From Leucobacter sp. PH1c (GTDB lineage Bacteria > Actinomycetota > Actinomycetes > Actinomycetales > Microbacteriaceae): a DNA stretch of 64,000 nt. Positions 1 to 64,000 of this stretch are shown here, piece by piece (the stretch's first letter is position 1; the number at the start of each line of letters is the position of its first letter). The translations under genes and the position numbers were made by a program. The notes below the pieces were generated by a model, which was not told the DNA's origin, did not search any database, and worked only from the letters and a program-made list of their open reading frames with translations. The DNA lies in contig NZ_AYMV01000027.1 in assembly GCF_000633415.1 (NCBI RefSeq), forward strand, positions 1 to 64,000, written 5' to 3'.

Positions 1-1211
1 GCGGCGCGCGCCGCGCGGAGCACGTTCAGCGTGCCGAGCACGTTCGTCTTCCAGGCCTCGTCCGGGTACTGCTCGAGCATGGGGAGGTGCTTCAGTGCGG
101 CCGCGTGGAAGACAACCTCGGGGCGGCGCTCCACGAAGAGGCGCTCGAGGGTCTCCGCGTCGCGGATGTCGGCGAGGACCACGTCGTTCGTGTCGAGCAG
201 GCCGTGCCCGCTGATCGACAGCTGCGTCTCCTGCAGCGCGGTCTCGTCGCGGTCGAGCATGATGAGCTCGTCGGGCGCGAATCGAGCGAGCTGGCGGCAG
301 AGCTCGGAGCCGATCGAGCCGCCGGCGCCCGTCACGAGCACCCGCTTATCCTGCAGGTAGGAGGCGATCGACTCGGTCTCGAGCCGCACGGGGTGCCGGC
401 CGATGAGATCCTCGATGCTGAGGGCGCGCACGTCGGAGATCGCGGAGGCGTTGCGCAGGATCTGGTCGAGCGGGGGCAGCACGAGGGCCGTCATCCCGGC
501 GCGGTCCGCGGCTTCGTCGACCCGGCGCATGAGCGCGGCGTCAGCGTCACCGATGCAGACGATGATCCGGGTGGCGCGGGTGCTGCGAGCGACGCGGCCG
601 AGATCCTCGAAGCCGCCGAGCACGCGCACGCCCCGCACCTCGTGGTTGCGCTTCATCGGATCGTCGTCGATGAACCCGACGGGCAGCACGGCGCCCGCCG
701 CATCCGTGAGCAGCCGCTTCGCCGTCTGCACGCCCAGGTAGCCTGCGCCGTAGAGCAGCGTGCGCTCGGCCTCCGCGCCGGGCTTCAGCTGGCGCTCGTT
801 GTAGAGCCGGAGCACGTAGCGCGCGACGCCCATGAGGCTGAACGCGATCGGTGCCGCGATCACGAGCGTGCTGCGCGGGATCCCGTTGCCGTAGCCCACC
901 AGGTAGGCGACGATCCAGGTGCAGATCATCACGGCGGTGACGTTCAGCACGAGTGCGCGCACCTCGTCGAAGCTGCCGACCTCGTAGCGGCTGCGGTACA
1001 GCCAGAAGAGCCAGCCGCCGATGAGCTGGAACACGGCCGCCGCGCCGATCACGACGAAGGTCCAGCCCCAGTGGATGTGGCTCAGGTTGAAGTCGAAGCG
1101 GAGCACGAGCGCGGCCAGGACGGCGCCCGCCCAGGAGAGCGCGTCGAGCGCGAAGAGCACACCGTACTGCTTCGCGAAGTGCGCGATCCGTGCGCTGAGG
1201 GTCTGCGGCAC
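1..1211 (-). CDS. CapD/FlaA1-type NDP-sugar dehydratase/epimerase, partial (3' end outside window)
   Basis: Only the first ~403 codons are in the window. The N-terminal ~140 residues hold about four hydrophobic membrane segments. The soluble part has a Rossmann motif GAGGSIGSE following YLQDKRVLVT, and then the family-typical AAALKHLPMLE segment. This is the layout of membrane-bound nucleoside-diphosphate-sugar 4,6-dehydratases/epimerases (WbpM/PglF/CapD), which modify UDP-HexNAc for surface polysaccharides or glycans. I chose the GTG start (VPQTLSARIAHFAKQYG) at 1211. It has GGAG seven bases upstream and keeps the membrane domain in frame; the ATG at 1222 is in another frame. The gene follows tuf in the same direction but is separated from it by a strong hairpin, so it is probably not part of the str operon. 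Substrate is unknown. Confidence 0.85.
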   Translation of the reverse strand, partial: MPQTLSARIAHFAKQYGVLFALDALSWAGAVLAALVLRFDFNLSHIHWGWTFVVIGAAAVFQLIGGWLFWLYRSRYEVGSFDEVRALVLNVTAVMICTWIVAYLVGYGNGIPRSTLVIAAPIAFSLMGVARYVLRLYNERQLKPGAEAERTLLYGAGYLGVQTAKRLLTDAAGAVLPVGFIDDDPMKRNHEVRGVRVLGGFEDLGRVARSTRATRIIVCIGDADAALMRRVDEAADRAGMTALVLPPLDQILRNASAISDVRALSIEDLIGRHPVRLETESIASYLQDKRVLVTGAGGSIGSELCRQLARFAPDELIMLDRDETALQETQLSISGHGLLDTNDVVLADIRDAETLERLFVERRPEVVFHAAALKHLPMLEQYPDEAWKTNVLGTLNVLRAARA

Positions 1212-1380
1212 CCGGGCTCCATTCGTTTGTCGTGCGTCGGCCCCGCGAACAGGGCCTCCTTCGAGGATAGCGCGCGCCGCGCCGGACCCTCGGATCGCCA
1301 CCCGTCCCAGCCGGAATCCCCGCGGGGCGGGACGCCCCGCACGGAGGATCCGCGGGAGCGAGAAGCCCCGGAAACGGGAA

Positions 1381-1411
1381 GAGCCCCCCGGGAACATGTC
1401 CCGGGGGGCTC
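1381..1411 (-). terminator. rho-independent-like terminator after tuf
   Basis: Perfect 13-bp inverted repeat (GAGCCCCCCGGGA / TCCCGGGGGGCTC) with a 5-nt loop, 36 nt past the tuf stop codon. On the minus strand it is followed by TTCCCGTTTCC, a weak T-rich tract. It very likely ends the str-operon transcript. Confidence 0.8.
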
Positions 1412-1447
1412 GACGGCCGAAGCCGCCTCTCGTCAGTTCGTCAGAAC

Positions 1448-2641
1448 TTAGGAGATGACCTTGGTCACCGTGCCGGCGCCGACGGTGCGGCCACCCTCAC
1501 GGATCGCGAAGCCGAGGCCCTCCTCCATAGCGATCGGCTGGATCAGCTCGACCGACATGTCGGTGGTGTCGCCGGGCATAACCATCGGCTTGTCCTCGGG
1601 CAGGGTGATGACACCGGTCACGTCAGTCGTACGGAAGTAGAACTGCGGACGGTAGTTCGTCTCGAACGGGTTGTGGCGGCCGCCCTCTTCCTTCTTCAGG
1701 ATGTAGGCGGTGCCCTCGAAGTTCGTGTGCGGGGTGATCGAGCCGGGCTCGACGATGACCTGACCGCGCTCCACGTCCTCGCGCTTGGTGCCGCGGAGGA
1801 GGAGGCCACAGTTCTCGCCTGCCCACGCCTCGTCGAGCTGCTTGTGGAACATCTCGATGCCGGTGACGGTGGTCTTCTGCGTCGGGCGCAGACCCACGAT
1901 CTCGACCTCGGAGTTGATCTTCAGCGTGCCACGCTCGGCGCGGCCCGTGACGACCGTGCCACGGCCGGTGATCGTGAAGACATCCTCGACGGGCATGAGG
2001 AACGCCTTGTCCTTGTCGCGCACGGGATCGGGGATGTTCTCATCCACGGCCTCCATGAGCTCCAGAACGGAGTTCACCCACTTCTCCTCGCCCTGCAGAG
2101 CCTGGTAGCCCGACACGCGGACGACGGGAACGTCGTCCCCGGGGTAGCCCTGCTTGGAGAGCTCCTCACGGACCTCCATCTCGACGAGCTCGAGGATCTC
2201 CTCGTCGTCGACCTGGTCGCACTTGTTGAGCGCGACGAGCAGGTAGGGAACGCCAACCTGCTTCGCGAGCAGGATGTGCTCCTTGGTCTGTGCCATCATG
2301 CCGTCGGTCGCCGCAACCACGAGGATTGCGCCGTCCATCTGAGCGGCACCGGTGATCATGTTCTTGATGTAGTCAGCGTGACCGGGGGCATCAACGTGAG
2401 CGTAGTGGCGCTTGTCGGTCTCGTACTCAACGTGCGAGATGTTGATGGTGATGCCGCGCTGGCGCTCCTCAGGAGCCGAATCGATCGTGTCGAAGTCGCG
2501 CTGCACGTTCACGTCAGACGGGAACTTGTCGGCGAGCGTCTTCGAGATCGCCGCGGTAAGGGTGGTCTTACCGTGGTCGACGTGACCGATCGTTCCGATG
2601 TTTACGTGCGGCTTGGTCCGCTCGAACTTGGCCTTCGCCAC
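1448..2641 (-). CDS. tuf: translation elongation factor Tu
   Basis: 397-residue EF-Tu, the GTPase that delivers aminoacyl-tRNA to the ribosome. The N-terminus [20 protein letters not shown] is canonical. G1 is GHVDHGKT, G3 is DAPGHADY and G4 is NKCD. Domains 2 and 3 are complete to the usual C-terminal AGTVTKVIS. An in-frame ATG lies 11 codons upstream, but the GTG at 2641 follows GAGGAGGACCATA (an excellent Shine-Dalgarno) and matches the universal EF-Tu N-terminus, so GTG is the start. It lies downstream of fusA in the classic rpsL-rpsG-fusA-tuf order, 160 nt away, with a hairpin between, so it may also have its own promoter. Confidence 0.98.
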
Positions 2642-2760
2642 TATGGTCCTCCTCAGGACATCGAGTACCGCCACCCTCCGACGGTTTCGGAGAGCACGAG
2701 TACGGGGTGTGTACCTATGTTACAAGCTCAGGACGGTGATCGCGACCCGAGCCGGGTGGC

Positions 2761-2787
2761 CGGCGGCGACAGGTGATGTCGCCGCCG
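2761..2787 (-). terminator. hairpin between fusA and tuf
   Basis: Perfect 10-bp arms (CGGCGGCGAC / GTCGCCGCCG) with a 7-nt loop, 15 nt after the fusA stop. There is no T-tract, so it may be a partial terminator, an mRNA-stabilising stem or an attenuator that lets tuf be expressed separately. The AT-rich stretch at about 2715-2735, upstream of tuf, could hold a tuf promoter, but I cannot assign its boxes firmly. Confidence 0.45.
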
Positions 2788-2801
2788 ACCGACGGGCGGT
2801 G

Positions 2802-4916
2802 TTACTCGCCCTTAGCCTTCTGAACGATCTCATCGGCCACGGCCTTCGGAACCTCCGCGTAGGAGTCGAAGGTCATCGAGAACACCGCGCGACCGCTGGT
2901 CTTCGACCGCAGATCGCCGATGTACCCGAACATCTCGGAAAGCGGCACGAGTGCGCGCACAACCTTGACGCCGGAGGCGTCCTCCATCGACTGGATCTGA
3001 CCGCGACGCGAGTTCAGATCGCCAATGACGTCGCCCATGTACTCCTCGGGAGTACGGACCTCGACGGCCATCATGGGCTCGAGGATGACGGGCTGCGCCA
3101 GGCGAGCCGCCTCCTTGAACGCCATCGAGCCGGCGATCTTGAACGCCATCTCCGAGGAGTCGACGTCGTGGTACTGACCGTCGAGCAGGCTGGCCTTGAC
3201 GCCCACGACGGGGAAGCCGGCGAGGATGCCGTACTCCATCGCGTCCTGGATACCCGCGTTGACCGAGGGGATGTACTCGCGCGGGACGCGGCCACCGGTG
3301 ACCTTGTCCTCGAACTCGTAGATCTTGTCGCCCTCGACCTCGAGCGGAGCAAGCGCGATCTGCACCTTTGCGAACTGACCGGAACCACCGGTCTGCTTCT
3401 TGTGGGTGTAGTCGTACTTCTCGACCGCGCGACGGATGGTCTCGCGGTAGGCGACCTGGGGCTTGCCCACGTTCGCCTCAACCTTGAACTCGCGCTTCAT
3501 GCGGTCGACGAGGATGTCGAGGTGCAGCTCGCCCATGCCGGCGATGACCGTCTGGCCGGTCTCGGCGTTGAGGCTCACGCGGAACGTGGGATCCTCTTCG
3601 GCGAGCTTCTGGATGGCGACGCCGAGCTTCTCCTGGTCACCCTTGGTCTTGGGCTCGATCGCGACCTCGATGACGGGCTCCGGGAAGGTCATCGACTCGA
3701 GCACGACCTGCTTGTCCGGATCGGACAGCGTGTCACCCGTGGTGGTGTCCTTGAGACCGATCACCGCGTAGATGTTGCCGGCGGTGAGCTCCTCGACGGG
3801 GTTCTCCTTGTTGGCGTGCATCTGGAAGATCTTGCCGATGCGCTCCTTCTTGCCCTTGGTCGAGTTGACGACCTGGGCGCCCGACGGGGCGTGACCGGAG
3901 TACACGCGCACGTAGGTGAGGCGACCGAAGAAGGGGTGCACGGCGATCTTGAAGGCGAGCGCCGAGAACGGCTGGTCCGCCTGGGGCAGACGCTCGATGA
4001 CGACCGACTCGTCGCGGGGATCGTGCGCCTCGATGGCGCCCACGTCGAGCGGGTTCGGCAGGAAGTCAACAACCGCGTCGAGCATCGGCTGGATGCCGCG
4101 GTTCTTGAAGGCCGAGCCGCAGTACACGGGGTAGATCTCGTTGTTCACGACGAGCTTGCGGATGCCGCCCTTGATCTCCTCGATCGAGAGCTCCTCGCCA
4201 CCGAAGAACTTCTCGAGGAGCTCGTCGTCGGTCTCCGCGACGGTCTCGACGAGCTTCGCACGGTACTCCTCGGCCTTGGCCTGGAGCTCGGCGGGGATCT
4301 CGCGGGTCTCGTAGTTCGCGCCCAGGGTCACGTCGCCCTTGGCGTCGCCCTCCCAGACGAAGGCCTGCATCGAGAGCAGGTCGACGACGCCGACGAAGTC
4401 GGACTCCGAGCCGATGGGGAGCTGCATGACGAGCGGCTTCGCACCGAGGCGGTTGATGATGGTGTCGACGGTGAAGTAGAAGTCCGCGCCCATCTTGTCC
4501 ATCTTGTTGACGAAGCAGATGCGGGGGACGCCGTACTTGTCGGCCTGACGCCACACGGTCTCGGACTGGGGCTCAACGCCCTCCTTGCCGTCGAAGACTG
4601 CGACGGCGCCGTCGAGCACGCGGAGCGAGCGCTCCACCTCGACGGTGAAGTCCACGTGGCCCGGGGTGTCGATGATGTTGATCTGGTTCTTGTTCCAGAA
4701 GCAGGTCACGGCGGCCGACGTGATCGTGATGCCGCGCTCCTTCTCCTGCTCCATCCAGTCAGTCGTCGCGCCACCGTCGTGGGTCTCGCCGAGCTTGTGG
4801 TTGACACCCGTGTAGAACAGGATGCGCTCGGTGGTGGTGGTCTTGCCGGCATCAATGTGAGCCATGATGCCGATGTTGCGGACCTTGCTCAGGTCGGTGA
4901 GCACGTCTTGTGCCAC
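2802..4916 (-). CDS. fusA: translation elongation factor G
   Basis: 704-residue EF-G, the GTPase that drives ribosomal translocation. It has [15 protein letters not shown] (G1), DTPGHVDF (G3) and [10 protein letters not shown] (G4), followed by all C-terminal domains. I chose GTG at 4916 ([20 protein letters not shown]): it follows CCCGGAGGAGACCCC and matches family N-termini. The longer ATG-initiated reading starts 30 codons upstream, inside two GC-rich stem-loops, and adds unrelated sequence. It is third in the str operon, 114 nt after rpsG. Confidence 0.98.
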
Positions 4917-4951
4917 GGGGTCTCCTCCGGGTGGGGGTGAAAGTTTGGATC

Positions 4952-5001
4952 GCGGGGCTGCGCCCCGCAGGGGGCAGCCCGGGCCGCGAAGCGCGGCCCG
5001 G
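4952..5001 (-). repeat. two tandem stem-loops in the rpsG-fusA spacer
   Basis: Two adjacent perfect inverted repeats: 4952-4968 (GCGGGGC-TGC-GCCCCGC) and 4979-5001 (10-bp arms CCGGGCCGCG / CGCGGCCCGG with a 3-nt loop). They lie between the rpsG stop and the fusA ribosome-binding site. They could act as an attenuator, processing site or regulatory stem setting EF-G output relative to S12/S7. No T-tract follows. Confidence 0.6.
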
Positions 5002-5030
5002 ACCACCCACCGGGGTCTACCGTGGTGTGA

Positions 5031-5501
5031 TTACCAGCGGTAGTGAGCGAAGGCGCGGTTCGACTCGGCCATCTTGTGCGTGTCCTCGCGACGCTTCACC
5101 GCGGCACCGAGGCCGTTGGAAGCGTCGAGGATCTCGTTGGTGAGACGCTCGGTCATCGTGTTCTCACGACGAGCCTTCGCGTAGCTGGTCAGCCAGCGGA
5201 GTGCGAGCGTGTTCGCACGGTGCGGCTTGACCTCGACGGGCACCTGGTAGGTGCTGCCGCCGACGCGACGCGAACGGACCTCGAGGGTGGGGCGCACGTT
5301 GTCGAGCGCCTTCTTGAGGACCGTGACAGCGTCCTGACCGGACTTCTCGGCGACGTTCTCGAGGGCACCGTAGACGATGCGCTCGGCGAGACCCTTCTTG
5401 CCATCAAGAAGAATCTTGTTGACGAGCTGGCTCACGATGGGAGCGCCGTATACGGGATCGGCGACGACAGGGCGCTTGGGAGCAGGACCTTTACGGGGCA
5501 T
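5031..5501 (-). CDS. rpsG: 30S ribosomal protein S7
   Basis: 156-residue uS7, the primary 16S rRNA-binding protein of the 30S head. It begins [20 protein letters not shown] and ends with the conserved NRAFAHYRW. Its ATG at 5501 overlaps the rpsL stop codon by one base (TAATG), with AAGGTG upstream, implying translational coupling to rpsL. Confidence 0.98.
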
Positions 5502-5872
5502 TACTTCACCTTCTTTGCACCGTAGCGGCTACGAGCCTGCTGACGGTCCTTGACCGCCTGCGTGTCGAGCGCGCCGCGCACGATCTTGTAGCGGACACCG
5601 GGGAGGTCCTTGACTCGACCACCGCGCACGAGCACCAGCGAGTGCTCCTGCAGGTTGTGGCCCTCGCCGGGGATGTAGGCGGTGACCTCGGTCCCGTTGC
5701 GGAGCTTCACACGAGCGACCTTACGCATCGCCGAGTTCGGCTTCTTCGGGGTGGTGGTGTAGACACGGGTGCACACCCCGGCCTGCTGCGGGTTCGCCTT
5801 CAGAGCGGGAGCCTTGGTCTTAGAGACCTTCGGCGACCGGCCCTTGCGAACCAACTGCTGAATAGTTGGCAC
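5501..5872 (-). CDS. rpsL: 30S ribosomal protein S12
   Basis: 123-residue uS12, which controls decoding accuracy at the A site. The sequence [14 protein letters not shown] is canonical. The streptomycin-relevant Lys in TTPKKPNSA is unchanged, so no classical resistance substitution is visible there. I chose GTG at 5872, which follows CATAGGAGAATCA; an ATG eight codons upstream adds residues absent from the family. It is the first gene of the str operon. Confidence 0.98.
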
Positions 5873-6017
5873 TGATTCTCCTATGTACTCCTGCACGGTG
5901 ACAGGAATGCTTCAAATGGTTTGAGCATGTGCGACCGCTTGCGCGGACGCTGAGCTGCTGGCCTCGTCCCCGCGCGAACGCGAGCCCGTGGCCGGAGTGC
6001 AGCTATGCCGTGGGGGT

Positions 6018-6035
6018 ACCGCCCCGAGGGGCGGT
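6018..6035 (-). repeat. stem-loop in the rpsL leader
   Basis: Perfect 8-bp arms (ACCGCCCC / GGGGCGGT) with a 2-nt loop inside the 313-nt gap (5873-6185) between rpsL and the upstream gene. It lies downstream of the candidate promoter at 6080-6108, so it would be in the untranslated leader of the str operon mRNA. It could instead terminate transcripts from the upstream gene. The rest of the gap shows no gene. Confidence 0.45.
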
Positions 6036-6079
6036 GATCCCATGGCGCGCTCCCCCATCCTCCGCCGTGCAGGCACGAC

Positions 6080-6108
6080 TCAGTACGCTGGAGCACACCA
6101 AGAGCCAA
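6080..6108 (-). promoter_or_regulatory. candidate str operon promoter
   Basis: On the minus strand TTGGCT (6108-6103) is followed, after 17 nt, by TACTGA (6085-6080). The spacing fits a housekeeping sigma promoter about 200 nt upstream of rpsL, but the -10 match is modest. Confidence 0.35.
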
Positions 6109-6185
6109 CTTTACGCGCTCGCGGCGGGTCGCGCAAGGAGTCGGGGCCCCTCGCCCGATCACGGCGCGGGGTTCACTGCCCGCGC

Positions 6186-6827
6186 TCAGCTCGGCGGCTC
6201 GAGGCCCTCGCTCAGCTCATCGAGCATGGCCCGGATCTGGGGCTCCACGAAGCGGTCGATGGCCGCCACGATCCGGTCGCGGTGCGCGAGGAGCGCGAAG
6301 CACACGGCCCGCCCGCACTCCTCCGCGTGGGCGTCGGCGCGCGCGATCTCGTCGCGCAGCTGCTGTTTCTCGGCCGCGCTGAGCGGGGGCCGCGGCAGCG
6401 GGGGCTCGGGGCGCGCGGTCTCCGCGAGGCCCGAGAGGGTGAAGAGGAACGGCTGCTCAGCATCGCCGGGTTCGGGATCCGGATCGAGGCCCTCGTACTC
6501 GGGCGCGAGGCCCGCCGCGGGGTCGTAGCCGCCCGAGCGCCACATCTCGTCTTGCGTGAGCTCGGCGTGGAGCGCGGGCAGCTGCGCCTCGGTGAACTCC
6601 TCGACCCGGCGATCGATGATGCGCTGCAGGCGCGAGACGAGCGCGTGCGTCACCTGGTGCGGCACATCGCGCGTGAGGCCGGCCGCCGTGAGGAACGGAG
6701 ATCCCGTGCAGCGCGCGCAGAGGCGCGCCCGCCCGCGGTGACTGCCGGGGCTCCACCGGGGCACCCAACGCAGCCAGGCGTCGACGGCTCCGGAGACCCG
6801 CTCCTCGATCGTCGCGGCCACGGTCAC
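6186..6827 (-). CDS. hypothetical protein, soluble, charged
   Basis: 213 residues, not recognised. It has no membrane segment or signal peptide. An early RARLCARCTG segment contains a CxxC pair, which alone is too little for a zinc ribbon. The middle is acidic and Pro-rich (about residues 110-145) and the C-terminal third looks helical (EKQQLRDEIARADAHAEE). I chose GTG at 6827 because it overlaps the upstream stop codon in a GTGA arrangement, indicating coupling. It is the third gene of a three-gene set (8379 to 6186) on the same strand downstream of rpoC, the other two being membrane proteins. A role with those proteins is inferred from position only. Confidence 0.7.
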   Translation of the reverse strand: MTVAATIEERVSGAVDAWLRWVPRWSPGSHRGRARLCARCTGSPFLTAAGLTRDVPHQVTHALVSRLQRIIDRRVEEFTEAQLPALHAELTQDEMWRSGGYDPAAGLAPEYEGLDPDPEPGDAEQPFLFTLSGLAETARPEPPLPRPPLSAAEKQQLRDEIARADAHAEECGRAVCFALLAHRDRIVAAIDRFVEPQIRAMLDELSEGLEPPS

Positions 6828-7306
6828 TCGTCGCTCTCGCTGCGCTCCCAGGGCCACCGCGGCGGCGGCCGGTCTGTGTAGACCCGGCGGGCCAGCACGG
6901 CCCAGAAGAGGAGCTGGGCGACGGCCCAGATGATGGGGAGCGCGATCCCGAACGGGCTGAGCCAGGTGTCCTCGAGCCGCATGCCGGCAAGCCCGCCGCC
7001 GAGCCCCCAGAGGAGGTATGCGCCGCCCGCGACCGCGAGCACCCGGCCCCAGGCGGGGCCCAGGCGACCGCGCAGCAGCACGAGGGCCTCGCCCCAGAGC
7101 GCCCCGGCCAGCAGCGCGAGCGCGGCGATCACCACGAGGGGCGCGCCCCAGACCGCGACGTCATCGGTGCTCACGGGGTCGCGCCCGAGTGCGAGCGCGA
7201 GACCGCCCCAGGCGGCGATGAGCAGCGCGACCGCGACGATCACGCTGGCGAGGATCAGGGCCCCCACGTACCCGCGGGTGACCCCGCGGCGGGGCCCCGT
7301 GCTCAT
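6824..7306 (-). CDS. hypothetical four-helix membrane protein
   Basis: 160 residues with about four hydrophobic segments (roughly 15-40, 52-75, 88-108 and 119-142) and a charged, Pro/Arg-rich C-terminus. No family recognised. The ATG at 7306 overlaps the stop codon of the upstream gene (ATGA), and its own stop overlaps the downstream GTG start by 4 nt, so the three genes are tightly coupled. An upstream ATG at 7717 would run through the coding frame of the neighbouring gene and is rejected. Confidence 0.75.
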   Translation of the reverse strand: MSTGPRRGVTRGYVGALILASVIVAVALLIAAWGGLALALGRDPVSTDDVAVWGAPLVVIAALALLAGALWGEALVLLRGRLGPAWGRVLAVAGGAYLLWGLGGGLAGMRLEDTWLSPFGIALPIIWAVAQLLFWAVLARRVYTDRPPPRWPWERSESDE

Positions 7307-8379
7307 GGCTGCGTCGCCTGCACCTCGACCATGGCCGCCTCGTACTCGGCGAGCGCCTCCGCGTTCCGCAGCTTCATGCGTCGGCCGCGGGCGCCGATCC
7401 AGGCGCCGAACCAGACGGTGACCTCGCGGGCGACCGCCGCGGCGCCGAGCGCCGGGACGGTGAGGCCGAAGCGGTGCACGAGGTCCATGAGCGAGTGCGC
7501 CCCGAACGAGAAGCCGGGGAGCATCTCCTGCGGGCGGGCGTACGGCGTTCCGAAGAAGCCGAGGGCGAGCATCGCGGAGGCCCACACGGCCGCAGCGACG
7601 AAGAAGCCGCCGAGGACGTAGGCCCACCAGCCGGCCCGGCCGACGATCAGCACGAGCAGCACCGAGGCCACGAAGAACGTCGCGACCGGGATGATGAACG
7701 TGAGCGAGGTGAGCCACGGGAGCAGCCCCTCGGAGAGGAAGGTCGACGGCGGGAAGTACTGCGACACCCAGGCGGCGATCACGCCGAGGAAGAGCGCGGC
7801 GAACACGACCGTGGAGAGCAGGGAGATGAGGACGCCGGCGCCGCGGTTGCCGCGCAGCTCCGGGGGCATGGGCGTCTGCGTGTACAGCGCGGCCATCGGG
7901 TGATCGGCGCTCACGCGGATCTCGCCGTCGCGCTCGGGCGGAAGCGCAGCTCCGAAGGGCACCGTCGCGGGCGCCGCTCCGGCAGCCGCGGGCGCCGCGC
8001 TCGGCAGATCGTCGTACGCGGGTGCGGGTGCGGTGGGCGCCGCTGCGGCAGCCGGGACCGTGGGAGCCGGCGCCATGTCGAGCTGTGTGTCGACCGCGCT
8101 GATGGCCTCGCGGCGGGAGCGCTCGGCCTCATCGAGCTCGTTCGCCGCGGCGCTCGCGGCGGGGGTCTCCCCCGCGACGGGGGCATCCTCCGCTGCTGCG
8201 CCGTCGGTCGCTGCGTTCGCGGCGCTCGCCTCGTCCGCGACAGTGTCGCGGGAGCGCTGCACGGCGCGGAGCACCTCGGTCTCGCTCGCCTGCGCCTCTT
8301 CGACGGGGGCCCCGGGGACGCCGACGGTCTCGGGGGTCTCCGCGGCCCGCGCGCCGGAAGTCTCTCGGTCCTCGCTCAT
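7303..8379 (-). CDS. hypothetical membrane protein with long acidic N-terminus
   Basis: 358 residues. The first ~165 are low-complexity, Ala/Glu/Pro-rich and probably disordered and cytoplasmic (SEDRETSGARAAETPE onward). About five hydrophobic segments follow (ISLLSTVVFAALFLGVIAAW, LTFIIPVATFFVASVLLVLI and others), and the tail is basic (GARGRRMKLRNAEALAE). Function not recognised. I chose ATG at 8379 over ATG at 8394; AGAGGTGAACCC lies just upstream. It is the first gene of a coupled trio lying after rpoC, separated from it by a strong hairpin at 8551-8586. Confidence 0.75.
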   Translation of the reverse strand: MSEDRETSGARAAETPETVGVPGAPVEEAQASETEVLRAVQRSRDTVADEASAANAATDGAAAEDAPVAGETPAASAAANELDEAERSRREAISAVDTQLDMAPAPTVPAAAAAPTAPAPAYDDLPSAAPAAAGAAPATVPFGAALPPERDGEIRVSADHPMAALYTQTPMPPELRGNRGAGVLISLLSTVVFAALFLGVIAAWVSQYFPPSTFLSEGLLPWLTSLTFIIPVATFFVASVLLVLIVGRAGWWAYVLGGFFVAAAVWASAMLALGFFGTPYARPQEMLPGFSFGAHSLMDLVHRFGLTVPALGAAAVAREVTVWFGAWIGARGRRMKLRNAEALAEYEAAMVEVQATQP

Positions 8380-8550
8380 GGGTTCACCTCTCATCGCTGC
8401 GCTGAGCCCCGATCCCGCGGCTCAGTGTCTGTGCCGCCACAGTACAAGCTCCCGCGGGCTTTGGCCCGCGTACGCGCCCGGATCCCGCGAAATTGGAACC
8501 GGCGGAGGGGCGGAGGGGCGGAGGGGAACGCAGCGCGCCCCGGAAACGCA

Positions 8551-8586
8551 GCGCGGGCGCCCGCACCGAAGTGCGAGCGCCCGCGC
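8551..8586 (-). terminator. terminator after rpoC
   Basis: Long stem: 10-bp outer arms GCGCGGGCGC / GCGCCCGCGC plus inner CGCAC / GTGCG with a 4-nt loop (CGAA). It lies 31 nt past the rpoC stop and is followed on the minus strand by TGCGTTTCC. It probably ends the rpoBC transcript. Confidence 0.75.
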
Positions 8587-8616
8587 GCGTGGGAACCGGC
8601 TCGGCCGGTTCGGCCC

Positions 8617-12510
<3,894 letters not shown>

Positions 12511-12546
12511 AATGTTCTCCTTGGTAGCTAAAACGTCTGGTCCGGC

Positions 12547-15500
12547 TTAGATCTCGTCAACCGACGAGGTCTCGAAGCGGCTGGACAGATTGATACCCAG
12601 CTCTTCCGCCGTACGGTGGGCCTCGTCGTCGTTGTCGCGCAGGTTGACGGCGTTGCCGTCGGCCCCGAGCACCTCGACGTTCAGGCAGAGCGACTGCATC
12701 TCCTTCATGAGCACTCGGAAGGACTCGGGCACGCCCGGCTCCGGAATGTTCTCACCGCGGACGATCGCCTCGTAGACCTTGACGCGGCCGAGGATGTCGT
12801 CGGACTTGACCGTGAGGAGCTCCTGCAGCGCGTACGCGGCGCCGTAGGCCTCGAGCGCCCACACCTCCATCTCACCGAAGCGCTGGCCGCCGAACTGGGC
12901 CTTACCGCCGAGCGGCTGCTGGGTGATCATCGAGTAGGGGCCCGTCGAACGCGCGTGGATCTTGTCGTCGACCAGGTGGTGCAGCTTCAGGATGTACATG
13001 TAGCCGACCGAGATCGGGTACGGGTACGGCTCGCCCGAGCGACCGTCGAACAGGCGGGTCTTACCGCTCGAACCGATCAGGCGCTCGCCGTCGCGGGTCT
13101 CGAGGGTCGAGTCGAGGAGACCGGCGATCTCCGCCTCGGAGGCACCGTCGAACACGGGGGTCGCGACCTTCGTGTTGGGCGCGGCCTCGAGCGCGGCCTG
13201 CGAGAGCTTCGCGGCCCACTCGGGGTTGCCCTCGACCTTCCAGCCCTGCTTCGCGATCCACCCGAGGTGGATCTCGAGCACCTGGCCGAAGTTCATTCGG
13301 CCCGGGATGCCGAGCGGGTTCAGGATCACGTCGACCGGGGTACCGTCCGCGAGGAACGGCATGTCCTCGACCGGGAGGATCTTCGAGATGACGCCCTTGT
13401 TGCCGTGACGGCCGGCGAGCTTGTCGCCCTCGGTGATCTTGCGCTTCTGGGCGATGTACACGACCACGCGCTGGTTGACGCCCGAGCCGAGCTCGTCGTC
13501 GTTGTCGTTCTCCGCGTCGAAGACCTTCACGGACGTGACCGTGCCGGAGACGCCGTGCGGCACCTTCAGCGACGTGTCGCGCACCTCGCGGCTCTTCTCG
13601 TTGAAGATCGCGCGGAGCAGACGCTCCTCGGCCGAGAGCTCGGTCTCGCCCTTCGGCGTGACCTTGCCGACGAGAATGTCGCCGGGCGCAACCTCGGCGC
13701 CGATGCGGATGATGCCGCGCTCGTCGAGATCCTTCAGCGCCTCCATGCTGGCGTTGGGGAGGTCACGGGTGATCTCCTCCTTGCCGAGCTTGGTGTCGCG
13801 GGCGTCGACGTCGTACTCCTCGATGTGGATCGACGAGAGCGTGTCGTCCTTCACCAGGTTCTGGCTCAGGATGATCGCGTCCTCGAAGTTGTGACCCTCC
13901 CAGGACATGAAGGCGACGAGGAGGTTCTTGCCGAGCGCGAGCTCGCCGTTCTCCGTCGCGGGACCGTCGGCGATGACCTCGCCGGCCTCGATCCGCTCGC
14001 CCGCCTTCACGATGACGCGGTGGTTGTAGTTCGTGCCCTGGTTCGAGCGGTCGAACTTGCGCATGAAGTAGCTCTTCGTGCCGCCCTCGTCCTCCTGGAT
14101 GGTGACGACGTCGGCCGAGACGTCGGCCACGACACCGGACTTCGCGGCGGTGACCACGTCACCGGCGTCGATCGCGGCGTAGCCCTCCATACCGGTGCCC
14201 ACGACGGGCGACTCGGAGCGGACGAGCGGCACGGCCTGACGCTGCATGTTGGCGCCCATGAGTGCGCGGTTCGCATCGTCGTGCTCGAGGAAGGGGATCA
14301 GCGAGGTCGCGACCGACACCATCTGGCGCGGCGAGACGTCCATGTAGTCGACGCGCTCGGCGTCGACGAGGACCACCTCGGAGCCGCGGGGGCGCGCGAG
14401 CACCTGCTTCTCCGAGAACTTGCCGTCAGCGGTCAGCGGGGCGCCGGCCTGCGCGATGAGGTACTCGTCCTCCTCGTGCGCGGTGAGGTAGTCGACCTGA
14501 TCGGTGACCTTGCCCTCCAGCACGCGGCGGTACGGCGTCTCGATGAAGCCGAACGCGTTGATGCGCGCGAACGTCGCGAGGGCGCCGATCAGGCCGATGT
14601 TCGGGCCTTCCGGGGTCTCGATGGGGCACATGCGGCCGTAGTGCGAGGGGTGCACGTCTCGCACCTCGACGCCTGCACGGTCACGCGAGAGACCGCCCGG
14701 GCCGAGTGCCGAGAGACGGCGCTTGTTGGTCAGGCCCGCGAGCGGGTTGTTCTGATCCATGAACTGCGACAGCTGCGAGGTGCCGAAGAACTCCTTGATC
14801 GCGGCCAGCACGGGACGCGTGTTGATCAGGGTGTTCGGCGTGATCGCCTCGATGTCCTGCGTGGTCATGCGCTCGCGGACGACGCGCTCCATGCGGCTCA
14901 GGCCCGTGCGGACCTGGTTCTGGATCAGCTCGCCGACCGCGCGGATGCGGCGGTTGCCGAAGTGATCGATGTCGTCGGTGTCGAGGCGGACGTCGATGAC
15001 CTCGCCGTCGCGGACGCCGGGGAGCGTCTCGGTACCAGCGTGCAGGCCGACGAGGTACTTGATCGTCGAGACGATGTCCTCGAGGGAGAGCACCGAATCG
15101 GTGATGGGCGCGTCGATCCCGAGCTTGCGGTTGATCTTGTAGCGGCCGACCTTCGCGAGGTCGTAGCGCTTCGGGTTGAAGTAGCTGTTGTCGAGGAGCG
15201 CACGCGCGGCCTCGATCGCCACCTGCTCGCCCGGACGCTGCTTGCGGTAGATGTCCTTGAGGGCCTCCTCCTGCGTGAGGATGCCGTCCTTCTCGAGCGT
15301 GAGCGCGATCGACTCGTAGCCGGCGAACTCCTCGAGGATCTCCTCGCTCGTCATGCCGAGCGCCTTGAGGAAGACGGTGACCGACTGCTTGCGCTTGCGG
15401 TCGATGCGCACGCCCACCTGGTCGCGCTTGTCGACCTCGAACTCGAGCCACGCACCGCGGCTCGGGATCACGCGAGCGGTGAAGACGTCCTTATCGGAGG

Positions 15501-16044
15501 TCTTCTCCTGCGTGCGGTCGAAGTAGACGCCGGGGCTGCGGACGAGCTGCGAGACGATGACGCGCTCGGTGCCGTTGATGATGAAGGTGCCCTTGTCGGT
15601 CATGATGGGGAAATCGCCCATGTAGACCGTCTGGCTCTTCAGCACCTGCGTCTCGGTGTTGTAGAACGCCGCCTCGACGTAGAGGGGAGCCGCGTACGTC
15701 TTGCCGCGCTCCTTGCACTCCTCGATCGTGAACTTCTGCTCGTCGAGGATCGGGTTCTCGAAGGACAGCTGCATGGTGCCGGCGTTGTCCTCGATCGGGG
15801 AGATCTCGTCGAAGATCTCCTCCAGACCGCTCTTCAGTGCGATGTCGTCGCGACCCTCGGCCTGGGCTTCGGCGACGCGCTCCTTCCAGACATCGTTGCC
15901 GACGAGCCAGTCGAAGCTCTCGAGCTGCAGTGCCAGCAGGTTGGGCACCGACAGCGTGTCGGAAATCTTGGCGAAGGACAGGCGCTGGTGAGCGCGACCG
16001 TTCTTCGGTTGGGTGGATGACGATGCGTTGCGCGCAGCAGCCAA
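12547..16044 (-). CDS. rpoB: DNA-directed RNA polymerase subunit beta
   Basis: 1165-residue beta subunit, complete to the C-terminal [13 protein letters not shown]. The rifampicin region reads [14 protein letters not shown] then [18 protein letters not shown]. The codon at 14725-14727 (residue 440) is AAC, Asn, where E. coli has His526; Asp516 and Ser531 equivalents are retained. I chose TTG at 16044 ([17 protein letters not shown]): it follows GGAGGTAGTTTCC, and the AAARNA N-terminus fits Micrococcales RpoB. The longer ATG reading at 16176 adds 44 unrelated residues. A good promoter lies 156 nt upstream. It forms an operon with rpoC. Confidence 0.97.
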
Positions 16045-16199
16045 GGAAACTACCTCCGTGGGCCCCGTCGGGCCGGTTGACCTGGTCTTGCGAGAATTGC
16101 ATGTAACGAAACACGATCGGGGCTCATCTGCGCTCACGCGCCAGCTCCCGGGGCCCACCGCCATATGCAGGCACACTAGTGTCCGAAGTGCAACTATCG

Positions 16200-16228
16200 A
16201 GAATAACAGGATCCTGACGCTCTGTCCA
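16200..16228 (-). promoter_or_regulatory. rpoBC promoter
   Basis: On the minus strand TGGACA (16228-16223) and TATTCT (16205-16200) are separated by exactly 17 nt, close to the housekeeping consensus. It sits in a comparatively AT-rich patch about 156 nt upstream of the rpoB start and would give a leader of roughly 145 nt. Confidence 0.7.
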
Positions 16229-16252
16229 GCGGCAACCCTCTAGGGTATCGGC

Positions 16253-16939
16253 ATGCGCTCCCATCCCACTGCTCCCCCCGCCCGCGGCGATCGCCTGCGG
16301 GCGCTCGTGCCCTGGGCGGTCGTCGGGATCGTCGCGGTCGTCGGGCTCGGCGTCTTCTTCCGATTCACCGTCGGCAGCCCGTTCGGGATCGACGTCTGGT
16401 GGCACGGCGTCGCGGGGGTCTCCCGCGGCTCCGCCCCCTACGCCGTCGCCGTCTTCTTCGCGGAGATCGGGGGCGGGCTCGGCGCCGCCGCGTGCGCCGC
16501 GATCGCCGCGGCGTTCCTGCTCGCGATCCGCCGGGTGCGCGATGCTGCGGCCGTCGCGAGCGCGATGCTGCTCGGCGTGCTCGCCTCGGAGGCGCTCAAG
16601 GCGTTCGTGCTCCGCCCGCGCCCGTGGGATCAGCTCTACCCAGTGCACGGGAGCTCCTACCCGTCGGGCCACTCGCTTGGCGCCGCGACGCTCGCCGTCT
16701 CGCTCGCCCTCGTCGTCGCCGCGGTGCCCACGGCCGGCCGCGCGACCCGGCGGTGGGTGTGGGCGCTCGCGATCGCGTGGCCGCTCCTCATGATGTGGAG
16801 CCGCACGGCGCTGCACGCGCACTGGCTGAGCGACGTGCTCGCGGGCGGCCTGCTCGGCGCCTGCGTGGCACTCCTCACCCGCTGGCTGTGGTTCCGCAAC
16901 GTACCGGCGGCGCCCCGCACGTCGGCACGTCGTTCGTAG
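16253..16939 (+). CDS. PAP2-family membrane phosphatase
   Basis: 228 residues with about six membrane helices. The three phosphatase motifs are visible: KAFVLRPRP, YPSGH and SRTALHAHWLSDV (SRxxxxxHxxxD). PAP2 enzymes dephosphorylate phosphatidate, undecaprenyl diphosphate or related lipid phosphates on the outer face of the membrane; which substrate applies here cannot be told. A TAGGGT -10-like box ends 6 nt before the ATG, suggesting a leaderless mRNA. Divergent from rpoB. A small hairpin (16955-16973) follows the gene. Confidence 0.9.
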   Translation: MRSHPTAPPARGDRLRALVPWAVVGIVAVVGLGVFFRFTVGSPFGIDVWWHGVAGVSRGSAPYAVAVFFAEIGGGLGAAACAAIAAAFLLAIRRVRDAAAVASAMLLGVLASEALKAFVLRPRPWDQLYPVHGSSYPSGHSLGAATLAVSLALVVAAVPTAGRATRRWVWALAIAWPLLMMWSRTALHAHWLSDVLAGGLLGACVALLTRWLWFRNVPAAPRTSARRS

Positions 16940-16954
16940 GGGCCCGCCCGTCCA

Positions 16955-16973
16955 CACCCCGCTCCTCGGGGTG
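16955..16973 (+). terminator. small hairpin after PAP2 gene
   Basis: Perfect 7-bp arms (CACCCCG / CGGGGTG) with a 5-nt loop, 15 nt past the stop codon. No T-tract, so termination is only probable. Confidence 0.4.
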
Positions 16974-17054
16974 ATCCGTGCGAGTTCTCCACCGTTCGCT
17001 ACGCCCGCCGCGGAATGCCCGCTGCTCGACCGTGCCCGCGCGTAGGATGACGGC

Positions 17055-17336
17055 ATGAGCGAGCAGAACGAAACCGCAGCACCGAACGAGACCGTCATGT
17101 TCGGGGCCGACTGGTGCGGCGACTGCCGCCGCGCGAAGATGATCTTCGACCGCGCGGGCGTCGAGTACCGCTACGTCGACCTCGTGCAGGATCCGGCTGC
17201 CGCGGATGTCGCGAAGGACATCAGTGGCCGCACCAACATCCCCGTCATCCTGTACCCGGATGCCAGCCACCAGGTCGAGCCGTCAAACGCGGATCTGCAG
17301 CGCAAGATCGACGAGCTGGGGCTGGGGCGGGCCTGA
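17055..17336 (+). CDS. glutaredoxin/mycoredoxin-like protein
   Basis: 93-residue thioredoxin-fold protein with ADWCGDCRRAK, giving the active-site pair Cys21-x-x-Cys24, the cis-Pro region TNIPVILYP and a C-terminal helix. Actinobacterial mycoredoxins use mycothiol to reduce disulfides. The CGDC motif here differs from the usual CGYC of Mrx1, so partner specificity is uncertain. A TAGGAT box ends 6 nt before the ATG, which points to a leaderless start. Confidence 0.85.
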   Translation: MSEQNETAAPNETVMFGADWCGDCRRAKMIFDRAGVEYRYVDLVQDPAAADVAKDISGRTNIPVILYPDASHQVEPSNADLQRKIDELGLGRA

Positions 17337-17357
17337 TCCGGATCGAGCAGCGCAGCG

Positions 17358-18212
17358 ATGAACCTCCCCGACCCCATCACCCTCTCCTCCGGCCTGAGCG
17401 CCGAGGTGGAGGAGGACCGCTGGGTGCCCGGCGCCGTCCAGCTCGTCGTTGACGGCACCCCGCAGTCGCACGTCAACCTCGCCGACCCGAGCGAGCTGTT
17501 CTTCGAGTACATCCGGCGCATCGGCCACGTGATCGACCTCTTCCGCACGCCCGGGGCGCCCATCTCCGCGCTGCACCTGGGCGGCGGCGCGTTCACGCTG
17601 CCGCGCTACGTCGAGGCGACCCGCCCCGGCAGCCGTCAGCAGGTCGTCGAGCTCGAGGGCGCCCTGGTCGACCTCGTGCGGGAGGCCGCTCCGCTCCCGA
17701 AGCGGGCGAGCATCCGCGTCCGTCGCGGGGATGCGCGCGAGGTGCTCGGCAAGCTGCCCGACGGGATGCGCGGCGCGATGGACCTCGTGGTCGTCGACAT
17801 CTTCGCGGGGGCGCAGACCCCGGCCCACGTGTCGAGCGTCGAGTTTTACGAGCTGATCCGCCCGCTCCTCGCCCCCGGCGGGCTCGTCGTGGTGAACGCG
17901 GCCGACGGCGCGGGGCTCCCCTTCGTGCGCGGCCAGGCGGCGACGCTCGCGGGGCTGTTCACCTCGGTCGCGGCGATCGCCGAACCGCAGGTGCTGAAGG
18001 GCCGCCGCTTCGGCAACGTCGTGTTCGTCGCCTCGGACACGGACCTCGAGGCGCTCGACTGGCTGCCCCGGCTGCTCGCGGGCGGCCCCCACCCGGCGCG
18101 CATGCTCGTGGGCGCCGAGTTCAGTGACCTCACGCGCGGCGCCCGCCCCGTCACCGACGCGACCGCCGTCGCCTCCCCGCTGCCCGCGCGGGAGCTGTTC
18201 GAGCGTGGCTGA
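17358..18212 (+). CDS. spermidine synthase-like SAM-dependent protein
   Basis: 284 residues with the Rossmann-like fold of spermidine synthase/methyltransferases. The glycine loop is HLGGGAFTLPRY, followed by the acidic residue in QVVELEGALVDL. A GDAREVL segment and VVVDIFAG follow, with PGGLVVVNAADG downstream. In actinobacteria these 'fused MFS/spermidine synthase' relatives often lack a proven polyamine role. It starts 21 nt after the mycoredoxin-like gene and overlaps sprT-like by 8 nt, so the three are probably co-transcribed. Confidence 0.8.
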   Translation: MNLPDPITLSSGLSAEVEEDRWVPGAVQLVVDGTPQSHVNLADPSELFFEYIRRIGHVIDLFRTPGAPISALHLGGGAFTLPRYVEATRPGSRQQVVELEGALVDLVREAAPLPKRASIRVRRGDAREVLGKLPDGMRGAMDLVVVDIFAGAQTPAHVSSVEFYELIRPLLAPGGLVVVNAADGAGLPFVRGQAATLAGLFTSVAAIAEPQVLKGRRFGNVVFVASDTDLEALDWLPRLLAGGPHPARMLVGAEFSDLTRGARPVTDATAVASPLPARELFERG

Positions 18213-18657
18213 GCTGCCGCGCGTGCGGGTGTGGGCGGAGGCCCTCATCGCCGCACATCTCGATCCCGCGGTGTGGTCGTTCGATTTCGATCACGCGAAG
18301 CGCCGGGCCGGGCAGTGCAACTTCACCGACCACCGCATCACGGTCTCGCGCTACCTGGCGGCGAAGTTCGACGACGATGAGATCCACCAGGTCCTCCTCC
18401 ACGAGGTGGCGCACGCGCTCGCGGGCCCCGAGGCGGGCCACGGCGCGAGCTGGCGCCGCATCGCCGCCGAGCTGGGCTACGTGGGCGGGCGCACGCACGA
18501 CGGCGAGATCGCGCACGAGCGAGCCCCGTGGGTGGGGCGCTGCCCGGGCGGCCATGAGCACTACCGCTTCCGCCGCCCGACGCGGCAGACCTCCTGCGGA
18601 AAGTGCAGCAGGGGCTTCTCCCCCGCGCACATCATCGCCTGGCGCCGCCGGGCCTAG
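18205..18657 (+). CDS. SprT-like zinc metalloprotease-domain protein
   Basis: 150 residues. It has HEVAH (66-70), a third ligand region AGHGASWRRIAAELGY, and a C-terminal zinc ribbon (GRCPGGHEHYRF ... TSCGKC). SprT/SPRTN-domain proteins are putative DNA-protein crosslink or quality-control proteases; activity of the bacterial members is largely untested. I chose GTG at 18205, which overlaps the preceding stop by 8 nt, because it gives the usual short N-terminus before the domain. Confidence 0.85.
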   Translation: MAELPRVRVWAEALIAAHLDPAVWSFDFDHAKRRAGQCNFTDHRITVSRYLAAKFDDDEIHQVLLHEVAHALAGPEAGHGASWRRIAAELGYVGGRTHDGEIAHERAPWVGRCPGGHEHYRFRRPTRQTSCGKCSRGFSPAHIIAWRRRA

Positions 18658-18768
18658 CGGCCGCGGTCGCGGTCGCGGTCGCCGCCGAGCCTCACCGCTC
18701 CTCTGGGCGACTGCGGGTGCGTGCGCCCGCGCTCCCCGCGCCCTCGCTTCTGCCCACGCTCCCCCGCT

Positions 18769-18858
18769 GTTCTCTCTGTTCTCGGAGAAATCTCAAATAT
18801 CGGAGATTCTGCGGGGGCAGCATCCGAGATCCGCGATTTCTCCGAGAACAGAGAGAAC
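18769..18858. repeat. perfect 24-bp inverted repeat with nested palindromes
   Basis: Arms at 18769-18792 and 18835-18858 are exact reverse complements over 24 bp. The 42-nt centre carries a second, degenerate pair of the same CGGA-core motif (TATCGGAGATT and GCATCCGAGAT). Each outer arm contains a TTCTC-G-GAGAA palindrome. The arms are under 50% GC, in a background near 70%. It lies between two convergent genes (sprT-like and DUF4916), so it could be a bidirectional terminator, a small hairpin RNA, or a short mobile or regulatory element. The rest of the 248-nt gap has only a short GGTCGC triplication near 18665. Confidence 0.85.
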
Positions 18859-18905
18859 GAGAGCGCGGCGCTCAGGGGACGGGCGGCGCAGCACCCTCCG
18901 CGGAG

Positions 18906-19481
18906 CTAGCAGCCGACGCTGGCGAGGGCCTGTCGCAGCAGCGCGCCCCGACCGCCGCCGAGCTCGGCGAGCGTATCCGGCGACAGCGCCTCCTCCGGGG
19001 CCATCCAGGTGACCTCGAGGGCGTCCTGACGGGGGTTGCAGGTGCCCGTCACCGGGACCACGTAGACGAGCGAGACCGCGTGCTGCCGCTCGTCGACGAA
19101 CGCCGAAATGCCCGGCATCGGGAAGTACTCCGCGACCTGCACCGGCACGAGGGCGGTCGGCATCTGCGGGAAAGCCATCGGCCCGAGGTCGTCCTCGAGG
19201 TGGCGGAAGAGCGCCTCGCGCAGCGGCTCACCGAAGCGCACGCGGCCCGAGACGAACGCACGCGTCATCACGCCGTCCGGGGTGCTGCGCAGGAGCAGGC
19301 CGACCTCGGAGACCTGGCCGAGCCCGTCGAGCCGCACCGGCACCGCCTCGACGTAGACGATCGGCAGGCGGCCCCGCACGAAGTCGAGCTCGTCATCGCT
19401 CAGCCAGCCCGGGTTGCCCGCCGGAGCCGGGCGATCCTCGGGGCCCTCGGGTTCCGGTAGTTCGGCGGTGTCGATGCTCAT
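18906..19481 (-). CDS. DUF4916-type NUDIX-fold protein
   Basis: 191 residues. The segment GRVRFGEPLREALFRHLEDD resembles a degenerate Nudix box (GX5EX7REUXEEXGU with substitutions), within the pattern of actinobacterial DUF4916 proteins. These are annotated as putative NUDIX hydrolases of unknown substrate. The start ATG (MSIDTAELPEPEG) at 19481 is preceded by a CACAAT box but no strong Shine-Dalgarno; another ATG lies six codons upstream. Convergent with sprT-like across the inverted repeat. Confidence 0.75.
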   Translation of the reverse strand: MSIDTAELPEPEGPEDRPAPAGNPGWLSDDELDFVRGRLPIVYVEAVPVRLDGLGQVSEVGLLLRSTPDGVMTRAFVSGRVRFGEPLREALFRHLEDDLGPMAFPQMPTALVPVQVAEYFPMPGISAFVDERQHAVSLVYVVPVTGTCNPRQDALEVTWMAPEEALSPDTLAELGGGRGALLRQALASVGC

Positions 19482-19568
19482 GCTGCCATTGTGCCGCACG
19501 CACCCCGGTTTTCACCGGATCGCGGACGCACTGTCGCTGCAGGCGAAACTGCGCGCCGCTCAAAAGGC

Positions 19569-19862
19569 TCAGTCGCGGCCCGCGGGCTCCTCGGGGAAGA
19601 TCCCCCGGGTCTCCGCGCGGCGGTTGCGTCCGTTGCGGCGTCGCAGCCGCGGGAGCGGGAGCACCTTCGCGATCGTGATCGCCACGTAGCCGAGCGTATT
19701 GATCGCGACGAAGGTGGCGAACACCGTGAACCAGGTGGACGAGAGCACCGACTGTTCGAGAAGGATCCCGCCGCGGAAAGCGCCTGCGGCGAGCGCCGGA
19801 GCGAACAGCGCCGCATCCCCGGACGCCGGAAGCGCCGCGCCCGCGGCAATCAGCTCGATCAT
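19569..19862 (-). CDS. small membrane protein coupled to glycosyltransferase
   Basis: 97 residues. One clear membrane helix (about 44-68, WFTVFATFVAINTLGYVAIT) is followed by a very basic stretch RLRRRNGRNRR; an earlier Ala/Gly-rich part may form a second. Its ATG overlaps the stop of the glycosyltransferase gene (ATGA), so it is translationally coupled. Small accessory membrane subunits accompany processive synthases such as the PNAG synthase pair IcaA-IcaD. By context I infer an analogous role, but no sequence homology is claimed. Confidence 0.75.
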   Translation of the reverse strand: MIELIAAGAALPASGDAALFAPALAAGAFRGGILLEQSVLSSTWFTVFATFVAINTLGYVAITIAKVLPLPRLRRRNGRNRRAETRGIFPEEPAGRD

Positions 19863-21292
19863 GCGCCCGCCTCCTGCGTCTCCGTGCTGGGCAGGTGCTT
19901 CCAGGATCCCTGCCGCCCCAGGCTGATGTCGATGATCCCCTGAAGGAACACGATGTTGAGGAAGAGCGAGTAGGCGAGCTCCGGGAACACCGTGAGCGCG
20001 AGCAGGCGCGCGCGCCACCCGCCCTCCCAGACGGTGACCACCCGCTCGAGCACGAACAGCGCGCCGACGCCGAGCCAGAACGGGAACCACACCCAGGTGT
20101 CGACGGCGAGCACCATGATGACCATGAGGATCAGGTAGCTCGACAGCGCGATCGTGCTGTACCCGATCCCGAGCTGCTGCGCCCAGTAGCGGAACGTGAC
20201 CGGGGTGAGGCCGTAGGCGCCGAGGTTCTCGAGTGCGCCGCGCTGCCAGCGCAGGCGCTGCGCCCAGAGCATGCGCCAGCTCGGCATGAGCTCGGTGGTC
20301 ACGGTGCACTCGCTCGGCGAGGTCATGAGGGCGCCGAGCGACTTGAGCGCGATCGTGAGCTCGTTGTCCTCGGTGAGCGCGATCGTGTCGTACACGTCGC
20401 CGGCGATTCCGGGGAGCTCGGTGCCGCGGCTCGCCGCCACAGCGCGGAGCGCCTGGGCGCGGAACACGGTGGCGGTGCCCGTGAGCACGAAGGGGCGCCC
20501 CTGCCGACGCTCGATCTGCCGGGCGTAGCGCGTGTACTCATCGCGCTGGAACTGGCCGATGAGTCCGTGGCCGTCCTCGCCGTGAAAGAGACCGCCGACG
20601 GCCATGAGCGCGCGGTCGGACTCGAAGCGGGCCACCGCGGTCTCCAGGAAGCGCGGGCCGAGACCCGTGTCCGCGTCCATCACCATGACGGTGTCGTTGG
20701 GACCGAGGTCGGGGAGCACATCGCGGAGGGCCTGGTTCAGCCCGCCGGCCTTCTTGTGCCGGTTGTCGACCGTCTCCATGACGGCGGCGCCTGCGGCGCG
20801 GGCCACCTCGACCGTGCGGTCGGTGCAGTTGTCCGCGACGACGAGGATCCGGTCCGGGCGCCGGGTCTGCTCGGCGAGGGAGGCGAGGGCCGCCGGGAGC
20901 GCGGCCTCCTCGTTGTGGGCGGGGATCAGCACGGTGACGGTCACGGGGCCGTGGAACACCCCGCGGGTCTCCTCCATGATGCGGCGCGGGGTGAGGGTGC
21001 GGCGCTGCACCGTCGCGGGACTGCGCCGATAGCGGTTCGTGACGATCCGCTCGACGACCGCGATGCCCGCGCCGACGAGGAGCGCGACGGCTACCGCTGT
21101 GAGGAGCACCGTGGTGGAGGGCAGCTGCGAGTTGTAGAGCACCGTCCAGACGCCGGCGAGCGTCGCGTGCGCGGGGGCCCAGAGCGGGGGCGGTTCGGTG
21201 GCCGCGACCACGAAGAGCAGCAGCGCGGCCGCCCCGATCACCAGGAGGAGGACGACGATCCCGACTCCGCGTTGAAACCAGCGTCCCCGCAT
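19859..21292 (-). CDS. processive family-2 glycosyltransferase (membrane)
   Basis: 477 residues. Two N-terminal membrane helices precede a GT-A catalytic domain with LIPAHNEEAALPA, MDADTG (DxD), TEDNE and QRLRWQRG (the QxxRW motif of processive GT2 synthases). Three to four C-terminal membrane helices follow. This is the architecture of cellulose, hyaluronan or poly-GlcNAc synthases, so a polysaccharide is probably polymerised and exported; the sugar is unknown. I chose ATG at 21292 (MRGRWFQRG), preceded by GGGGAACAC. The longer reading at 21373 would run almost up to the divergent nitrilase gene. Coupled to the 97-residue membrane protein. Confidence 0.9.
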   Translation of the reverse strand: MRGRWFQRGVGIVVLLLVIGAAALLLFVVAATEPPPLWAPAHATLAGVWTVLYNSQLPSTTVLLTAVAVALLVGAGIAVVERIVTNRYRRSPATVQRRTLTPRRIMEETRGVFHGPVTVTVLIPAHNEEAALPAALASLAEQTRRPDRILVVADNCTDRTVEVARAAGAAVMETVDNRHKKAGGLNQALRDVLPDLGPNDTVMVMDADTGLGPRFLETAVARFESDRALMAVGGLFHGEDGHGLIGQFQRDEYTRYARQIERRQGRPFVLTGTATVFRAQALRAVAASRGTELPGIAGDVYDTIALTEDNELTIALKSLGALMTSPSECTVTTELMPSWRMLWAQRLRWQRGALENLGAYGLTPVTFRYWAQQLGIGYSTIALSSYLILMVIMVLAVDTWVWFPFWLGVGALFVLERVVTVWEGGWRARLLALTVFPELAYSLFLNIVFLQGIIDISLGRQGSWKHLPSTETQEAGA

Positions 21293-21408
21293 GTGTTCCC
21301 CATTCGTCCCCGCGCAGCGCCGTGCTGCTCTGAGCAGTATTCCAGGATCCGAGACGGGATCGCTTCGACGCACCGCGCGGTGCGCGAACGCATGGCTAGG
21401 GTGGAGGC

Positions 21409-22269
21409 ATGACCTCCGGATCGAAGCTCTCCGCCGCCCGCCCCGACGCCGAGTGGTCGGGCGGGATTCGGGTCGCGCTCGTGCAGCTCGCGAGCCCCGA
21501 CAGCGAAAGTCGCGAAGCGCGCATCGCGCGGGTCTCGGCGCTCCTCCGCGCCAACCCGGGGGCGGATCTCTACGTGCTCCCCGAGCTGTGGAGCGCGGGC
21601 TACTTCGCCTTCGCGCGCTACGCGGAGCTCGCCGAATCGTTCGACGGCCCGACCGTGACGATGGCGCAGGAGCTGGCGCGCGAGCTCGGCGCGGCGATCC
21701 ACCTGGGGAGCTTCATCGAGCGGGATCCGTCGGGGACGCTCCACAATACGGCGGTGCTCGTCGACGCGGCGGGCCGGATCGCTCAGCGCTACCGCAAGAT
21801 CCACGTCTTCGGCTACCGCTCCTTGGAGGCCGAGCTGCTCACTCCCGGGGCCGAGCTGAGCGTCGTGCCCGGCCCGCTCGGGGCGACCGCGAGCACCACC
21901 TGCTACGACCTCCGTTTCCCCGGACTCTGGCAGGAGCTCAGCGACCGCGGCGCGGAGGCGGCGATCGTGCCAGCCGCGTGGCCGGCGGCGCGCCGGGAGC
22001 ACTGGCGTCTCCTCACGCAGGCGCGGGCCGTGGAGCACCAGATCTGGGTCGTCGCGGTGAACGCGTGCGGCACGCAGGGCGAGGTGGAGCTCGGTGGCAG
22101 CAGCCGGATCATCGATCCCTCGGGGCGGATCGTCGCCGAGTGCGGCGCCGAGGAGGAGGTGCGCATCGTGACCGTCGACCCGGACCGGGTGGCCGAGGTG
22201 CGCGCGGAGTTCCCGGTGCTCGCCGATCGGCTCGAGCGCGCGGCCTACCGCGCGCTCGGCGACGTGTAG
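21409..22269 (+). CDS. carbon-nitrogen hydrolase (nitrilase superfamily amidase)
   Basis: 286 residues with the Glu-Lys-Cys catalytic triad of the nitrilase superfamily: Glu59 in LPELWSAGYF, Lys130 in YRKIHVFGY and Cys165 in TTCYDLRFP. The fold is otherwise complete. The group resembles omega-amidase/YafV-like enzymes, which repair or hydrolyse amides such as alpha-ketoglutaramate; substrate is uncertain. A TAGGGT box ends 6 nt before the ATG (leaderless start). Confidence 0.88.
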   Translation: MTSGSKLSAARPDAEWSGGIRVALVQLASPDSESREARIARVSALLRANPGADLYVLPELWSAGYFAFARYAELAESFDGPTVTMAQELARELGAAIHLGSFIERDPSGTLHNTAVLVDAAGRIAQRYRKIHVFGYRSLEAELLTPGAELSVVPGPLGATASTTCYDLRFPGLWQELSDRGAEAAIVPAAWPAARREHWRLLTQARAVEHQIWVVAVNACGTQGEVELGGSSRIIDPSGRIVAECGAEEEVRIVTVDPDRVAEVRAEFPVLADRLERAAYRALGDV

Positions 22270-22273
22270 CAGC

Positions 22274-22354
22274 GCCGGAGCACCGCCGGAGCACCCCGCC
22301 AGGCGCACCAGGCCAGGCACGTGCAGCCAGGCGCACCAGGCCAGGCGCGCGCAG
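22274..22354. repeat. short tandem repeats between nitrilase and capA
   Basis: Two copies of an 11-bp unit (GCCGGAGCACC at 22274-22284 and 22285-22295) are followed by two copies of a 28-bp unit at 22299-22326 and 22327-22354 that differ at two positions. They fill the 91-nt gap between convergent stop codons. Looks like slippage-generated minisatellite sequence. Confidence 0.75.
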
Positions 22355-22360
22355 CCAGCC

Positions 22361-23665
22361 TCACCCCGCCGCCGCGGGCTCCAGGATCTCCACCTCAGGG
22401 CCGAGGATCGCCTGCGACGCGGCCAGCTGCGCAGCGGCGGTCGTGCCGAAGCGCGTGCGTTCGAGGAGCGGATCGGCGCTCGCGAGCGGCGTGATGCTCA
22501 GGTTCGTGCGCGCCATCAGGTCTCCTGCGGCCTCCTGCTCGGCGCTCCAGTCGTAGTGCATGTAGGTGAGGATCGCGCTCGGCCGCTCGACCCGCACGGG
22601 ACCGTCGGCGCTGTCGCGCACGAGGTCGAAGCCCGCGATCACGCCCGTGCGCTGATCCAGCTGGAGCTGCGTGTTCAGCATGTTGCCGAGCGAGTACCAG
22701 ACGAGGGTGCGCCCGCCGTCGGCCCGATCGAGCCAGGTCACCGGCTGCAGCACGTGCGGCCCGGTGCCGAGCACCACGTCGGCGCCGAGGTCGGCCACCT
22801 GCTGGGCGAAGGCCCGCTGCGCGTCGTTCACGTCGTGCGAGTCCTCAGTGCCCCAGTGCGCGGAGACCACCACGACGTCGGCGAGCTCGCGCGCGTTCGT
22901 CACGAGCTCGGTGACGAGCGCCGTGTCCGACATCATCGAGAGCGAAACGCCGTCGATCGGCGCGTTCGAGTACTCCGCGAACGCCACGAGCGCGATGCGC
23001 ACGCCGTCCGCCTCGAAGACGCGCACGTCGCGCTGCTCGGCGGCGGAGCGGTTCGCACCGGCGACGATGGCGGGCCCGAGCCCGTCCCACACGGCGCGGG
23101 TCGCCGCGATCCCCGCGGTGCCGAGATCTGCGGCGTGGTTCGTCGCCGTGTTGACGAGGTCGCAGCCGACGCCCTCGCGCAGGTCCCGCGCGAACTTGGT
23201 CGGCGCGTTGAACGTGGGGTACCCGCTGATCCCGAACTCGGCGCCGGCGCTCGGCACCTCCTGGTTGCAGAACGTCACGTCGGCGGCGTCGAGCTGCGCG
23301 GAGATCCCGGAGAAGAACTGGGTGTAGTCGGCGCCGCCGCCGGGGAGGGCGGCCGCGGCGTTCACGGCGTCGTGGGGCAGCATGTCGCCCATCGCGATCA
23401 TGTGCACGGGCTCCGGAGCCGCGGGGGCGGGATCCGCGCTCGGCGTCGGGGACGGCTTCGGCGCGGAGGTGGCCGTGGGGCGGGCCGCGTCGCCCGCGGC
23501 GCGCTTCGGGAGCAGCGCGAGGGCGACGGCCGTCCCCGCGGCGAGGACGAGCGCCGCGACGACGGTCCAGATCGTGAGCCGGAGCCCCCGCGAGAGCTCG
23601 CGCCGTGCGCGCGCACGGCCCGCAGTCGCGTCCGGCTCGATGTGGTCGTCTCTGCGATCCGTCAT
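22361..23665 (-). CDS. CapA-family (PgsA-like) membrane-anchored protein
   Basis: 434 residues. One membrane helix (about 28-52) anchors it, then a Pro/Ala-rich linker, then the CapA metallophosphatase-like domain. Visible landmarks are MIAMGDMLPHDAVN, NTATNHAADLG, VVVSAHWGTED, GADVVLGTGPHVLQPV and WYSLGN. CapA proteins are associated with polyglutamate or capsule biosynthesis in Bacillus, but most actinobacterial members are uncharacterised. Its ATG lies 6 nt after TAGGCT on the minus strand, and it is divergent from the D,D-carboxypeptidase. Confidence 0.88.
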   Translation of the reverse strand: MTDRRDDHIEPDATAGRARARRELSRGLRLTIWTVVAALVLAAGTAVALALLPKRAAGDAARPTATSAPKPSPTPSADPAPAAPEPVHMIAMGDMLPHDAVNAAAALPGGGADYTQFFSGISAQLDAADVTFCNQEVPSAGAEFGISGYPTFNAPTKFARDLREGVGCDLVNTATNHAADLGTAGIAATRAVWDGLGPAIVAGANRSAAEQRDVRVFEADGVRIALVAFAEYSNAPIDGVSLSMMSDTALVTELVTNARELADVVVVSAHWGTEDSHDVNDAQRAFAQQVADLGADVVLGTGPHVLQPVTWLDRADGGRTLVWYSLGNMLNTQLQLDQRTGVIAGFDLVRDSADGPVRVERPSAILTYMHYDWSAEQEAAGDLMARTNLSITPLASADPLLERTRFGTTAAAQLAASQAILGPEVEILEPAAAG

Positions 23666-23671
23666 GTCCTC

Positions 23672-23702
23672 AGCCTAGCTGTGGCCGGCGCGCGGCTAGG
23701 CT
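23672..23702. promoter_or_regulatory. divergent leaderless promoters of capA-like and D,D-carboxypeptidase genes
   Basis: On the minus strand TAGGCT (23677-23672) lies 6 nt before the capA-like ATG. On the plus strand TAGGCT (23697-23702) lies 7 nt before the ATG at 23710. With the start codons only 44 nt apart, the two -35 regions must overlap the opposing promoter. The genes may therefore be co-regulated or compete for polymerase. Confidence 0.5.
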
Positions 23703-23709
23703 GAGGGCC

Positions 23710-24546
23710 ATGTCGCTGCCGCAGACCACCGCACGCGCCGCCCGTGGGCCCCGCAGAGCCGTCGCCGCGCTCGGCCTCGCCCTCGCGCTCACGGCGCCGC
23801 TCGCCGGCTGCGCGGACGAGCCCGCCCCGGGGTCCGGCGCGGGCTCGGGTTCCGAGGCCGGCGCGGGCCGGTCAACCTCCCCCGCGCCGAGCACCCGGCC
23901 GGATCCGGAGCCCGAGGCGGACGCCGCGGAGCCCCCCTTCGATCGCGCCGCGCACTCGCTCGACGACCCCGCCTCGATCTGGGTGGTGAGCAACAAGACC
24001 CGACCGCTCGCGCCGCTCGACTTCGCACCGGCCGACCTCTCGACTCCGCAGGGGGTGGAGAACGAGTTCGCGCAGCCGCTCCGCGAGCCCGCGGCGCGCG
24101 CCGTGGAAACGCTTATCGCGGCGGCGGGCGCGGCGGGCCACGAGGTGCGCGTAATCAGCGCGTACCGCGACTACGCCACGCAGGTGGCGCTCTACGACCG
24201 CTACGTCGCGCGCGACGGCGCGGCCGCGGCGGACACCTACTCGGCCCGGCCCGGCTATTCCGAGCACCAGACGGGGCTCGCGGTGGATCTCGACGACTTC
24301 GGCGCGTGCTACCTCGACGCGTGCTTCGGGGAGACTCCGGCGGGCGCGTGGCTCGCCGAGCACGCGGCCGAGCACGGCTTCGTGGTGCGCTATCCCGCGG
24401 GCAAGCAGGAGGTCACGGGGTTCACCCCGGAGCCGTGGCACTTCCGCTACGTGGGGCCGGAGCTCGCCGAGGAGATGCGCCGCACGGGGGTCACGACGCT
24501 CGAGGAGTTCTTCGGACTCCCAGCGGCCCCCGGCTACGCCGACTGA
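23710..24546 (+). CDS. VanY-type D-alanyl-D-alanine carboxypeptidase, lipoprotein
   Basis: 278 residues. The N-terminus has a twin Arg and hydrophobic stretch with lipobox PLAGC (Cys34), so it should be a lipoprotein outside the membrane. The M15B peptidase motifs SEHQTGLAVDLDD (SxHxxGxAxD) and EPWHFRYVG give the zinc ligands and catalytic Glu. Such enzymes trim the terminal D-Ala of peptidoglycan stem peptides. The ATG at 23710 is preceded by TAGGCT and is the correct start for the signal; the ATG at 23605 is upstream of the promoter. Confidence 0.92.
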   Translation: MSLPQTTARAARGPRRAVAALGLALALTAPLAGCADEPAPGSGAGSGSEAGAGRSTSPAPSTRPDPEPEADAAEPPFDRAAHSLDDPASIWVVSNKTRPLAPLDFAPADLSTPQGVENEFAQPLREPAARAVETLIAAAGAAGHEVRVISAYRDYATQVALYDRYVARDGAAAADTYSARPGYSEHQTGLAVDLDDFGACYLDACFGETPAGAWLAEHAAEHGFVVRYPAGKQEVTGFTPEPWHFRYVGPELAEEMRRTGVTTLEEFFGLPAAPGYAD

Positions 24547-24566
24547 GCCGGGGATATCATCGACGG

Positions 24567-25022
24567 ATGAGCACCGCCCCCGATCCCGCACCCGCACCCG
24601 CAGCCGACGAGCGCACGATCCGTGTCAGCGCGGTCGTGCTGCGCGACGCGGAGGGCCGCGTGCTGAACGTGCGCAAGCGCGGCACCTCGTCGCTCATGCT
24701 GCCGGGCGGCAAGCACGAGCCGGGCGAGGATCCCCGCGACACCGCGGTGCGGGAGTGCGAGGAGGAGCTCGGGCTCGCGCTCGACCGTGCGGCGCTCGAA
24801 CCGCTCGGCGTGTTCCGCGCCGCGGCGGCGAACGAGCCGGGGCACATCGTCGAGGCGACCGTCTTCGCCCACCCCCTCGTGCCCGGCGCCACGGGTGCGG
24901 CGCCCCGCGCCGAGATCGAGCAGGTGGCGTGGGTGGATCCCGCGATCCCGCGCGACGATCTCGCGCCGCTCAACACCGAGCTCGTCTTCCCCGCGCTCCT
25001 CGGGGAGACGCGCGGCCGCTGA
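24567..25022 (+). CDS. NUDIX hydrolase
   Basis: 151 residues with a canonical Nudix box at about 47-69 (GGKHEPGEDPRDTAVREC then EEELG), the Mg-binding loop that cleaves nucleoside diphosphate-X compounds. Substrate cannot be predicted; it may be a MutT-like house-cleaning enzyme. TATCAT lies 6 nt before the ATG, again a leaderless arrangement. It is followed by the acyltransferase gene after 26 nt. Confidence 0.9.
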   Translation: MSTAPDPAPAPAADERTIRVSAVVLRDAEGRVLNVRKRGTSSLMLPGGKHEPGEDPRDTAVRECEEELGLALDRAALEPLGVFRAAAANEPGHIVEATVFAHPLVPGATGAAPRAEIEQVAWVDPAIPRDDLAPLNTELVFPALLGETRGR

Positions 25023-25048
25023 GCGGGCGCGCTGAGGAGCCCCGCACG

Positions 25049-25732
25049 ATGCCGAGTGCCGCGCCCACCGGGGCCCGCCCCGGGCCGGTCTTCACGATCG
25101 GCCGCGCGGTGCTGCGTCCGTTGCTCTGGCTCCGCTTCCGTCCCCGCGTCACGGGGCGGGAGCACGTACCCGGCACGGGCGCGGTGCTCCTCGCGAGCAA
25201 CCACCTCTCCGGGCTCGACACGATCCTGATTCCCACGAGCGCCCCGCGCCCCGTGCAGTTCCTCGCCAAGGCCTCGCTCTTCGAGAGTCGCCTCGGGAGC
25301 TGGTTCTTCCGCGGGATCGGCGCGATCCCGGTGCACCGCAGCGCGTCCGGTGCGGCCCAGGCCGCGCTCGACGCCGGCCGCGAGGTGCTCGCATCCGGCC
25401 GCGTCTTCGCCGTGTTCCCGGAGGGGAGCCGCTCGCGGGACGGCCGCCTGGCGCGGGGTCGCGGCGGGGCGGCCTGGCTCGCGCTCGAAACGGGAGCGAC
25501 CGTGGTGCCCGTCGGCCTCATCGGCACCGACCGCAGGCGCCCGGCGGGCGGCGGCAGGCCCCCGCGCGTCGAGCTGCGTTTCGGCCCGCCCGTTCGGCTC
25601 GGCGATCTCGCGGGACTCCCCGCGGGCCGCGCACGGCGGGAGGCGACGGAGCGCATCATGCGCGCGATCCAGCAGCTGAGCGGGCAAGAGCGCTCGGACG
25701 ACTACGCGCCCGTGCCCGAGTCGGGGAGCTGA
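25049..25732 (+). CDS. PlsC-type 1-acylglycerol-3-phosphate acyltransferase
   Basis: 227 residues. The acyltransferase motifs are ASNHLSGLDT (HxxxxD), GAIPVHR, VFPEGSRSRDG (the phosphate-binding EGxR) and VVPVGLIG. It probably adds the second acyl chain of phospholipids at the membrane face. I chose ATG at 25049, with GAGGAG about ten bases upstream. It likely shares a transcript with the NUDIX gene. Confidence 0.9.
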   Translation: MPSAAPTGARPGPVFTIGRAVLRPLLWLRFRPRVTGREHVPGTGAVLLASNHLSGLDTILIPTSAPRPVQFLAKASLFESRLGSWFFRGIGAIPVHRSASGAAQAALDAGREVLASGRVFAVFPEGSRSRDGRLARGRGGAAWLALETGATVVPVGLIGTDRRRPAGGGRPPRVELRFGPPVRLGDLAGLPAGRARREATERIMRAIQQLSGQERSDDYAPVPESGS

Positions 25733-25856
25733 ACGGGCCAGATCCCGCGCTGTTCGCTCCCGGCGCCCGCGCCGGCCTGTGCGCGTTCGGGTGGGCGTGC
25801 AAGACTGGGGGCGTCCGGCGATCCCGCCCGGGATCGCGGCTCCGGGAGGAGAGACG

Positions 25857-26981
25857 ATGAGCAACCCCGAGGCGCTGCCCGAGGCCGAGCTGTGCACCGA
25901 TCGAGCGGAGCACGGGGACCCGGATGAGCGGGCGCCCTGGATCATCGAACCCCGCGATGTGCCCCTCGGCGGGGTGCGCGCCATGAGCGTCCGGCGCACG
26001 CTCCCCCAGCGGGCGCGCTCCTTCGTCGGCGCGTGGTGCTTCCTCGACCACTACGGTCCCGACGATGTCTCGGCGACCGGCGGCATGGACGTCGCGGCGC
26101 ACCCGCACACGGGGCTCCAGACGGTGAGCTGGCTGTTCTCGGGCGAGATCGAGCACCGCGACAGTGCGGGGCACCACGCGTTCGTGCGGCCGGGCGAGCT
26201 GAACCTCATGACCGCCGGGCGCGGGATCAGCCACTCCGAGCGATCGACGCCCGCGACGACCGTGCTCCACGGCGCCCAGCTCTGGGTGGCGCTGCCCGCG
26301 GACGCCGCAGCGACCGCGCCGGACTTCGCGCACTACGAGCCGCCCGTGCGGCGCGGGCTCGGCTGGGCCGCGCAGGTCTTCCTCGGTGAGCTGCTCGGCG
26401 AGCGCTCGCCCGTACCGGTGTTCTCGCCCCTTGTCGGGGCCGAGATCCGGCTCGAGCCAGGGGCGCTCCTGCCGCTCCGGGTCCGCGCGGAGTTCGAGCA
26501 CGCCGTGCTCGTCGACGCGGGAGCGGTCACGCTCGCCCGCGGCGGCGGCGCAGAGGCGCGCAGCATCGGGATCGCACCGGCCGAGCTCGGCTTCGCGCCG
26601 CTCGGCACCGAGACCCTCTGCCTCACGGCGGGGCCCGAGGGCGCGCGCGTGCTGCTCATCGGCGGCGAGCCGCTCGGCGAAGACCTGATCATGTGGTGGA
26701 ACTTCATGGGCAGGGATCACGCGGAGATCGCTGCGGCGCGGGCGGACTGGCAGGCGCAGATCGCCGCCGTCGGAGTCGCGGACCCGGCCGAGCTCGCGCC
26801 GTCGTCGGCGCTTCCCGCGGCCGCGCAGCAGCGCCCGCACACGGCGGATCCCGCGCGCTTCGGCCTGCCTGACGACGAGCCCGAACCGCCACTGCCGGCC
26901 CCGCCGCTCCCGATCACGCGGCTCGTGCCGCGACGCCAGGACCGCACCACACCGAATCGAAGGAGTCACCCTGATGAGTGA
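25857..26981 (+). CDS. pirin family protein
   Basis: 374 residues in the double-cupin pirin fold. The N-terminal cupin has the metal ligands in VAAHPHTGLQTVSW (two His), GEIEHRDS and the distal Glu in RGISHSE. The C-terminal cupin is followed by a Pro-rich tail. Bacterial pirins are iron-containing proteins, and some show quercetinase activity or bind metabolic enzymes; the role here is unknown. The ATG at 25857 follows GGGAGGAG. Its last 8 nt overlap the GNAT-like gene. Confidence 0.9.
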   Translation: MSNPEALPEAELCTDRAEHGDPDERAPWIIEPRDVPLGGVRAMSVRRTLPQRARSFVGAWCFLDHYGPDDVSATGGMDVAAHPHTGLQTVSWLFSGEIEHRDSAGHHAFVRPGELNLMTAGRGISHSERSTPATTVLHGAQLWVALPADAAATAPDFAHYEPPVRRGLGWAAQVFLGELLGERSPVPVFSPLVGAEIRLEPGALLPLRVRAEFEHAVLVDAGAVTLARGGGAEARSIGIAPAELGFAPLGTETLCLTAGPEGARVLLIGGEPLGEDLIMWWNFMGRDHAEIAAARADWQAQIAAVGVADPAELAPSSALPAAAQQRPHTADPARFGLPDDEPEPPLPAPPLPITRLVPRRQDRTTPNRRSHPDE

Positions 26982-27285
26982 TCAGATCCAGGTCGTCCAC
27001 GACCCCGCGCGGCAGCGCTTCGCCGTGTCCGTCGACGGCGAACTCGCGGGCTTCGCCGAGTACCGGAGCCGGTCCGGCGGCACGCGCCGCGACTTCACGC
27101 ACACCGAGATCGATCCGGCGTACGGCGGCCGGGGACTCGGGGGCACGCTCGTGTCGGCCGCGCTCGAACAGACGCGGGCCGAGGGGCTCACGATCATTCC
27201 GCACTGCCCGTTCGTGGCCGCGTGGCTCCGGCGCCACCCCGACTTCGCGGGCACCGTCGAATGGCCGGCGGGCGCCGAGGGCTGA
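26974..27285 (+). CDS. GNAT-like N-acetyltransferase (YjdJ type)
   Basis: 103 residues of the short GNAT family: FTHTEIDPAYGGRGLGGTLV carries the acetyl-CoA pyrophosphate-binding loop, and IIPHCPFVAAWLRRHPDF matches the typical C-terminus. The target is unknown. Overlaps the end of the pirin gene by 8 nt, so co-translation is likely. Confidence 0.88.
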   Translation: MSDQIQVVHDPARQRFAVSVDGELAGFAEYRSRSGGTRRDFTHTEIDPAYGGRGLGGTLVSAALEQTRAEGLTIIPHCPFVAAWLRRHPDFAGTVEWPAGAEG

Positions 27286-27302
27286 TCCCGGAGGATTCAC
27301 AG

Positions 27303-27341
27303 CGCCCAGTAGTTGCCTGGGGCAACTACTGGGCGTAGAGT
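27303..27341 (+). promoter_or_regulatory. promoter and palindromic operator of the MarR-SDR operon
   Basis: Perfect palindrome at 27303-27335: 15-bp arms (CGCCCAGTAGTTGCC / GGCAACTACTGGGCG) with a 3-nt centre. TTGCCT (27313-27318) and TAGAGT (27336-27341) are 17 nt apart and form a promoter whose -35 lies inside the palindrome. TAGAGT ends 7 nt before the MarR start, so the mRNA is probably leaderless. The MarR protein very likely autoregulates here. Confidence 0.8.
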
Positions 27342-27348
27342 GCGTGGC

Positions 27349-27867
27349 ATGGCCCCCGAATACTCCCTCGCGGACGCCGCGCAGGCACCCGCGGACGCCG
27401 ATCAGGCCACCGCACCGGCGGCCGCGCTGCTCGCGCTCACACGCCTGATCTCGCACTGGACCTCCGCCGATTTCCAGCGCCTCGTCGCAGCGGCCTGCGG
27501 GATCACGCTCGACCCCGTCGCCGTGCGGGCGCTCTACCTGCTCGGCATCTCCGGCGGCTCCGCGACCCCGAGCCGGATCGCCGACGAGCTCCAGCTCAGC
27601 CGCCCCTCGACATCGAAGCTCCTCTCCCGGCTCGAGGCGCACGCGCTGCTCGAGCGCAGCGCCTCCTCGGATCGGCGCTCGGTCGAGATCTCGCTCTCCG
27701 CCCGGGGCCGCGAGACCTTCGGCGTGCTCTTCGACGCGGGCATCGCGATGATCGCCTCCGCGACCGCGCAGTGGCCCGAGACCGAGCGCAGCGCATTCTT
27801 CAGCCTGCTCCCCCGCTTCGCAGCGGGGCTGCTCACCGCACCACCCCAGGGAAAGGAACACTCATGA
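27349..27867 (+). CDS. MarR family transcriptional regulator
   Basis: 172 residues. The winged helix-turn-helix is around 65-115 (SRIADELQLSRPSTSKLLSR, then SASSDRRSVEISLSARG, the wing). MarR dimers bind palindromes and release DNA when a ligand binds. I chose ATG at 27349, because the earlier ATG at 27313 lies inside the operator palindrome. It overlaps the SDR start by 4 nt (ATGA), so regulator and enzyme are one operon. Confidence 0.92.
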   Translation: MAPEYSLADAAQAPADADQATAPAAALLALTRLISHWTSADFQRLVAAACGITLDPVAVRALYLLGISGGSATPSRIADELQLSRPSTSKLLSRLEAHALLERSASSDRRSVEISLSARGRETFGVLFDAGIAMIASATAQWPETERSAFFSLLPRFAAGLLTAPPQGKEHS

Positions 27868-28691
27868 GCCGCACCATCGTGATCACCGGAGCCGCATCCG
27901 GGATCGGCAAGACCACCGCGCAGATCCTGCGCGACGCCGGCCACCGCGTCATCGGGGTCGATCTCCAGGGCGTCGACGTCTCGGGCGACCTGTCCACCCC
28001 CGCGGGGCGCACCGCCGCCGCGGCCTCAGCGACCGAGCTCGCGGGCGGCACCGTGGACGCGGTCATTGCCTGCGCCGGACTCGCCGCTCCGAAGGCGATC
28101 ACCGCCTCCGTGAACTTCTTCGGCATGACCGAGTTCCTCGAGGCCATGCGGCCCGCGCTCGCCCGCTCGAGCGCGCCGCGCGTCGCCCTCGTCTCGTCGG
28201 TCGCCTCTCTCCAGCCCACCTCGCCCGAGCTCGTCGCGGCGCTGCTCAGCGGCGACGAGGCCGCGGCGCGCACGATCGCGGAGGGGCTCGAGGCCGATCC
28301 GCGCTCGGGCAGCCTCATCTACTCCGCGTCGAAGCAGGCGATTTCCCGCTGGGTGCGCCGGGAGGCGCCGACGGCGCGCTGGGCCGGCGCCGGGATCCCG
28401 CTCAACGCGGTCGGGCCGGGAACGGTACTCACGCCGATGACGGCCGAGCTGCTGTCGAGCGAGGAGGGGCGCGCACTCGTCGACCGCTCCGTACCGATGC
28501 CGCTCAACTCGCACCAGCCGCCCGAGAGCATCGCGAACCTCCTCATCTGGCTCGCGTCCGAGCAGAACACCCACTGCTGCGGGCAGACGATCTACTGCGA
28601 CGGCGGCGCGGACGCCGTGCTCCGCGGCGACGACATCTGGTCGTGGAACGAGCAGGGGATCCGGGACACGTTCGCCCGCGTGATGTCCTGA
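27864..28691 (+). CDS. SDR family oxidoreductase
   Basis: 275-residue short-chain dehydrogenase. The NAD(P)-binding TGAASGIG is near the N-terminus, Asp33 of GVDLQG suggests NAD(H) preference, and catalytic Tyr153/Lys157 lie in YSASK. The C-terminus is a complete LIWLASEQNTHCCGQTIYCD segment. It resembles 3-alpha-hydroxysteroid dehydrogenase-like SDRs, which often act on alcohols or steroids. Being coupled to MarR, it probably metabolises the regulator's inducer or a related compound (inference). Confidence 0.9.
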   Translation: MSRTIVITGAASGIGKTTAQILRDAGHRVIGVDLQGVDVSGDLSTPAGRTAAAASATELAGGTVDAVIACAGLAAPKAITASVNFFGMTEFLEAMRPALARSSAPRVALVSSVASLQPTSPELVAALLSGDEAAARTIAEGLEADPRSGSLIYSASKQAISRWVRREAPTARWAGAGIPLNAVGPGTVLTPMTAELLSSEEGRALVDRSVPMPLNSHQPPESIANLLIWLASEQNTHCCGQTIYCDGGADAVLRGDDIWSWNEQGIRDTFARVMS

Positions 28692-28777
28692 CCCGCGGTC
28701 GCCGACTCGCGACGCCCGCCTGAGCGCCGCGCGCGAGACCACCGAACGCGAGAGCACCGCGCGCCAGCGCGCAGCAG

Positions 28778-28829
28778 ACGACCGGGGCCCGGTCCGCCCG
28801 CACCAGCGGATGGACCGGGCCCCGGTCGT
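28778..28829. terminator. bidirectional terminator between SDR and PACE genes
   Basis: Perfect 18-bp arms at 28778-28795 and 28812-28829 with a 16-nt loop, between convergent genes. Both sides can use it. The remainder of 28692-28854 contains no gene. Confidence 0.75.
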
Positions 28830-28854
28830 GCGCAGCGGCTCGCGCCCCGGAGGA

Positions 28855-29457
28855 TCAGGCCCCGGAGGATCGGGCCCCGGCGGCCGAGGCGGGCAGCCCG
28901 AAGATCCGGTCGAACGCCCAGGTGTAGACCACCGTGAAGACGAGGAAGAACACGAGCAGACCGCCCTCGAGCATGAGCGCCTCGATCAGCCCCAGGCCGA
29001 GCATGAACATGACGAGCGGCACGGTGAAGACGAGCACGCCGCCCTCGTAGCCGATCGCGTGGAGCGCGCGGGCACCGACGCCGCGACCGGTCGCGCCCGT
29101 GCGGCGCTCGACCGCCTCGAAGATGGTATTCCAGACGTAGTTCCAGATCGTGGCGGTGGTCGAGAGCAGCACCGCGGTGAGCGTCGATTGGCCCCCGCCG
29201 TGCCCGAGCAGCGAGCTCAGCACGACGACCGTGAAGAGCACGCTGAGCCCCTCGTAGCCCGCGACGAAGACGACGCGGCGCAGCACGGGCCGGGCCTGGA
29301 AGAAGCGGAGGGGGCGGGTGTCCCCGGGATCCGCCAGGCGGATCGTCGCGGTGTCGACGACGCGCTGCGCGGCCGCGTCGACGGCCTCGGCGATCGTACT
29401 GGAGACGGTGGTCAGGGTCGGCGCCAGAGCGCTCGGGGTGTGGCCGGTGGCGGACAC
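28855..29457 (-). CDS. PACE/BTP-domain multidrug efflux protein
   Basis: 200 residues with four membrane helices in two repeated 'bacterial transmembrane pair' units. Each unit shows the conserved R-x-V/I-x-GYEG segment (RRVVFVAGYEGLSVLF; RALHAIGYEGGVLVF). The first pair ends with WNYVWNTIFE and the second with YTWAFDRIF. PACE proteins such as AceI export chlorhexidine and short diamines by proton exchange. This copy carries a ~50-residue hydrophilic N-terminal extension that AceI lacks. Confidence 0.85.
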   Translation of the reverse strand: MSATGHTPSALAPTLTTVSSTIAEAVDAAAQRVVDTATIRLADPGDTRPLRFFQARPVLRRVVFVAGYEGLSVLFTVVVLSSLLGHGGGQSTLTAVLLSTTATIWNYVWNTIFEAVERRTGATGRGVGARALHAIGYEGGVLVFTVPLVMFMLGLGLIEALMLEGGLLVFFLVFTVVYTWAFDRIFGLPASAAGARSSGA

Positions 29458-29574
29458 GGTATCACTCCATCAGGGCCGCTGCCCGCCGAGCCTCCCGAAT
29501 GAAGACTCGCATTTTCTACGGATACAGCAGCTCAATGAGAGTATCACAACGGTTTCAGTTGCAAAAGATGGGTC

Positions 29575-30531
29575 TCACGAGCTTTTCAGTAAGCCTGTGC
29601 GCGGAGCCGCTGGCGCTGACGCCCGGCCGGACAGTTGCCCTCCGAGCAGCGCCCCGAGAGTGAGGAGGAGCCCCAGCACTTGGCCGGGGCTGAACTCCGT
29701 GCGCAGCACGAGCGCGTCGAGCGAGACCGCGACGACGGGCGAGAGCAGCCCGAGGAACGATGCCGCAGCGACGGGAAGCCGGGCCAGGCCGCCGAACCAG
29801 AGCGTGTACGAGATCAGGCCGCCGAAGAGCGCGAGCCAGAGGTAGCCCCCGAGCGCCGGCGCATCGATCCCGGCAGGCAGGCCCTCGAGGAGGAGCGCCG
29901 GGGCGAGCAGCATGAGCCCACCCGCGGTGAGCTGCCACCCGGTGAACGCGACGGGCCCGACCCCGGGCGGGCGCCCCCAGCGCTTCGCCAGGATCAGCCC
30001 GAGCGCGAGCGACACCGCCGTGCCGAGCGCCGCCGCGAACCCCAGCGGGTCGAGCCGCGCCGAAGGGGTGAGCGCGATCAGCGCGACGCCCGCGACACCG
30101 AGGAGCCCGAACGCGATCCGCGCGGGCGCGAGGGCCTCCCCGAGCAGCACACGGGCGAGCACGGCCACGATGATCGGCTGGAGCGCACCCACCGTCGCCG
30201 CGACGCCGCCGGGCAGGCGCTCGGCGGCGACGAAGAGCAGCGGGAAGAAGCACCCGATGAACAGCGCCCCGAGCACGAGCGAGCGCCACCACCACGCACC
30301 CCGCGGCAGCACGCGCGTGCAGGCGAGCACCACGAGCCCGGCCGGAAGCGCGCGCACGAGGGACGCGAAGAGCGGGTGCCCCGCGGGAAGGAGCTCGGTC
30401 GTGACGATGTAGGTCGTGCCCCAGATCGCGGGCGCGAGCCCCGTGAGGAGGGCCGCGCCGCCGAGCCCCGGCGCGCCCCCTCCCCCGGGCGCACCACCGC
30501 TCCCGGGCGCACCGCCGCTCCCCACGCTCAC
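29575..30531 (-). CDS. EamA/DMT-family transporter
   Basis: 318 residues with about ten membrane helices in two EamA halves. It resembles drug/metabolite exporters of the RhaT/YdcZ group; substrate unknown. The N-terminus has five GGAPG-like repeats (about residues 5-25) from a 15-bp DNA repeat, giving a flexible tail. The start is GTG at 30531, overlapping the stop of the FMN reductase gene (GTGA), so the two are co-translated. Confidence 0.88.
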   Translation of the reverse strand: MSVGSGGAPGSGGAPGGGGAPGLGGAALLTGLAPAIWGTTYIVTTELLPAGHPLFASLVRALPAGLVVLACTRVLPRGAWWWRSLVLGALFIGCFFPLLFVAAERLPGGVAATVGALQPIIVAVLARVLLGEALAPARIAFGLLGVAGVALIALTPSARLDPLGFAAALGTAVSLALGLILAKRWGRPPGVGPVAFTGWQLTAGGLMLLAPALLLEGLPAGIDAPALGGYLWLALFGGLISYTLWFGGLARLPVAAASFLGLLSPVVAVSLDALVLRTEFSPGQVLGLLLTLGALLGGQLSGRASAPAAPRTGLLKSS

Positions 30532-31121
30532 GCCGCGACCTCAGCCGCCGCCGCCTTCCCCGAGGCCGCGGCACGCGCAGCCGCGTGCATCGCCACGTGG
30601 GCGAGGAAACGATCCGCCCAGCCGCCGAGGAAGGCCCGGGTGCCCGCGTTACTGATCCGCCCCTCCGCGTCGAGCATCTCCGCGCGCCACTGCAGCGTGA
30701 CCTCGGGCTGCCCGAGCGTCGGCGCGTCGAGGAACGCGAGCCCCGAGCGGAGCTGCTGCTGGGCGAGGGCCGTGCCGATCGCGCCGGGCGAAGCCCCGAC
30801 GATGCCGACCGGGAGCCCGGCGAAGACGTTCTCCCCCGCGGGGCGCGAGCCCCATTCGAGGGCGTTCTTGAGCGCGGCGGGGATCGCCCGGTTGTACTCG
30901 GGCGTCGCGATCATCAGCCCGTCAAGCCCGCGGACGAGCTCCCGGAACGCCAGCGCGCTGGCCGGGTGCCCCGCGTCCGCGTCGCGGCCGTAGAGCGGCA
31001 GCGCGTCGATCGGGACGGGCACGAGCTCGGCACGCTCGCCCACGAGGTGGCCGATCGCGCCGAGCAGCGCGGAGTTGATCGAATCGCTCGCGAGGCTGCC
31101 GCTCAGGGTTCCGATGCGCAT
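30528..31121 (-). CDS. NADPH-dependent FMN reductase-type flavoprotein
   Basis: 197 residues of the flavodoxin-like fold: IGTLSGSLASDSINSALL binds the FMN phosphate, and TPEYNRAIPAALKNALEW is the highly characteristic second motif. Relatives include azoreductase, chromate reductase and quinone reductases. I chose ATG at 31121 (MRIGTLSG), preceded by GGAGACCACACC. Coupled to EamA and divergent from a LysR regulator that probably controls both. Confidence 0.92.
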   Translation of the reverse strand: MRIGTLSGSLASDSINSALLGAIGHLVGERAELVPVPIDALPLYGRDADAGHPASALAFRELVRGLDGLMIATPEYNRAIPAALKNALEWGSRPAGENVFAGLPVGIVGASPGAIGTALAQQQLRSGLAFLDAPTLGQPEVTLQWRAEMLDAEGRISNAGTRAFLGGWADRFLAHVAMHAAARAAASGKAAAAEVAA

Positions 31122-31203
31122 GGTGTGGTCTCCGTCTCTGTCCCGGTCGTTCCGGGACGGCTTCCATCCTCGAATGCGCCACAGCAATCAGTCCAACACA
31201 TGC

Positions 31204-31237
31204 TTGACATGGAATTGATCATGAATCACGATTGATC
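31204..31237 (+). promoter_or_regulatory. intergenic control region of the LysR regulator and FMN reductase-EamA operon
   Basis: TTGACA (31204-31209) is a strong -35. A weak CACGAT (31227-31232) follows at 17 nt, ending 7 nt before the LysR ATG. Direct repeats ATTGATC lie at 31214-31220 and 31231-31237, and a TGATCA palindrome lies at 31216-31221. These are candidate LysR (T-N11-A type) binding elements between the divergent genes. Confidence 0.5.
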
Positions 31238-31239
31238 GC

Positions 31240-32139
31240 ATGGAACTCCAGCAGCTCCGCTACGTGCTCGCGGTCGCCGAGACGAAGCACTTCACCCGGG
31301 CCGCGGAGCAGTGCCACGTGGTGCAGTCGGCACTCAGCCATCAGGTCGCGGCCCTCGAGCGCGAGCTCGGCTATGCGCTCTTCGCGCGCACAAGCCGTCG
31401 CGTCGCGCTCACGCCGGCGGGCGCCGCGTTCCTCCCCCACGCGGCCGCGGCCGTCGACGCTGCGGCGCGGGCGGCCGCGGCCGGCGCCGCAGCGACCGGG
31501 GAGATCCGCGGCACGCTCACGATCGGCACGATCCCCACGACCGGTACCGTCGACGTGCCCGCGGCGCTCGCGGCGTTCCGTGCGCGCCACCCGGCCGTGC
31601 GGATCACGCTGCGCACGCACCACAGCGACCGCCTGCTCGCGCACGTTCGCGCGGGGCGCATCGACGTCGCGGTGCTCGGCCTCCCCGACCCCGCGCTTCC
31701 CGACGACGTGGGGGCCCGGCTGCTCGGAGCGGAGCCTCTGGTCGGCGCGGTCGGCCCCGGGCACCCGCTCGCGGGGCGCCGCAGGGTGGGGCTCGCCCGG
31801 CTCGCCGAAGAGCCGTTCGTGGATTTCCCCGCGGGGTCGCCCGCGCGCGAGCAGAGCGACCGCGCGTTTGCCCGCGCCGGAGTCGAGCGGGAGGTGCTGT
31901 TCGAGAGCAGCGCGCTCGACTCCTCCGTGCGCCTGATCGAGGCAGGCCTCGCCGTCGGCCTCCTCCCCGAGGTCGTCGCGGAGCGGGAGACCGGCCGGAT
32001 CGCGAGCTTCGCCGTGACGCCCGCCCCGAGCCGCCACGAGGTACTCGTCTGGGACGCCTTCAATCCCTCCCCCGCGGCCGAGCGCTTCCGCGAGCTGCTC
32101 CTCGCGCAGCGCGACGGGGACGCGCGCGGATCCGCCTAA
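31240..32139 (+). CDS. LysR family transcriptional regulator
   Basis: 299 residues. The N-terminal helix-turn-helix is typical (MELQQLRYVLAVAETKHFT, then QSALSHQVAALERELGYALF). An effector domain of the periplasmic-binding-protein fold follows. It is divergent from the FMN reductase-EamA pair, the usual arrangement for a LysR-controlled target; the inducer is unknown. Its TAA stop overlaps the TAG stop of the convergent CueP gene by two bases. Confidence 0.93.
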   Translation: MELQQLRYVLAVAETKHFTRAAEQCHVVQSALSHQVAALERELGYALFARTSRRVALTPAGAAFLPHAAAAVDAAARAAAAGAAATGEIRGTLTIGTIPTTGTVDVPAALAAFRARHPAVRITLRTHHSDRLLAHVRAGRIDVAVLGLPDPALPDDVGARLLGAEPLVGAVGPGHPLAGRRRVGLARLAEEPFVDFPAGSPAREQSDRAFARAGVEREVLFESSALDSSVRLIEAGLAVGLLPEVVAERETGRIASFAVTPAPSRHEVLVWDAFNPSPAAERFRELLLAQRDGDARGSA

Positions 32140-32759
32140 GAGAGCTGGAGCGTCGTGAGGCAGGTGGGGTCCTCGGCCCCCGTGCGCACGAGCTGCGATC
32201 CCGCGTCGCCGCCGGACGCGACCTCGACGAGGAACTCGCCGTCGCGCGGCAGCCACACGCCCGTGAAGCCGTTGTCCGCGGTGGTGCGCGCCTCGTCGAG
32301 GAGCACCTCCCCGGTCGCCGGATTCGTGATGCGCAGCTGAATATCCGCGTTCTGCAGCTCACCCAGGCAGGAGGTGGGCACGTGGAAGGTGCAGGGGTGG
32401 GTCTGCTCGCGGTACGGCGCGAGCGAGAGGTAGAAGCGGTCGCCGTCGAGCGGCACGACGAGCTCGTCGGGCTGCTCGGGCTGGATCCGCACCTCGGACG
32501 GGAGGACCGAGACGGAGAGCCCCTCGGGCCGGTCCGCGACGGGAAGGGCGTCGAGCCCCTCGACGAGCGCGGCCGGATCCGCCGCGTCGAGCCCGAGATC
32601 GGCGATCGCCGCGAGCGCGCCGGATCCGGTCTCGGCGGTCGCGCCCGAGGGGGATTCCAGCGCGGGGTCTGCCGCGGGCGCGCAGCCCGTGAGCACGAGC
32701 GCGACGGCGACGGCGGATGCGGCGAGGACGGCGCGCAGCGGCGCAGCTGAGATACCCAT
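32136..32759 (-). CDS. CueP-family copper-binding lipoprotein
   Basis: 207 residues. The signal peptide ends in LTGC (Cys26), indicating a lipoprotein. The mature part matches CueP: YLSLAPYREQTHPCTFH, then CLGEL, TTADNGFTGVWLPR, and the C-terminal DPTCLTTL. The three conserved cysteines Cys123, Cys131 and Cys200 bind copper in the Salmonella protein, where CueP buffers periplasmic copper. TAGGAT ends 7 nt before its ATG (leaderless). A copper ATPase with a CsoR-like operator lies 1.2 kb away, supporting a copper-handling role. Confidence 0.88.
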   Translation of the reverse strand: MGISAAPLRAVLAASAVAVALVLTGCAPAADPALESPSGATAETGSGALAAIADLGLDAADPAALVEGLDALPVADRPEGLSVSVLPSEVRIQPEQPDELVVPLDGDRFYLSLAPYREQTHPCTFHVPTSCLGELQNADIQLRITNPATGEVLLDEARTTADNGFTGVWLPRDGEFLVEVASGGDAGSQLVRTGAEDPTCLTTLQLS

Positions 32760-32807
32760 ACCCCGTATCCTAAAAGCTCGAAGCTGGGCGCCCCCTGCGC
32801 ATTCGCC

Positions 32808-33332
32808 TCACCCGCCGATGATCTCCGCGGCGCGTTCGACCCCGTAGCGATCCGGCGCGACGCGGCGCATGCCCGCGAGCGCCACTCCGAGCAGCACGAC
32901 GCGCTCGGCATCGACCGCCGACAGCTCGGGCGCGGCCCCGCGCAGCGCCCCCGCGAGGGCATCCAGGCTCTCCGCGAACACCTCGGCGAACTGCGGCGCA
33001 CGCATGGCGTGGGCCCATGCGTCGGCCCAGAGCCCGAGCTCGGCATCGCGGTCGCCGTCGCGATGGTTCGCGAAGAACTCCGCGCGCGGATCGGCCCCTC
33101 CCGCGCCGACGGCCTCCGCGAACTCTGCGAGATTCTCGTCGACATACTGTCGCCAGGCGAGCCCCGTGAGCTCCCCGACACTCGCGAAGTGCTGGTGGAT
33201 CAGGCCCGGGGATCCGCCGATCTCCTGCGCCACCGAGCGGGCGGACACGGCCGCGAATCCCCCGCTCCGAATCACCCGGAGCGCGGCGTCGATGAGCGCC
33301 GCGCGGCGCTCGTCGCGGGGCAGGTAGGCCAT
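32808..33332 (-). CDS. TetR family transcriptional regulator
   Basis: 174 residues. The TetR DNA-binding domain is complete (LIDAALRVIRSGGFAAVSAR, then AQEIGGSPGLIHQHFAS). The C-terminal ligand domain is diverged, so the inducer is unknown. It is divergent from the FBP-domain gene, with a palindrome TGTAC-N4-GTACA between the two starts, which is probably its operator. Confidence 0.92.
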   Translation of the reverse strand: MAYLPRDERRAALIDAALRVIRSGGFAAVSARSVAQEIGGSPGLIHQHFASVGELTGLAWRQYVDENLAEFAEAVGAGGADPRAEFFANHRDGDRDAELGLWADAWAHAMRAPQFAEVFAESLDALAGALRGAAPELSAVDAERVVLLGVALAGMRRVAPDRYGVERAAEIIGG

Positions 33333-33378
33333 CGATCCTCATTCCTCGGGTGGACGGATCCAGCCTAGCCCACTAATC

Positions 33379-33392
33379 TGTACACTCGTACA
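33379..33392. promoter_or_regulatory. candidate TetR operator
   Basis: Perfect inverted repeat TGTAC-ACTC-GTACA, in the 82-nt gap between the divergent TetR and FBP-domain genes. The context (CTGTAC...GTACAAA) is AT-richer than the surroundings. Position and symmetry suggest TetR binds here and controls both genes. Confidence 0.65.
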
Positions 33393-33414
33393 AATTGAGA
33401 CGAAGGAGATTTCC

Positions 33415-33909
33415 GTGCCCCCGCACACCCTGAGCGCGCTCCGCACCACGCTCGGCAACATCGACGCGGCCACCCGGCGCACCGTGCGCATGCCGCGCAC
33501 CCCCGCCCGGCCAGCCTGGCCGGATCGCGACTACCTCGGCTGGCGCGACCCCAGCGCGCCGCAGCGCGGCTACCTGTTCACCGAGCACGCCGGCCCGCTC
33601 CGCGGCATCATGCTCACCACGACCCGCGCCCGCGCGGGGGCCGGCCGGGCCGTCATGTGCGAGCTCTGCCGGATCCCCCGCCGCTTCGAGCAGGTGTCGC
33701 TGTTCGTCGCACCGACCGGGCTCGCCGAGCGGCGCATGTCCACGCTCGGCACCTACCTCTGCGTCGATCTCGACTGCAACGCGCGGGTCAACGCCCTGCG
33801 CCCACTCACGCCGCTCGACCCGCCCGCCGAGGCGCTCGTGGCGGGCCGCCGGGCCGAGCTCGCCGAGCGAGCCGCCCGCTTCATCGACGAGGTCCTCGCG
33901 GTGCGCTGA
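33415..33909 (+). CDS. FBP (EF-G-binding, FusB-like) domain protein
   Basis: 164 residues. The C-terminal half has a four-cysteine treble-clef finger (Cys82, Cys85 in CELC; Cys116, Cys121 in CVDLDC) within the FBP domain. This domain in FusB/FusC binds EF-G and rescues fusidic-acid-stalled ribosomes. Most actinobacterial homologues have no tested function. Start is GTG at 33415 after GAAGGAG. Expression is probably repressed by the divergent TetR protein. Confidence 0.85.
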   Translation: MPPHTLSALRTTLGNIDAATRRTVRMPRTPARPAWPDRDYLGWRDPSAPQRGYLFTEHAGPLRGIMLTTTRARAGAGRAVMCELCRIPRRFEQVSLFVAPTGLAERRMSTLGTYLCVDLDCNARVNALRPLTPLDPPAEALVAGRRAELAERAARFIDEVLAVR

Positions 33910-33974
33910 CCGCCGGGCGCCGGCGCCGGTCGGGGTCGGCCCGGCACCGGCTCGACGCCCGCCCGGCGACCGTC

Positions 33975-36137
33975 TCACCGCGGGGCGCCTGGCTCCGCGC
34001 CCAGGATCTCGCGCGCGACGACGCCGGGGCGCAGATCCAGTCGCCGCAGCAGCTGCGCGTTGAGCGCGACAACCACGGTCGACAGCGACATGAGGATCGC
34101 ACCCACCGACATCGGCAGGACGAAGCCCACGGGCGCGAGCACCCCGGCGGCGAGCGGCACGGAGATGAGGTTGTAGCCGGCCGCCCACCACAGGTTCTGC
34201 TGCATCTTCCGATAGGCGGCCTGCGAGAGCCGAATCACGGAGAGCACCGAGCGCGGATCGTCGCTCGCGAGGATCACCCCGGCCGAGGCGATCGCCACAT
34301 CCGTGCCCGCGCCGATCGCGAGCCCCACATCGGCCTGCGCGAGCGCGGGGGCGTCGTTCACCCCGTCGCCCACCATCGCGACCCGGCGACCCTCCGCCTG
34401 GAGCCCCTGCACCGTGGCCGCCTTGTCCTCGGGGCGGACGCCGGCGAAGACCCGCTCGATCCCGAGCTCGGCGGCGACGGCGTGCGCCACGGCGGGCGCA
34501 TCGCCCGTGATCATGACGACCCCCACACCGATCCGGTGGAGCGCGGCGACCGCATCGCGCGATTCGGGGCGCACCTCGTCGCTCAGCGCGAGCGCGCCGA
34601 GCACCGCGCCGTCGCGCACCACGTGCAGAATGATCGCCCCGCGCTCGCGCCACGCCGCCACCGCGGGAAGCTCTTGACGCCCCTCCTCCTCGAGCAGGTA
34701 CGGGCCGCCCACGCGGAGGAGCGCGCCCCCGACGCGAGCACTCACGCCCACGGCGGGCGCCGAGGCGAACTCGGTCGCTGCGGGCACGTGCACGCCTCGC
34801 TCGCGCGCGGCACGGACGATGGCGCGGGCGAGCGGATGCTCGCTGCCGGACTCGGCCGCGGCGGCGAGCGCGATCAGCTCGTCGGGGTCGAGCTCCCCGG
34901 CGTCCTCGGCTACCGCGACCTCCGTAACGGTGGGCTCGCCCCGGGTGAGCGTGCCGGTCTTGTCGAAGAGCACCGTATCGACCGAGCGCATCCGCTCGAG
35001 CGCGAGTCGGTCCTTGACGAGCACCCCGCCGCGCGCCGCGCGCTCCGTCGCGATCGACACGACGAGCGGGATCGCGAGGCCCAGGGCGTGGGGGCAGGCG
35101 ATCACGAGGACCGTGATGGTGCGCACCACCGCGTCGTCGGGCAGGCCGACAAGCGTCCACGCGATCGCGGTGAGGGCCGCGGCGCCGAGCGCGAACCAGA
35201 AGAGCCAGCCCGCCGCGGTGTCGGCGAGCCGCTGGGCGCGCGACGAGGAGTTCTGGGCGTCGGCGACAAGGCGCCGGATCCCCGCGAGGGCGGTGTCGTC
35301 GCCGATCGCCGTGACCTCGATCCGGAGCCCCGAATCGGTCGCGACCGTGCCCGCCGTGACGCGGTCGCCCGCCGCGCGGGTGACGGTGCGCGATTCGCCC
35401 GTGACCATGGACTCGTCCATCGCCGCCCGCCCCTCGACCACGCGCCCGTCGGCGGGCACGCTCGCCCCGGGCCGCACCAGAACACGGTCGCCGACACGGA
35501 GCTCGGCGGGGTCGACCGCGACCACCGCGTCGCCCTCGATCCGCTCGGCCGTGTCCGGCAGGAGTGCCGCGAGCGAGTCGAGCGCGGAGGTCGTCTGGGC
35601 CAGCGAGCGCATCTCGACCCAGTGGCCGAGCAGCATGATGACGATAAGGAGAGCGAGCTCCCACCAGAAGTCGAGCTGGTGGTCGAGGAGCCCGAGGCTC
35701 GCGCCCCACGAGGCGACGAACGCGACGGTGATCGCGAGGCCAATGAGGAGCATCATGCCCGGGGTGCGGGCCCGGAGCTCGGTGACGGCGCCGACAAGGA
35801 AGGGGCGCCCGCCCCACACGAACATCACCGTGCCGAGGAGCGGCGAGACCCACGCGAGACCGGGCACCGCGGGGAGCTCGTAGCCGAGGATCATGGCGAA
35901 CATGCCGGAGAGCGCCACCGTGGGGATCGCCAGGATGAGCATCACCCAGAAGAGGCGCCGGAACTGCGCCACGTGACCGCTGTGGCCGCCGTGGCCACCG
36001 TGCCCCTCGTGGTCCGCGTGCGCGTCGTGGCCCGCATGGGCGGCGGGCGCGATCGCCTCCGCGCGGTGCTCGTGATGCGCGTCGTGCGCGTGTTCCTCGT
36101 GGCCGCCGGGCTCGGGCGTTCGGGTGCCGGTCATCAT
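33975..36137 (-). CDS. copB: CopB-type heavy-metal P1B ATPase
   Basis: 720 residues. The N-terminus is a His-rich, soluble metal-binding tail (residues 13-55, many HAH/HGGH repeats). Eight membrane helices follow, with the transport motif CPH (348-350). P-type hallmarks are TGES (246-249), DKTGT (392-396, the phosphorylated Asp), SEHPLA and GDGVND. CPH plus a His-rich tail defines the P1B-3/CopB group, which exports Cu+/Cu2+ (or Ag+). I chose ATG at 36137 (MMTGTRTPEPGG), preceded by GGAGAGGGGACG. A CsoR-like operator lies just upstream. Confidence 0.92.
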   Translation of the reverse strand: MMTGTRTPEPGGHEEHAHDAHHEHRAEAIAPAAHAGHDAHADHEGHGGHGGHSGHVAQFRRLFWVMLILAIPTVALSGMFAMILGYELPAVPGLAWVSPLLGTVMFVWGGRPFLVGAVTELRARTPGMMLLIGLAITVAFVASWGASLGLLDHQLDFWWELALLIVIMLLGHWVEMRSLAQTTSALDSLAALLPDTAERIEGDAVVAVDPAELRVGDRVLVRPGASVPADGRVVEGRAAMDESMVTGESRTVTRAAGDRVTAGTVATDSGLRIEVTAIGDDTALAGIRRLVADAQNSSSRAQRLADTAAGWLFWFALGAAALTAIAWTLVGLPDDAVVRTITVLVIACPHALGLAIPLVVSIATERAARGGVLVKDRLALERMRSVDTVLFDKTGTLTRGEPTVTEVAVAEDAGELDPDELIALAAAAESGSEHPLARAIVRAARERGVHVPAATEFASAPAVGVSARVGGALLRVGGPYLLEEEGRQELPAVAAWRERGAIILHVVRDGAVLGALALSDEVRPESRDAVAALHRIGVGVVMITGDAPAVAHAVAAELGIERVFAGVRPEDKAATVQGLQAEGRRVAMVGDGVNDAPALAQADVGLAIGAGTDVAIASAGVILASDDPRSVLSVIRLSQAAYRKMQQNLWWAAGYNLISVPLAAGVLAPVGFVLPMSVGAILMSLSTVVVALNAQLLRRLDLRPGVVAREILGAEPGAPR

Positions 36138-36185
36138 CGTCCCCTCTCCGTCGCCACCGCCTGCGGCGACGCCACCTCCAACCAT

Positions 36186-36202
36186 ATACCCCCATGGGGT
36201 AT
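36186..36202 (-). promoter_or_regulatory. CsoR-type copper operator upstream of copB
   Basis: Inverted repeat ATACCCC-CAT-GGGGTAT. This matches the TACC(N)nGGTA pattern of CsoR/RcnR operators, where G/C tracts flank a short centre. It lies 48 nt upstream of the copB start, consistent with copper-relieved repression. No csoR gene is in the window. Confidence 0.7.
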
Positions 36203-36326
36203 TCCCGCTCGATGAAATCCTCTCACCCGGGACGCCATTGTCCGCCAGGGCGCCCCCGCCCGTCCACCCCTCGGCGCCCCCGTGAATCAGCTATGGTGAG
36301 GCCCAGAACCACCCTCAGGAGGACCC

Positions 36327-36995
36327 GTGAGCCACGAATCGCCCCGCCGGCGCGCCCTGCACCTCGCCGGCATCCTCGCCGGAGTCGCCGTGATCGTCGT
36401 CGTGATCTGGCTCGACGTCGCGACGGGCATCTGGCAGGAGCTCGTCATCCTCTCGGGGCTCGCCGCGGGCCTCGTCACGTTCCTCCTCACGGTGCTCGTG
36501 GTCGACAAAGTGGTCGCCCGATCCACCGCACGCCGCTGGGCGCCCGTCACCCGGCTTGCGCTCACCGAGTTCCTCCACGACCTCGCCGACGAGGAGGAGA
36601 GCGAGATCGCGCGCGGCTCGGTCGTCGCGCGCTCGATCCCCGAGCTCGATCCCGCACTCCCCGCCGCCGCCTGGCCGGAGGAGCTGCGGGCGCTGCGCGA
36701 GCAGGTCGTCGCCGAACGGCAGCTGCTCTCGCGCGCGCTCGGACGATGGATCGAGTTCCTCGCGGCGAGCGCCGACACGGCGGACGTGCTGCGCAATGTC
36801 GCCGACATCGCGCTCCAGCTCGATCGCGTGCGGGATCGCGCGCTCGAGCTCGAGGTGGCCCCGAGCGAGGCCGGTCGGGCGGCGCTGAACGTCGAGATCG
36901 CGGCGTGCAACGCGCACTTCCGCGGGCTCGTGGACGAGCTCCGCGAGCAGATCTCCGCGACCGACCTCGACGCGCGCGCCCCCAGCGCCCCGTAG
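36327..36995 (+). CDS. hypothetical membrane protein
   Basis: 222 residues. Two membrane helices at the N-terminus (about 10-29 and 38-60) precede a helical, charged cytoplasmic domain (ALREQVVAERQLLSRALGRW, and others). No family recognised. GTG start at 36327 with AGGAGG just upstream. The 47-nt gap to the next gene suggests possible co-transcription. Confidence 0.75.
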   Translation: MSHESPRRRALHLAGILAGVAVIVVVIWLDVATGIWQELVILSGLAAGLVTFLLTVLVVDKVVARSTARRWAPVTRLALTEFLHDLADEEESEIARGSVVARSIPELDPALPAAAWPEELRALREQVVAERQLLSRALGRWIEFLAASADTADVLRNVADIALQLDRVRDRALELEVAPSEAGRAALNVEIAACNAHFRGLVDELREQISATDLDARAPSAP

Positions 36996-37042
36996 TCGCT
37001 CCAGGGCTCGCACTCAGGGAGCCGTGTGGCAGACTGCGCAGC

Positions 37043-37747
37043 ATGCGGATTCTCATCGTCGGCGCGAGCCGCGGGCTCGGCCGGGCCCTGTACGACGGCC
37101 TTCGGGCCGATGGGCACGAGGTGTGGGGCGTGGCGCGCAGCGTGCCCGGCGACGCCGCACCGCACGAGCACTGGATCACCGCGGACTTCGCCGAGCCGCA
37201 GCGCGCGGCCGACGCCGTCGCCGCCGGGACGCCAGAGCGGATCGACGCGATCCTCTACAACCTCGGCATCTGGGAGCCCGCCGCGTTCAGCGACGAGTAC
37301 GACTTCACGGCGGAGTCCGACGCCACGAGCCTCGCGCTCGTCGCGACGAACATCGCCGGGCCACTCCTCCTGCTCCAGCGGCTCGTGCCGCGGCTGCTCG
37401 CGTCGGCACAGCCCCGACTGATCCTCACCGGATCCACCTCGGGCCTCCCCCGCAGCGGTCGGCCCGAGGTCGCCTTCGGCGCGTCGAAGGCCGCGCTCGG
37501 CGGCATCGCAGACGCGCTCCGTGAGCAGTTCCGCCCCGACCGCCTCGCGGTGACGACCCTGCAGATCGGCGACCTGAACACCGACGACGCGCTCGACGTC
37601 CCCCGGGAGGCCGCCGCGGAGCGCGGTGCGGGGACCCTGATCCCGGTTCACGACGTCGTCGATGTCGTGCGCACGGTGCTCGGCCTCTCCTCGGCATCGT
37701 TCGTGCGGGAGATCGTTCTCCCAGCGATCCGCGCCCAACACTTCTAG
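37043..37747 (+). CDS. SDR family protein lacking the catalytic Tyr
   Basis: 234 residues with the SDR cofactor motif GASRGLG and serine in TGSTSG. The usual YxxxK reads FGASK (Phe145, Lys149), so the catalytic tyrosine is replaced by phenylalanine. Such proteins can be non-catalytic, or use another residue, so activity as an oxidoreductase is doubtful. Substrate unknown. It lies 73 nt ahead of the epimerase gene. Confidence 0.8.
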   Translation: MRILIVGASRGLGRALYDGLRADGHEVWGVARSVPGDAAPHEHWITADFAEPQRAADAVAAGTPERIDAILYNLGIWEPAAFSDEYDFTAESDATSLALVATNIAGPLLLLQRLVPRLLASAQPRLILTGSTSGLPRSGRPEVAFGASKAALGGIADALREQFRPDRLAVTTLQIGDLNTDDALDVPREAAAERGAGTLIPVHDVVDVVRTVLGLSSASFVREIVLPAIRAQHF

Positions 37748-37820
37748 GACTCGGGGTACGCTGGGCCGCACGTACCGGGTACGCCGCCGCGCGTCGCCGG
37801 GATCGCACGGGGGAGGCGCC

Positions 37821-38720
37821 ATGCAGCAGGAACGGGTCGTCGTAGCCGGAGCATCCGGTCTCATCGGGGGCGCGCTCGTCGAGTCGCTCCGAGCCGACGG
37901 CATCACCGTGGAGCGCCTCGTGCGCCGCCCGCCGCGCTGCTCGGACGAGCGGGAGTGGCGCCCCGGCGAAGCGCCGCTCGACCCCGAGCTCGTGCGCGGC
38001 GCGAGTGCCGTGGTGAATCTCTGCGGGGCGAGCATCGGCCGGCTGCCGTGGACGCCCGCGGTGCAGCGCGAGCTCCGCAGCTCGCGGATCGGGCCGACGC
38101 GCACGCTCGCGACGGCGCTCCGCGCGCTCGGAGGAGAGGCCCCGCTCTTCGTCTCCGCATCCGCGGTCGGCTTCTACGGCGACCGCCCGGGTGAGCGCCT
38201 CACGGAGACGAGCAGTCCGGGCACCACGTTCCTCGCCGGCCTCTCCGCCGAGTGGGAGCGCACCGCGCGCGAGGGCGGCGAGCAGGTCCCCGTCGCGCTG
38301 CTGCGCACGGCCCCCGTGCTCCACCCTGCGGGCGTGCTGAAGCCCATGATCACGCTGACGCGCTTCGGCCTCGGCGGCCCGCTCGGCTCCGGGCGGCAGA
38401 TCTGGCCCTGGATCTCGCTCGACGACGAGGTGCGCGCGATCCGCCACGTCATCGCCCACCGCCTCACCGGACCCGTGAACCTCTGCGGCCCAGCCGCCGC
38501 GAGCGCCTCCGAGATCGGCCGCGCGCTCGCCCGCGCGATGCACCGCCCCTTCGTGCTCCCGGCGCCGCGCTGGGCGCTGCGGCTCGGACTCGGCCGCGCG
38601 GCGGCCGACTCGCTCCTGCTCTCGGACGCCGATGTGCGGCCCGACGTGCTCCTCGCCTCCGGGTTCGCTTTTACCGACGGCACGGCCGAGGCCGCCGTGC
38701 AGCGCGCGCTCGCCGCTTAG
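37821..38720 (+). CDS. TIGR01777-type NAD-dependent epimerase/SDR39U1-like protein
   Basis: 299 residues. VVVAGASGLIGGALV is the Rossmann loop. NLCGASIGR, then SASAVGFYGDR and WERTAREG, identify the YfcH/TIGR01777 family, with a C-terminal DUF1731-like part. Substrate and biological role are unknown. The ATG at 37821 is preceded by GGAGGCGCC. It converges on phr, whose stop overlaps by four bases. Confidence 0.88.
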   Translation: MQQERVVVAGASGLIGGALVESLRADGITVERLVRRPPRCSDEREWRPGEAPLDPELVRGASAVVNLCGASIGRLPWTPAVQRELRSSRIGPTRTLATALRALGGEAPLFVSASAVGFYGDRPGERLTETSSPGTTFLAGLSAEWERTAREGGEQVPVALLRTAPVLHPAGVLKPMITLTRFGLGGPLGSGRQIWPWISLDDEVRAIRHVIAHRLTGPVNLCGPAAASASEIGRALARAMHRPFVLPAPRWALRLGLGRAAADSLLLSDADVRPDVLLASGFAFTDGTAEAAVQRALAA

Positions 38721-40111
38721 TCGCTCGGCTTCGCGCCCGGTTCGGCCCCAGACGATGCGGCCGGGGACGCGTCCGGTTGCGCACCGGCGCGCATCGCGTC
38801 GTACGCGGCGAGGGCGCGGATCCGGCTCGCACGCAGATCCACGATCTCCGGGATGAGCAGGCTCTCGGGCGCCCAGCGCCCGGCGTACTCCCCCTCGGGG
38901 TCGAAGCGCTGCGCCTGCGCGCTGGGGTTGAAGATGCGGAAGTAGGGGGCCGCGTCCGCGCCGCAGCCCGCCACCCACTGCCAGTTGAACGGGTTGCTCG
39001 CGGCGTCCGCGTCGACGAGCGTGTCCCAGAACCACGCCTCGCCGATGCGCCAGTCGACGAGCAGGTTCTTCGTGAGGAACGACGCGGTGACCATGCGCGC
39101 GCGGTTGTGCATGAATCCGGTGCGCCACAGCTCCCGCATCCCCGCGTCGACGAACGGGAACCCTGTCTCCCCGCGCTGCCAGGCGGCGAGTTCGGGCCCG
39201 GGGTCCGTGCGCCACGGGAACGCGTCGAACTGGGGGTTCAGCCCGCGCTCGTGGAGTCCTGGCTCGTGCGCCGCCGTGTGCCACGCGAACTCCCGCCACC
39301 CGAGCTCGGAGAGAAACATCCCGGCGTCGACGCCCGCGGCGATCGCACGGTGCCACACGGTGCGCGGGCTGAGCTCGCCCCAGCGGAGCGCCGGCGAGAG
39401 CTCGGATCCCGCGTCCGCGTCGGGGCGGTCGCGGTCCGCGGCGTAGCGGTCGGCTCGTTCGCGGAGGAAGCGATCGAGGCGCAGTGCCGCCGCGGGCTCT
39501 CCGGGCGACCAGCGCTCGGCGAGTCCCCCGGCCCAGTCGGGGCGCTGCGGGAGCAGCCGCCACTCGTCGAGCGCATCGCTCGCGGGCTGCCGGGTCGCCG
39601 CGCGGAGCCCCGCGGGCCGGGGCAGCGGCACCGGCGGCGCCGGCGCGCTCAGGCAGGCGCGCCAGAACGCCGAGTACACGCGGTAGGGCGTGCCCTGCCC
39701 CGTGACGATCGATCCCGGTTCGAAGAGCAGCGAGCCCCGGAAGGAGCTCACCCGACGACCGGCCTCGCGCAGCCGATCGGCGACGGCCGCGTCGAGTGCG
39801 CGCCCGGCGCCGAAGCGCCGGTTCCACACCACGCGGTCGGCGCCGCTCTCGGCGGCGAGCTCTGGGATCCGCTCCGCCGCAGCTCCGCGGCGCAGCACGA
39901 GCGGGATACCGAGCGCGGCGAGCTCCTCGCCGAGTGAGCGCAGCGAGCCGTGCAGCCACCAGCGTGCAGCGCCGCCGAGCGGGCGGATCCCCGGCGAATC
40001 CTCGTCGAGCAGGAACACGACGACCGCGCCATCAGGATCCTCGGCTGCTGCGGCGAGCGCGGGGTGGTCCTCGAGCCGGAGGTCGTCGCGCAGCCACACG
40101 AGGGTGGTCAT
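38717..40111 (-). CDS. phr: class I deoxyribodipyrimidine (CPD) photolyase
   Basis: 464 residues. The N-terminal alpha/beta antenna domain begins with TTLVWLRDDLRLEDHPAL. The C-terminal FAD domain has FPFVDAGMRELWRTGFMHNR, then FLTKNLLVDWR, and WQWVAGCGADAAPYFRIFNP. These are the FAD-binding and DNA-binding segments of class I photolyases, which repair UV-induced cyclobutane dimers using light. I chose ATG at 40111, which overlaps the upstream small gene by 4 nt. Confidence 0.93.
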   Translation of the reverse strand: MTTLVWLRDDLRLEDHPALAAAAEDPDGAVVVFLLDEDSPGIRPLGGAARWWLHGSLRSLGEELAALGIPLVLRRGAAAERIPELAAESGADRVVWNRRFGAGRALDAAVADRLREAGRRVSSFRGSLLFEPGSIVTGQGTPYRVYSAFWRACLSAPAPPVPLPRPAGLRAATRQPASDALDEWRLLPQRPDWAGGLAERWSPGEPAAALRLDRFLRERADRYAADRDRPDADAGSELSPALRWGELSPRTVWHRAIAAGVDAGMFLSELGWREFAWHTAAHEPGLHERGLNPQFDAFPWRTDPGPELAAWQRGETGFPFVDAGMRELWRTGFMHNRARMVTASFLTKNLLVDWRIGEAWFWDTLVDADAASNPFNWQWVAGCGADAAPYFRIFNPSAQAQRFDPEGEYAGRWAPESLLIPEIVDLRASRIRALAAYDAMRAGAQPDASPAASSGAEPGAKPSD

Positions 40112-40452
40112 GACGCGCTCCCGCGGAGGTCCGGCCCCGCGTCCGCCGCGGCGCGGGTCGCGCGGATCGCGCGCACGCCGCGCTCGAGCGCCCACACCGC
40201 TCCGAGGAGCGTGTTCACGCCGAGCGCGAGCGGCAGCCAGGGGATGATAGCCGGGAGCACGTCGGTGGCGAGCACGACCGCGCCGAGCGCCGCCGCCGTC
40301 ACGAGCGCGGGCACGAGCATCGCGGATCGTGCGCTGCGCAATTCGGCCGGGTCGATCGTGCCGGAGGCGAACAGGACGCGCAGGTAGCGGACGAGGGCGA
40401 CGCCCATGATCGCGAGCCAGATCAGGCCCGGCCAGTTCCCCCACACGGTCAT
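40108..40452 (-). CDS. small membrane protein coupled to photolyase
   Basis: 114 residues with three hydrophobic segments (about 8-28, 47-65 and 70-90). No family recognised. Its stop overlaps the phr ATG (ATGA). The coupling suggests a shared UV- or stress-linked expression, but no function can be assigned. Confidence 0.7.
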   Translation of the reverse strand: MTVWGNWPGLIWLAIMGVALVRYLRVLFASGTIDPAELRSARSAMLVPALVTAAALGAVVLATDVLPAIIPWLPLALGVNTLLGAVWALERGVRAIRATRAAADAGPDLRGSAS

Positions 40453-40465
40453 CGTTCCTCCCGGA

Positions 40466-42097
40466 TCAACAGTACTGCGCGTAGGTGACCGAGCGATCCT
40501 GCTCGGCGAAGCCGAGGCGCGCGTACATCACGTGCGCCCCGCTGGGGTTCGCGGAGTCGACGTCGAGCACGGCGGACGCGAGCCCGGCCTCGCGGTAGGC
40601 GCGCAGCACCTCGGCGATGAGCGCCGAGGAGAGGCCGCGCCCACGCCAGTCGCGCACGACGCCGACGGTGCTGAGGGTGCCGAACGGGCCGCCGCGCAGG
40701 GCGAACTCGGCGGTGCGGCGCTCGCTCAGCACGAGGCCGACCACCCGGCGCGGGTCGCGGATCCCGCCGCGGCCGGTGACCGCGAGGCGGGAGAGCTCGG
40801 GAGCGAACTCGGCGAGCGCCCCCTCGCGTTCCCACTCCTTCCGGGTGATGGGGTGGAATCCCCAGTGGTCGCGGAACGCGTCGTTCACCGCGGCGCGGGT
40901 GCGCTCCGAGAGGCGGGCGCTGAAGGGCACGAAGCGGACCCCCTCGGGGGTCTCGCGCTCGGGCAGCTCGCCGGCGAGCGGGCGCGCGAGCTCCTGCCAC
41001 CAGCGTACGGGGGCGAGGCCCGCAGCGCGCGCGAGCTCGGCGAGCCCGGGGTGCTCGGCCCGCCCGCTGAGCGCAAGGATCCCCGGCGCGGTCTCTCCCG
41101 AGGCGGCCAGCAGCTGTCGGCCGCGGGCGAGCTGCCAGGCGAGGAGCGCGCGTCCGACGCCGCGGCGCCGGATCTCGGGGTGCACCATGCCGTCGAGCGC
41201 GACCTCGATCTCTGCTCCAGCCGTGTCCGCGAGCCGCGCTGAGCCCGCGGCGAGCACCCGCCCCGCGCCGTCGACGGCCATCACCGAGTCGCGCGCGGGA
41301 TCGAAGCGCTCGCCCACGAGGCCGAGCACGAGCTCCTCCGCGGTCACCACGGAGCGCGGGTGGTCGATCTCCCCGCAGGCCTGCGCGAGCGCGAGGAGTC
41401 CCGGGAGCGCGGTGCGCGAGACGGGCCGCCAGTGGAGCGGCGTCTCACCGAGCGAAACCGGCAGTTCGGGGAGCGATGCGGGGGCGAGGGCGCGCTGCGC
41501 GAGCGGGATCCCGGCGCCCGCGAACGCCCGGGCGAAGATCTCGCGGACCACGATCGCCTTCCGCGCGTTGTAGGCCATGACGCGATCCGGCCCCTCGGCC
41601 GCTGCGAGCCGCTTCGCCTCCGCGTACGCCTCGCGCTCGGCGGGGTGGGCGTGGAGCCAATCGCGGAAGAGCCGGTGCCGCGCAGCCTCCGCGGAGCCGG
41701 GGCCGAATACGTGGAGGTTCACCCGCGGCTCGGCCAGACGCAGCATGCGATGCTCCTCGAACTCTGGCTCGCGCACACGGAGCACGTACCCGAGCGCTTC
41801 GAGTGCGGGCACGTAGTCGGCCTCGGCTGCCGGATCCGCCACCGTGAGATCGATGTCGATCACCTCCTTCGCGGCGAGCCCGGGGACGGCCGTGGATCCG
41901 ACGTGCTCGATGCCGAGCGCTGAGTCGCCGAGCGCTCCGCGGATCCGCCCGGCGAGGGCCACGAAGCGATCGGCCCAGAGCGGAGAGAACGGCACGATCT
42001 CGATCGATTCGGGGGCGCTCGGCCCGCCCACCCACGGGTCCCCCGCGGGCGCACCGTCCTGGAAGTCTGCGATCCCCTCGGGGAATGTCTGCGGCAT
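40466..42097 (-). CDS. GrpB-GNAT-GNAT fusion protein
   Basis: 543 residues in three modules. Residues ~30-190 are a GrpB/UPF0157 nucleotidyltransferase-fold domain (FSPLWADRF, IEHVGSTAVPGLAAKEVIDI). Residues ~215-380 and ~395-543 are two GNAT domains; acetyl-CoA loops are visible in RRRGVGRALLAW and RGRGLSSALIAEVL. No known pathway is implied. I chose ATG at 42097 after CGCAGGAGGTTTCG. The three-domain combination is unusual. Confidence 0.85.
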   Translation of the reverse strand: MPQTFPEGIADFQDGAPAGDPWVGGPSAPESIEIVPFSPLWADRFVALAGRIRGALGDSALGIEHVGSTAVPGLAAKEVIDIDLTVADPAAEADYVPALEALGYVLRVREPEFEEHRMLRLAEPRVNLHVFGPGSAEAARHRLFRDWLHAHPAEREAYAEAKRLAAAEGPDRVMAYNARKAIVVREIFARAFAGAGIPLAQRALAPASLPELPVSLGETPLHWRPVSRTALPGLLALAQACGEIDHPRSVVTAEELVLGLVGERFDPARDSVMAVDGAGRVLAAGSARLADTAGAEIEVALDGMVHPEIRRRGVGRALLAWQLARGRQLLAASGETAPGILALSGRAEHPGLAELARAAGLAPVRWWQELARPLAGELPERETPEGVRFVPFSARLSERTRAAVNDAFRDHWGFHPITRKEWEREGALAEFAPELSRLAVTGRGGIRDPRRVVGLVLSERRTAEFALRGGPFGTLSTVGVVRDWRGRGLSSALIAEVLRAYREAGLASAVLDVDSANPSGAHVMYARLGFAEQDRSVTYAQYC

Positions 42098-42196
42098 CGA
42101 AACCTCCTGCGGCTCCTCGGGACGGGTGGGCTGCGCGGCGCCCCGGCCCCCTGCGGCGCTGCGGCCGCGCGGGCCGCGTGAGCCGCACCCCAAAAC

Positions 42197-42230
42197 TATC
42201 GAATAAGGAACGATCGGATCAACTTCGATA
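42197..42230. promoter_or_regulatory. inverted repeat and divergent promoters upstream of the YqeB-PaaX operon
   Basis: TATCGAA (42197-42203) and TTCGATA (42224-42230) form perfect 7-bp arms 20 nt apart, with CGATCG in the middle. The AT-rich island holds candidate -10 boxes for both the plus (TATACT just downstream) and minus (GATAGT) directions. PaaX-family regulators bind widely spaced inverted hexamers, so this could be the operator. Confidence 0.5.
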
Positions 42231-42291
42231 TATACTGGTCTCGCGCTGCCACCCGGCGGCGCCGCGCAGCCCCACACTCTCCGAGGACCCC

Positions 42292-42900
42292 ATGCACACT
42301 CCCGGCACCGCACCGCACGCGCCCCACCCCGCGCCGACGGTGCTCGCAATGACGGCGAGCACCCGGATCGTCATCTGGGCGTTCTGCACGGGGGCTGGCG
42401 TGCTCCTCGGCTTCATCCTCCCCTGGCTTCTCGGGTTCATCGCGGAGTGGCCGCTGCCGTACCTCGACGTGCTGAAGTTCCTCGCATCGTTCGACGCCCC
42501 GGCGATGGTGCTCGGCCGCCCCGCGGTGCTCGGCGCGATCGGGCTCATCATCGCGCTCGTGATCACCCACGAGTCGCCGAGCCTCACCATCGACGCGGAG
42601 CAGATCCTCGTGCGCACGGGCGACGACACCCGCAGCATCGCGCGCGAGCTGGTCGGCGGGGTGTACCGCGCGGGCGGGAAGGTGCGCATCGAGTCCCCCG
42701 CGGGCCGGGTGCTGTTCCACGACGACGTCGAGGGCGGGCGACAGGCGATCGCGGCGGCGTTCCAGCGCCACGGCTACCCCTGGGAGGGAGTCGAGACGCT
42801 CCGCTCCGGGGGCGCGGGCGGAACGGGCCGCACGGTCGACGCGGAGCGCGGGGGCCCTGCGGCGAGCGAGGCCTCCGCGGCGAGCGAGGCCTCCGCGTGA
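42292..42900 (+). CDS. YqeB-family membrane protein
   Basis: 202 residues. Two membrane helices (about 25-50 and 67-90) are followed by a PH-like soluble domain (SPSLTIDAEQILVRTGDDTR ... AAAFQRHGYPW), then a repetitive ASEASAASEASA tail produced by an 18-bp DNA duplication. YqeB-type proteins are found widely in Firmicutes and Actinobacteria without known function. Its stop overlaps the PaaX-like GTG start (GTGA). Confidence 0.75.
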   Translation: MHTPGTAPHAPHPAPTVLAMTASTRIVIWAFCTGAGVLLGFILPWLLGFIAEWPLPYLDVLKFLASFDAPAMVLGRPAVLGAIGLIIALVITHESPSLTIDAEQILVRTGDDTRSIARELVGGVYRAGGKVRIESPAGRVLFHDDVEGGRQAIAAAFQRHGYPWEGVETLRSGGAGGTGRTVDAERGGPAASEASAASEASA

Positions 42901-43778
42901 GCGCCGCCGCCCCCACGCCCGCCGCCGCCGCTCCGGCCGCCGCTCCGGCCGCCGCCCCGGCCGTCTCCGCACGCACCGTGATCGACGGCTGCTTCTCGGC
43001 CGACGGCCGCGCCCCGCTCGCCACGGTCTACGACGTGGGGCTCGCGGTCGGCCTCCCCGAGCAGACGGTCCGGCTCGCGATCCGACGCATGCAGGCGGCG
43101 GGCGAGCTCCAGCAGATCGGGCGCGGCCGGGCCGGCACGCTCGAACGCACCCCGGAGGGGCGGGCCTCCGCGGGCCGGGAGGCTCGGCTCCTCGAGTTCG
43201 CCTTCGCGCAGGACGCCGGGGCCGCCCCCTGGGACGGGGCCTGGCGCCTGCACGCCTTCACCGTGCCCGAGTCGCGCCGCACCGAGCGCGACGCGCTGCG
43301 CAGCGCACTCACCGCACTCGGCGCTGCGCCGCTCGCCCCCGGCCTCTACCTCTCCCCGCACGAACTGCGCGAGGAGCTCGCGCACGCCCTCTCCCCCGCC
43401 ACGATCGCGAAGCGCCTCCTGAGCGCGACGAGCCGCGAGCTCGAGGTGCCCGGCTGCGCTGACGACTCCGCCATCGCGGAGTTCCTCTGGCCCGCGGCTC
43501 CGACCCGCGCCGCCTATGCGCCGCTCGACCGCGCGCTCGCCTCGCCGGGCCCGCGCGGCGACGACCCCATCGAGCTCACCGCCCGCGCGATCACGCTCGC
43601 CGATGCGCTCGACCGCGCGCTCGCCGAGGATCCGCTGCTGCCCCTGGAGCTCCGCGCAGCGGACTGGCCGCCGGCCCGGACTCGCACCGCGTTCCTGCGC
43701 GAGTGGGAGTCGATCGAGCAGCGCCACCCGACGCTCCCGGTATTCAGCCCCTCTCGGGGATCCGCACCATTCGGGTGA
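42897..43778 (+). CDS. PaaX family transcriptional regulator
   Basis: 293 residues. After an Ala/Pro-rich tail (about 4-26) come the PaaX winged helix (ATVYDVGLAVGLPEQTVRLA, IRRMQAAGEL) and the PaaX core with WDGAWRLHAFTVPES and APGLYLSPHE. PaaX represses phenylacetate catabolism in E. coli, but many actinobacterial members regulate other genes, and no paa genes are here. GTG start at 42897 overlaps yqeB-like by 4 nt. The 3' 35 nt overlap the convergent DUF1648 gene. Confidence 0.88.
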   Translation: MSAAAPTPAAAAPAAAPAAAPAVSARTVIDGCFSADGRAPLATVYDVGLAVGLPEQTVRLAIRRMQAAGELQQIGRGRAGTLERTPEGRASAGREARLLEFAFAQDAGAAPWDGAWRLHAFTVPESRRTERDALRSALTALGAAPLAPGLYLSPHELREELAHALSPATIAKRLLSATSRELEVPGCADDSAIAEFLWPAAPTRAAYAPLDRALASPGPRGDDPIELTARAITLADALDRALAEDPLLPLELRAADWPPARTRTAFLREWESIEQRHPTLPVFSPSRGSAPFG

Positions 43779-44286
43779 TCCCCACCCCGATCGAGACGAT
43801 CATGCCGATCCCACCCACGGTCGCGAACACCACACAGCCCGCTCCGAAGAGGACGCTGAGCAGCGCCCCCGTGAAGATGAGCGCGGAGCAGCACAGGATC
43901 CAGACCATCAGCTGCTCCCCGACCCGGTAGTGCGCCTGCGCGTTGGCCTCGGTGAGCGTGCCGAGGTAGTTGAACGAGCGCGGGTGCCGGGAGAGCCAGG
44001 CGATGCCCGCCGTGACCGCCACGGCGATGCCGACGAGCACGAGCACGCTCGAACGCGGGCCCCAGCTGTCCGGCCCCGCGGGGCCGAAGTGGGTGGGCAC
44101 CGTTTCGGGCAGCCCGGGGAAGCGCACGACCGTGAGGACGACTGCGGTCCAGACGAGCGCGAGCGCCGCCCAGCGGAGCGCCCCGGTGATCCGGCCGGTC
44201 ACGTAGGTGCGCGCCGGCCGCCCGGGGGCCGCGCCCAGGCGAATCGTCCCGGTGTCCGGGGGCAGCTCGGGGCTCGCATCGCTCAT
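43744..44286 (-). CDS. DUF1648-domain membrane protein
   Basis: 180 residues with four membrane helices. The first pair includes FPGLPETVPTHFGPAG, the DUF1648 signature also found in SdpI-type immunity or signalling proteins. The ATG at 44286 follows GGTGGAGATC. Function unknown. Its 3' end overlaps the paaX-like gene by 35 nt. Confidence 0.85.
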   Translation of the reverse strand: MSDASPELPPDTGTIRLGAAPGRPARTYVTGRITGALRWAALALVWTAVVLTVVRFPGLPETVPTHFGPAGPDSWGPRSSVLVLVGIAVAVTAGIAWLSRHPRSFNYLGTLTEANAQAHYRVGEQLMVWILCCSALIFTGALLSVLFGAGCVVFATVGGIGMIVSIGVGITRMVRIPERG

Positions 44287-44334
44287 GATCTCCACCGTAG
44301 CAACACCCATCCGGCGCCCGGTTAGGCTGGGTGC

Positions 44335-45114
44335 ATGACCGCGCTCGACCGCCGCATCCGCATCGGCCCCTTCGAGATGGCCTGCACCGACACCCCTGGC
44401 CCCGCACACCACCCGGGCGCGACGTTCGTGCTCGTGCACGGCATCGGGATGGGGAAGGTCACGTACGCGGAGGTCGGCGAGGAGCTCTCCGGGCGCGGAC
44501 GCGTGCTCGCGCTCGACCTGCCCGGCTTCGGCGATTCGCCCGAGCCCGGCACGGCCACCACGCTCGAGCAGACCGCCGAGGTCGTGGCCCGGGCGATCCG
44601 GGAGGAGACGCCCGGGCGCGTGATCCTCGTCGGCCACTCGATGGGCACGCAGATCGTGTCCGAGGTGGCGGTGCAGCACCCGGAGATCGTCGCCGGGCTC
44701 GTACTCATCGCCCCCACGGTGAACCGCTACGAACGCACCGCGGCGAAGCAGGCCATGCGCATGCTCCAGGACCTCGCGGGCGAGGGGCCGAAGGTGATCT
44801 TCACCGGGCTCTGGGAGTACCTCCACACGAGCCCGCGGTGGTTCATCAGCAAGCTGCGCTTCATGCTCGCGCACCGGCTCGAGGCGATCTGCCCGCGCAT
44901 CGCGGCGCCGACGCTCGTGCTGCGCGGCGAGACGGATCGCGTGTGCCCGCGCACCTGGGTGTCGGAGGTCGCCGAGGCGATCCCGCACGCGCGCATGCAC
45001 GAGATCCCGGATCGCGGGCACGAGGCGATCATCAAGAGCGCGCAGCCGGTGGCGCGCATGATCCTCTCGTTCGCGGACGGGATCCCGGGATTCTCGGCCA
45101 CTCCCAGGAAGTAA
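44335..45114 (+). CDS. alpha/beta hydrolase
   Basis: 259 residues. The nucleophile elbow is GHSMG (Ser102), the oxyanion loop VHGIGMG, and the catalytic His is in IPDRGHEAI. The Asp is likely in RGETDRVCP. Substrate unknown; esterase- or thioesterase-like. TAGGCT ends 6 nt before the ATG, so it is leaderless. Confidence 0.88.
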   Translation: MTALDRRIRIGPFEMACTDTPGPAHHPGATFVLVHGIGMGKVTYAEVGEELSGRGRVLALDLPGFGDSPEPGTATTLEQTAEVVARAIREETPGRVILVGHSMGTQIVSEVAVQHPEIVAGLVLIAPTVNRYERTAAKQAMRMLQDLAGEGPKVIFTGLWEYLHTSPRWFISKLRFMLAHRLEAICPRIAAPTLVLRGETDRVCPRTWVSEVAEAIPHARMHEIPDRGHEAIIKSAQPVARMILSFADGIPGFSATPRK

Positions 45115-45274
45115 AACCCCTGGTCATGAGCCGCACGAGCCGAGCCGCGACTGGGCGGCTGTGGGTTTGCTGAGCCGCCGCAGGACGCCCGCTGGCTACG
45201 CTGCGAGAGCAATCATCAGATGAAGTTTTCCGACGCGCGAAGAAGACTTCGCCCACGAGAGAAAGCTCACCCCT

Positions 45275-45919
45275 GTGACCACTGTTGTTCGGAACACCGC
45301 CGCGGAAGCCCTCGGCACCCTCCTCTTCGTCTTCGCCATCATCACGGCGATCGCGAACGCTGGCGACCTCGCCCCGTTCGCCATCGGCCTCGCGCTCATG
45401 GTGCTCGTCTACGCGTTCGGGCACATCTCGGGCGGCCACTTCAACCCCGCCGTCTCACTGGGGGCACTCGTGCGCGGCGCCCTGAGCGCGCGCGACTTCG
45501 CTTGCTACGTGGTGGGCCAGGCCGCGGGCGCGGCCCTCGCGGTGCTGCTCGCCGGCTTCGTCGTGGAGCGCCCGACGGCCTCGGTGGAGATCGAGCTCGC
45601 TCCCGCCTTCGTCGCCGAGCTCGTGGTCACGTTCCTGCTCGTCACCGTCGTCCTCAACACCGCGACTTCCCGCGACCACCCCGGAAACTCGTTCTACGGC
45701 CTCGCGATCGGCGGCACGGTCCTCGTCGGCGCGCTCGCGGTCGGCCCGGTGAGCGGCGGCGGATTCAACCCGGCCGTGGCGCTCGGCCTCGCCGTCAACG
45801 GCACATTCGCATGGGGCAGCATGTGGCTCTACGCGCTCGCCCCGCTCCTCGGCGGACTGCTCGCGGGCCTCGTGTTCCGCGCGCTGAACCCGCAGGACCG
45901 CATCGCGACGGGGGACTAG
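45275..45919 (+). CDS. aquaporin (MIP family)
   Basis: 214 residues with six membrane helices and two half-helices. The pore motifs are HFNPAV (first NPA) and GFNPAV (second NPA), as in MIP channels. The AqpZ/GlpF substrate cannot be judged without the selectivity-filter alignment. GTG start at 45275. The Fur-family gene begins two bases after its stop. Confidence 0.9.
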   Translation: MTTVVRNTAAEALGTLLFVFAIITAIANAGDLAPFAIGLALMVLVYAFGHISGGHFNPAVSLGALVRGALSARDFACYVVGQAAGAALAVLLAGFVVERPTASVEIELAPAFVAELVVTFLLVTVVLNTATSRDHPGNSFYGLAIGGTVLVGALAVGPVSGGGFNPAVALGLAVNGTFAWGSMWLYALAPLLGGLLAGLVFRALNPQDRIATGD

Positions 45920-45921
45920 CC

Positions 45922-46353
45922 CTGACCGCGCCGGACCGGGAGTCGAACAGCGCGCTGCTGCGCGCGCACGGCCTGCGGGCAACCGCGGGCCGTGTGGCCG
46001 CGCTCGGCTACCTCGCGACGCACCCGCACCGCTCGGCCACCGAGATCCACCGCGGCGTCGCGCCCGAACTCCCCACGCTCACCCTGCAGTCGGTGCACAA
46101 CATCGTGCAGGACCTCGCGGAGCGCGGGATCCTGCGCCGCATCCACCCGCCCGCTTCGAACGCGGCGCTCTACGAGGTGGCCGATGAGCACGCGCACCCG
46201 CACGCGCAGTGCGTGCGCTGCGGCCGCCTCGTCGACCTGCCGGACGCGCCGGCACCGGCCGCCGGCACGACTCCGATGCAGTCGGCCCCCGGGATGACGA
46301 TCATCGGCGTCGTCGTGACCTACCTCGGGGTCTGCGCGGAGTGCGCGAGCTAG
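45922..46353 (+). CDS. Fur family metalloregulator (unusual start)
   Basis: 143 residues. The winged helix includes LRATAGRVAALGYLATHPHRS, then LTLQSVHNIVQDLAERGILR. The dimerisation part has structural-zinc pairs Cys97/Cys100 and Cys138/Cys141 and the metal-site region DEHAHPHAQCVRC. Family members sense Fe, Zn, Mn or peroxide; which is unclear. No in-frame ATG, GTG or TTG precedes the DNA-binding domain. The best start is CTG at 45922 (LTAPDRES), with GGGGGA 6 nt upstream. It converges on AraC with a 4-nt overlap. Confidence 0.8.
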   Translation: MTAPDRESNSALLRAHGLRATAGRVAALGYLATHPHRSATEIHRGVAPELPTLTLQSVHNIVQDLAERGILRRIHPPASNAALYEVADEHAHPHAQCVRCGRLVDLPDAPAPAAGTTPMQSAPGMTIIGVVVTYLGVCAECAS

Positions 46354-47174
46354 GCGCAGACCGCGGCGTCCTCCCGGGATCCCCTCAGGGCGTGCGCGCG
46401 GTACTCGGACGGCGTGCAGCCGAGCATTCGTCGAAACGCGAGCGAGTAGCCGTTGTGCGTCATGCCCACCCGCGCGGCGACCGCGGCCACTACGCCCCCG
46501 CGCTCCAGCGCTTCGAGCGAGGCCTCCACGCGGAACCGTGAGCGCCACTCGGTGAAGCTCATGCCGGTCTCCGCCACGAACGCACGGCGGATCGAGGTCA
46601 CGCTGCAGTGCAACCGCGCGGCCCACTCGTCGAGCGTGTCGCAGTGCGAGGGATCCTCCTGCAGCGCGGCGAGGACGGGCGCCGCGAATGGGCCACTGGG
46701 CCGGGGGACGGCGGGCCGCTCCGCCTGCCCGCAGAGCGCCTCGGCAATTGACCGGGCGAGCGCGACGCTCCGCACGGCGTCCCCCTCCCGCGCGAAACCG
46801 AGGAGCGCCCGTCGCTGCTCGGGGGCGACGCGCACCGCCCGCGCCTCGGCGAGGGGCGCGCCGTCGACGAGCTCGCCGGGCTCCAGGCACACGACGACGG
46901 GCATGAACTCCGGGTCGAACCGAGCGGCGTGGTCGAGCCCCGCGGGGATCCACACCGCAGTCTCGGTGTCGACCCGGAGCGAGCGCTGCGGGGTGGTGAC
47001 GACGCACGCACCGGTCACCGCGTACAGAATCTGCGCTTCCTCGTGCCGGTGCGGCGGGTGCCCCCACTCGGCGATCTCCATCGGATCGCTCTCATTCACC
47101 GCCGGAACACGTGCTGCGGCGGGCGAGGTGACTGGTCGCTGGGTGGGATGCATGGGCCTCTGAGTTGGAAACAT
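46350..47174 (-). CDS. AraC family regulator beside siderophore locus
   Basis: 274 residues. An N-terminal cupin-like sensor domain (HPPHRHEEAQILYAVTG) precedes two helix-turn-helices: SVTSIRRAFVAETGMSFTEW and GMTHNGYSLAFRRMLGCTP. Divergent from the FecCD operon, it likely controls siderophore uptake, as do other AraC regulators next to such loci, perhaps with ferri-siderophore as ligand. The start could be 47174 or the ATG at 47153 (AGAGG upstream), both before the cupin. Confidence 0.9.
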   Translation of the reverse strand: MFPTQRPMHPTQRPVTSPAAARVPAVNESDPMEIAEWGHPPHRHEEAQILYAVTGACVVTTPQRSLRVDTETAVWIPAGLDHAARFDPEFMPVVVCLEPGELVDGAPLAEARAVRVAPEQRRALLGFAREGDAVRSVALARSIAEALCGQAERPAVPRPSGPFAAPVLAALQEDPSHCDTLDEWAARLHCSVTSIRRAFVAETGMSFTEWRSRFRVEASLEALERGGVVAAVAARVGMTHNGYSLAFRRMLGCTPSEYRAHALRGSREDAAVCA

Positions 47175-47179
47175 CTGAT

Positions 47180-47198
47180 GTTGGTGAGTCTAATCTAA
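47180..47198 (+). promoter_or_regulatory. DtxR/IdeR-like iron box upstream of siderophore operon
   Basis: The 19-mer GTTGGTGAGTCTAATCTAA matches 14 of 19 positions of the actinobacterial iron-box consensus TTAGGTTAGGCTAACCTAA. TAATCT within it could serve as the -10 hexamer, so a bound repressor would block transcription when iron is plentiful. It is in the gap between the divergent araC-type and fecCD-type genes. Confidence 0.65.
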
Positions 47199-47242
47199 GA
47201 AGCACGTTGTACGCCGCTGAAGTTCCGAGAAGGGGACCGCAC

Positions 47243-48370
47243 ATGCCTTCGTCCCCCGAGGCCCCCAGCACCGTGCCCGCGCCGCACGCGCAGGCCGCGC
47301 CCGCCGAACGCGCCGAACGCGCCGATATCAACGCAGCCGCCCTCGACGGGGCGCGCGCCGTGCGCCGCACCGCACGCCGCCGCGCCGTCGGACTCGCCCT
47401 GCTGGCTGTGGCGCTCGGGGCCTGCGCGGCCGGGAGCCTCGCTCTCGGCGCGCGCGAGATCCCGCTCGGCACGGTGCTCGAGGCGATCGCCGGACGCCTG
47501 CCGAGCGACGACTACGACGGACTGGTCGTCCTCACCGAGCGCGTGCCCCGGCTGCTCCTCGGAGTCATGGTGGGTGCCTGCCTCGGCGCCGCCGGAACCG
47601 TGATGCAGGCGGTCACGCGGAACCCCCTCGCCGACCCGGGAATCCTGGGGGTCGAGGCCGGCGCGGCGTCCGCGGTCGTCGTCGGCATCGTCGTCGGGGG
47701 CGTGCACGCCCCCTCCGGGTACTTCTGGTTCGCGCTGGCCGGCGCGGGAGTGGCGGCCCTCGCGGTCGCCTTCGTCAGCAGACTCACCACCTCGGCATCC
47801 CCGGAGATCTCGCTCGTGATCGCGGGTTCGGCCGTCGCGGCACTCCTCATGAGCGTGGTCACCCTCATCACCATCCGCGACGAGGCGGTCTTCGCAAAGC
47901 TGCGGTCCTGGTCGGTGGGCTCGCTGCTCGGCAGGGGCGAGGTCATCGACGAGCTCTGGCCGTTCGCGGTGCTCGCCCTCGCCCTCGCCTGCACGCTCGG
48001 CCGCTCGCTCGACGCGCTCGCGCTCGGCGACGAGCTCGCCGCGGGCCTGGGTGTTCGGGTCGGCCCCGCACGCATCGGCGCGGTGGGGGTCGGCGTGCTG
48101 CTCGCCGCGGTCGCAACCGCCGCGATCGGTCCGGTCGCGTTCGTCGGCCTCGTGGCGGCGCACGTCGCCCGGCTCATCGTCGGGCCCGAGCATCGCTGGC
48201 TGCTGCCGTACTCGATGCTCACGGGTGCGCTGATGCTGCTCGCGGCGGATGTGGCTGCGCGCCTGGTTCCCGGGCGGGGTGAGCTCGAGGTGGGCATCAT
48301 GACCGCGGTCGTCGGCACCCCGTTCTTCGTGGCGCTCGCGCGCGGACGGAAGCGGGTGAGCGGACTGTGA
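47243..48370 (+). CDS. FecCD-family siderophore ABC permease, first subunit
   Basis: 375 residues, ~50-residue hydrophilic N-terminal tail, then about nine to ten membrane helices. Hallmarks include RVPRLLLGVMVGACLGAAG, then NPLADPGILGVEAGA and ALGDELAAGLG. It pairs with the next gene to form the transmembrane channel of a BtuCD-type importer. I chose ATG at 47243 after GAGAAGGGGACC. First gene of the operon behind the iron box. Confidence 0.92.
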   Translation: MPSSPEAPSTVPAPHAQAAPAERAERADINAAALDGARAVRRTARRRAVGLALLAVALGACAAGSLALGAREIPLGTVLEAIAGRLPSDDYDGLVVLTERVPRLLLGVMVGACLGAAGTVMQAVTRNPLADPGILGVEAGAASAVVVGIVVGGVHAPSGYFWFALAGAGVAALAVAFVSRLTTSASPEISLVIAGSAVAALLMSVVTLITIRDEAVFAKLRSWSVGSLLGRGEVIDELWPFAVLALALACTLGRSLDALALGDELAAGLGVRVGPARIGAVGVGVLLAAVATAAIGPVAFVGLVAAHVARLIVGPEHRWLLPYSMLTGALMLLAADVAARLVPGRGELEVGIMTAVVGTPFFVALARGRKRVSGL

Positions 48371-49419
48371 CGGATCTCCAGAGCTCCGCGAGGCTGCGGG
48401 AGGTCGCCTCCGCGCTGCTCCGGCGCGAGCGGAGCGATCGGCGCACGCGCGTCCTCGTCGCGTCGGCGCTCGTCATCCTGTGCGGCGTTCTCGCGACCTG
48501 GCAGCTCTTCCTCACCGGCGACGCCGAGGTCTCCGCACGTGAGGTGCTGCCCGCCGCGCTCGGTTCGGGCGAGCGCTTGGCGACCTACGTGGTGCAGGAC
48601 ACGCTGTTCCCCCGGGCGCTCACCGCCGCGCTCGGCGGCGCCCTCTTCGGCCTCTCCGGCGCCATCTCGCAGCGCCTCTTCGGCAACCCCCTGGCCACCC
48701 CCGACGTGATCGGCATCTCGTCCGGGGCGGGAGCCGGAGCCATGATCGTCATCGCCGGCCTCGGCGCACGCGGTCTGGGCGTGCAGGCGGGGGCGATGCT
48801 CGGCGCGCTCCTCGTCGCGCTCCTCGTCTACGCGCTGAGCTGGCGGGGCGGAGTGCACGGCTATCGGCTCATCCTGGTCGGAATCGGCGTCGGCGCGTGC
48901 GCGAGTGCGCTCATCACCTTCATCGTCACCCGACTCGATGAGGTCACGACGCAGCGCGCCATGCGCTGGATGGTGGGATCGCTGAACGGCTCCGACTGGA
49001 ACGGTGTGCTCGTCCTCACCGTCGCACTCGCCCTCGGTGTCGTGCTCACCGCCGCCATCCGGCGTCCACTCGGGGATCTCGCCCTCGGTGACGAGCTCGC
49101 GTCCGGCCTCGGGGTTCGCGTCTCGCGGCTCCGGTTCGGAGCGCTCGTGCTCGCCACGCTGCTCGCGGCGAGCGTGACGTCGGTGACCGGGCCGATCGCG
49201 TTCATCGCGCTCGTCGCCGGGCCGATCGCCACGCGCGTGCTGCGTCTCCCCGATGCGCCCCTGACCGCGGCGCTCGTCGGAGCGGGGCTGCTCTCGGCCA
49301 CCGATATCGCCGCGCAGACGCTGCCGCTCATCAGCCCGGTTCCCACCGGAGCGATCACCGCGGTCTTCGGCGCCCCCATCTTGATCGCCCTTCTCGTCAG
49401 GAAGCAGAATCGCGCATGA
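48367..49419 (+). CDS. FecCD-family siderophore ABC permease, second subunit
   Basis: 350 residues with nine to ten membrane helices and the permease signatures RALTAALGGALFGLSGAISQ, NPLATPDVIGISSGA and ALGDELASGLG. It forms a heterodimer with the preceding permease. The start GTG at 48367 overlaps the previous stop by 4 nt. Confidence 0.92.
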   Translation: MTDLQSSARLREVASALLRRERSDRRTRVLVASALVILCGVLATWQLFLTGDAEVSAREVLPAALGSGERLATYVVQDTLFPRALTAALGGALFGLSGAISQRLFGNPLATPDVIGISSGAGAGAMIVIAGLGARGLGVQAGAMLGALLVALLVYALSWRGGVHGYRLILVGIGVGACASALITFIVTRLDEVTTQRAMRWMVGSLNGSDWNGVLVLTVALALGVVLTAAIRRPLGDLALGDELASGLGVRVSRLRFGALVLATLLAASVTSVTGPIAFIALVAGPIATRVLRLPDAPLTAALVGAGLLSATDIAAQTLPLISPVPTGAITAVFGAPILIALLVRKQNRA

Positions 49420-50264
49420 CGCAGCATTCCCCCGCCCTCTCCGCGCGCGGCCTGAGCGTCGGATACGATCGCACGCCGATCGTATCCGAGCTCGATCTGG
49501 AGATCGAGGCCGGGCGGATCACCGCGCTCATCGGCCCCAACGGCAGCGGCAAGTCCACGCTCCTGAAGGGCCTCGCCCGCGTGCTGCCCCCGCTCGCGGG
49601 ACACGTCGAGCTCGCGGGCCGCGACATTCGGCGGATCAGCTCGCGCGATGTCGCGCGGGAACTCGGTTTCCTCCCCCAATCGCCGCTCGCGCCGGAAGGG
49701 ATCACCGTTGCGGAGCTCGTTCGCCGGGGGCGCCACCCGCACGATCGGCTCTTCTCGCGCAACACGATGGGCGAAGCGGCCGCGGTCGCGGAGGCGATGC
49801 TCCTGACCGGTGTCAGCGAGTACGCGCACCGCCCGGTCACCGCGCTCTCGGGCGGACAGCGCCAACGAGCCTGGATCGCCATGGTCCTCGCTCAGCGCAC
49901 ACCGACCCTGCTCCTCGACGAGCCCACCACGTTCCTCGACATCGCCCACCAGATCGATGTGCTCGAGCTCCTGCTCGAACTCAACCGGGAACACGGGAAG
50001 ACGATCGTGATCGTCCTCCACGACCTTGAGCAGGCCGCCGCCTACGCCGACACGATCGTGGCGCTGACCGCCGGCGCGATCGCCGCAAGCGGGCCGCCGC
50101 AGGAGGTCGTGACCGAGCGCTTCCTGGCCGACGTGTTCGGCTTGACCGCACGCGTGATCCCGGACCCCGACACCGGTTCCCCGCTCGTGCTTCCCCGCGG
50201 GAGGCGATCGCGATCGGCCGCCGAGGATTCCCCATCCGCCCACCCCACACAGGAGATCTCATGA
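49416..50264 (+). CDS. siderophore ABC importer ATPase (FecE-like)
   Basis: 282 residues with all ABC ATPase motifs: Walker A GPNGSGKST, Q-loop LPQSPLAP, signature LSGGQRQR, Walker B LLLDEPTTFLD and the H-loop VLHDLEQ. It powers the FecCD-type channel. ATG at 49416 overlaps the previous stop by 4 nt. Complete, unlike the degenerate NBDs of the exporter-fold pair downstream. Confidence 0.95.
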   Translation: MTQHSPALSARGLSVGYDRTPIVSELDLEIEAGRITALIGPNGSGKSTLLKGLARVLPPLAGHVELAGRDIRRISSRDVARELGFLPQSPLAPEGITVAELVRRGRHPHDRLFSRNTMGEAAAVAEAMLLTGVSEYAHRPVTALSGGQRQRAWIAMVLAQRTPTLLLDEPTTFLDIAHQIDVLELLLELNREHGKTIVIVLHDLEQAAAYADTIVALTAGAIAASGPPQEVVTERFLADVFGLTARVIPDPDTGSPLVLPRGRRSRSAAEDSPSAHPTQEIS

Positions 50265-51250
50265 AGCTCACACGCACGCTCTCAACCGCGGTCATCGCCG
50301 CACTATCCGTCACCGCGCTCGCGGGCTGCTCAAGCGCCGCCTCCGGCTCCGGAACGGGAGACGCCGGAAGCGGGTACCCGCTGACGCTCGAGAACCCGTG
50401 GGGGCAGGCCGTGATCGACGAGCAGCCCCAGCGGGTCGCCGTGGTCGACTCGGTCGACCTCGACATCGCTCTCGCACTGGGGGTCGAGCCCGTCATCGGC
50501 AGCGTGTACGGCGACAATCCTCACGATCCGTGGACGGAGGAGGCGCTCGCCGCGGAGAAGATCTCGTTGCACACCTTCGACGCGACGGACGGCACGGACT
50601 TCGTCGCCATCGCCGCGGCGGATCCCGATGTGATCCTGGCGACCAGCGGGTGGACGCTCGAGGACGACTACGCGAAGCTCGACGCGATCGCCCCTGTGGT
50701 GACCTGGGGCCCCGACCAGGTGCTGACCGACCTCACCTGGGCCGATCGCACGCTTCTGGCCGGCAAGGCCCTGGGGCTCGAGGATCGGGCCGAGCAGGTC
50801 GTCGCGGACGTCGAGTCCGACTTCGCCGCCGCGCGCGACGCGCATCCCGAGTGGGCCGGGAAGACGCTGACGTACGCCGTGATGCACCCGGCGCAGGTCT
50901 CCTACGTCAGCTACCTCGGCAGCGACGTGTCCTTCTTCACCGACCTCGGCTTCACGCTGCCCGACGAGGCCTCGCGGTTCTCCGACGAGGACAATGCGGT
51001 GAGCATCGAGAACCTCGACCTGCTCGACGCCGATGTGCTCTTCGTGGGGTACCCGTTCGGGAACGAGGGGATCCTCACCCAGGACGCGCTCGAGAGCAAC
51101 GCCCTGTTCCAGCAGCTTCCCGCCGTGCAGGAAGGCCGCTACGGCATTCTCAGCGACGAGGTCTCTTCGCCCCTCGCGTACCCGACGCCGCTCAGCCAGC
51201 CGTGGGTGCTCGAGCGCATCGTCCCGCAGTTCGAGCAGACGATCCGCTAG
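50261..51250 (+). CDS. siderophore-binding lipoprotein (FecB/FhuD type)
   Basis: 329 residues. The signal peptide ends with the lipobox LAGC, anchoring the protein outside the membrane. The mature domain is a type III substrate-binding protein: PQRVAVVDSVDLDIALALGV, then SGWTLEDDYAKLDAIAPVV. It captures a ferri-siderophore for the FecCD/E importer. The ATG overlaps the ATPase stop by 4 nt, giving strict coupling. Confidence 0.94.
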   Translation: MKLTRTLSTAVIAALSVTALAGCSSAASGSGTGDAGSGYPLTLENPWGQAVIDEQPQRVAVVDSVDLDIALALGVEPVIGSVYGDNPHDPWTEEALAAEKISLHTFDATDGTDFVAIAAADPDVILATSGWTLEDDYAKLDAIAPVVTWGPDQVLTDLTWADRTLLAGKALGLEDRAEQVVADVESDFAAARDAHPEWAGKTLTYAVMHPAQVSYVSYLGSDVSFFTDLGFTLPDEASRFSDEDNAVSIENLDLLDADVLFVGYPFGNEGILTQDALESNALFQQLPAVQEGRYGILSDEVSSPLAYPTPLSQPWVLERIVPQFEQTIR

Positions 51251-51271
51251 CCCGCACCCGAGGAGTCCCCC

Positions 51272-53068
51272 ATGGCCCAGAGCATCCGCCCCCAACTCAC
51301 CTACCCGATCAGTCTTCGGAAGCTGACGGTGCATCGCGCCTACGACGTCAGCCCGGGCCTGCGCCGCGTCGAGCTCACCGGGTCCGAGCTCAGCGGCGCC
51401 GTGCGCGACGGCTTCGTGCTGCCGCCCTTTGTCTCCGACGGGTTCGACGATGAGATCAAGCTGTTCTTCCCCGACCCCGAGTCCGGCGAGCTCAGCCTCC
51501 CCGTACAGCGCGATCGATTCATCGATTGGCCCCGCGATCCGCGTCCCGAGGCGCGCACGTACACCGTGCGCGGCTTCGACGCCGAACGCGAGCTGCTCCT
51601 CCTCGACTTCGCACGGCACGCGCGCGGCGTCGCGACCGATTGGGCAGAGCAGTGCCAGCCGGGCGCGGAGCTCCACATCGCGGGGCCCAAGATGGCCTGG
51701 CTGCACCCGGAGGGCGCCGACTGGCTCTTCATCGGCGGCGACGATACAGCGCTGCCGGCACTCGCGCGCTGGTTGGAGACGATGCCGCAGGAGACCCGCG
51801 GCGTCGCACTCCTGGAGGTTCCCGACGCGAGTCACGAGTTCGAGATCCCGCACCCGGAGGGCGTCGAACTGCGCTGGCTGCACCGCGGTGCCACTCCCGC
51901 GGCTCGATCGACGCGGCTCATCGATGCGGTGCTCGGCGAGCCCTGGCGGGACGGGGAGCCGTTCTGCTGGTTCGCGGGCGAGACGGGCGTGCTCCGCCCG
52001 ATCCGCTCGTATCTCCGCAAGGACCGCGAACTCCCCCGGGAGCGCGTCGAGGTCACCGGGTACTGGCGGGCGCCCGTCGGCGACGAGCTCGACATCGACC
52101 CGGACGAGGAGGAGACCGCGGATCTGCACGAGCTGGGCGAGCTCGTGCCGCCCTACGCGCTTCGCGCCGCGGTGACGCTCGGAGTGGTCCCCGCAATTCG
52201 CGCGGGTGCGCGCTCGACGGCGCAAATCGCCGACGCCATCGGGGCCCACCCGGGCGCGCTCGCTCGGCTCCTGCGGTACCTCGCGACCCTCGAACTCCTG
52301 ACGGAGGAGCACGGTGAGTGGCGGATCACCCGCGCCGGCGGCGCGCTCGACGACGAGGACGAGAACGGCGGGCTCGATCTCGCGGACCCGCTCGCGCGCG
52401 AACAGCTCGCGATCGCCTCGCTCCTCGAGGTGCTCCGCACGGGAGCACCGGTCCAGGCATCGCGGGCCGACCGTCGGGAGCGTGATCCGCAGCTCAACGC
52501 GGCGATCACGCTCGACGCAGCCGCGGACCTCAGCTACGTCGCGAGCTCCTTCGGGTCGGCGGAAGTGCCGTTTGCGCCCGGCGAACACCTCGTCGTCGCC
52601 GGCGAGGGCGCGCTCTCGGTGCTCGCCGGCCCGCTCACGGCCGACCCGGAACTGCGGGTCACGCTCCTCGAGCGCCCCTCCCGCGTCGCACCAGCGCTCG
52701 GCGTCCTCCCCGCTCCGCTCCGCGATCGGATCGTCGTCGTCCACGGGACCGGGCTCGACGCCTGGCCGCGCACCGACGGGACCGTGCTCCTGCTCAACGC
52801 GCTCCGGGGGCTTCCCGACGCCGACGCGGCGCACCTGCTCCGCGGCGCCGCAGCGAGCGGTGCACGCCTCCTCGTATTGGAGGACCTCCTCGGAGTCGAC
52901 GAGATCGATGAGCACGATGCGGAGGGCGATCTCCTGGAGCTCTGCCTCACCGGGGTCGGCCGCCGAACCCTCGACGAGGTGCGCGGTGTCGCGCGGCTCG
53001 CGGGTCTCGACGTGAGCGCTCGGGCGATCGGGTGGGGGGACCTCCTCCTCACGCTCACGAGCAGCTGA
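51272..53068 (+). CDS. siderophore-interacting protein fused to a methyltransferase-like module
   Basis: 598 residues. Residues ~15-268 are a siderophore-interacting (FAD-binding, ferric reductase) domain with the flavin motif EARTYTVR (94-100), FAGETG and the C-terminal VTGYWRAPVGD. Residues ~290-350 resemble the dimerisation/winged-helix part of class I O-methyltransferases. The rest looks like a methyltransferase fold whose glycine-rich SAM loop is degenerate (VVAGEGALS). SIP proteins reduce ferri-siderophore and release Fe2+. A 21-nt gap follows the binding-protein gene. Confidence 0.85.
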   Translation: MAQSIRPQLTYPISLRKLTVHRAYDVSPGLRRVELTGSELSGAVRDGFVLPPFVSDGFDDEIKLFFPDPESGELSLPVQRDRFIDWPRDPRPEARTYTVRGFDAERELLLLDFARHARGVATDWAEQCQPGAELHIAGPKMAWLHPEGADWLFIGGDDTALPALARWLETMPQETRGVALLEVPDASHEFEIPHPEGVELRWLHRGATPAARSTRLIDAVLGEPWRDGEPFCWFAGETGVLRPIRSYLRKDRELPRERVEVTGYWRAPVGDELDIDPDEEETADLHELGELVPPYALRAAVTLGVVPAIRAGARSTAQIADAIGAHPGALARLLRYLATLELLTEEHGEWRITRAGGALDDEDENGGLDLADPLAREQLAIASLLEVLRTGAPVQASRADRRERDPQLNAAITLDAAADLSYVASSFGSAEVPFAPGEHLVVAGEGALSVLAGPLTADPELRVTLLERPSRVAPALGVLPAPLRDRIVVVHGTGLDAWPRTDGTVLLLNALRGLPDADAAHLLRGAAASGARLLVLEDLLGVDEIDEHDAEGDLLELCLTGVGRRTLDEVRGVARLAGLDVSARAIGWGDLLLTLTSS

Positions 53069-53069
53069 G

Positions 53070-54761
53070 GTGACGCGAGGGGGACCGCGGCGTGAGGGCG
53101 GCGGCGTGAGGGCGGACGAACCGCTGCGGACCGAGGGGGCACGGACCGCTTCCGGGCTCGTGCGGCGGGTGATGCGCGCCGCACCGGGGCCCACGTTCGG
53201 CGCGGCGCTCTGCTTCGTCACGCACCTCGTCGCGGAGTTCACCGTCCCCGTACTGGTGGGGCTCGCGATCGACGACGCGGTGCGCCTCGGTGATCCGGCA
53301 CGGCTCGCCTGGTGGTGCGCCGCGCTCGTCGCGGATTTCCTCATCCTCGCGTTCGCGTACCGGGCCGGTACCCGCCTCGGTCTCCGGGCGTTCGAGATCG
53401 CTCAGCACCGGACTCGGCTCGCGGTGAACGCGCGCGTACTCTCGCCGGACGGCTTCGCGAGCGCCCGGCCGCCCGGGGAGCTGATCTCCATCGCGGGATC
53501 CGACGTGTCCCGCCTCTCCCGCTCGGTGCTGATCGCGCTGCACCCGGTCGCGGAGCTCGCGGCGCTCGGGTACGCAACGGTGGCGCTCGGCGTGATCTCC
53601 CCGGCGCTCGGCGCCGCCGTCCTGGGCGGCGCCCTGCTGCTCGTCGTCATCCTCGAGGTCCTGGGGCGCCCGCTCAAGAGCACCGCCGAGCGCGAGCAGG
53701 AACGCGCCGCCGAGGTCACCGCGGTCGCCGCCGACTTCTTCGCGGGAGCGGGGGCGCTGCGCAGCCTCGGCGGGATTCCGCGCGCCCTCGAACGGCACCG
53801 GGCCGCGAATGCCGTCGCGGTCGCAGCGGGGATCCGCGCCCGTCGCACCGAGGCTGGGTTCGTCGCCGTCTCCCGGATCCTCGGGGCGGTGCTCCTCGTC
53901 GGCATCGCGGGTGCTGCGGCGTTCCTCGCACTCGACGGAGAGCTCACGGTGGGCCAGCTCGTGATCGTCGTCGGTCTCCTCCAACTCGTGCTCGGGCCGC
54001 TCGAGGCGCTCGCGGTCAATCTCGGGACCGTGTGGTTGACGGCAGTCGCGTCGGCTCGCCGCGTGCTCGCGCTTCTCACCGAGGGCCCCGCGGCCGGGAG
54101 CTGCGCCGCGCGGCCACCCGCTCCGGGCGACACCGCGCCCCCGGCGCGCAGGGCCCCCACCCCGGCGGACGAGCTCCTCGGGTTCAGCGAACTCGCGGGA
54201 ACGCATCTTCCCCCGATCAGCCTCCGCCTCCGCACCGGCGATGCCATCGGAATCGTGGCGGACGCCCACGCCGTCTCGGAACTGTGCGAGATCCTGGAAC
54301 AGCGCCGCGAGCCCACGGCAGGACAGGTGACGCTCGCGGGAACTCCGCTCCACGCGCATGACCACCGGAGCCGGGCAGGCGCGCTCCTCGTCGCACCGCG
54401 CGGAGTGGAGGGTGCCCACACGCAGCCGCCCTCGGGCGCCGCGGCCGACGCCGCGCGGCTCGTCCTCCCCGCAGTGTCCGGCGGAGAGCGGCAGCGACTC
54501 GCACTCGCGACGGCGCTCGATGCCCGAACGGCAGTGCTCGTGCTCCGAGAGCCGACTTCGGCGCTCGACCCGGCAACCGAGCAGCTCGTCGCTCGAACGC
54601 TCCGGGCGGCAACCGCGGGACGAGGGCTCCTGGTGCTCACCTCCTCCCCCGCGATCCTGAGCCAGCTCGACGCCGTGCACTTCCTGCGCAACGGCACCGC
54701 GCGCCGCGCCACGCACCAGGAGCTGCTGGCCGACCCCGAGTACCGGCGGATGATCTCATGA
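53070..54761 (+). CDS. exporter-fold ABC half-transporter with degenerate ATP site (IrtA/B-like)
   Basis: 563 residues: six membrane helices, then an NBD. Signature VSGGERQR (~469-476) is intact, but Walker A is replaced by GIVADAHAVS (~394-403). The Q-loop Gln is missing, Walker B reads VLREPTSALD (Asp lost, Glu kept), and the H-loop His is replaced by Ser. It therefore cannot bind ATP normally at its own Walker A, but can complete the site on its partner. The GTG at 53070 starts one base after the SIP stop; GTG at 53106 is an alternative. SIP plus this pair resembles mycobacterial IrtAB, an importer of exporter fold. Confidence 0.85.
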   Translation: MTRGGPRREGGGVRADEPLRTEGARTASGLVRRVMRAAPGPTFGAALCFVTHLVAEFTVPVLVGLAIDDAVRLGDPARLAWWCAALVADFLILAFAYRAGTRLGLRAFEIAQHRTRLAVNARVLSPDGFASARPPGELISIAGSDVSRLSRSVLIALHPVAELAALGYATVALGVISPALGAAVLGGALLLVVILEVLGRPLKSTAEREQERAAEVTAVAADFFAGAGALRSLGGIPRALERHRAANAVAVAAGIRARRTEAGFVAVSRILGAVLLVGIAGAAAFLALDGELTVGQLVIVVGLLQLVLGPLEALAVNLGTVWLTAVASARRVLALLTEGPAAGSCAARPPAPGDTAPPARRAPTPADELLGFSELAGTHLPPISLRLRTGDAIGIVADAHAVSELCEILEQRREPTAGQVTLAGTPLHAHDHRSRAGALLVAPRGVEGAHTQPPSGAAADAARLVLPAVSGGERQRLALATALDARTAVLVLREPTSALDPATEQLVARTLRAATAGRGLLVLTSSPAILSQLDAVHFLRNGTARRATHQELLADPEYRRMIS

Positions 54762-56569
54762 CCCGCGCCGTCCCGCCCGCGCACCCCGCGTCCCCCGGTG
54801 CCGCGGCGCCCCACTCGCTCCCGCTGGCCTCGGGTGCGCGCTGCGTGCAGTGGCTCCGCACCGTATCCGCCGGGTTGCGCGGAAGGATCGTGTGCGCGCT
54901 CCTCCTGCTCGCCGTGGCCGCCGTGGCCGAGCTCGCCCTGCCCCTCGGGCTCGGGCGCCTGGTCGACGCCGTGGACTCCGGATCCCGTGCTGACGCGGTC
55001 GCCGCGGCCGTGCTCGCGCTCTCGGGTCTGCTCGCCGCTGCGGCAGGCGGGGCGGCCGCGGCGCTGCTGCTCAGCTCGGGCCTTGAGCGCGTGCTCGGCC
55101 GTGTGCGGGAACGCGTCGCCACCGCGGCGCTGCGGTTGCCCGCGCAGACCGCGGAGGCGCTCCCCAGCGGAGAGCTGGTCTCGCGCGCGAGCGACGATGT
55201 CGAGGCGCTCCGGGAGGCGACCTCCGAACCCGTGCCCGCGCTGGCGGCCTCGGGCGCCGCCGTCGCCACGATGTTCGCGGGACTCCTCGCGCTCCACCCC
55301 GGGTTCTTCGGCGCCGCGCTTCTCGCGGTGCCGGTGCAGCTCTTCGCACTGCGCCGCTACCTGCGACGTGCGCCGGCGCTCTACCGGCAGGAGCGCGCGG
55401 CCGTCTCGCGACGGTCGTCGCGGCTCTTCAGCTCCGTGCAGGCGCGCGAGGCGATTCGCGCGTACGGCACCGAGACCGCGGCGCAGGACCGCTGCGCCCG
55501 GAGCTCCTGGGCTGCCGTGCGCGTGGCAATGCTCATCCGCGCGGTGCAGAGCACCTTCTTCTTCCGGCTCAACCTCGCCGAGCTCATCGGCACGGGCGCG
55601 CTCATGGTCGCGGCGTTCCTCCTCGTCGACTCCGGACAGGTGACGCTGGGCGAAGCCACCGCCGCACTCCTCCTCTTCATCTCGCTGTTCGGGCCGATCG
55701 GCACCCTGCTGCTGGTGATCGATGATGTGCAGGCCGCCTCAGCCGCGCTCAGCCGAGTCGTCGGTCTGGTTGACACGGCCGCTCAGACGGGCGCGCGTGC
55801 AGAGCGGACGCCCGCCGGCCCGGCGATCGCCGAGCGACCGCTCCCCCACGAGCTGTCCTCCCAGCACTCACTGCCGGCGATCGAACTGCGCGAGGCGTGC
55901 CTCTCCCTCGGGCGCAATCAGCACGTCCTCGCGAGCATCACGCTGAGCATCCCGGCGGGCCAGCGCGTGGCCCTCGTCGGCGCCTCCGGAGCGGGGAAGA
56001 CGTCGCTCGCCCGAGTCATCGCGGGGCAGCTTCCCCTGGCCGGGGGCTCCGTGCGCGTGCACGGAGCGGATCCGCACTCGCTCTCGGATGAGGCCCGCGC
56101 AGCACTCGTCGCGGTCGTCGACCAGGATCCGTACGTCTTCTCCCTCACGCTTGCGGAAAATCTTCGGATCGCTGCCCCCGCGGCCACGCCGGACGCACTC
56201 GCGGCGGCGTGCCGCTTCACGGGCATCTCCGCGGATCTCGACGCTGAGTGCCCCGGCGACGACGGCTCACTCCCCCACCGGCTCGCGCTCGCACGCGCGT
56301 TCCTCCGGCCGAGTCCGGTGATCGTGCTCGATGAGATGACCGCGGCCGCGGACGGAAGCGCTGCACGCGACCTCGACCAGGCGGCCCGGCGCGCGTTCGC
56401 CGGCCGAACGCAGATCATCATCGCGCACCGGCTCTCCCACGCGGAGGCGTGCGACCGGATCATCGTGCTCGACCGAGGACGTGTCGTGGAGGACGGCGCG
56501 CCCCACACGCTCCGGCGGGCCGGCGGGGCCTACGCCGAGCTCTGGGAGGCGTGGGAAGAGCACCGCTGA
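54758..56569 (+). CDS. exporter-fold ABC half-transporter with degenerate signature
   Basis: 603 residues: six membrane helices, then an NBD with Walker A GASGAGKT (408-415), Q-loop DQDPYVF (Gln456), Walker B VLDE (523-526) and H-loop His557 in IIIAHRLSH. The LSGGQ signature is replaced by GSLPH (503-507). With the previous gene it should form one functional composite ATP site (its Walker A with the partner's signature) and one dead site. ATG at 54758 overlaps the partner's stop by 4 nt. The 3' end overlaps the convergent DUF1801 gene by 40 nt. Confidence 0.9.
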   Translation: MTRAVPPAHPASPGAAAPHSLPLASGARCVQWLRTVSAGLRGRIVCALLLLAVAAVAELALPLGLGRLVDAVDSGSRADAVAAAVLALSGLLAAAAGGAAAALLLSSGLERVLGRVRERVATAALRLPAQTAEALPSGELVSRASDDVEALREATSEPVPALAASGAAVATMFAGLLALHPGFFGAALLAVPVQLFALRRYLRRAPALYRQERAAVSRRSSRLFSSVQAREAIRAYGTETAAQDRCARSSWAAVRVAMLIRAVQSTFFFRLNLAELIGTGALMVAAFLLVDSGQVTLGEATAALLLFISLFGPIGTLLLVIDDVQAASAALSRVVGLVDTAAQTGARAERTPAGPAIAERPLPHELSSQHSLPAIELREACLSLGRNQHVLASITLSIPAGQRVALVGASGAGKTSLARVIAGQLPLAGGSVRVHGADPHSLSDEARAALVAVVDQDPYVFSLTLAENLRIAAPAATPDALAAACRFTGISADLDAECPGDDGSLPHRLALARAFLRPSPVIVLDEMTAAADGSAARDLDQAARRAFAGRTQIIIAHRLSHAEACDRIIVLDRGRVVEDGAPHTLRRAGGAYAELWEAWEEHR

Positions 56570-56916
56570 TCCCACGCGAGCGCGAGATACTCCGCCAGCC
56601 GCTTCGCCGCGACCTCGTCGGGGTGGTCGAGCCGCACATGCTTCCGACCCGACTTGCCGCCCGCGCCCTCCAGAAAGCCGAACACGTCCTCGATGGCGGC
56701 AGCGCCGTTGATCTCCACGCTGACGTGCTTCGTGTAGGCGTAGATCCCGGCGAAGGGTGCCCCGTCGCGGAGGTAGTGAATCCCGCCGTACTTGAACGTC
56801 TCCTCGGCATGCGGGAAGCGCTCGCGGAACACTTCCCGGGCTCGGGTCACCGTGAGGAAACGATCATCGCCGTCCTCCTCGAGCCCCGTGAGGAACCGTT
56901 CGATCCGGTCATTCAT
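56530..56916 (-). CDS. DUF1801 domain protein
   Basis: 128 residues of the DUF1801/YdhG-type fold: FPHAEETFKYGGIHYLRDGA, then VSVEINGAAAIED. Bacillus YdhG/Fra (frataxin-like) belongs to this superfamily, so a link to iron is possible but unproven. I chose ATG at 56916; the upstream reading only shadows the next gene. The start overlaps the peptidase E 3' end by 8 nt. Confidence 0.85.
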   Translation of the reverse strand: MNDRIERFLTGLEEDGDDRFLTVTRAREVFRERFPHAEETFKYGGIHYLRDGAPFAGIYAYTKHVSVEINGAAAIEDVFGFLEGAGGKSGRKHVRLDHPDEVAAKRLAEYLALAWDQRCSSHASQSSA

Positions 56917-57556
56917 GCGGATCGCCCTCCGGGGCGCGCGGCGAGACAACGACACCGGTACCGTCAGGGCCGCTCCGCAGTGCCTGATCATCACGCAGCA
57001 GGAGGAGCGGGAATTCTTCGCCGAAGCGAGCGACGATGTCCGCAATCAGCTGCGGCGGGTACGGGGGAAGCTGCCCGTCCGCGTGCGGGATCACGACCGA
57101 ATCGACGAGTCCGAGCCCGGCGTCGCTCGCGAGCGCGGGTGCGAGCCCCCGGTCGTCCATGAGCTCCGCGGGTGTGACCGAGGATCCGGCAACGATCGAC
57201 CCGGCGCTGCAGCCGATGTACGGGAGCCCCGCGCGCACGCGCCGCTCGAGCACCTCACCGGTGCCGTTCGAACGGAGCGCGTCGAGCAGCAGGAAGGTCT
57301 CGCCGCTCGCAACGTACACGGCGTCGACGCCGTCGAGCACGCGGTCGAGCGTGTCCGCGGCCATGTCGCGCGCGTGCACGGTGACGAGTTCCGGGCCGAG
57401 CCCCGCGATGCCCGCCCGCTCCGCCTCCGCAAAGGGCATCCCCGCAGCGGCATCATCGATGTACGCGAGAGTGAGCTGCGCGGGATCAGATCCCGTGCTG
57501 TCCCGGAGGAACTGCGGCACCGCCCCGGCACCGAGTGAGAGGAGGAGCACGTTCAT
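56909..57556 (-). CDS. peptidase E (S51 family)
   Basis: 215 residues. The nucleophile Ser117 lies in IGCSAGS, and the His region is VIPHADGQLPPYP. S51 enzymes such as E. coli PepE cleave Asp-X dipeptides; cyanophycinase is related. TAGCCT lies 6 nt before the ATG (leaderless). Coupled to the DUF1801 gene. Confidence 0.9.
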   Translation of the reverse strand: MNVLLLSLGAGAVPQFLRDSTGSDPAQLTLAYIDDAAAGMPFAEAERAGIAGLGPELVTVHARDMAADTLDRVLDGVDAVYVASGETFLLLDALRSNGTGEVLERRVRAGLPYIGCSAGSIVAGSSVTPAELMDDRGLAPALASDAGLGLVDSVVIPHADGQLPPYPPQLIADIVARFGEEFPLLLLRDDQALRSGPDGTGVVVSPRAPEGDPHE

Positions 57557-57787
57557 TCCCCCAGGCTACTCACTGTGCCCGCGGCGAGCGAGGGGTGGAG
57601 CGCGAGAGGCGCGCGCCCGAGAAGTAGTTCAGGGGTGAATTATGAGGCGCTGATCGAGGCGTGGGCGCCGCGGGGACGGCGCTCTCGGCGTCGGGATCCA
57701 GAGCATCGACAATCTACTCCTGCGCACACCGGGACTGATCTCGCCCTGACGGCCCTCCAATGGAGCGCCCGCAGCAGCCGGACGCAC

Positions 57788-57825
57788 AAAAGAACCCCCG
57801 CGATGTAGAAGCTACGCGGGGGTTC
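57788..57825 (-). terminator. rho-independent terminator after tRNA-Phe
   Basis: Perfect 11-bp arms (GAACCCCCGCG / CGCGGGGGTTC) with a 12-nt loop, followed on the minus strand by TTTT. It ends the tRNA cluster transcript. The remainder of 57557-57787 contains no gene. Confidence 0.9.
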
Positions 57826-57848
57826 GGTGAAGGTGTAATGTTCCTTCG

Positions 57849-57921
57849 TGGCTCCGACCGGCATCGATCCGGTGACCTTTCGATTTTCAGTCGAACGCTC
57901 TACCAACTGAGCTACAGAGCC
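57849..57921 (-). tRNA. tRNA-Phe(GAA)
   Basis: 73-nt cloverleaf. The acceptor pairs GGCTCTG with CGGAGCC. The D-loop has AGTTGGTAGA, the anticodon loop contains GAA, and the T-loop is GATCGATG-like. The 3' CCA is not encoded. Last of three tRNAs on the minus strand. Confidence 0.97.
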
Positions 57922-57955
57922 AGGCACTCACACTGGGTGACCGCCTGAGACGAAG

Positions 57956-57977
57956 AAACCCTTCCGAGGAAGGGCTT
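57956..57977 (-). terminator. hairpin between tRNA-Asp and tRNA-Phe
   Basis: On the minus strand AAGCCCTTCC-TCGG-AAGGGTTT followed by CTTCG. It is either a weak terminator or a processing stem between adjacent tRNAs. Confidence 0.5.
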
Positions 57978-57987
57978 CTCCACCTGG

Positions 57988-58061
57988 CGACCCTGACGGG
58001 ACTTGAACCCGCGACCTCCGCCGTGACAGGGCGGCGCGCTAACCAACTGCGCTACAGGGCC
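57988..58061 (-). tRNA. tRNA-Asp(GTC)
   Basis: 74-nt cloverleaf. GGCCCTG pairs with CAGGGTC, the anticodon loop CTGTCAC gives GTC, and the anticodon stem is CCGCC/GGCGG. The T-arm is GCGGG-TTCAAGT-CCCGT. A CCA follows at the 3' end. Confidence 0.95.
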
Positions 58062-58096
58062 ATAGTGTGTTATTCAATTGTATTTTCGGTATTTAG

Positions 58097-58169
58097 TGAC
58101 CCCAACGGGATTCGAACCCGTGCTGCCGCCGTGAAAGGGCGGTGTCCTAGGCCGCTAAACGATGGGGCC
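58097..58169 (-). tRNA. tRNA-Glu(TTC)
   Basis: 73-nt cloverleaf. GGCCCCA pairs with TGGGGTC (one G-U pair). The anticodon loop CTTTCAC gives TTC and the anticodon stem is CCGCC/GGCGG. CCA is not encoded. First tRNA of the cluster; its promoter should lie in 58170-58260 but I cannot fix the boxes. Confidence 0.96.
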
Positions 58170-58365
58170 GAAGCTTTTTTCTCGCTTGCTACCGAGATGA
58201 AATACTATGCCGAAGTTGGAGCCCCACGCAAATCCAGCCCCCAAAACGCGGTATCCCTGGCGTGTCGCACCTCCGGGACACGCGGGAGACACCCCTGCGC
58301 CACGCCGCAGACGCCCTGCCTCACGGGCCGCGAGCACACTCCGCGAGCACACTCCGCAGGCACAG

Positions 58366-58404
58366 GCCGCGGCCCCGAGGGCGATGCTCCCACGGGGCCG
58401 CGGC
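58366..58404 (-). terminator. terminator after the surface-protein gene
   Basis: Perfect 12-bp arms (GCCGCGGCCCCG / CGGGGCCGCGGC) with a 15-nt loop, 14 nt past the stop codon of the surface protein. A 13-bp tandem duplication (CCGCGAGCACACT) at about 58330-58355 follows, with no other feature in this gap. Confidence 0.7.
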
Positions 58405-58417
58405 GGTTCAGATCCGG

Positions 58418-61400
58418 TTACTCGCTGATCCGCCTCCGGCGGGCGAGGCTCCAGACGATGGTGCCGCCGAGCAGCAGGGCCAGACCGAGGGCGCCGAGCT
58501 GCGCGGACTGCGCGTCGGCGACGCCGGTCATGGCGAGCTCGGAGCGGACGGGCGGCATCGCTGCGGGCAGCGGGGCCGGGGCCGCACCGGGGACCACGCC
58601 GCCGGGCGTGGTGGGCGGCTCGGGAGTGACCGGCGGCTGCGGCGGCTGCGCCGAGCAGTTCGGCGTGGCCGGCGGGTAGACGGTCGCTTCGTTCGCGGTC
58701 GGGTTGATCCGGATCTCGACGATCGCCTCAGCGCGGAGGTCGTAGTGCGGAGCGCTCGGGTCGAGCTTCCAGACTCCGTCGCTGCCGAGCGTCCATCCGG
58801 GCCAGCCGGTCGGGTTGCCCTGCGCGTCGACGCTCGCGCCCGGCCAGAGCATCTGGCCGGTCACGGGATCGCCGCTCTGCCAGCCGGCGGGGTAGGCGAT
58901 CGGGTCGACCTGGGATGCGCCGTCCGCGAGGATCGCGGCGGTGTCACCCGCGGGGATTGAGGGATCACGGTTCGCGAACGCCTCCGGCGTCCACCAGATC
59001 ATCACGATCGGCAGCGTCGCGGTGTCCGCAGTGCCGCTCGGGGTGATGTTGTAGGTGAACCAGGGGGTGTCGTTGACGCAGACCGCGCTGCCCGCGACCG
59101 AGACGGCCCGCACCTCGGTGGTGACGGATCCGCAGTCGTTGCCGGGATCACTGTCTCCGCCGCCGGGCTGTTCCTCACCGGTGAAGACCGCGAGCGCCGG
59201 GCTCACGTCGCCCGCGGCCCGCTCGGGCGAGGGCTCAGGCTCGGCGGGGCCGGAGGCGGCGACGCAGGCCTGGTTGGTCACCTCGCCGCTCGCGGGAGCC
59301 GCCGTCACCGTCGCGTCGAAGGAGATCGTTGCGTCTCCCTCGAATGCGCCCGCGTAGCTCGCGGTCACGGTGCTGCCCGAGATCGCCACGGTCCAGCCCT
59401 CGCTCGCGCTCTCGGAGCCCGGGACGGGGGTGAGACCGGCGGGCACCTCGTCGGTGACGACCGGATCGAGCGCCGCATCGGGGCCGGCGTTCGAGACGGC
59501 CAGCGTGTAGCGGATCGTGTCGCCCAGTTCAGCGACGCCTCCGCCCTCGCCGTCGCCGACGCTCGCGGTCTTCACGAGCGACAGATCGTACGAGCCGGCC
59601 GGGCAGGGGGTGACCGTGATCTCACGGGAGACCGACGCCTCGCCCACGCTCACGCGGACGGTGTAGGTGCCGGCGCCCGCGATGTCGAGCGCGACGTCGA
59701 GCGTCGAGCCGTCCCCGGCCTGCACGGTGCGGCTGAGGTACGGGGTCGCGGCGCCCATGCTGACGGTGACCTGGTAGTCGACGCCCTCGACGAGGTCGCC
59801 GAGCTGCGCGCTGAGCGTCTCCGGGAGGCCGGCGCCGAAGGCGGTGCACTGCTCCACCTGGAGGGTGAGCGACGGCGCCTCGGGTGCGGGGCACTCAGTC
59901 ACCTCGATGGTCTGCTCGGCGCTGTCCCCGGCGTGCTCACCGGTTCCCTGCACCGTGACGAGCAACGCGCCCTCCTCGGTGGGGGTGACGGTGAGGTTCC
60001 GCGTCGCGGCATCCGCCACGAATTCGATCGAGCTCGAGCCCGCCACGGAGACGCCGTCGAGTGCGACGGTGTACGGCTCGCCGACGACGAGGTCGGAGAG
60101 CGCGACGGTCACGGGAGCGAAGCCGCCGGCCACGGGGCAGTCGCCCGTCGACAGCTGGATCGCGGGATCCGGATCAACCTCCGGCGGCACGTTCTCGCAG
60201 TTGTTGTCGAAGATGGCCTGGCCGGCCTCATCCCAGTTCTGGCCGGAGAAGGAGACCAGGGTCCCCGCGATCACGGCCTCGAACGGCGGGATGATGTCTC
60301 GCCCGTCGTGGTGCGATGCGCCCCGGTGCCCGTTGTAGGCGGCCTCGGCGGCGACGGTGATCTTCACCCACGGATTCGAGTCAGACTCGGTCGCGTGGCA
60401 GAGCGTCACCTTGACGTCCTCCGGCGGGGCGCAGCGGTCCACGGTCACCGAGCGGGTCACCGTGCCGGTCGCGGCGCGCTGGCCCGTGCCCCAGACGTCA
60501 ACGCTCACGTCCGCGCTCGTGATCGACCCGAGCGAGACGCTCTCGGTCGCTCCGCTCGCGGTGAACGTCATCACGCTGCCGCCGTTCACGCGGTAGCTGT
60601 AGGGCTGGCCGGAGACGAGGTTCGCGAAGAGCGCGGTCACCGGCGGGAAGTCCTGCTCGGCAACGCACTCACCGGGGGTGAGCGTCACGGTCGGCGCGGG
60701 ATCCACCTCGGGCGGCGGGGTGTTGCACCCGGCGTTGTAGACGGCCTGTCCGGCGGCGTCCCAGTTCTGGCCCGGGAACTGCAGGGTCTGGCCGCGCACC
60801 GTGTACTCGAACGGCGGGATGATGTCTCGCCCGTCCTGGTGGTGCGCGCCCGCGTGCCCGTTCGCCGAGCCATCGGGTGCGATCCGGATCGTGACCCACG
60901 GGTTCTTCGTCGAGCTCGTGGCGTGGCAGAGGGTCACCTTCTCCTTCTGCGGTCCGCTGCCGAGGGTCTGCACGCTCGGCGTCTCCGCCGCGGCCGCGGC
61001 TGGCGCGGGGGCTTCGGCGGGGGCCGGCTCTGCGGCTGGCTCAGGTGCCGGCTCTGCGACGGGCTCGGCCGCGGGGGCGGCGGGCTCCGGGGCCGGTTCG
61101 GCGACGGGCGCCGGTTCCGGGGCCGGTTCCGGGGCCGCGACGGGCGCGGGGGCCGGTTCGGGGGCCGTCACCGCGGGTGCCTCGGGAGCCGGTTCTGCGG
61201 CAGGAGCGGGCGTGGGGTCGGCGGGAGCTGCGGGAGCGGCTGCCGGGTCCGCTGCGGTGTCCCCGGCCGCCGCGACGGCCGTGGTCTCGGTGCTCGGAGC
61301 GAGCTCCTCGGCGAAGGCGGGGGCCGTGAAGGCCGGGAGCAGCAGGGCGGCAGCGGCGAGTGCGGCGGCTCCGCCGCGGAGCATGCCGCCTCCCCCACGG

Positions 61401-61480
61401 AACACGCTCCCCTCGAAGGGCCGGCGCCGCACCGATCGGTGGGCGTGCGGTTGGGACTGTGGGGCTCGCTTCGTTCTCAT
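58418..61480 (-). CDS. LAxTG-anchored surface protein with two LCHAT domains and a DUF11 domain
   Basis: 1020 residues. Long signal peptide (basic to ~35, hydrophobic 36-53, cleavage probably after AFA at 57). Residues ~60-170 are a Pro/Ala/Glu-rich linker of APEPAP repeats. Two related domains begin at 182 and 358 (KVTLCHAT, NPWV, NGH, HHxDGRDIIPPFE, GQNWD), each with Cys/His that could bind metal. Ig-like stretches follow, then a DUF11-type repeat at ~630-740 and a Pro-rich stalk. The C-terminus has LAMTG (982-986), a hydrophobic helix and RRRR, a sorting signal of the LAxTG kind used by class E sortases. ATG chosen at 61480. Confidence 0.85.
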   Translation of the reverse strand: MRTKRAPQSQPHAHRSVRRRPFEGSVFRGGGGMLRGGAAALAAAALLLPAFTAPAFAEELAPSTETTAVAAAGDTAADPAAAPAAPADPTPAPAAEPAPEAPAVTAPEPAPAPVAAPEPAPEPAPVAEPAPEPAAPAAEPVAEPAPEPAAEPAPAEAPAPAAAAAETPSVQTLGSGPQKEKVTLCHATSSTKNPWVTIRIAPDGSANGHAGAHHQDGRDIIPPFEYTVRGQTLQFPGQNWDAAGQAVYNAGCNTPPPEVDPAPTVTLTPGECVAEQDFPPVTALFANLVSGQPYSYRVNGGSVMTFTASGATESVSLGSITSADVSVDVWGTGQRAATGTVTRSVTVDRCAPPEDVKVTLCHATESDSNPWVKITVAAEAAYNGHRGASHHDGRDIIPPFEAVIAGTLVSFSGQNWDEAGQAIFDNNCENVPPEVDPDPAIQLSTGDCPVAGGFAPVTVALSDLVVGEPYTVALDGVSVAGSSSIEFVADAATRNLTVTPTEEGALLVTVQGTGEHAGDSAEQTIEVTECPAPEAPSLTLQVEQCTAFGAGLPETLSAQLGDLVEGVDYQVTVSMGAATPYLSRTVQAGDGSTLDVALDIAGAGTYTVRVSVGEASVSREITVTPCPAGSYDLSLVKTASVGDGEGGGVAELGDTIRYTLAVSNAGPDAALDPVVTDEVPAGLTPVPGSESASEGWTVAISGSTVTASYAGAFEGDATISFDATVTAAPASGEVTNQACVAASGPAEPEPSPERAAGDVSPALAVFTGEEQPGGGDSDPGNDCGSVTTEVRAVSVAGSAVCVNDTPWFTYNITPSGTADTATLPIVMIWWTPEAFANRDPSIPAGDTAAILADGASQVDPIAYPAGWQSGDPVTGQMLWPGASVDAQGNPTGWPGWTLGSDGVWKLDPSAPHYDLRAEAIVEIRINPTANEATVYPPATPNCSAQPPQPPVTPEPPTTPGGVVPGAAPAPLPAAMPPVRSELAMTGVADAQSAQLGALGLALLLGGTIVWSLARRRRISE

Positions 61481-61662
61481 GGCCGTGCTGCCTTCTTCCG
61501 AGGAATCCGGAGACAGCACTCCGTTGTCCTGTCCCCGATCTCACGGCCGGCAGTCGCCGGGAGCAGATGCACGGCGCCCGCGGTCGCGTGATGCCGCTCA
61601 CGTTAGGCGCGCGGCCGCGAAAGCGGATCCGGGAGAATTACGCAGATTCGGGGCAGGAACGG

Positions 61663-61695
61663 CCGAGGGCCCCGCGCATCGCGCGGGGCCCTCGG
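61663..61695 (-). terminator. terminator after the M20-family gene
   Basis: Perfect 15-bp arms (CCGAGGGCCCCGCGC / GCGCGGGGCCCTCGG) with a 3-nt loop, 28 nt past the stop codon at 61724. It separates that gene from the surface protein gene. The rest of 61481-61723 is non-coding and probably holds the surface-protein promoter. Confidence 0.8.
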
Positions 61696-61723
61696 GGCGG
61701 GGTGCGGCGAGCGCCGCGGCGGA

Positions 61724-63289
61724 TCACCAGTGCCGGTGCTCCTCGGTGCCCGAGTAGTCGGGCCAGGGAAGGTCGATCGGCGGCTCGAAATCGACGGGCA
61801 GGAGCGCCGGCATGGGCTCCGCGGCCACGCGATCCGCGAACTCCTGCTTCGCCGCGGCGAGCGTCTCCGGCTTCGTGAGGAGGTCGAGGAACGTGCCCGA
61901 GACGGTCTTGCCCGCCGTGAGAATCGTCGGCGCGATCGTCTCCGGGATCCCGCCGAGCGCGTTCATGACCCACGCGGGGTAGGGCCCCTCTCCCGGCACC
62001 GGCTGGAGGGCGGGGCGCGACACGTAGAAGCGCACGAGGGGCGCGTAGTGGCTCATCTCGACGTAGTCGTCGCTCGTCCAGTTCCGCTGCCAGGCCGGCA
62101 TGTGCTCGCGCAGCAGGCGCTCAGCCTCCTGCGGGGTGATGAGCTGCTCGGTCTCCGCGAGGAAGGGCTTCGCGGTGGCCTCGCGGCCGAGCGAGCGCTG
62201 GATCTCCTGCGCGACCGCGATCGCCTCGGCGCCGTACTCGGGCGCCCCCACGTCCGCGAGGTTCGCGTAGAGGGTCTCGCTCATCACGTGGTTCGTGCGT
62301 CCCGGGCGGCTGCGCGCGATCCAGCGATCTTCCGCGGCGCAGTGCGCCATGGAGGCCGCGGCCTGCGCGTTGCGGTCGAGGATCGTGAGGATGTGCTCGG
62401 CCATCTCGATGTCCGGCGTGCGCCACGAGAACTGGATGCGGGCCACGCGCTGCGGCAGGTTGTCCGCGGTCGCCTGGCCGTCGCTCAGGATCGCGTCGGA
62501 GAAGCTCCACCCGCCCGTAGCCGGGAGCATCGAGTCGAGCATGGTGCGCGAGGCCGTGTACATCTGCATGAGTGCGACGTTCGCCCCGGGCGCGCGGGCC
62601 GCGGAGTGCGAGGCGGGGATCGGCGAGTTGGGATCGGCGCTCGAGAGCTGCCAGGTCTCCGGCTCGTCGCAGATGAAGGAGTAGACCTTGCTGTAGTACG
62701 CCCCGCACTGCGTGTCCCAGCGGGCGGTGTTGCAGAGCGGCAGCATGTAGAAGGGGTGGAAGGACACGATCGCGTCGGCGTCGTCGTAGTAGCCGCGCAG
62801 CCCGTGCACCACCTTCGAGCCGTGCATCTTCTCGGCGGGCTCCCCCGTGTACTTCAGCGTGCCGCCGATTCCATGCACCGTCATCGCGTGCTTCGTGGCG
62901 AGTACGCCGGCAAGCGTGGAGATGCCGAGCACCGAGTGGGGATCGGTGTGGCCGGGCGCGAAGCGGCTGAGGCCGGCGCGCGGGGTCTCGGAGGTCGCGG
63001 CCGCCTGGCTGTTGCCGGGTACGGCGTCGTACTCGGCGTAGGTGAGGAGGGTCGGGCCGTCGCCATTCGCCCAGACCGCACTGAATGCGGTCGGCATGCC
63101 GGCGGAGCCGTCCTCCACCTCGAAGCCCTCCTCGCGGAGGCGGGCGACGTACCACTCCTGCGAGCGGTACTCGCGCCACGCGGGCTCCGCGAGCTCCCAG
63201 ATGTGGGTGTGCCACTCAGTGAGCTCGGTGAGGTGGTCGTCGATCCACGCCTGCGCGGTGCGCTTGGCCTCGGCGGTGAGTGCGGTCAC
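61724..63289 (-). CDS. M20-family amidohydrolase (AbgB-like)
   Basis: 521 residues of the M20/peptidase D fold. Early motifs are ELTEWHTHIWELAEPAWREY and LLTYAEYDAVPGNSQ. The ligand region CAAEDRWIARSRPGRTNH and the C-terminal WTSDDYVEMSHYAPLVRFYV match p-aminobenzoyl-glutamate hydrolase subunit B-like enzymes; the true substrate is open (amidated amino acids are common). I chose GTG at 63289 after AAGGACACACC; the ATG at 63367 lies in the intergenic region. Confidence 0.87.
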   Translation of the reverse strand: MTALTAEAKRTAQAWIDDHLTELTEWHTHIWELAEPAWREYRSQEWYVARLREEGFEVEDGSAGMPTAFSAVWANGDGPTLLTYAEYDAVPGNSQAAATSETPRAGLSRFAPGHTDPHSVLGISTLAGVLATKHAMTVHGIGGTLKYTGEPAEKMHGSKVVHGLRGYYDDADAIVSFHPFYMLPLCNTARWDTQCGAYYSKVYSFICDEPETWQLSSADPNSPIPASHSAARAPGANVALMQMYTASRTMLDSMLPATGGWSFSDAILSDGQATADNLPQRVARIQFSWRTPDIEMAEHILTILDRNAQAAASMAHCAAEDRWIARSRPGRTNHVMSETLYANLADVGAPEYGAEAIAVAQEIQRSLGREATAKPFLAETEQLITPQEAERLLREHMPAWQRNWTSDDYVEMSHYAPLVRFYVSRPALQPVPGEGPYPAWVMNALGGIPETIAPTILTAGKTVSGTFLDLLTKPETLAAAKQEFADRVAAEPMPALLPVDFEPPIDLPWPDYSGTEEHRHW

Positions 63290-63365
63290 GGTGTGTCCTT
63301 TCGGGTGAAGCGGGTGTGTCGGATGAAGGCTGGGGCGGGCGCGGCGCGGGCCGCGCGGGTGCACC

Positions 63366-63397
63366 ACGGGCCGCCTCCCGGGTGGAAGACGGCCCGC
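63366..63397 (-). terminator. possible terminator after the dehydrogenase gene
   Basis: 7-bp arms (CGGGCCG / CGGCCCG) with a 16-nt loop, 13 nt past the stop codon. Weak and without a T-tract. Confidence 0.3.
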
Positions 63398-63409
63398 CGG
63401 TGCGCCCTG

Positions 63410-64000
63410 CTACGCGGGAGTGTTCACGGGCGATTCGGGCCGGCCGGTTGCGGCGAACGTCACGGCGTTCGCCGCCTGCACGCGCACGTACTCGGCCTCG
63501 GTGAAGGAGGAGAAGTAGGCGATGTGCGGTGTGAGCACCACGTCATCTCGGCCGAGCAGCGGGTGGTCGGCCGCGGGCGGCTCCTGGTCGAGCACGTCGA
63601 GCGCGGCGGCGGAGAGCCGCCCGGAGTCGAGCGCCGCGACGAGCGCCGCGCTGTCGATGAGCCCGCCGCGGGAGACGTTCAGCACGACGGCCCCTGCGGG
63701 CATCGCGGCGAGGAACTCCGCGTCGACCATGCGCTCCGTGTCCGGGGTGAGCGGCAGGTGCAACGAGAGCACGTGCGCGCTGTCGCGCACCTCGGCGAGC
63801 TCCGCGCGGCGGATCCCGAGCTGCGCGAGCTCGGCGCGCACCTCCGCGGTATCGGGGAGGAAGGGGTCGTAGCCGACGATGCCACCGAAGAGCGGGCCGG
63901 CAACGCGGGCGAACTCTCGCCCGATCTTGCCGAGGCCGACGATGCCGAGCTGCAGCTCGCTCAGCCGGGGCGGCGCCGTCTCGGCGCGGTCGTTCCACCG
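63410..64000 (-). CDS. D-2-hydroxyacid dehydrogenase, partial (5' end outside window)
   Basis: 196 residues of the C-terminal part. GIVGLGKIG is the NAD-binding loop, followed by SRGGLID (catalytic Arg), VLDQEPP (Glu) and TPHIAYFS (His). Family members reduce 2-oxoacids or oxidise phosphoglycerate; which one applies needs the missing N-terminus. The reading frame is open to the window edge. Confidence 0.9.
   Translation of the reverse strand, partial: RWNDRAETAPPRLSELQLGIVGLGKIGREFARVAGPLFGGIVGYDPFLPDTAEVRAELAQLGIRRAELAEVRDSAHVLSLHLPLTPDTERMVDAEFLAAMPAGAVVLNVSRGGLIDSAALVAALDSGRLSAAALDVLDQEPPAADHPLLGRDDVVLTPHIAYFSSFTEAEYVRVQAANAVTFAATGRPESPVNTPA

Follow-up and report, generated by a model that had tools for sequence, protein, structure and literature searches.

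How many working ATP sites remain in a pair of ABC half-transporters in which each nucleotide-binding domain (NBD) appears degenerate? The question was raised by two genes, here called ABC1 and ABC2, in a stretch of 64,000 nucleotides from Leucobacter sp. PH1c (the window). A preliminary description had proposed that both chains suffered complementary losses, that their intact elements combine into exactly one canonical site and that the pair parallels IrtAB of mycobacteria.

The pair formed the end of an iron-siderophore operon, all genes of which lay on the forward strand, as do all coordinates given below. It was preceded by two FecCD-type permeases (47165..48370 and 48367..49419; both PF01032), the FecE-type ATPase of the importer (49416..50264; PF00005), a siderophore-type substrate-binding protein (50261..51250; PF01497) and a siderophore-interacting protein (SIP) fused to an O-methyltransferase-type dimerisation domain (51272..53068; PF08021, PF04954, PF08100). 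ABC1 (53070..54761) and ABC2 (54758..56569) were adjacent, overlapped by ATGA and were both coding-like in composition. Each displayed an ABC_membrane domain followed by an NBD (PF00664, PF00005) and belonged to the type IV (exporter-fold) half-transporters. Promoter and terminator scans returned nothing exceeding shuffled sequences.

Motifs of the two chains

ABC1 matched PF00664 with 66.8 bits, while its stripped NBD was only partly matched, the best stretch of PF00005 being restricted to profile positions 107-137. Motif alignment placed ADAHAVSE in the Walker A columns (residues 397-404; 54258..54281), Arg instead of Gln at the Q-loop position (R444 in VAPR; 54399..54401) and Ser instead of His at the H-loop position (TSSP; 54642..54644). 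In Walker B (LVLREP), the Asp was replaced by Arg and the Glu kept (54546..54551), the latter point not being mentioned in the preliminary description. The Q-loop position, with a deletion just behind it, was aligned to within about one residue, and no Gln occurred nearby. The signature VSGGE (54474..54488) and the D-loop SALD were retained. The distance between Q-loop and SGG was 27 residues in the window and in one relative (L022), and at least 52 (median 57) in the other 49 ABC1 chains of the first set of relatives. A shifted but intact Walker A, which by the preliminary description would refute its proposal, was excluded: none was found in any of the three forward frames of ABC1, GK was absent and the chain contained a single lysine (K203), so that Walker A is neither shifted nor frameshifted.

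In ABC2, Walker A (GASGAGKT; 55979..56002), the Q-loop (VDQD), the Walker B Asp-Glu (VLDE; 56330..56335) and the H-loop His (IAHR; 56426..56428) were intact; the signature was lost, its columns reading DDGSLPH (56258..56278). All motif losses and retentions listed earlier for the two chains, including SGGE kept in ABC1 and LSGGQ replaced by GSLPH in ABC2, were recovered by this alignment. The A-loop position (55907..55909) carried Leu in place of Tyr, an exchange encountered in two of 49 ABC2 chains (window and L022), the other 47 displaying Tyr.

Given these complementary losses, a complete ATP site would arise only in the heterodimer, either homodimer being without one, and the sequences strongly support a combination of the intact elements into exactly one site. 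ABC2 would give this live site its Walker A, Walker B, Q-loop and H-loop, and ABC1 its signature and D-loop, the NBD of ABC1 closing onto ABC2 in the role of a scaffold. The proposal of one site thus held, also when phylogeny and conservation were considered (see below), while the word canonical did not: in the window lineage the live site is not fully canonical, departing by its A-loop Leu and by a shortened helical subdomain and X-loop region, neither of which the preliminary description had noted. It presumably works, and the opposite site, erased on both faces, is most likely nucleotide-free; for this reason we propose that one ATP would be bound and hydrolysed per cycle. AlphaFold models built on three-row alignments were poor (mean pLDDT 56.9 and 48.3) and the live site was not visible in them.

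Distribution and inheritance of the pair

All ABC1 chains examined, 118 distinct ones with that of the window counted in, lacked Walker A and kept SGG[QE]. The ABC2 partners examined displayed the reverse, with Walker A kept in 87/87 and the signature in 0/87. In a first set of 51 ABC1 chains, the signature residues S, G and G, and likewise the Asp of the D-loop, were each found in 51/51, while Walker A, Gln at the Q-loop position and the H-loop His were each found in 0/51. In their 49 ABC2 counterparts, Gly and Lys of Walker A, Gln of the Q-loop, and the Asp, Glu and His were present throughout (49/49 each), and none had SGG in the signature columns (0/49). Four ABC1 chains (L079, L080, L084, L092) displayed a Gln two residues ahead of the aligned Q-loop position.

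Because the profiles of the first set included the NBD, which could bias selection, the pattern was retested with a profile restricted to the membrane domain (A5). Walker A was again absent and SGG[QE] kept in 70/70 chains, three of which (L113, L114, L115) repeat earlier loci. A partner was present in 38 of 40 long-enough stretches, and 38/38 partners kept Walker A and were without a signature; partners in L113-L142, cut by the stretch end, were left uncounted. Ordinary exporter chains from the same stretches, used as controls, displayed GxxxxGK[ST] in 30/30 and SGG[QE] in 17/30 cases.

When relatives were assembled, L001-L020 were set aside as short first pieces, their places being taken again as wider stretches wherever they were needed. 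L043-L047 and L049-L062 were dropped as weak, distant or duplicate matches, and L096 as 200 bases of filler. Not included in the NBD table were five partial chains (the contig-truncated ABC2 of L077 is one of these) and three exporters fused into full-length proteins (L093-L095). For the membrane-domain set, forty further places were hand-picked at about every third listed match down to ~1e-57, weaker ones falling outside the sample. The search of 40 relatives and 296 genomes used thresholds, and absence there is not proof. A contig scan with one protein as query gave 17 loci. Two of them, L041 (Glycomyces paridis) and L042, were clear relatives showing the complementary pattern. Among plasmids, a single partial match came up, covering 29% of the query and located in Tsukamurella. 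Within the actinobacterial phylum, to which the survey applied, the stripped pattern spanned several classes. In the window's own family it was patchy: among the genomes listed for the membrane-domain profile, 15 others of this family were without a match at 1e-24 and one had only a weak match.

According to the membrane-domain tree, the 51 ABC1 formed one clade (1.0) and the 49 ABC2 formed one clade (0.997). ABC2 lay directly downstream of 49 of the 51 ABC1 of the first set, one of the two others (L077) being truncated by its contig, and the ABC1 stop preceded the ABC2 stop in 49/49 pairs. Distances of the two partners were correlated (r = 0.893), the maximum of 2000 permutations being 0.191. 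The stripped state would be ancestral to a large actinobacterial family. This forms part of the reading that we prefer, to which as a whole we assign a probability of about 0.7: an obligate type IV heterodimer with a single ATP sandwich, its opposite site erased and empty, its stripped state ancestral and, in the window's branch, its substrate of siderophore type. The sequences themselves show which motifs are lost, that the losses are complementary and conserved, that the two chains are inherited together and how the genes are ordered; from there we infer the assembly of the pair, its empty second site, its one-ATP stoichiometry, its substrate and its direction.

Alternative readings and known exporters

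ABC exporters with a degenerate site are familiar, and this pair belongs among the degenerate-site heterodimers, since two different co-encoded chains make up one consensus and one non-consensus site. As in TM287/288, TmrAB, BmrCD, TAP and MsRv1273c/72c, a chain with intact Walker and catalytic motifs is paired with a chain of intact signature. Among half-transporters in the PDB, the ABC2 profile matched TM288 (3qf4_B) best, and 3qf4_A, which we take to be TM287, was among the best PDB matches of the ABC1 profile. The degenerate site of TM287/288, TmrAB, BmrCD and TAP keeps Walker A and binds nucleotide. A Walker A in the degenerate site is usual, if not strictly defining, in known heterodimers; ABC1, in contrast, lacks it together with the Q-loop Gln and the H-loop His, and ABC2 lacks the signature. 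Conversely, replacement of the Walker B Glu in the degenerate chain is a frequent hallmark of known heterodimers, whereas the Glu is kept in the window ABC1. Nearest in degree of loss is Pdr5, the Walker A of which, its Lys aside, is recognisable. The excerpted text of PMC7756269 gives for Pdr5 Cys in place of the Walker A Lys, Asn in place of the Walker B Glu, Tyr in place of the H-loop His and LNVEQ as signature, so that, as in ABC1-ABC2, every motif of one site is altered; Pdr5 and the fungal PDR group are described there as eukaryotic full-length transporters of inverse domain order. Their chain is arranged NBD-TMD-NBD-TMD, while ABC1-ABC2 consists of two TMD-NBD half-transporters. Among open-access literature, judged by title and abstract opening, no description was found of a heterodimer with one chain devoid of Walker A, nor of a complete clade-wide loss of this motif.

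Four other readings were weighed against the single-sandwich heterodimer. The extra losses of the window pair (helical subdomain, A-loop), which in the sets of 51 ABC1 and 49 ABC2 recur in L022 alone, might suggest local decay or pseudogenisation of a normally two-site transporter. This is hardly credible and was rejected on family-level sequences: the frames were intact, dN/dS of the ABC1 NBD in relatives was 0.10-0.44 (23 close, non-independent comparisons, none including the window), live-site columns were invariant or nearly so, and the complementary losses recurred in every relative examined, which exceeds chance. Very improbable, too, is an ABC1 acting as a regulatory or scaffold half for several ABC2-like chains encoded elsewhere; three ABC1 (L075, L161, L165) did occur without ABC2 in the fetched stretch, L075 next to an NRPS, but the regular downstream position of ABC2 and the matching partner distances argue against it. 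A binding of ATP or another ligand without hydrolysis at the stripped site, holding the NBDs together as proposed for other degenerate-site exporters, is less improbable, even if we consider it rather unlikely. The degenerate site of MsRv1273c/72c keeps Walker A and binds nucleotide, according to the excerpt of PMC12038006. The second site of ABC1-ABC2 may likewise still bind something, as ABC1 displays conserved replacements: Glu or Asp in 50/51 at the Walker B Glu position (39 Glu, 11 Asp, one Asn), Ser (48/51) and Pro (45/51) behind the lost His, His (36/51) at the Q-loop Gln position and Ala (43/51) at the position of the Gly preceding the Walker A Lys. Against this, the phosphate-binding loop is absent and not just altered (GxxxxGK[ST] missing in 51/51 and 70/70 ABC1), seven of its eight columns are more variable (entropy 2.2-2.9) than the NBD median of 2.07, and the facing signature in ABC2 is likewise gone.

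The immediately upstream SIP gene, the iron gene cluster and the common fold class favour a ferric-siderophore importer with IrtAB mechanics. IrtAB is indeed an exporter-fold heterodimer in a siderophore context with a SIP domain, but this domain is fused to the N-terminus of IrtA, whereas the SIP of the window is a separate gene. According to the excerpt of PMC10246721, IrtAB of Mycobacterium tuberculosis possesses two catalytic Glu and binds two ATP molecules. The Irt chains compared here, four IrtA-like with fused SIP and four IrtB-like, kept both NBDs intact and formed a separate group of eight (0.976) on membrane-domain sequence, and orthology with IrtAB was rejected. Of the earlier parallel, neighbourhood and fold class remained. 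An exporter-fold pair also takes part in siderophore import in the case of YbtPQ. It differs from the proposed ABC1-ABC2 by nucleotide at both sites, ADP with vanadate (excerpt of PMC10967856). As import is moreover already offered by FecCD, FecE and the binding protein of the same operon, an IrtAB-type importer is improbable, and two-site mechanics are contradicted by the ABC1-ABC2 sequences.

Iron context and significance of the pair

A SIP, binding protein or FecCD gene was found near 26 of the 51 ABC1 loci, all of them within one clade of 33 (1.0), the remaining seven loci of which displayed no iron gene in the fetched stretch. Loci with only ordinary exporters had no such neighbours (0/8). 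In the window's branch the pair would therefore act on a siderophore-type substrate. We lean towards export or recycling of de-ironed siderophore rather than IrtAB-like import: FecCD, FecE and the binding protein would import the loaded siderophore, SIP would release its iron and the pair would export or recycle the de-ironed molecule. A search of the own genome for IucA/IucC found none; it contained one NRPS module, which does not settle direction.

On balance, though by a modest degree, we favour the view that a large and ancient actinobacterial exporter-fold lineage abandoned its second site, working with one ATP sandwich and a stripped NBD selected as scaffold. The transporters of the cited papers, as excerpted, still hold nucleotide at the second site or keep its Walker A, while in ABC1-ABC2 this site has been removed on both faces. 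If this view is true, the transport cycle could dispense with a second bound ATP, whether its role be catalysis or glue, and the ABC1-ABC2 family, with its conserved partner and assayable iron context, would offer a natural one-site machine for asking whether the second ATP is needed.

Motifs of the ABC1-ABC2 pair

The two adjacent ORFs proposed in the preliminary description were recovered: the half-transporter ABC1 (53070-54761, +) stops at 54761 and its partner ABC2 (54758-56569, +) starts at 54758. ABC1 displayed the PF00664 membrane domain (66.8 bits, Pfam), and PF00005 matched its NBD at best over profile positions 107-137 only. Alignments of the window to 19 homologous pairs (L021-L039) and to a wider table of chains served to place the motifs. 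In ABC1 of the window, ADAHAVSE occupied the Walker A columns, Arg replaced the Q-loop Gln, Walker B (54546-54551) displayed Arg in place of Asp but kept its Glu, and the H-loop read TSSP; VSGGE formed the signature and SALD the D-loop. ABC2 retained an intact Walker A, Q-loop, Walker B Asp-Glu and H-loop His, with DGSLPH filling the signature columns. The alignment thus confirmed the losses and retentions initially described for both chains. The shifted but intact Walker A envisaged as a counter-explanation was not found in any forward frame of ABC1, whose single lysine is residue 203.

Some losses were particular to the window and to the same-genus stretch L022. In their ABC1, Q-loop and signature were separated by only 27 residues, versus a family median of 57, and their ABC2 A-loop was Leu, the other 47 of 49 ABC2 displaying Tyr. 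The shortening of ABC1 falls at 54402-54473, where ~30 residues of the helical subdomain were missing relative to the family median, a deletion otherwise seen only in L022 (51 ABC1).

Conservation and occurrence among relatives

Relatives were gathered from actinobacterial genomes, including Glycomyces paridis (L041) and Nocardiopsis flavescens (L042), searches being confined to the phylum. At least one pair was present in 13 of 24 same-genus genomes (L022-L024, L026-L037). The chain table held 51 ABC1, 49 ABC2 and 30 ordinary exporter chains from the same stretches. GxxxxGK[ST] was encountered in 0/51, 49/49 and 30/30 of these, respectively. SGG[QE] was displayed by all ABC1, by 17/30 ordinary chains and by two of 49 ABC2 pieces (L071, L072), but in the latter outside the aligned signature columns.

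The ABC1 signature residues S, G and G were invariant (51/51 each; next residue Q49, E2), as was the D-loop Asp (51/51). The Q-loop column never contained Gln (H36, K5, N3, P2, R1, D1, Y1, T1, I1), a Gln standing two residues ahead of it in four copies (L079, L080, L084, L092). His was likewise absent from the H-loop column (T22, S19, A4, G2, D2, R1, V1), which was followed by Ser (48/51) and then Pro (45/51). The Walker B Asp column was variable (D19, H15, V9, I4, Q2, R1, P1), and one P-loop-region column was a conserved Ala (43/51). Degenerate sites usually have the Walker B Glu replaced; the stripped ABC1 showed the reverse, largely keeping it (E39, D11, N1). Every ABC2 (49/49) kept the glycines and the lysine of Walker A, the Gln of the Q-loop and the Asp, Glu and His; the D-loop displayed Asp in only 20/49 and Gly in 29/49. 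Family-wide, each chain keeps its parts of one site, which in ABC1 are the signature and D-loop, while the opposite site is lost on both faces.

Since the first set had been chosen by NBD-containing profiles, a membrane-domain-only profile (A5) was built. It matched 210 of 345 genomes of the class at 1e-24 or better; the best match reached 2.5e-42 or better in 171 and lay between about 1e-24 and 1e-31 in 39 (hand count). Among the listed genomes from the family of the window, 15 further ones gave no A5 match at 1e-24 and one a weak match, so occurrence is patchy. All ABC1 read at the 30 best and 40 hand-picked places down the rest of the list lacked Walker A and displayed SGG[QE] (70/70 each). 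Three repeated earlier loci, and distinct ABC1 totalled 118, including that of the window. A partner was present in 38 of 40 longer A5 stretches (3.4-5.1 kb), always with Walker A kept and the signature gone (38/38), bringing partners to 87. Three copies without ABC2 in the fetched stretch (L075 7604-9316, L161 1-1710, L165 3375-5081) also lacked Walker A.

In a FastTree phylogeny restricted to the membrane domain (138 chains, 321 columns), the 51 ABC1 formed exactly one clade (1.0) and the 49 ABC2 another (0.997). Four IrtA-like and four IrtB-like chains formed one group (0.976), apart from both. The stripped state is therefore most simply read from these sequences as ancestral, not repeatedly acquired. 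ABC1 preceded ABC2 in 49/49 pairs, and partner distances correlated (r = 0.893, against at most 0.191 in 2000 permutations), common operon descent adding to this figure. The dN/dS of the ABC1 NBD was 0.10-0.44 in 23 non-independent comparisons of relatives >68% identical in that domain, none involving the window, which indicates that the stripped domain is maintained.

Gene neighbourhood and iron

The pair closes a gene cluster that also encodes two permeases of the FecCD type, an ATPase of the FecE type, a Peripla_BP_2 protein and, as previously noted beside the pair, a SIP. Spacing and strand suggest one operon; no promoter for it was recognised in a window scan. FUR-family (45220-46353, +) and AraC-family (46350-47174, -) regulator genes lie just upstream. 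The SIP (51272-53068, +) is fused to an O-methyltransferase-type dimerisation domain (Pfam), with no methyltransferase catalytic domain matched at 1e-3; the same fusion was detected by profile in L022, L024 and L069. Farther along, a 1033-aa DUF11 protein (58418-61519, -) adjoins a 547-aa ORF (61724-63367, -) of coding-like composition without Pfam match at 1e-4.

Genes linked to iron, coding for a SIP, a binding protein or FecCD, occurred in the fetched stretches of 26/51 ABC1, all inside one clade of 33 (1.0). None were found at the eight loci with only ordinary exporters, nor in the stretches fetched around 16 lower-scoring ABC1. L075, from this clade, adjoins an NRPS ORF spanning ≥2222 aa, and NRPS genes lie near L087. 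The genome of the window (3.1 Mb) displayed eight PF08021 matches at 1e-5 (two short), one NRPS module and no IucA/IucC, which suggests a rich uptake repertoire.

Predicted mechanism

In an ABC dimer, one chain gives each site its Walker A, Walker B, A-loop, Q-loop and H-loop and the other chain its signature and X-loop, the D-loops lying between (PMC7756269). Among known systems, Pdr5 has every motif of one site altered, with Walker A Lys replaced by Cys, and ABCG5/G8 has Lys replaced by Arg (both PMC7756269); MsRv1273c/72c binds ATP at its degenerate site (PMC12038006), and IrtAB (PMC10246721) and YbtPQ (PMC10967856) hold nucleotide at two sites. No report of a pair with Walker A wholly gone from one chain was found in the open-licence literature searched by title and start of abstract.

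The proposal that the intact elements combine into exactly one site held at the motif level: a complete site is predicted only from the ABC2 Walker elements and the ABC1 signature, and neither homodimer would provide one. AlphaFold models were of low confidence. Conservation of the Walker B Glu, TSSP and the P-loop-region Ala argues for some residual role of the dead site, formed by the ABC1 Walker and ABC2 signature columns. The complete FecCD-type importer and the SIP of the same putative operon lead us to favour, tentatively, export of the siderophore once freed of its iron, rather than a further import system. As only the heterodimer would give a complete site, ABC1 and ABC2 would form an obligate heterodimer, binding and hydrolysing one ATP per cycle.
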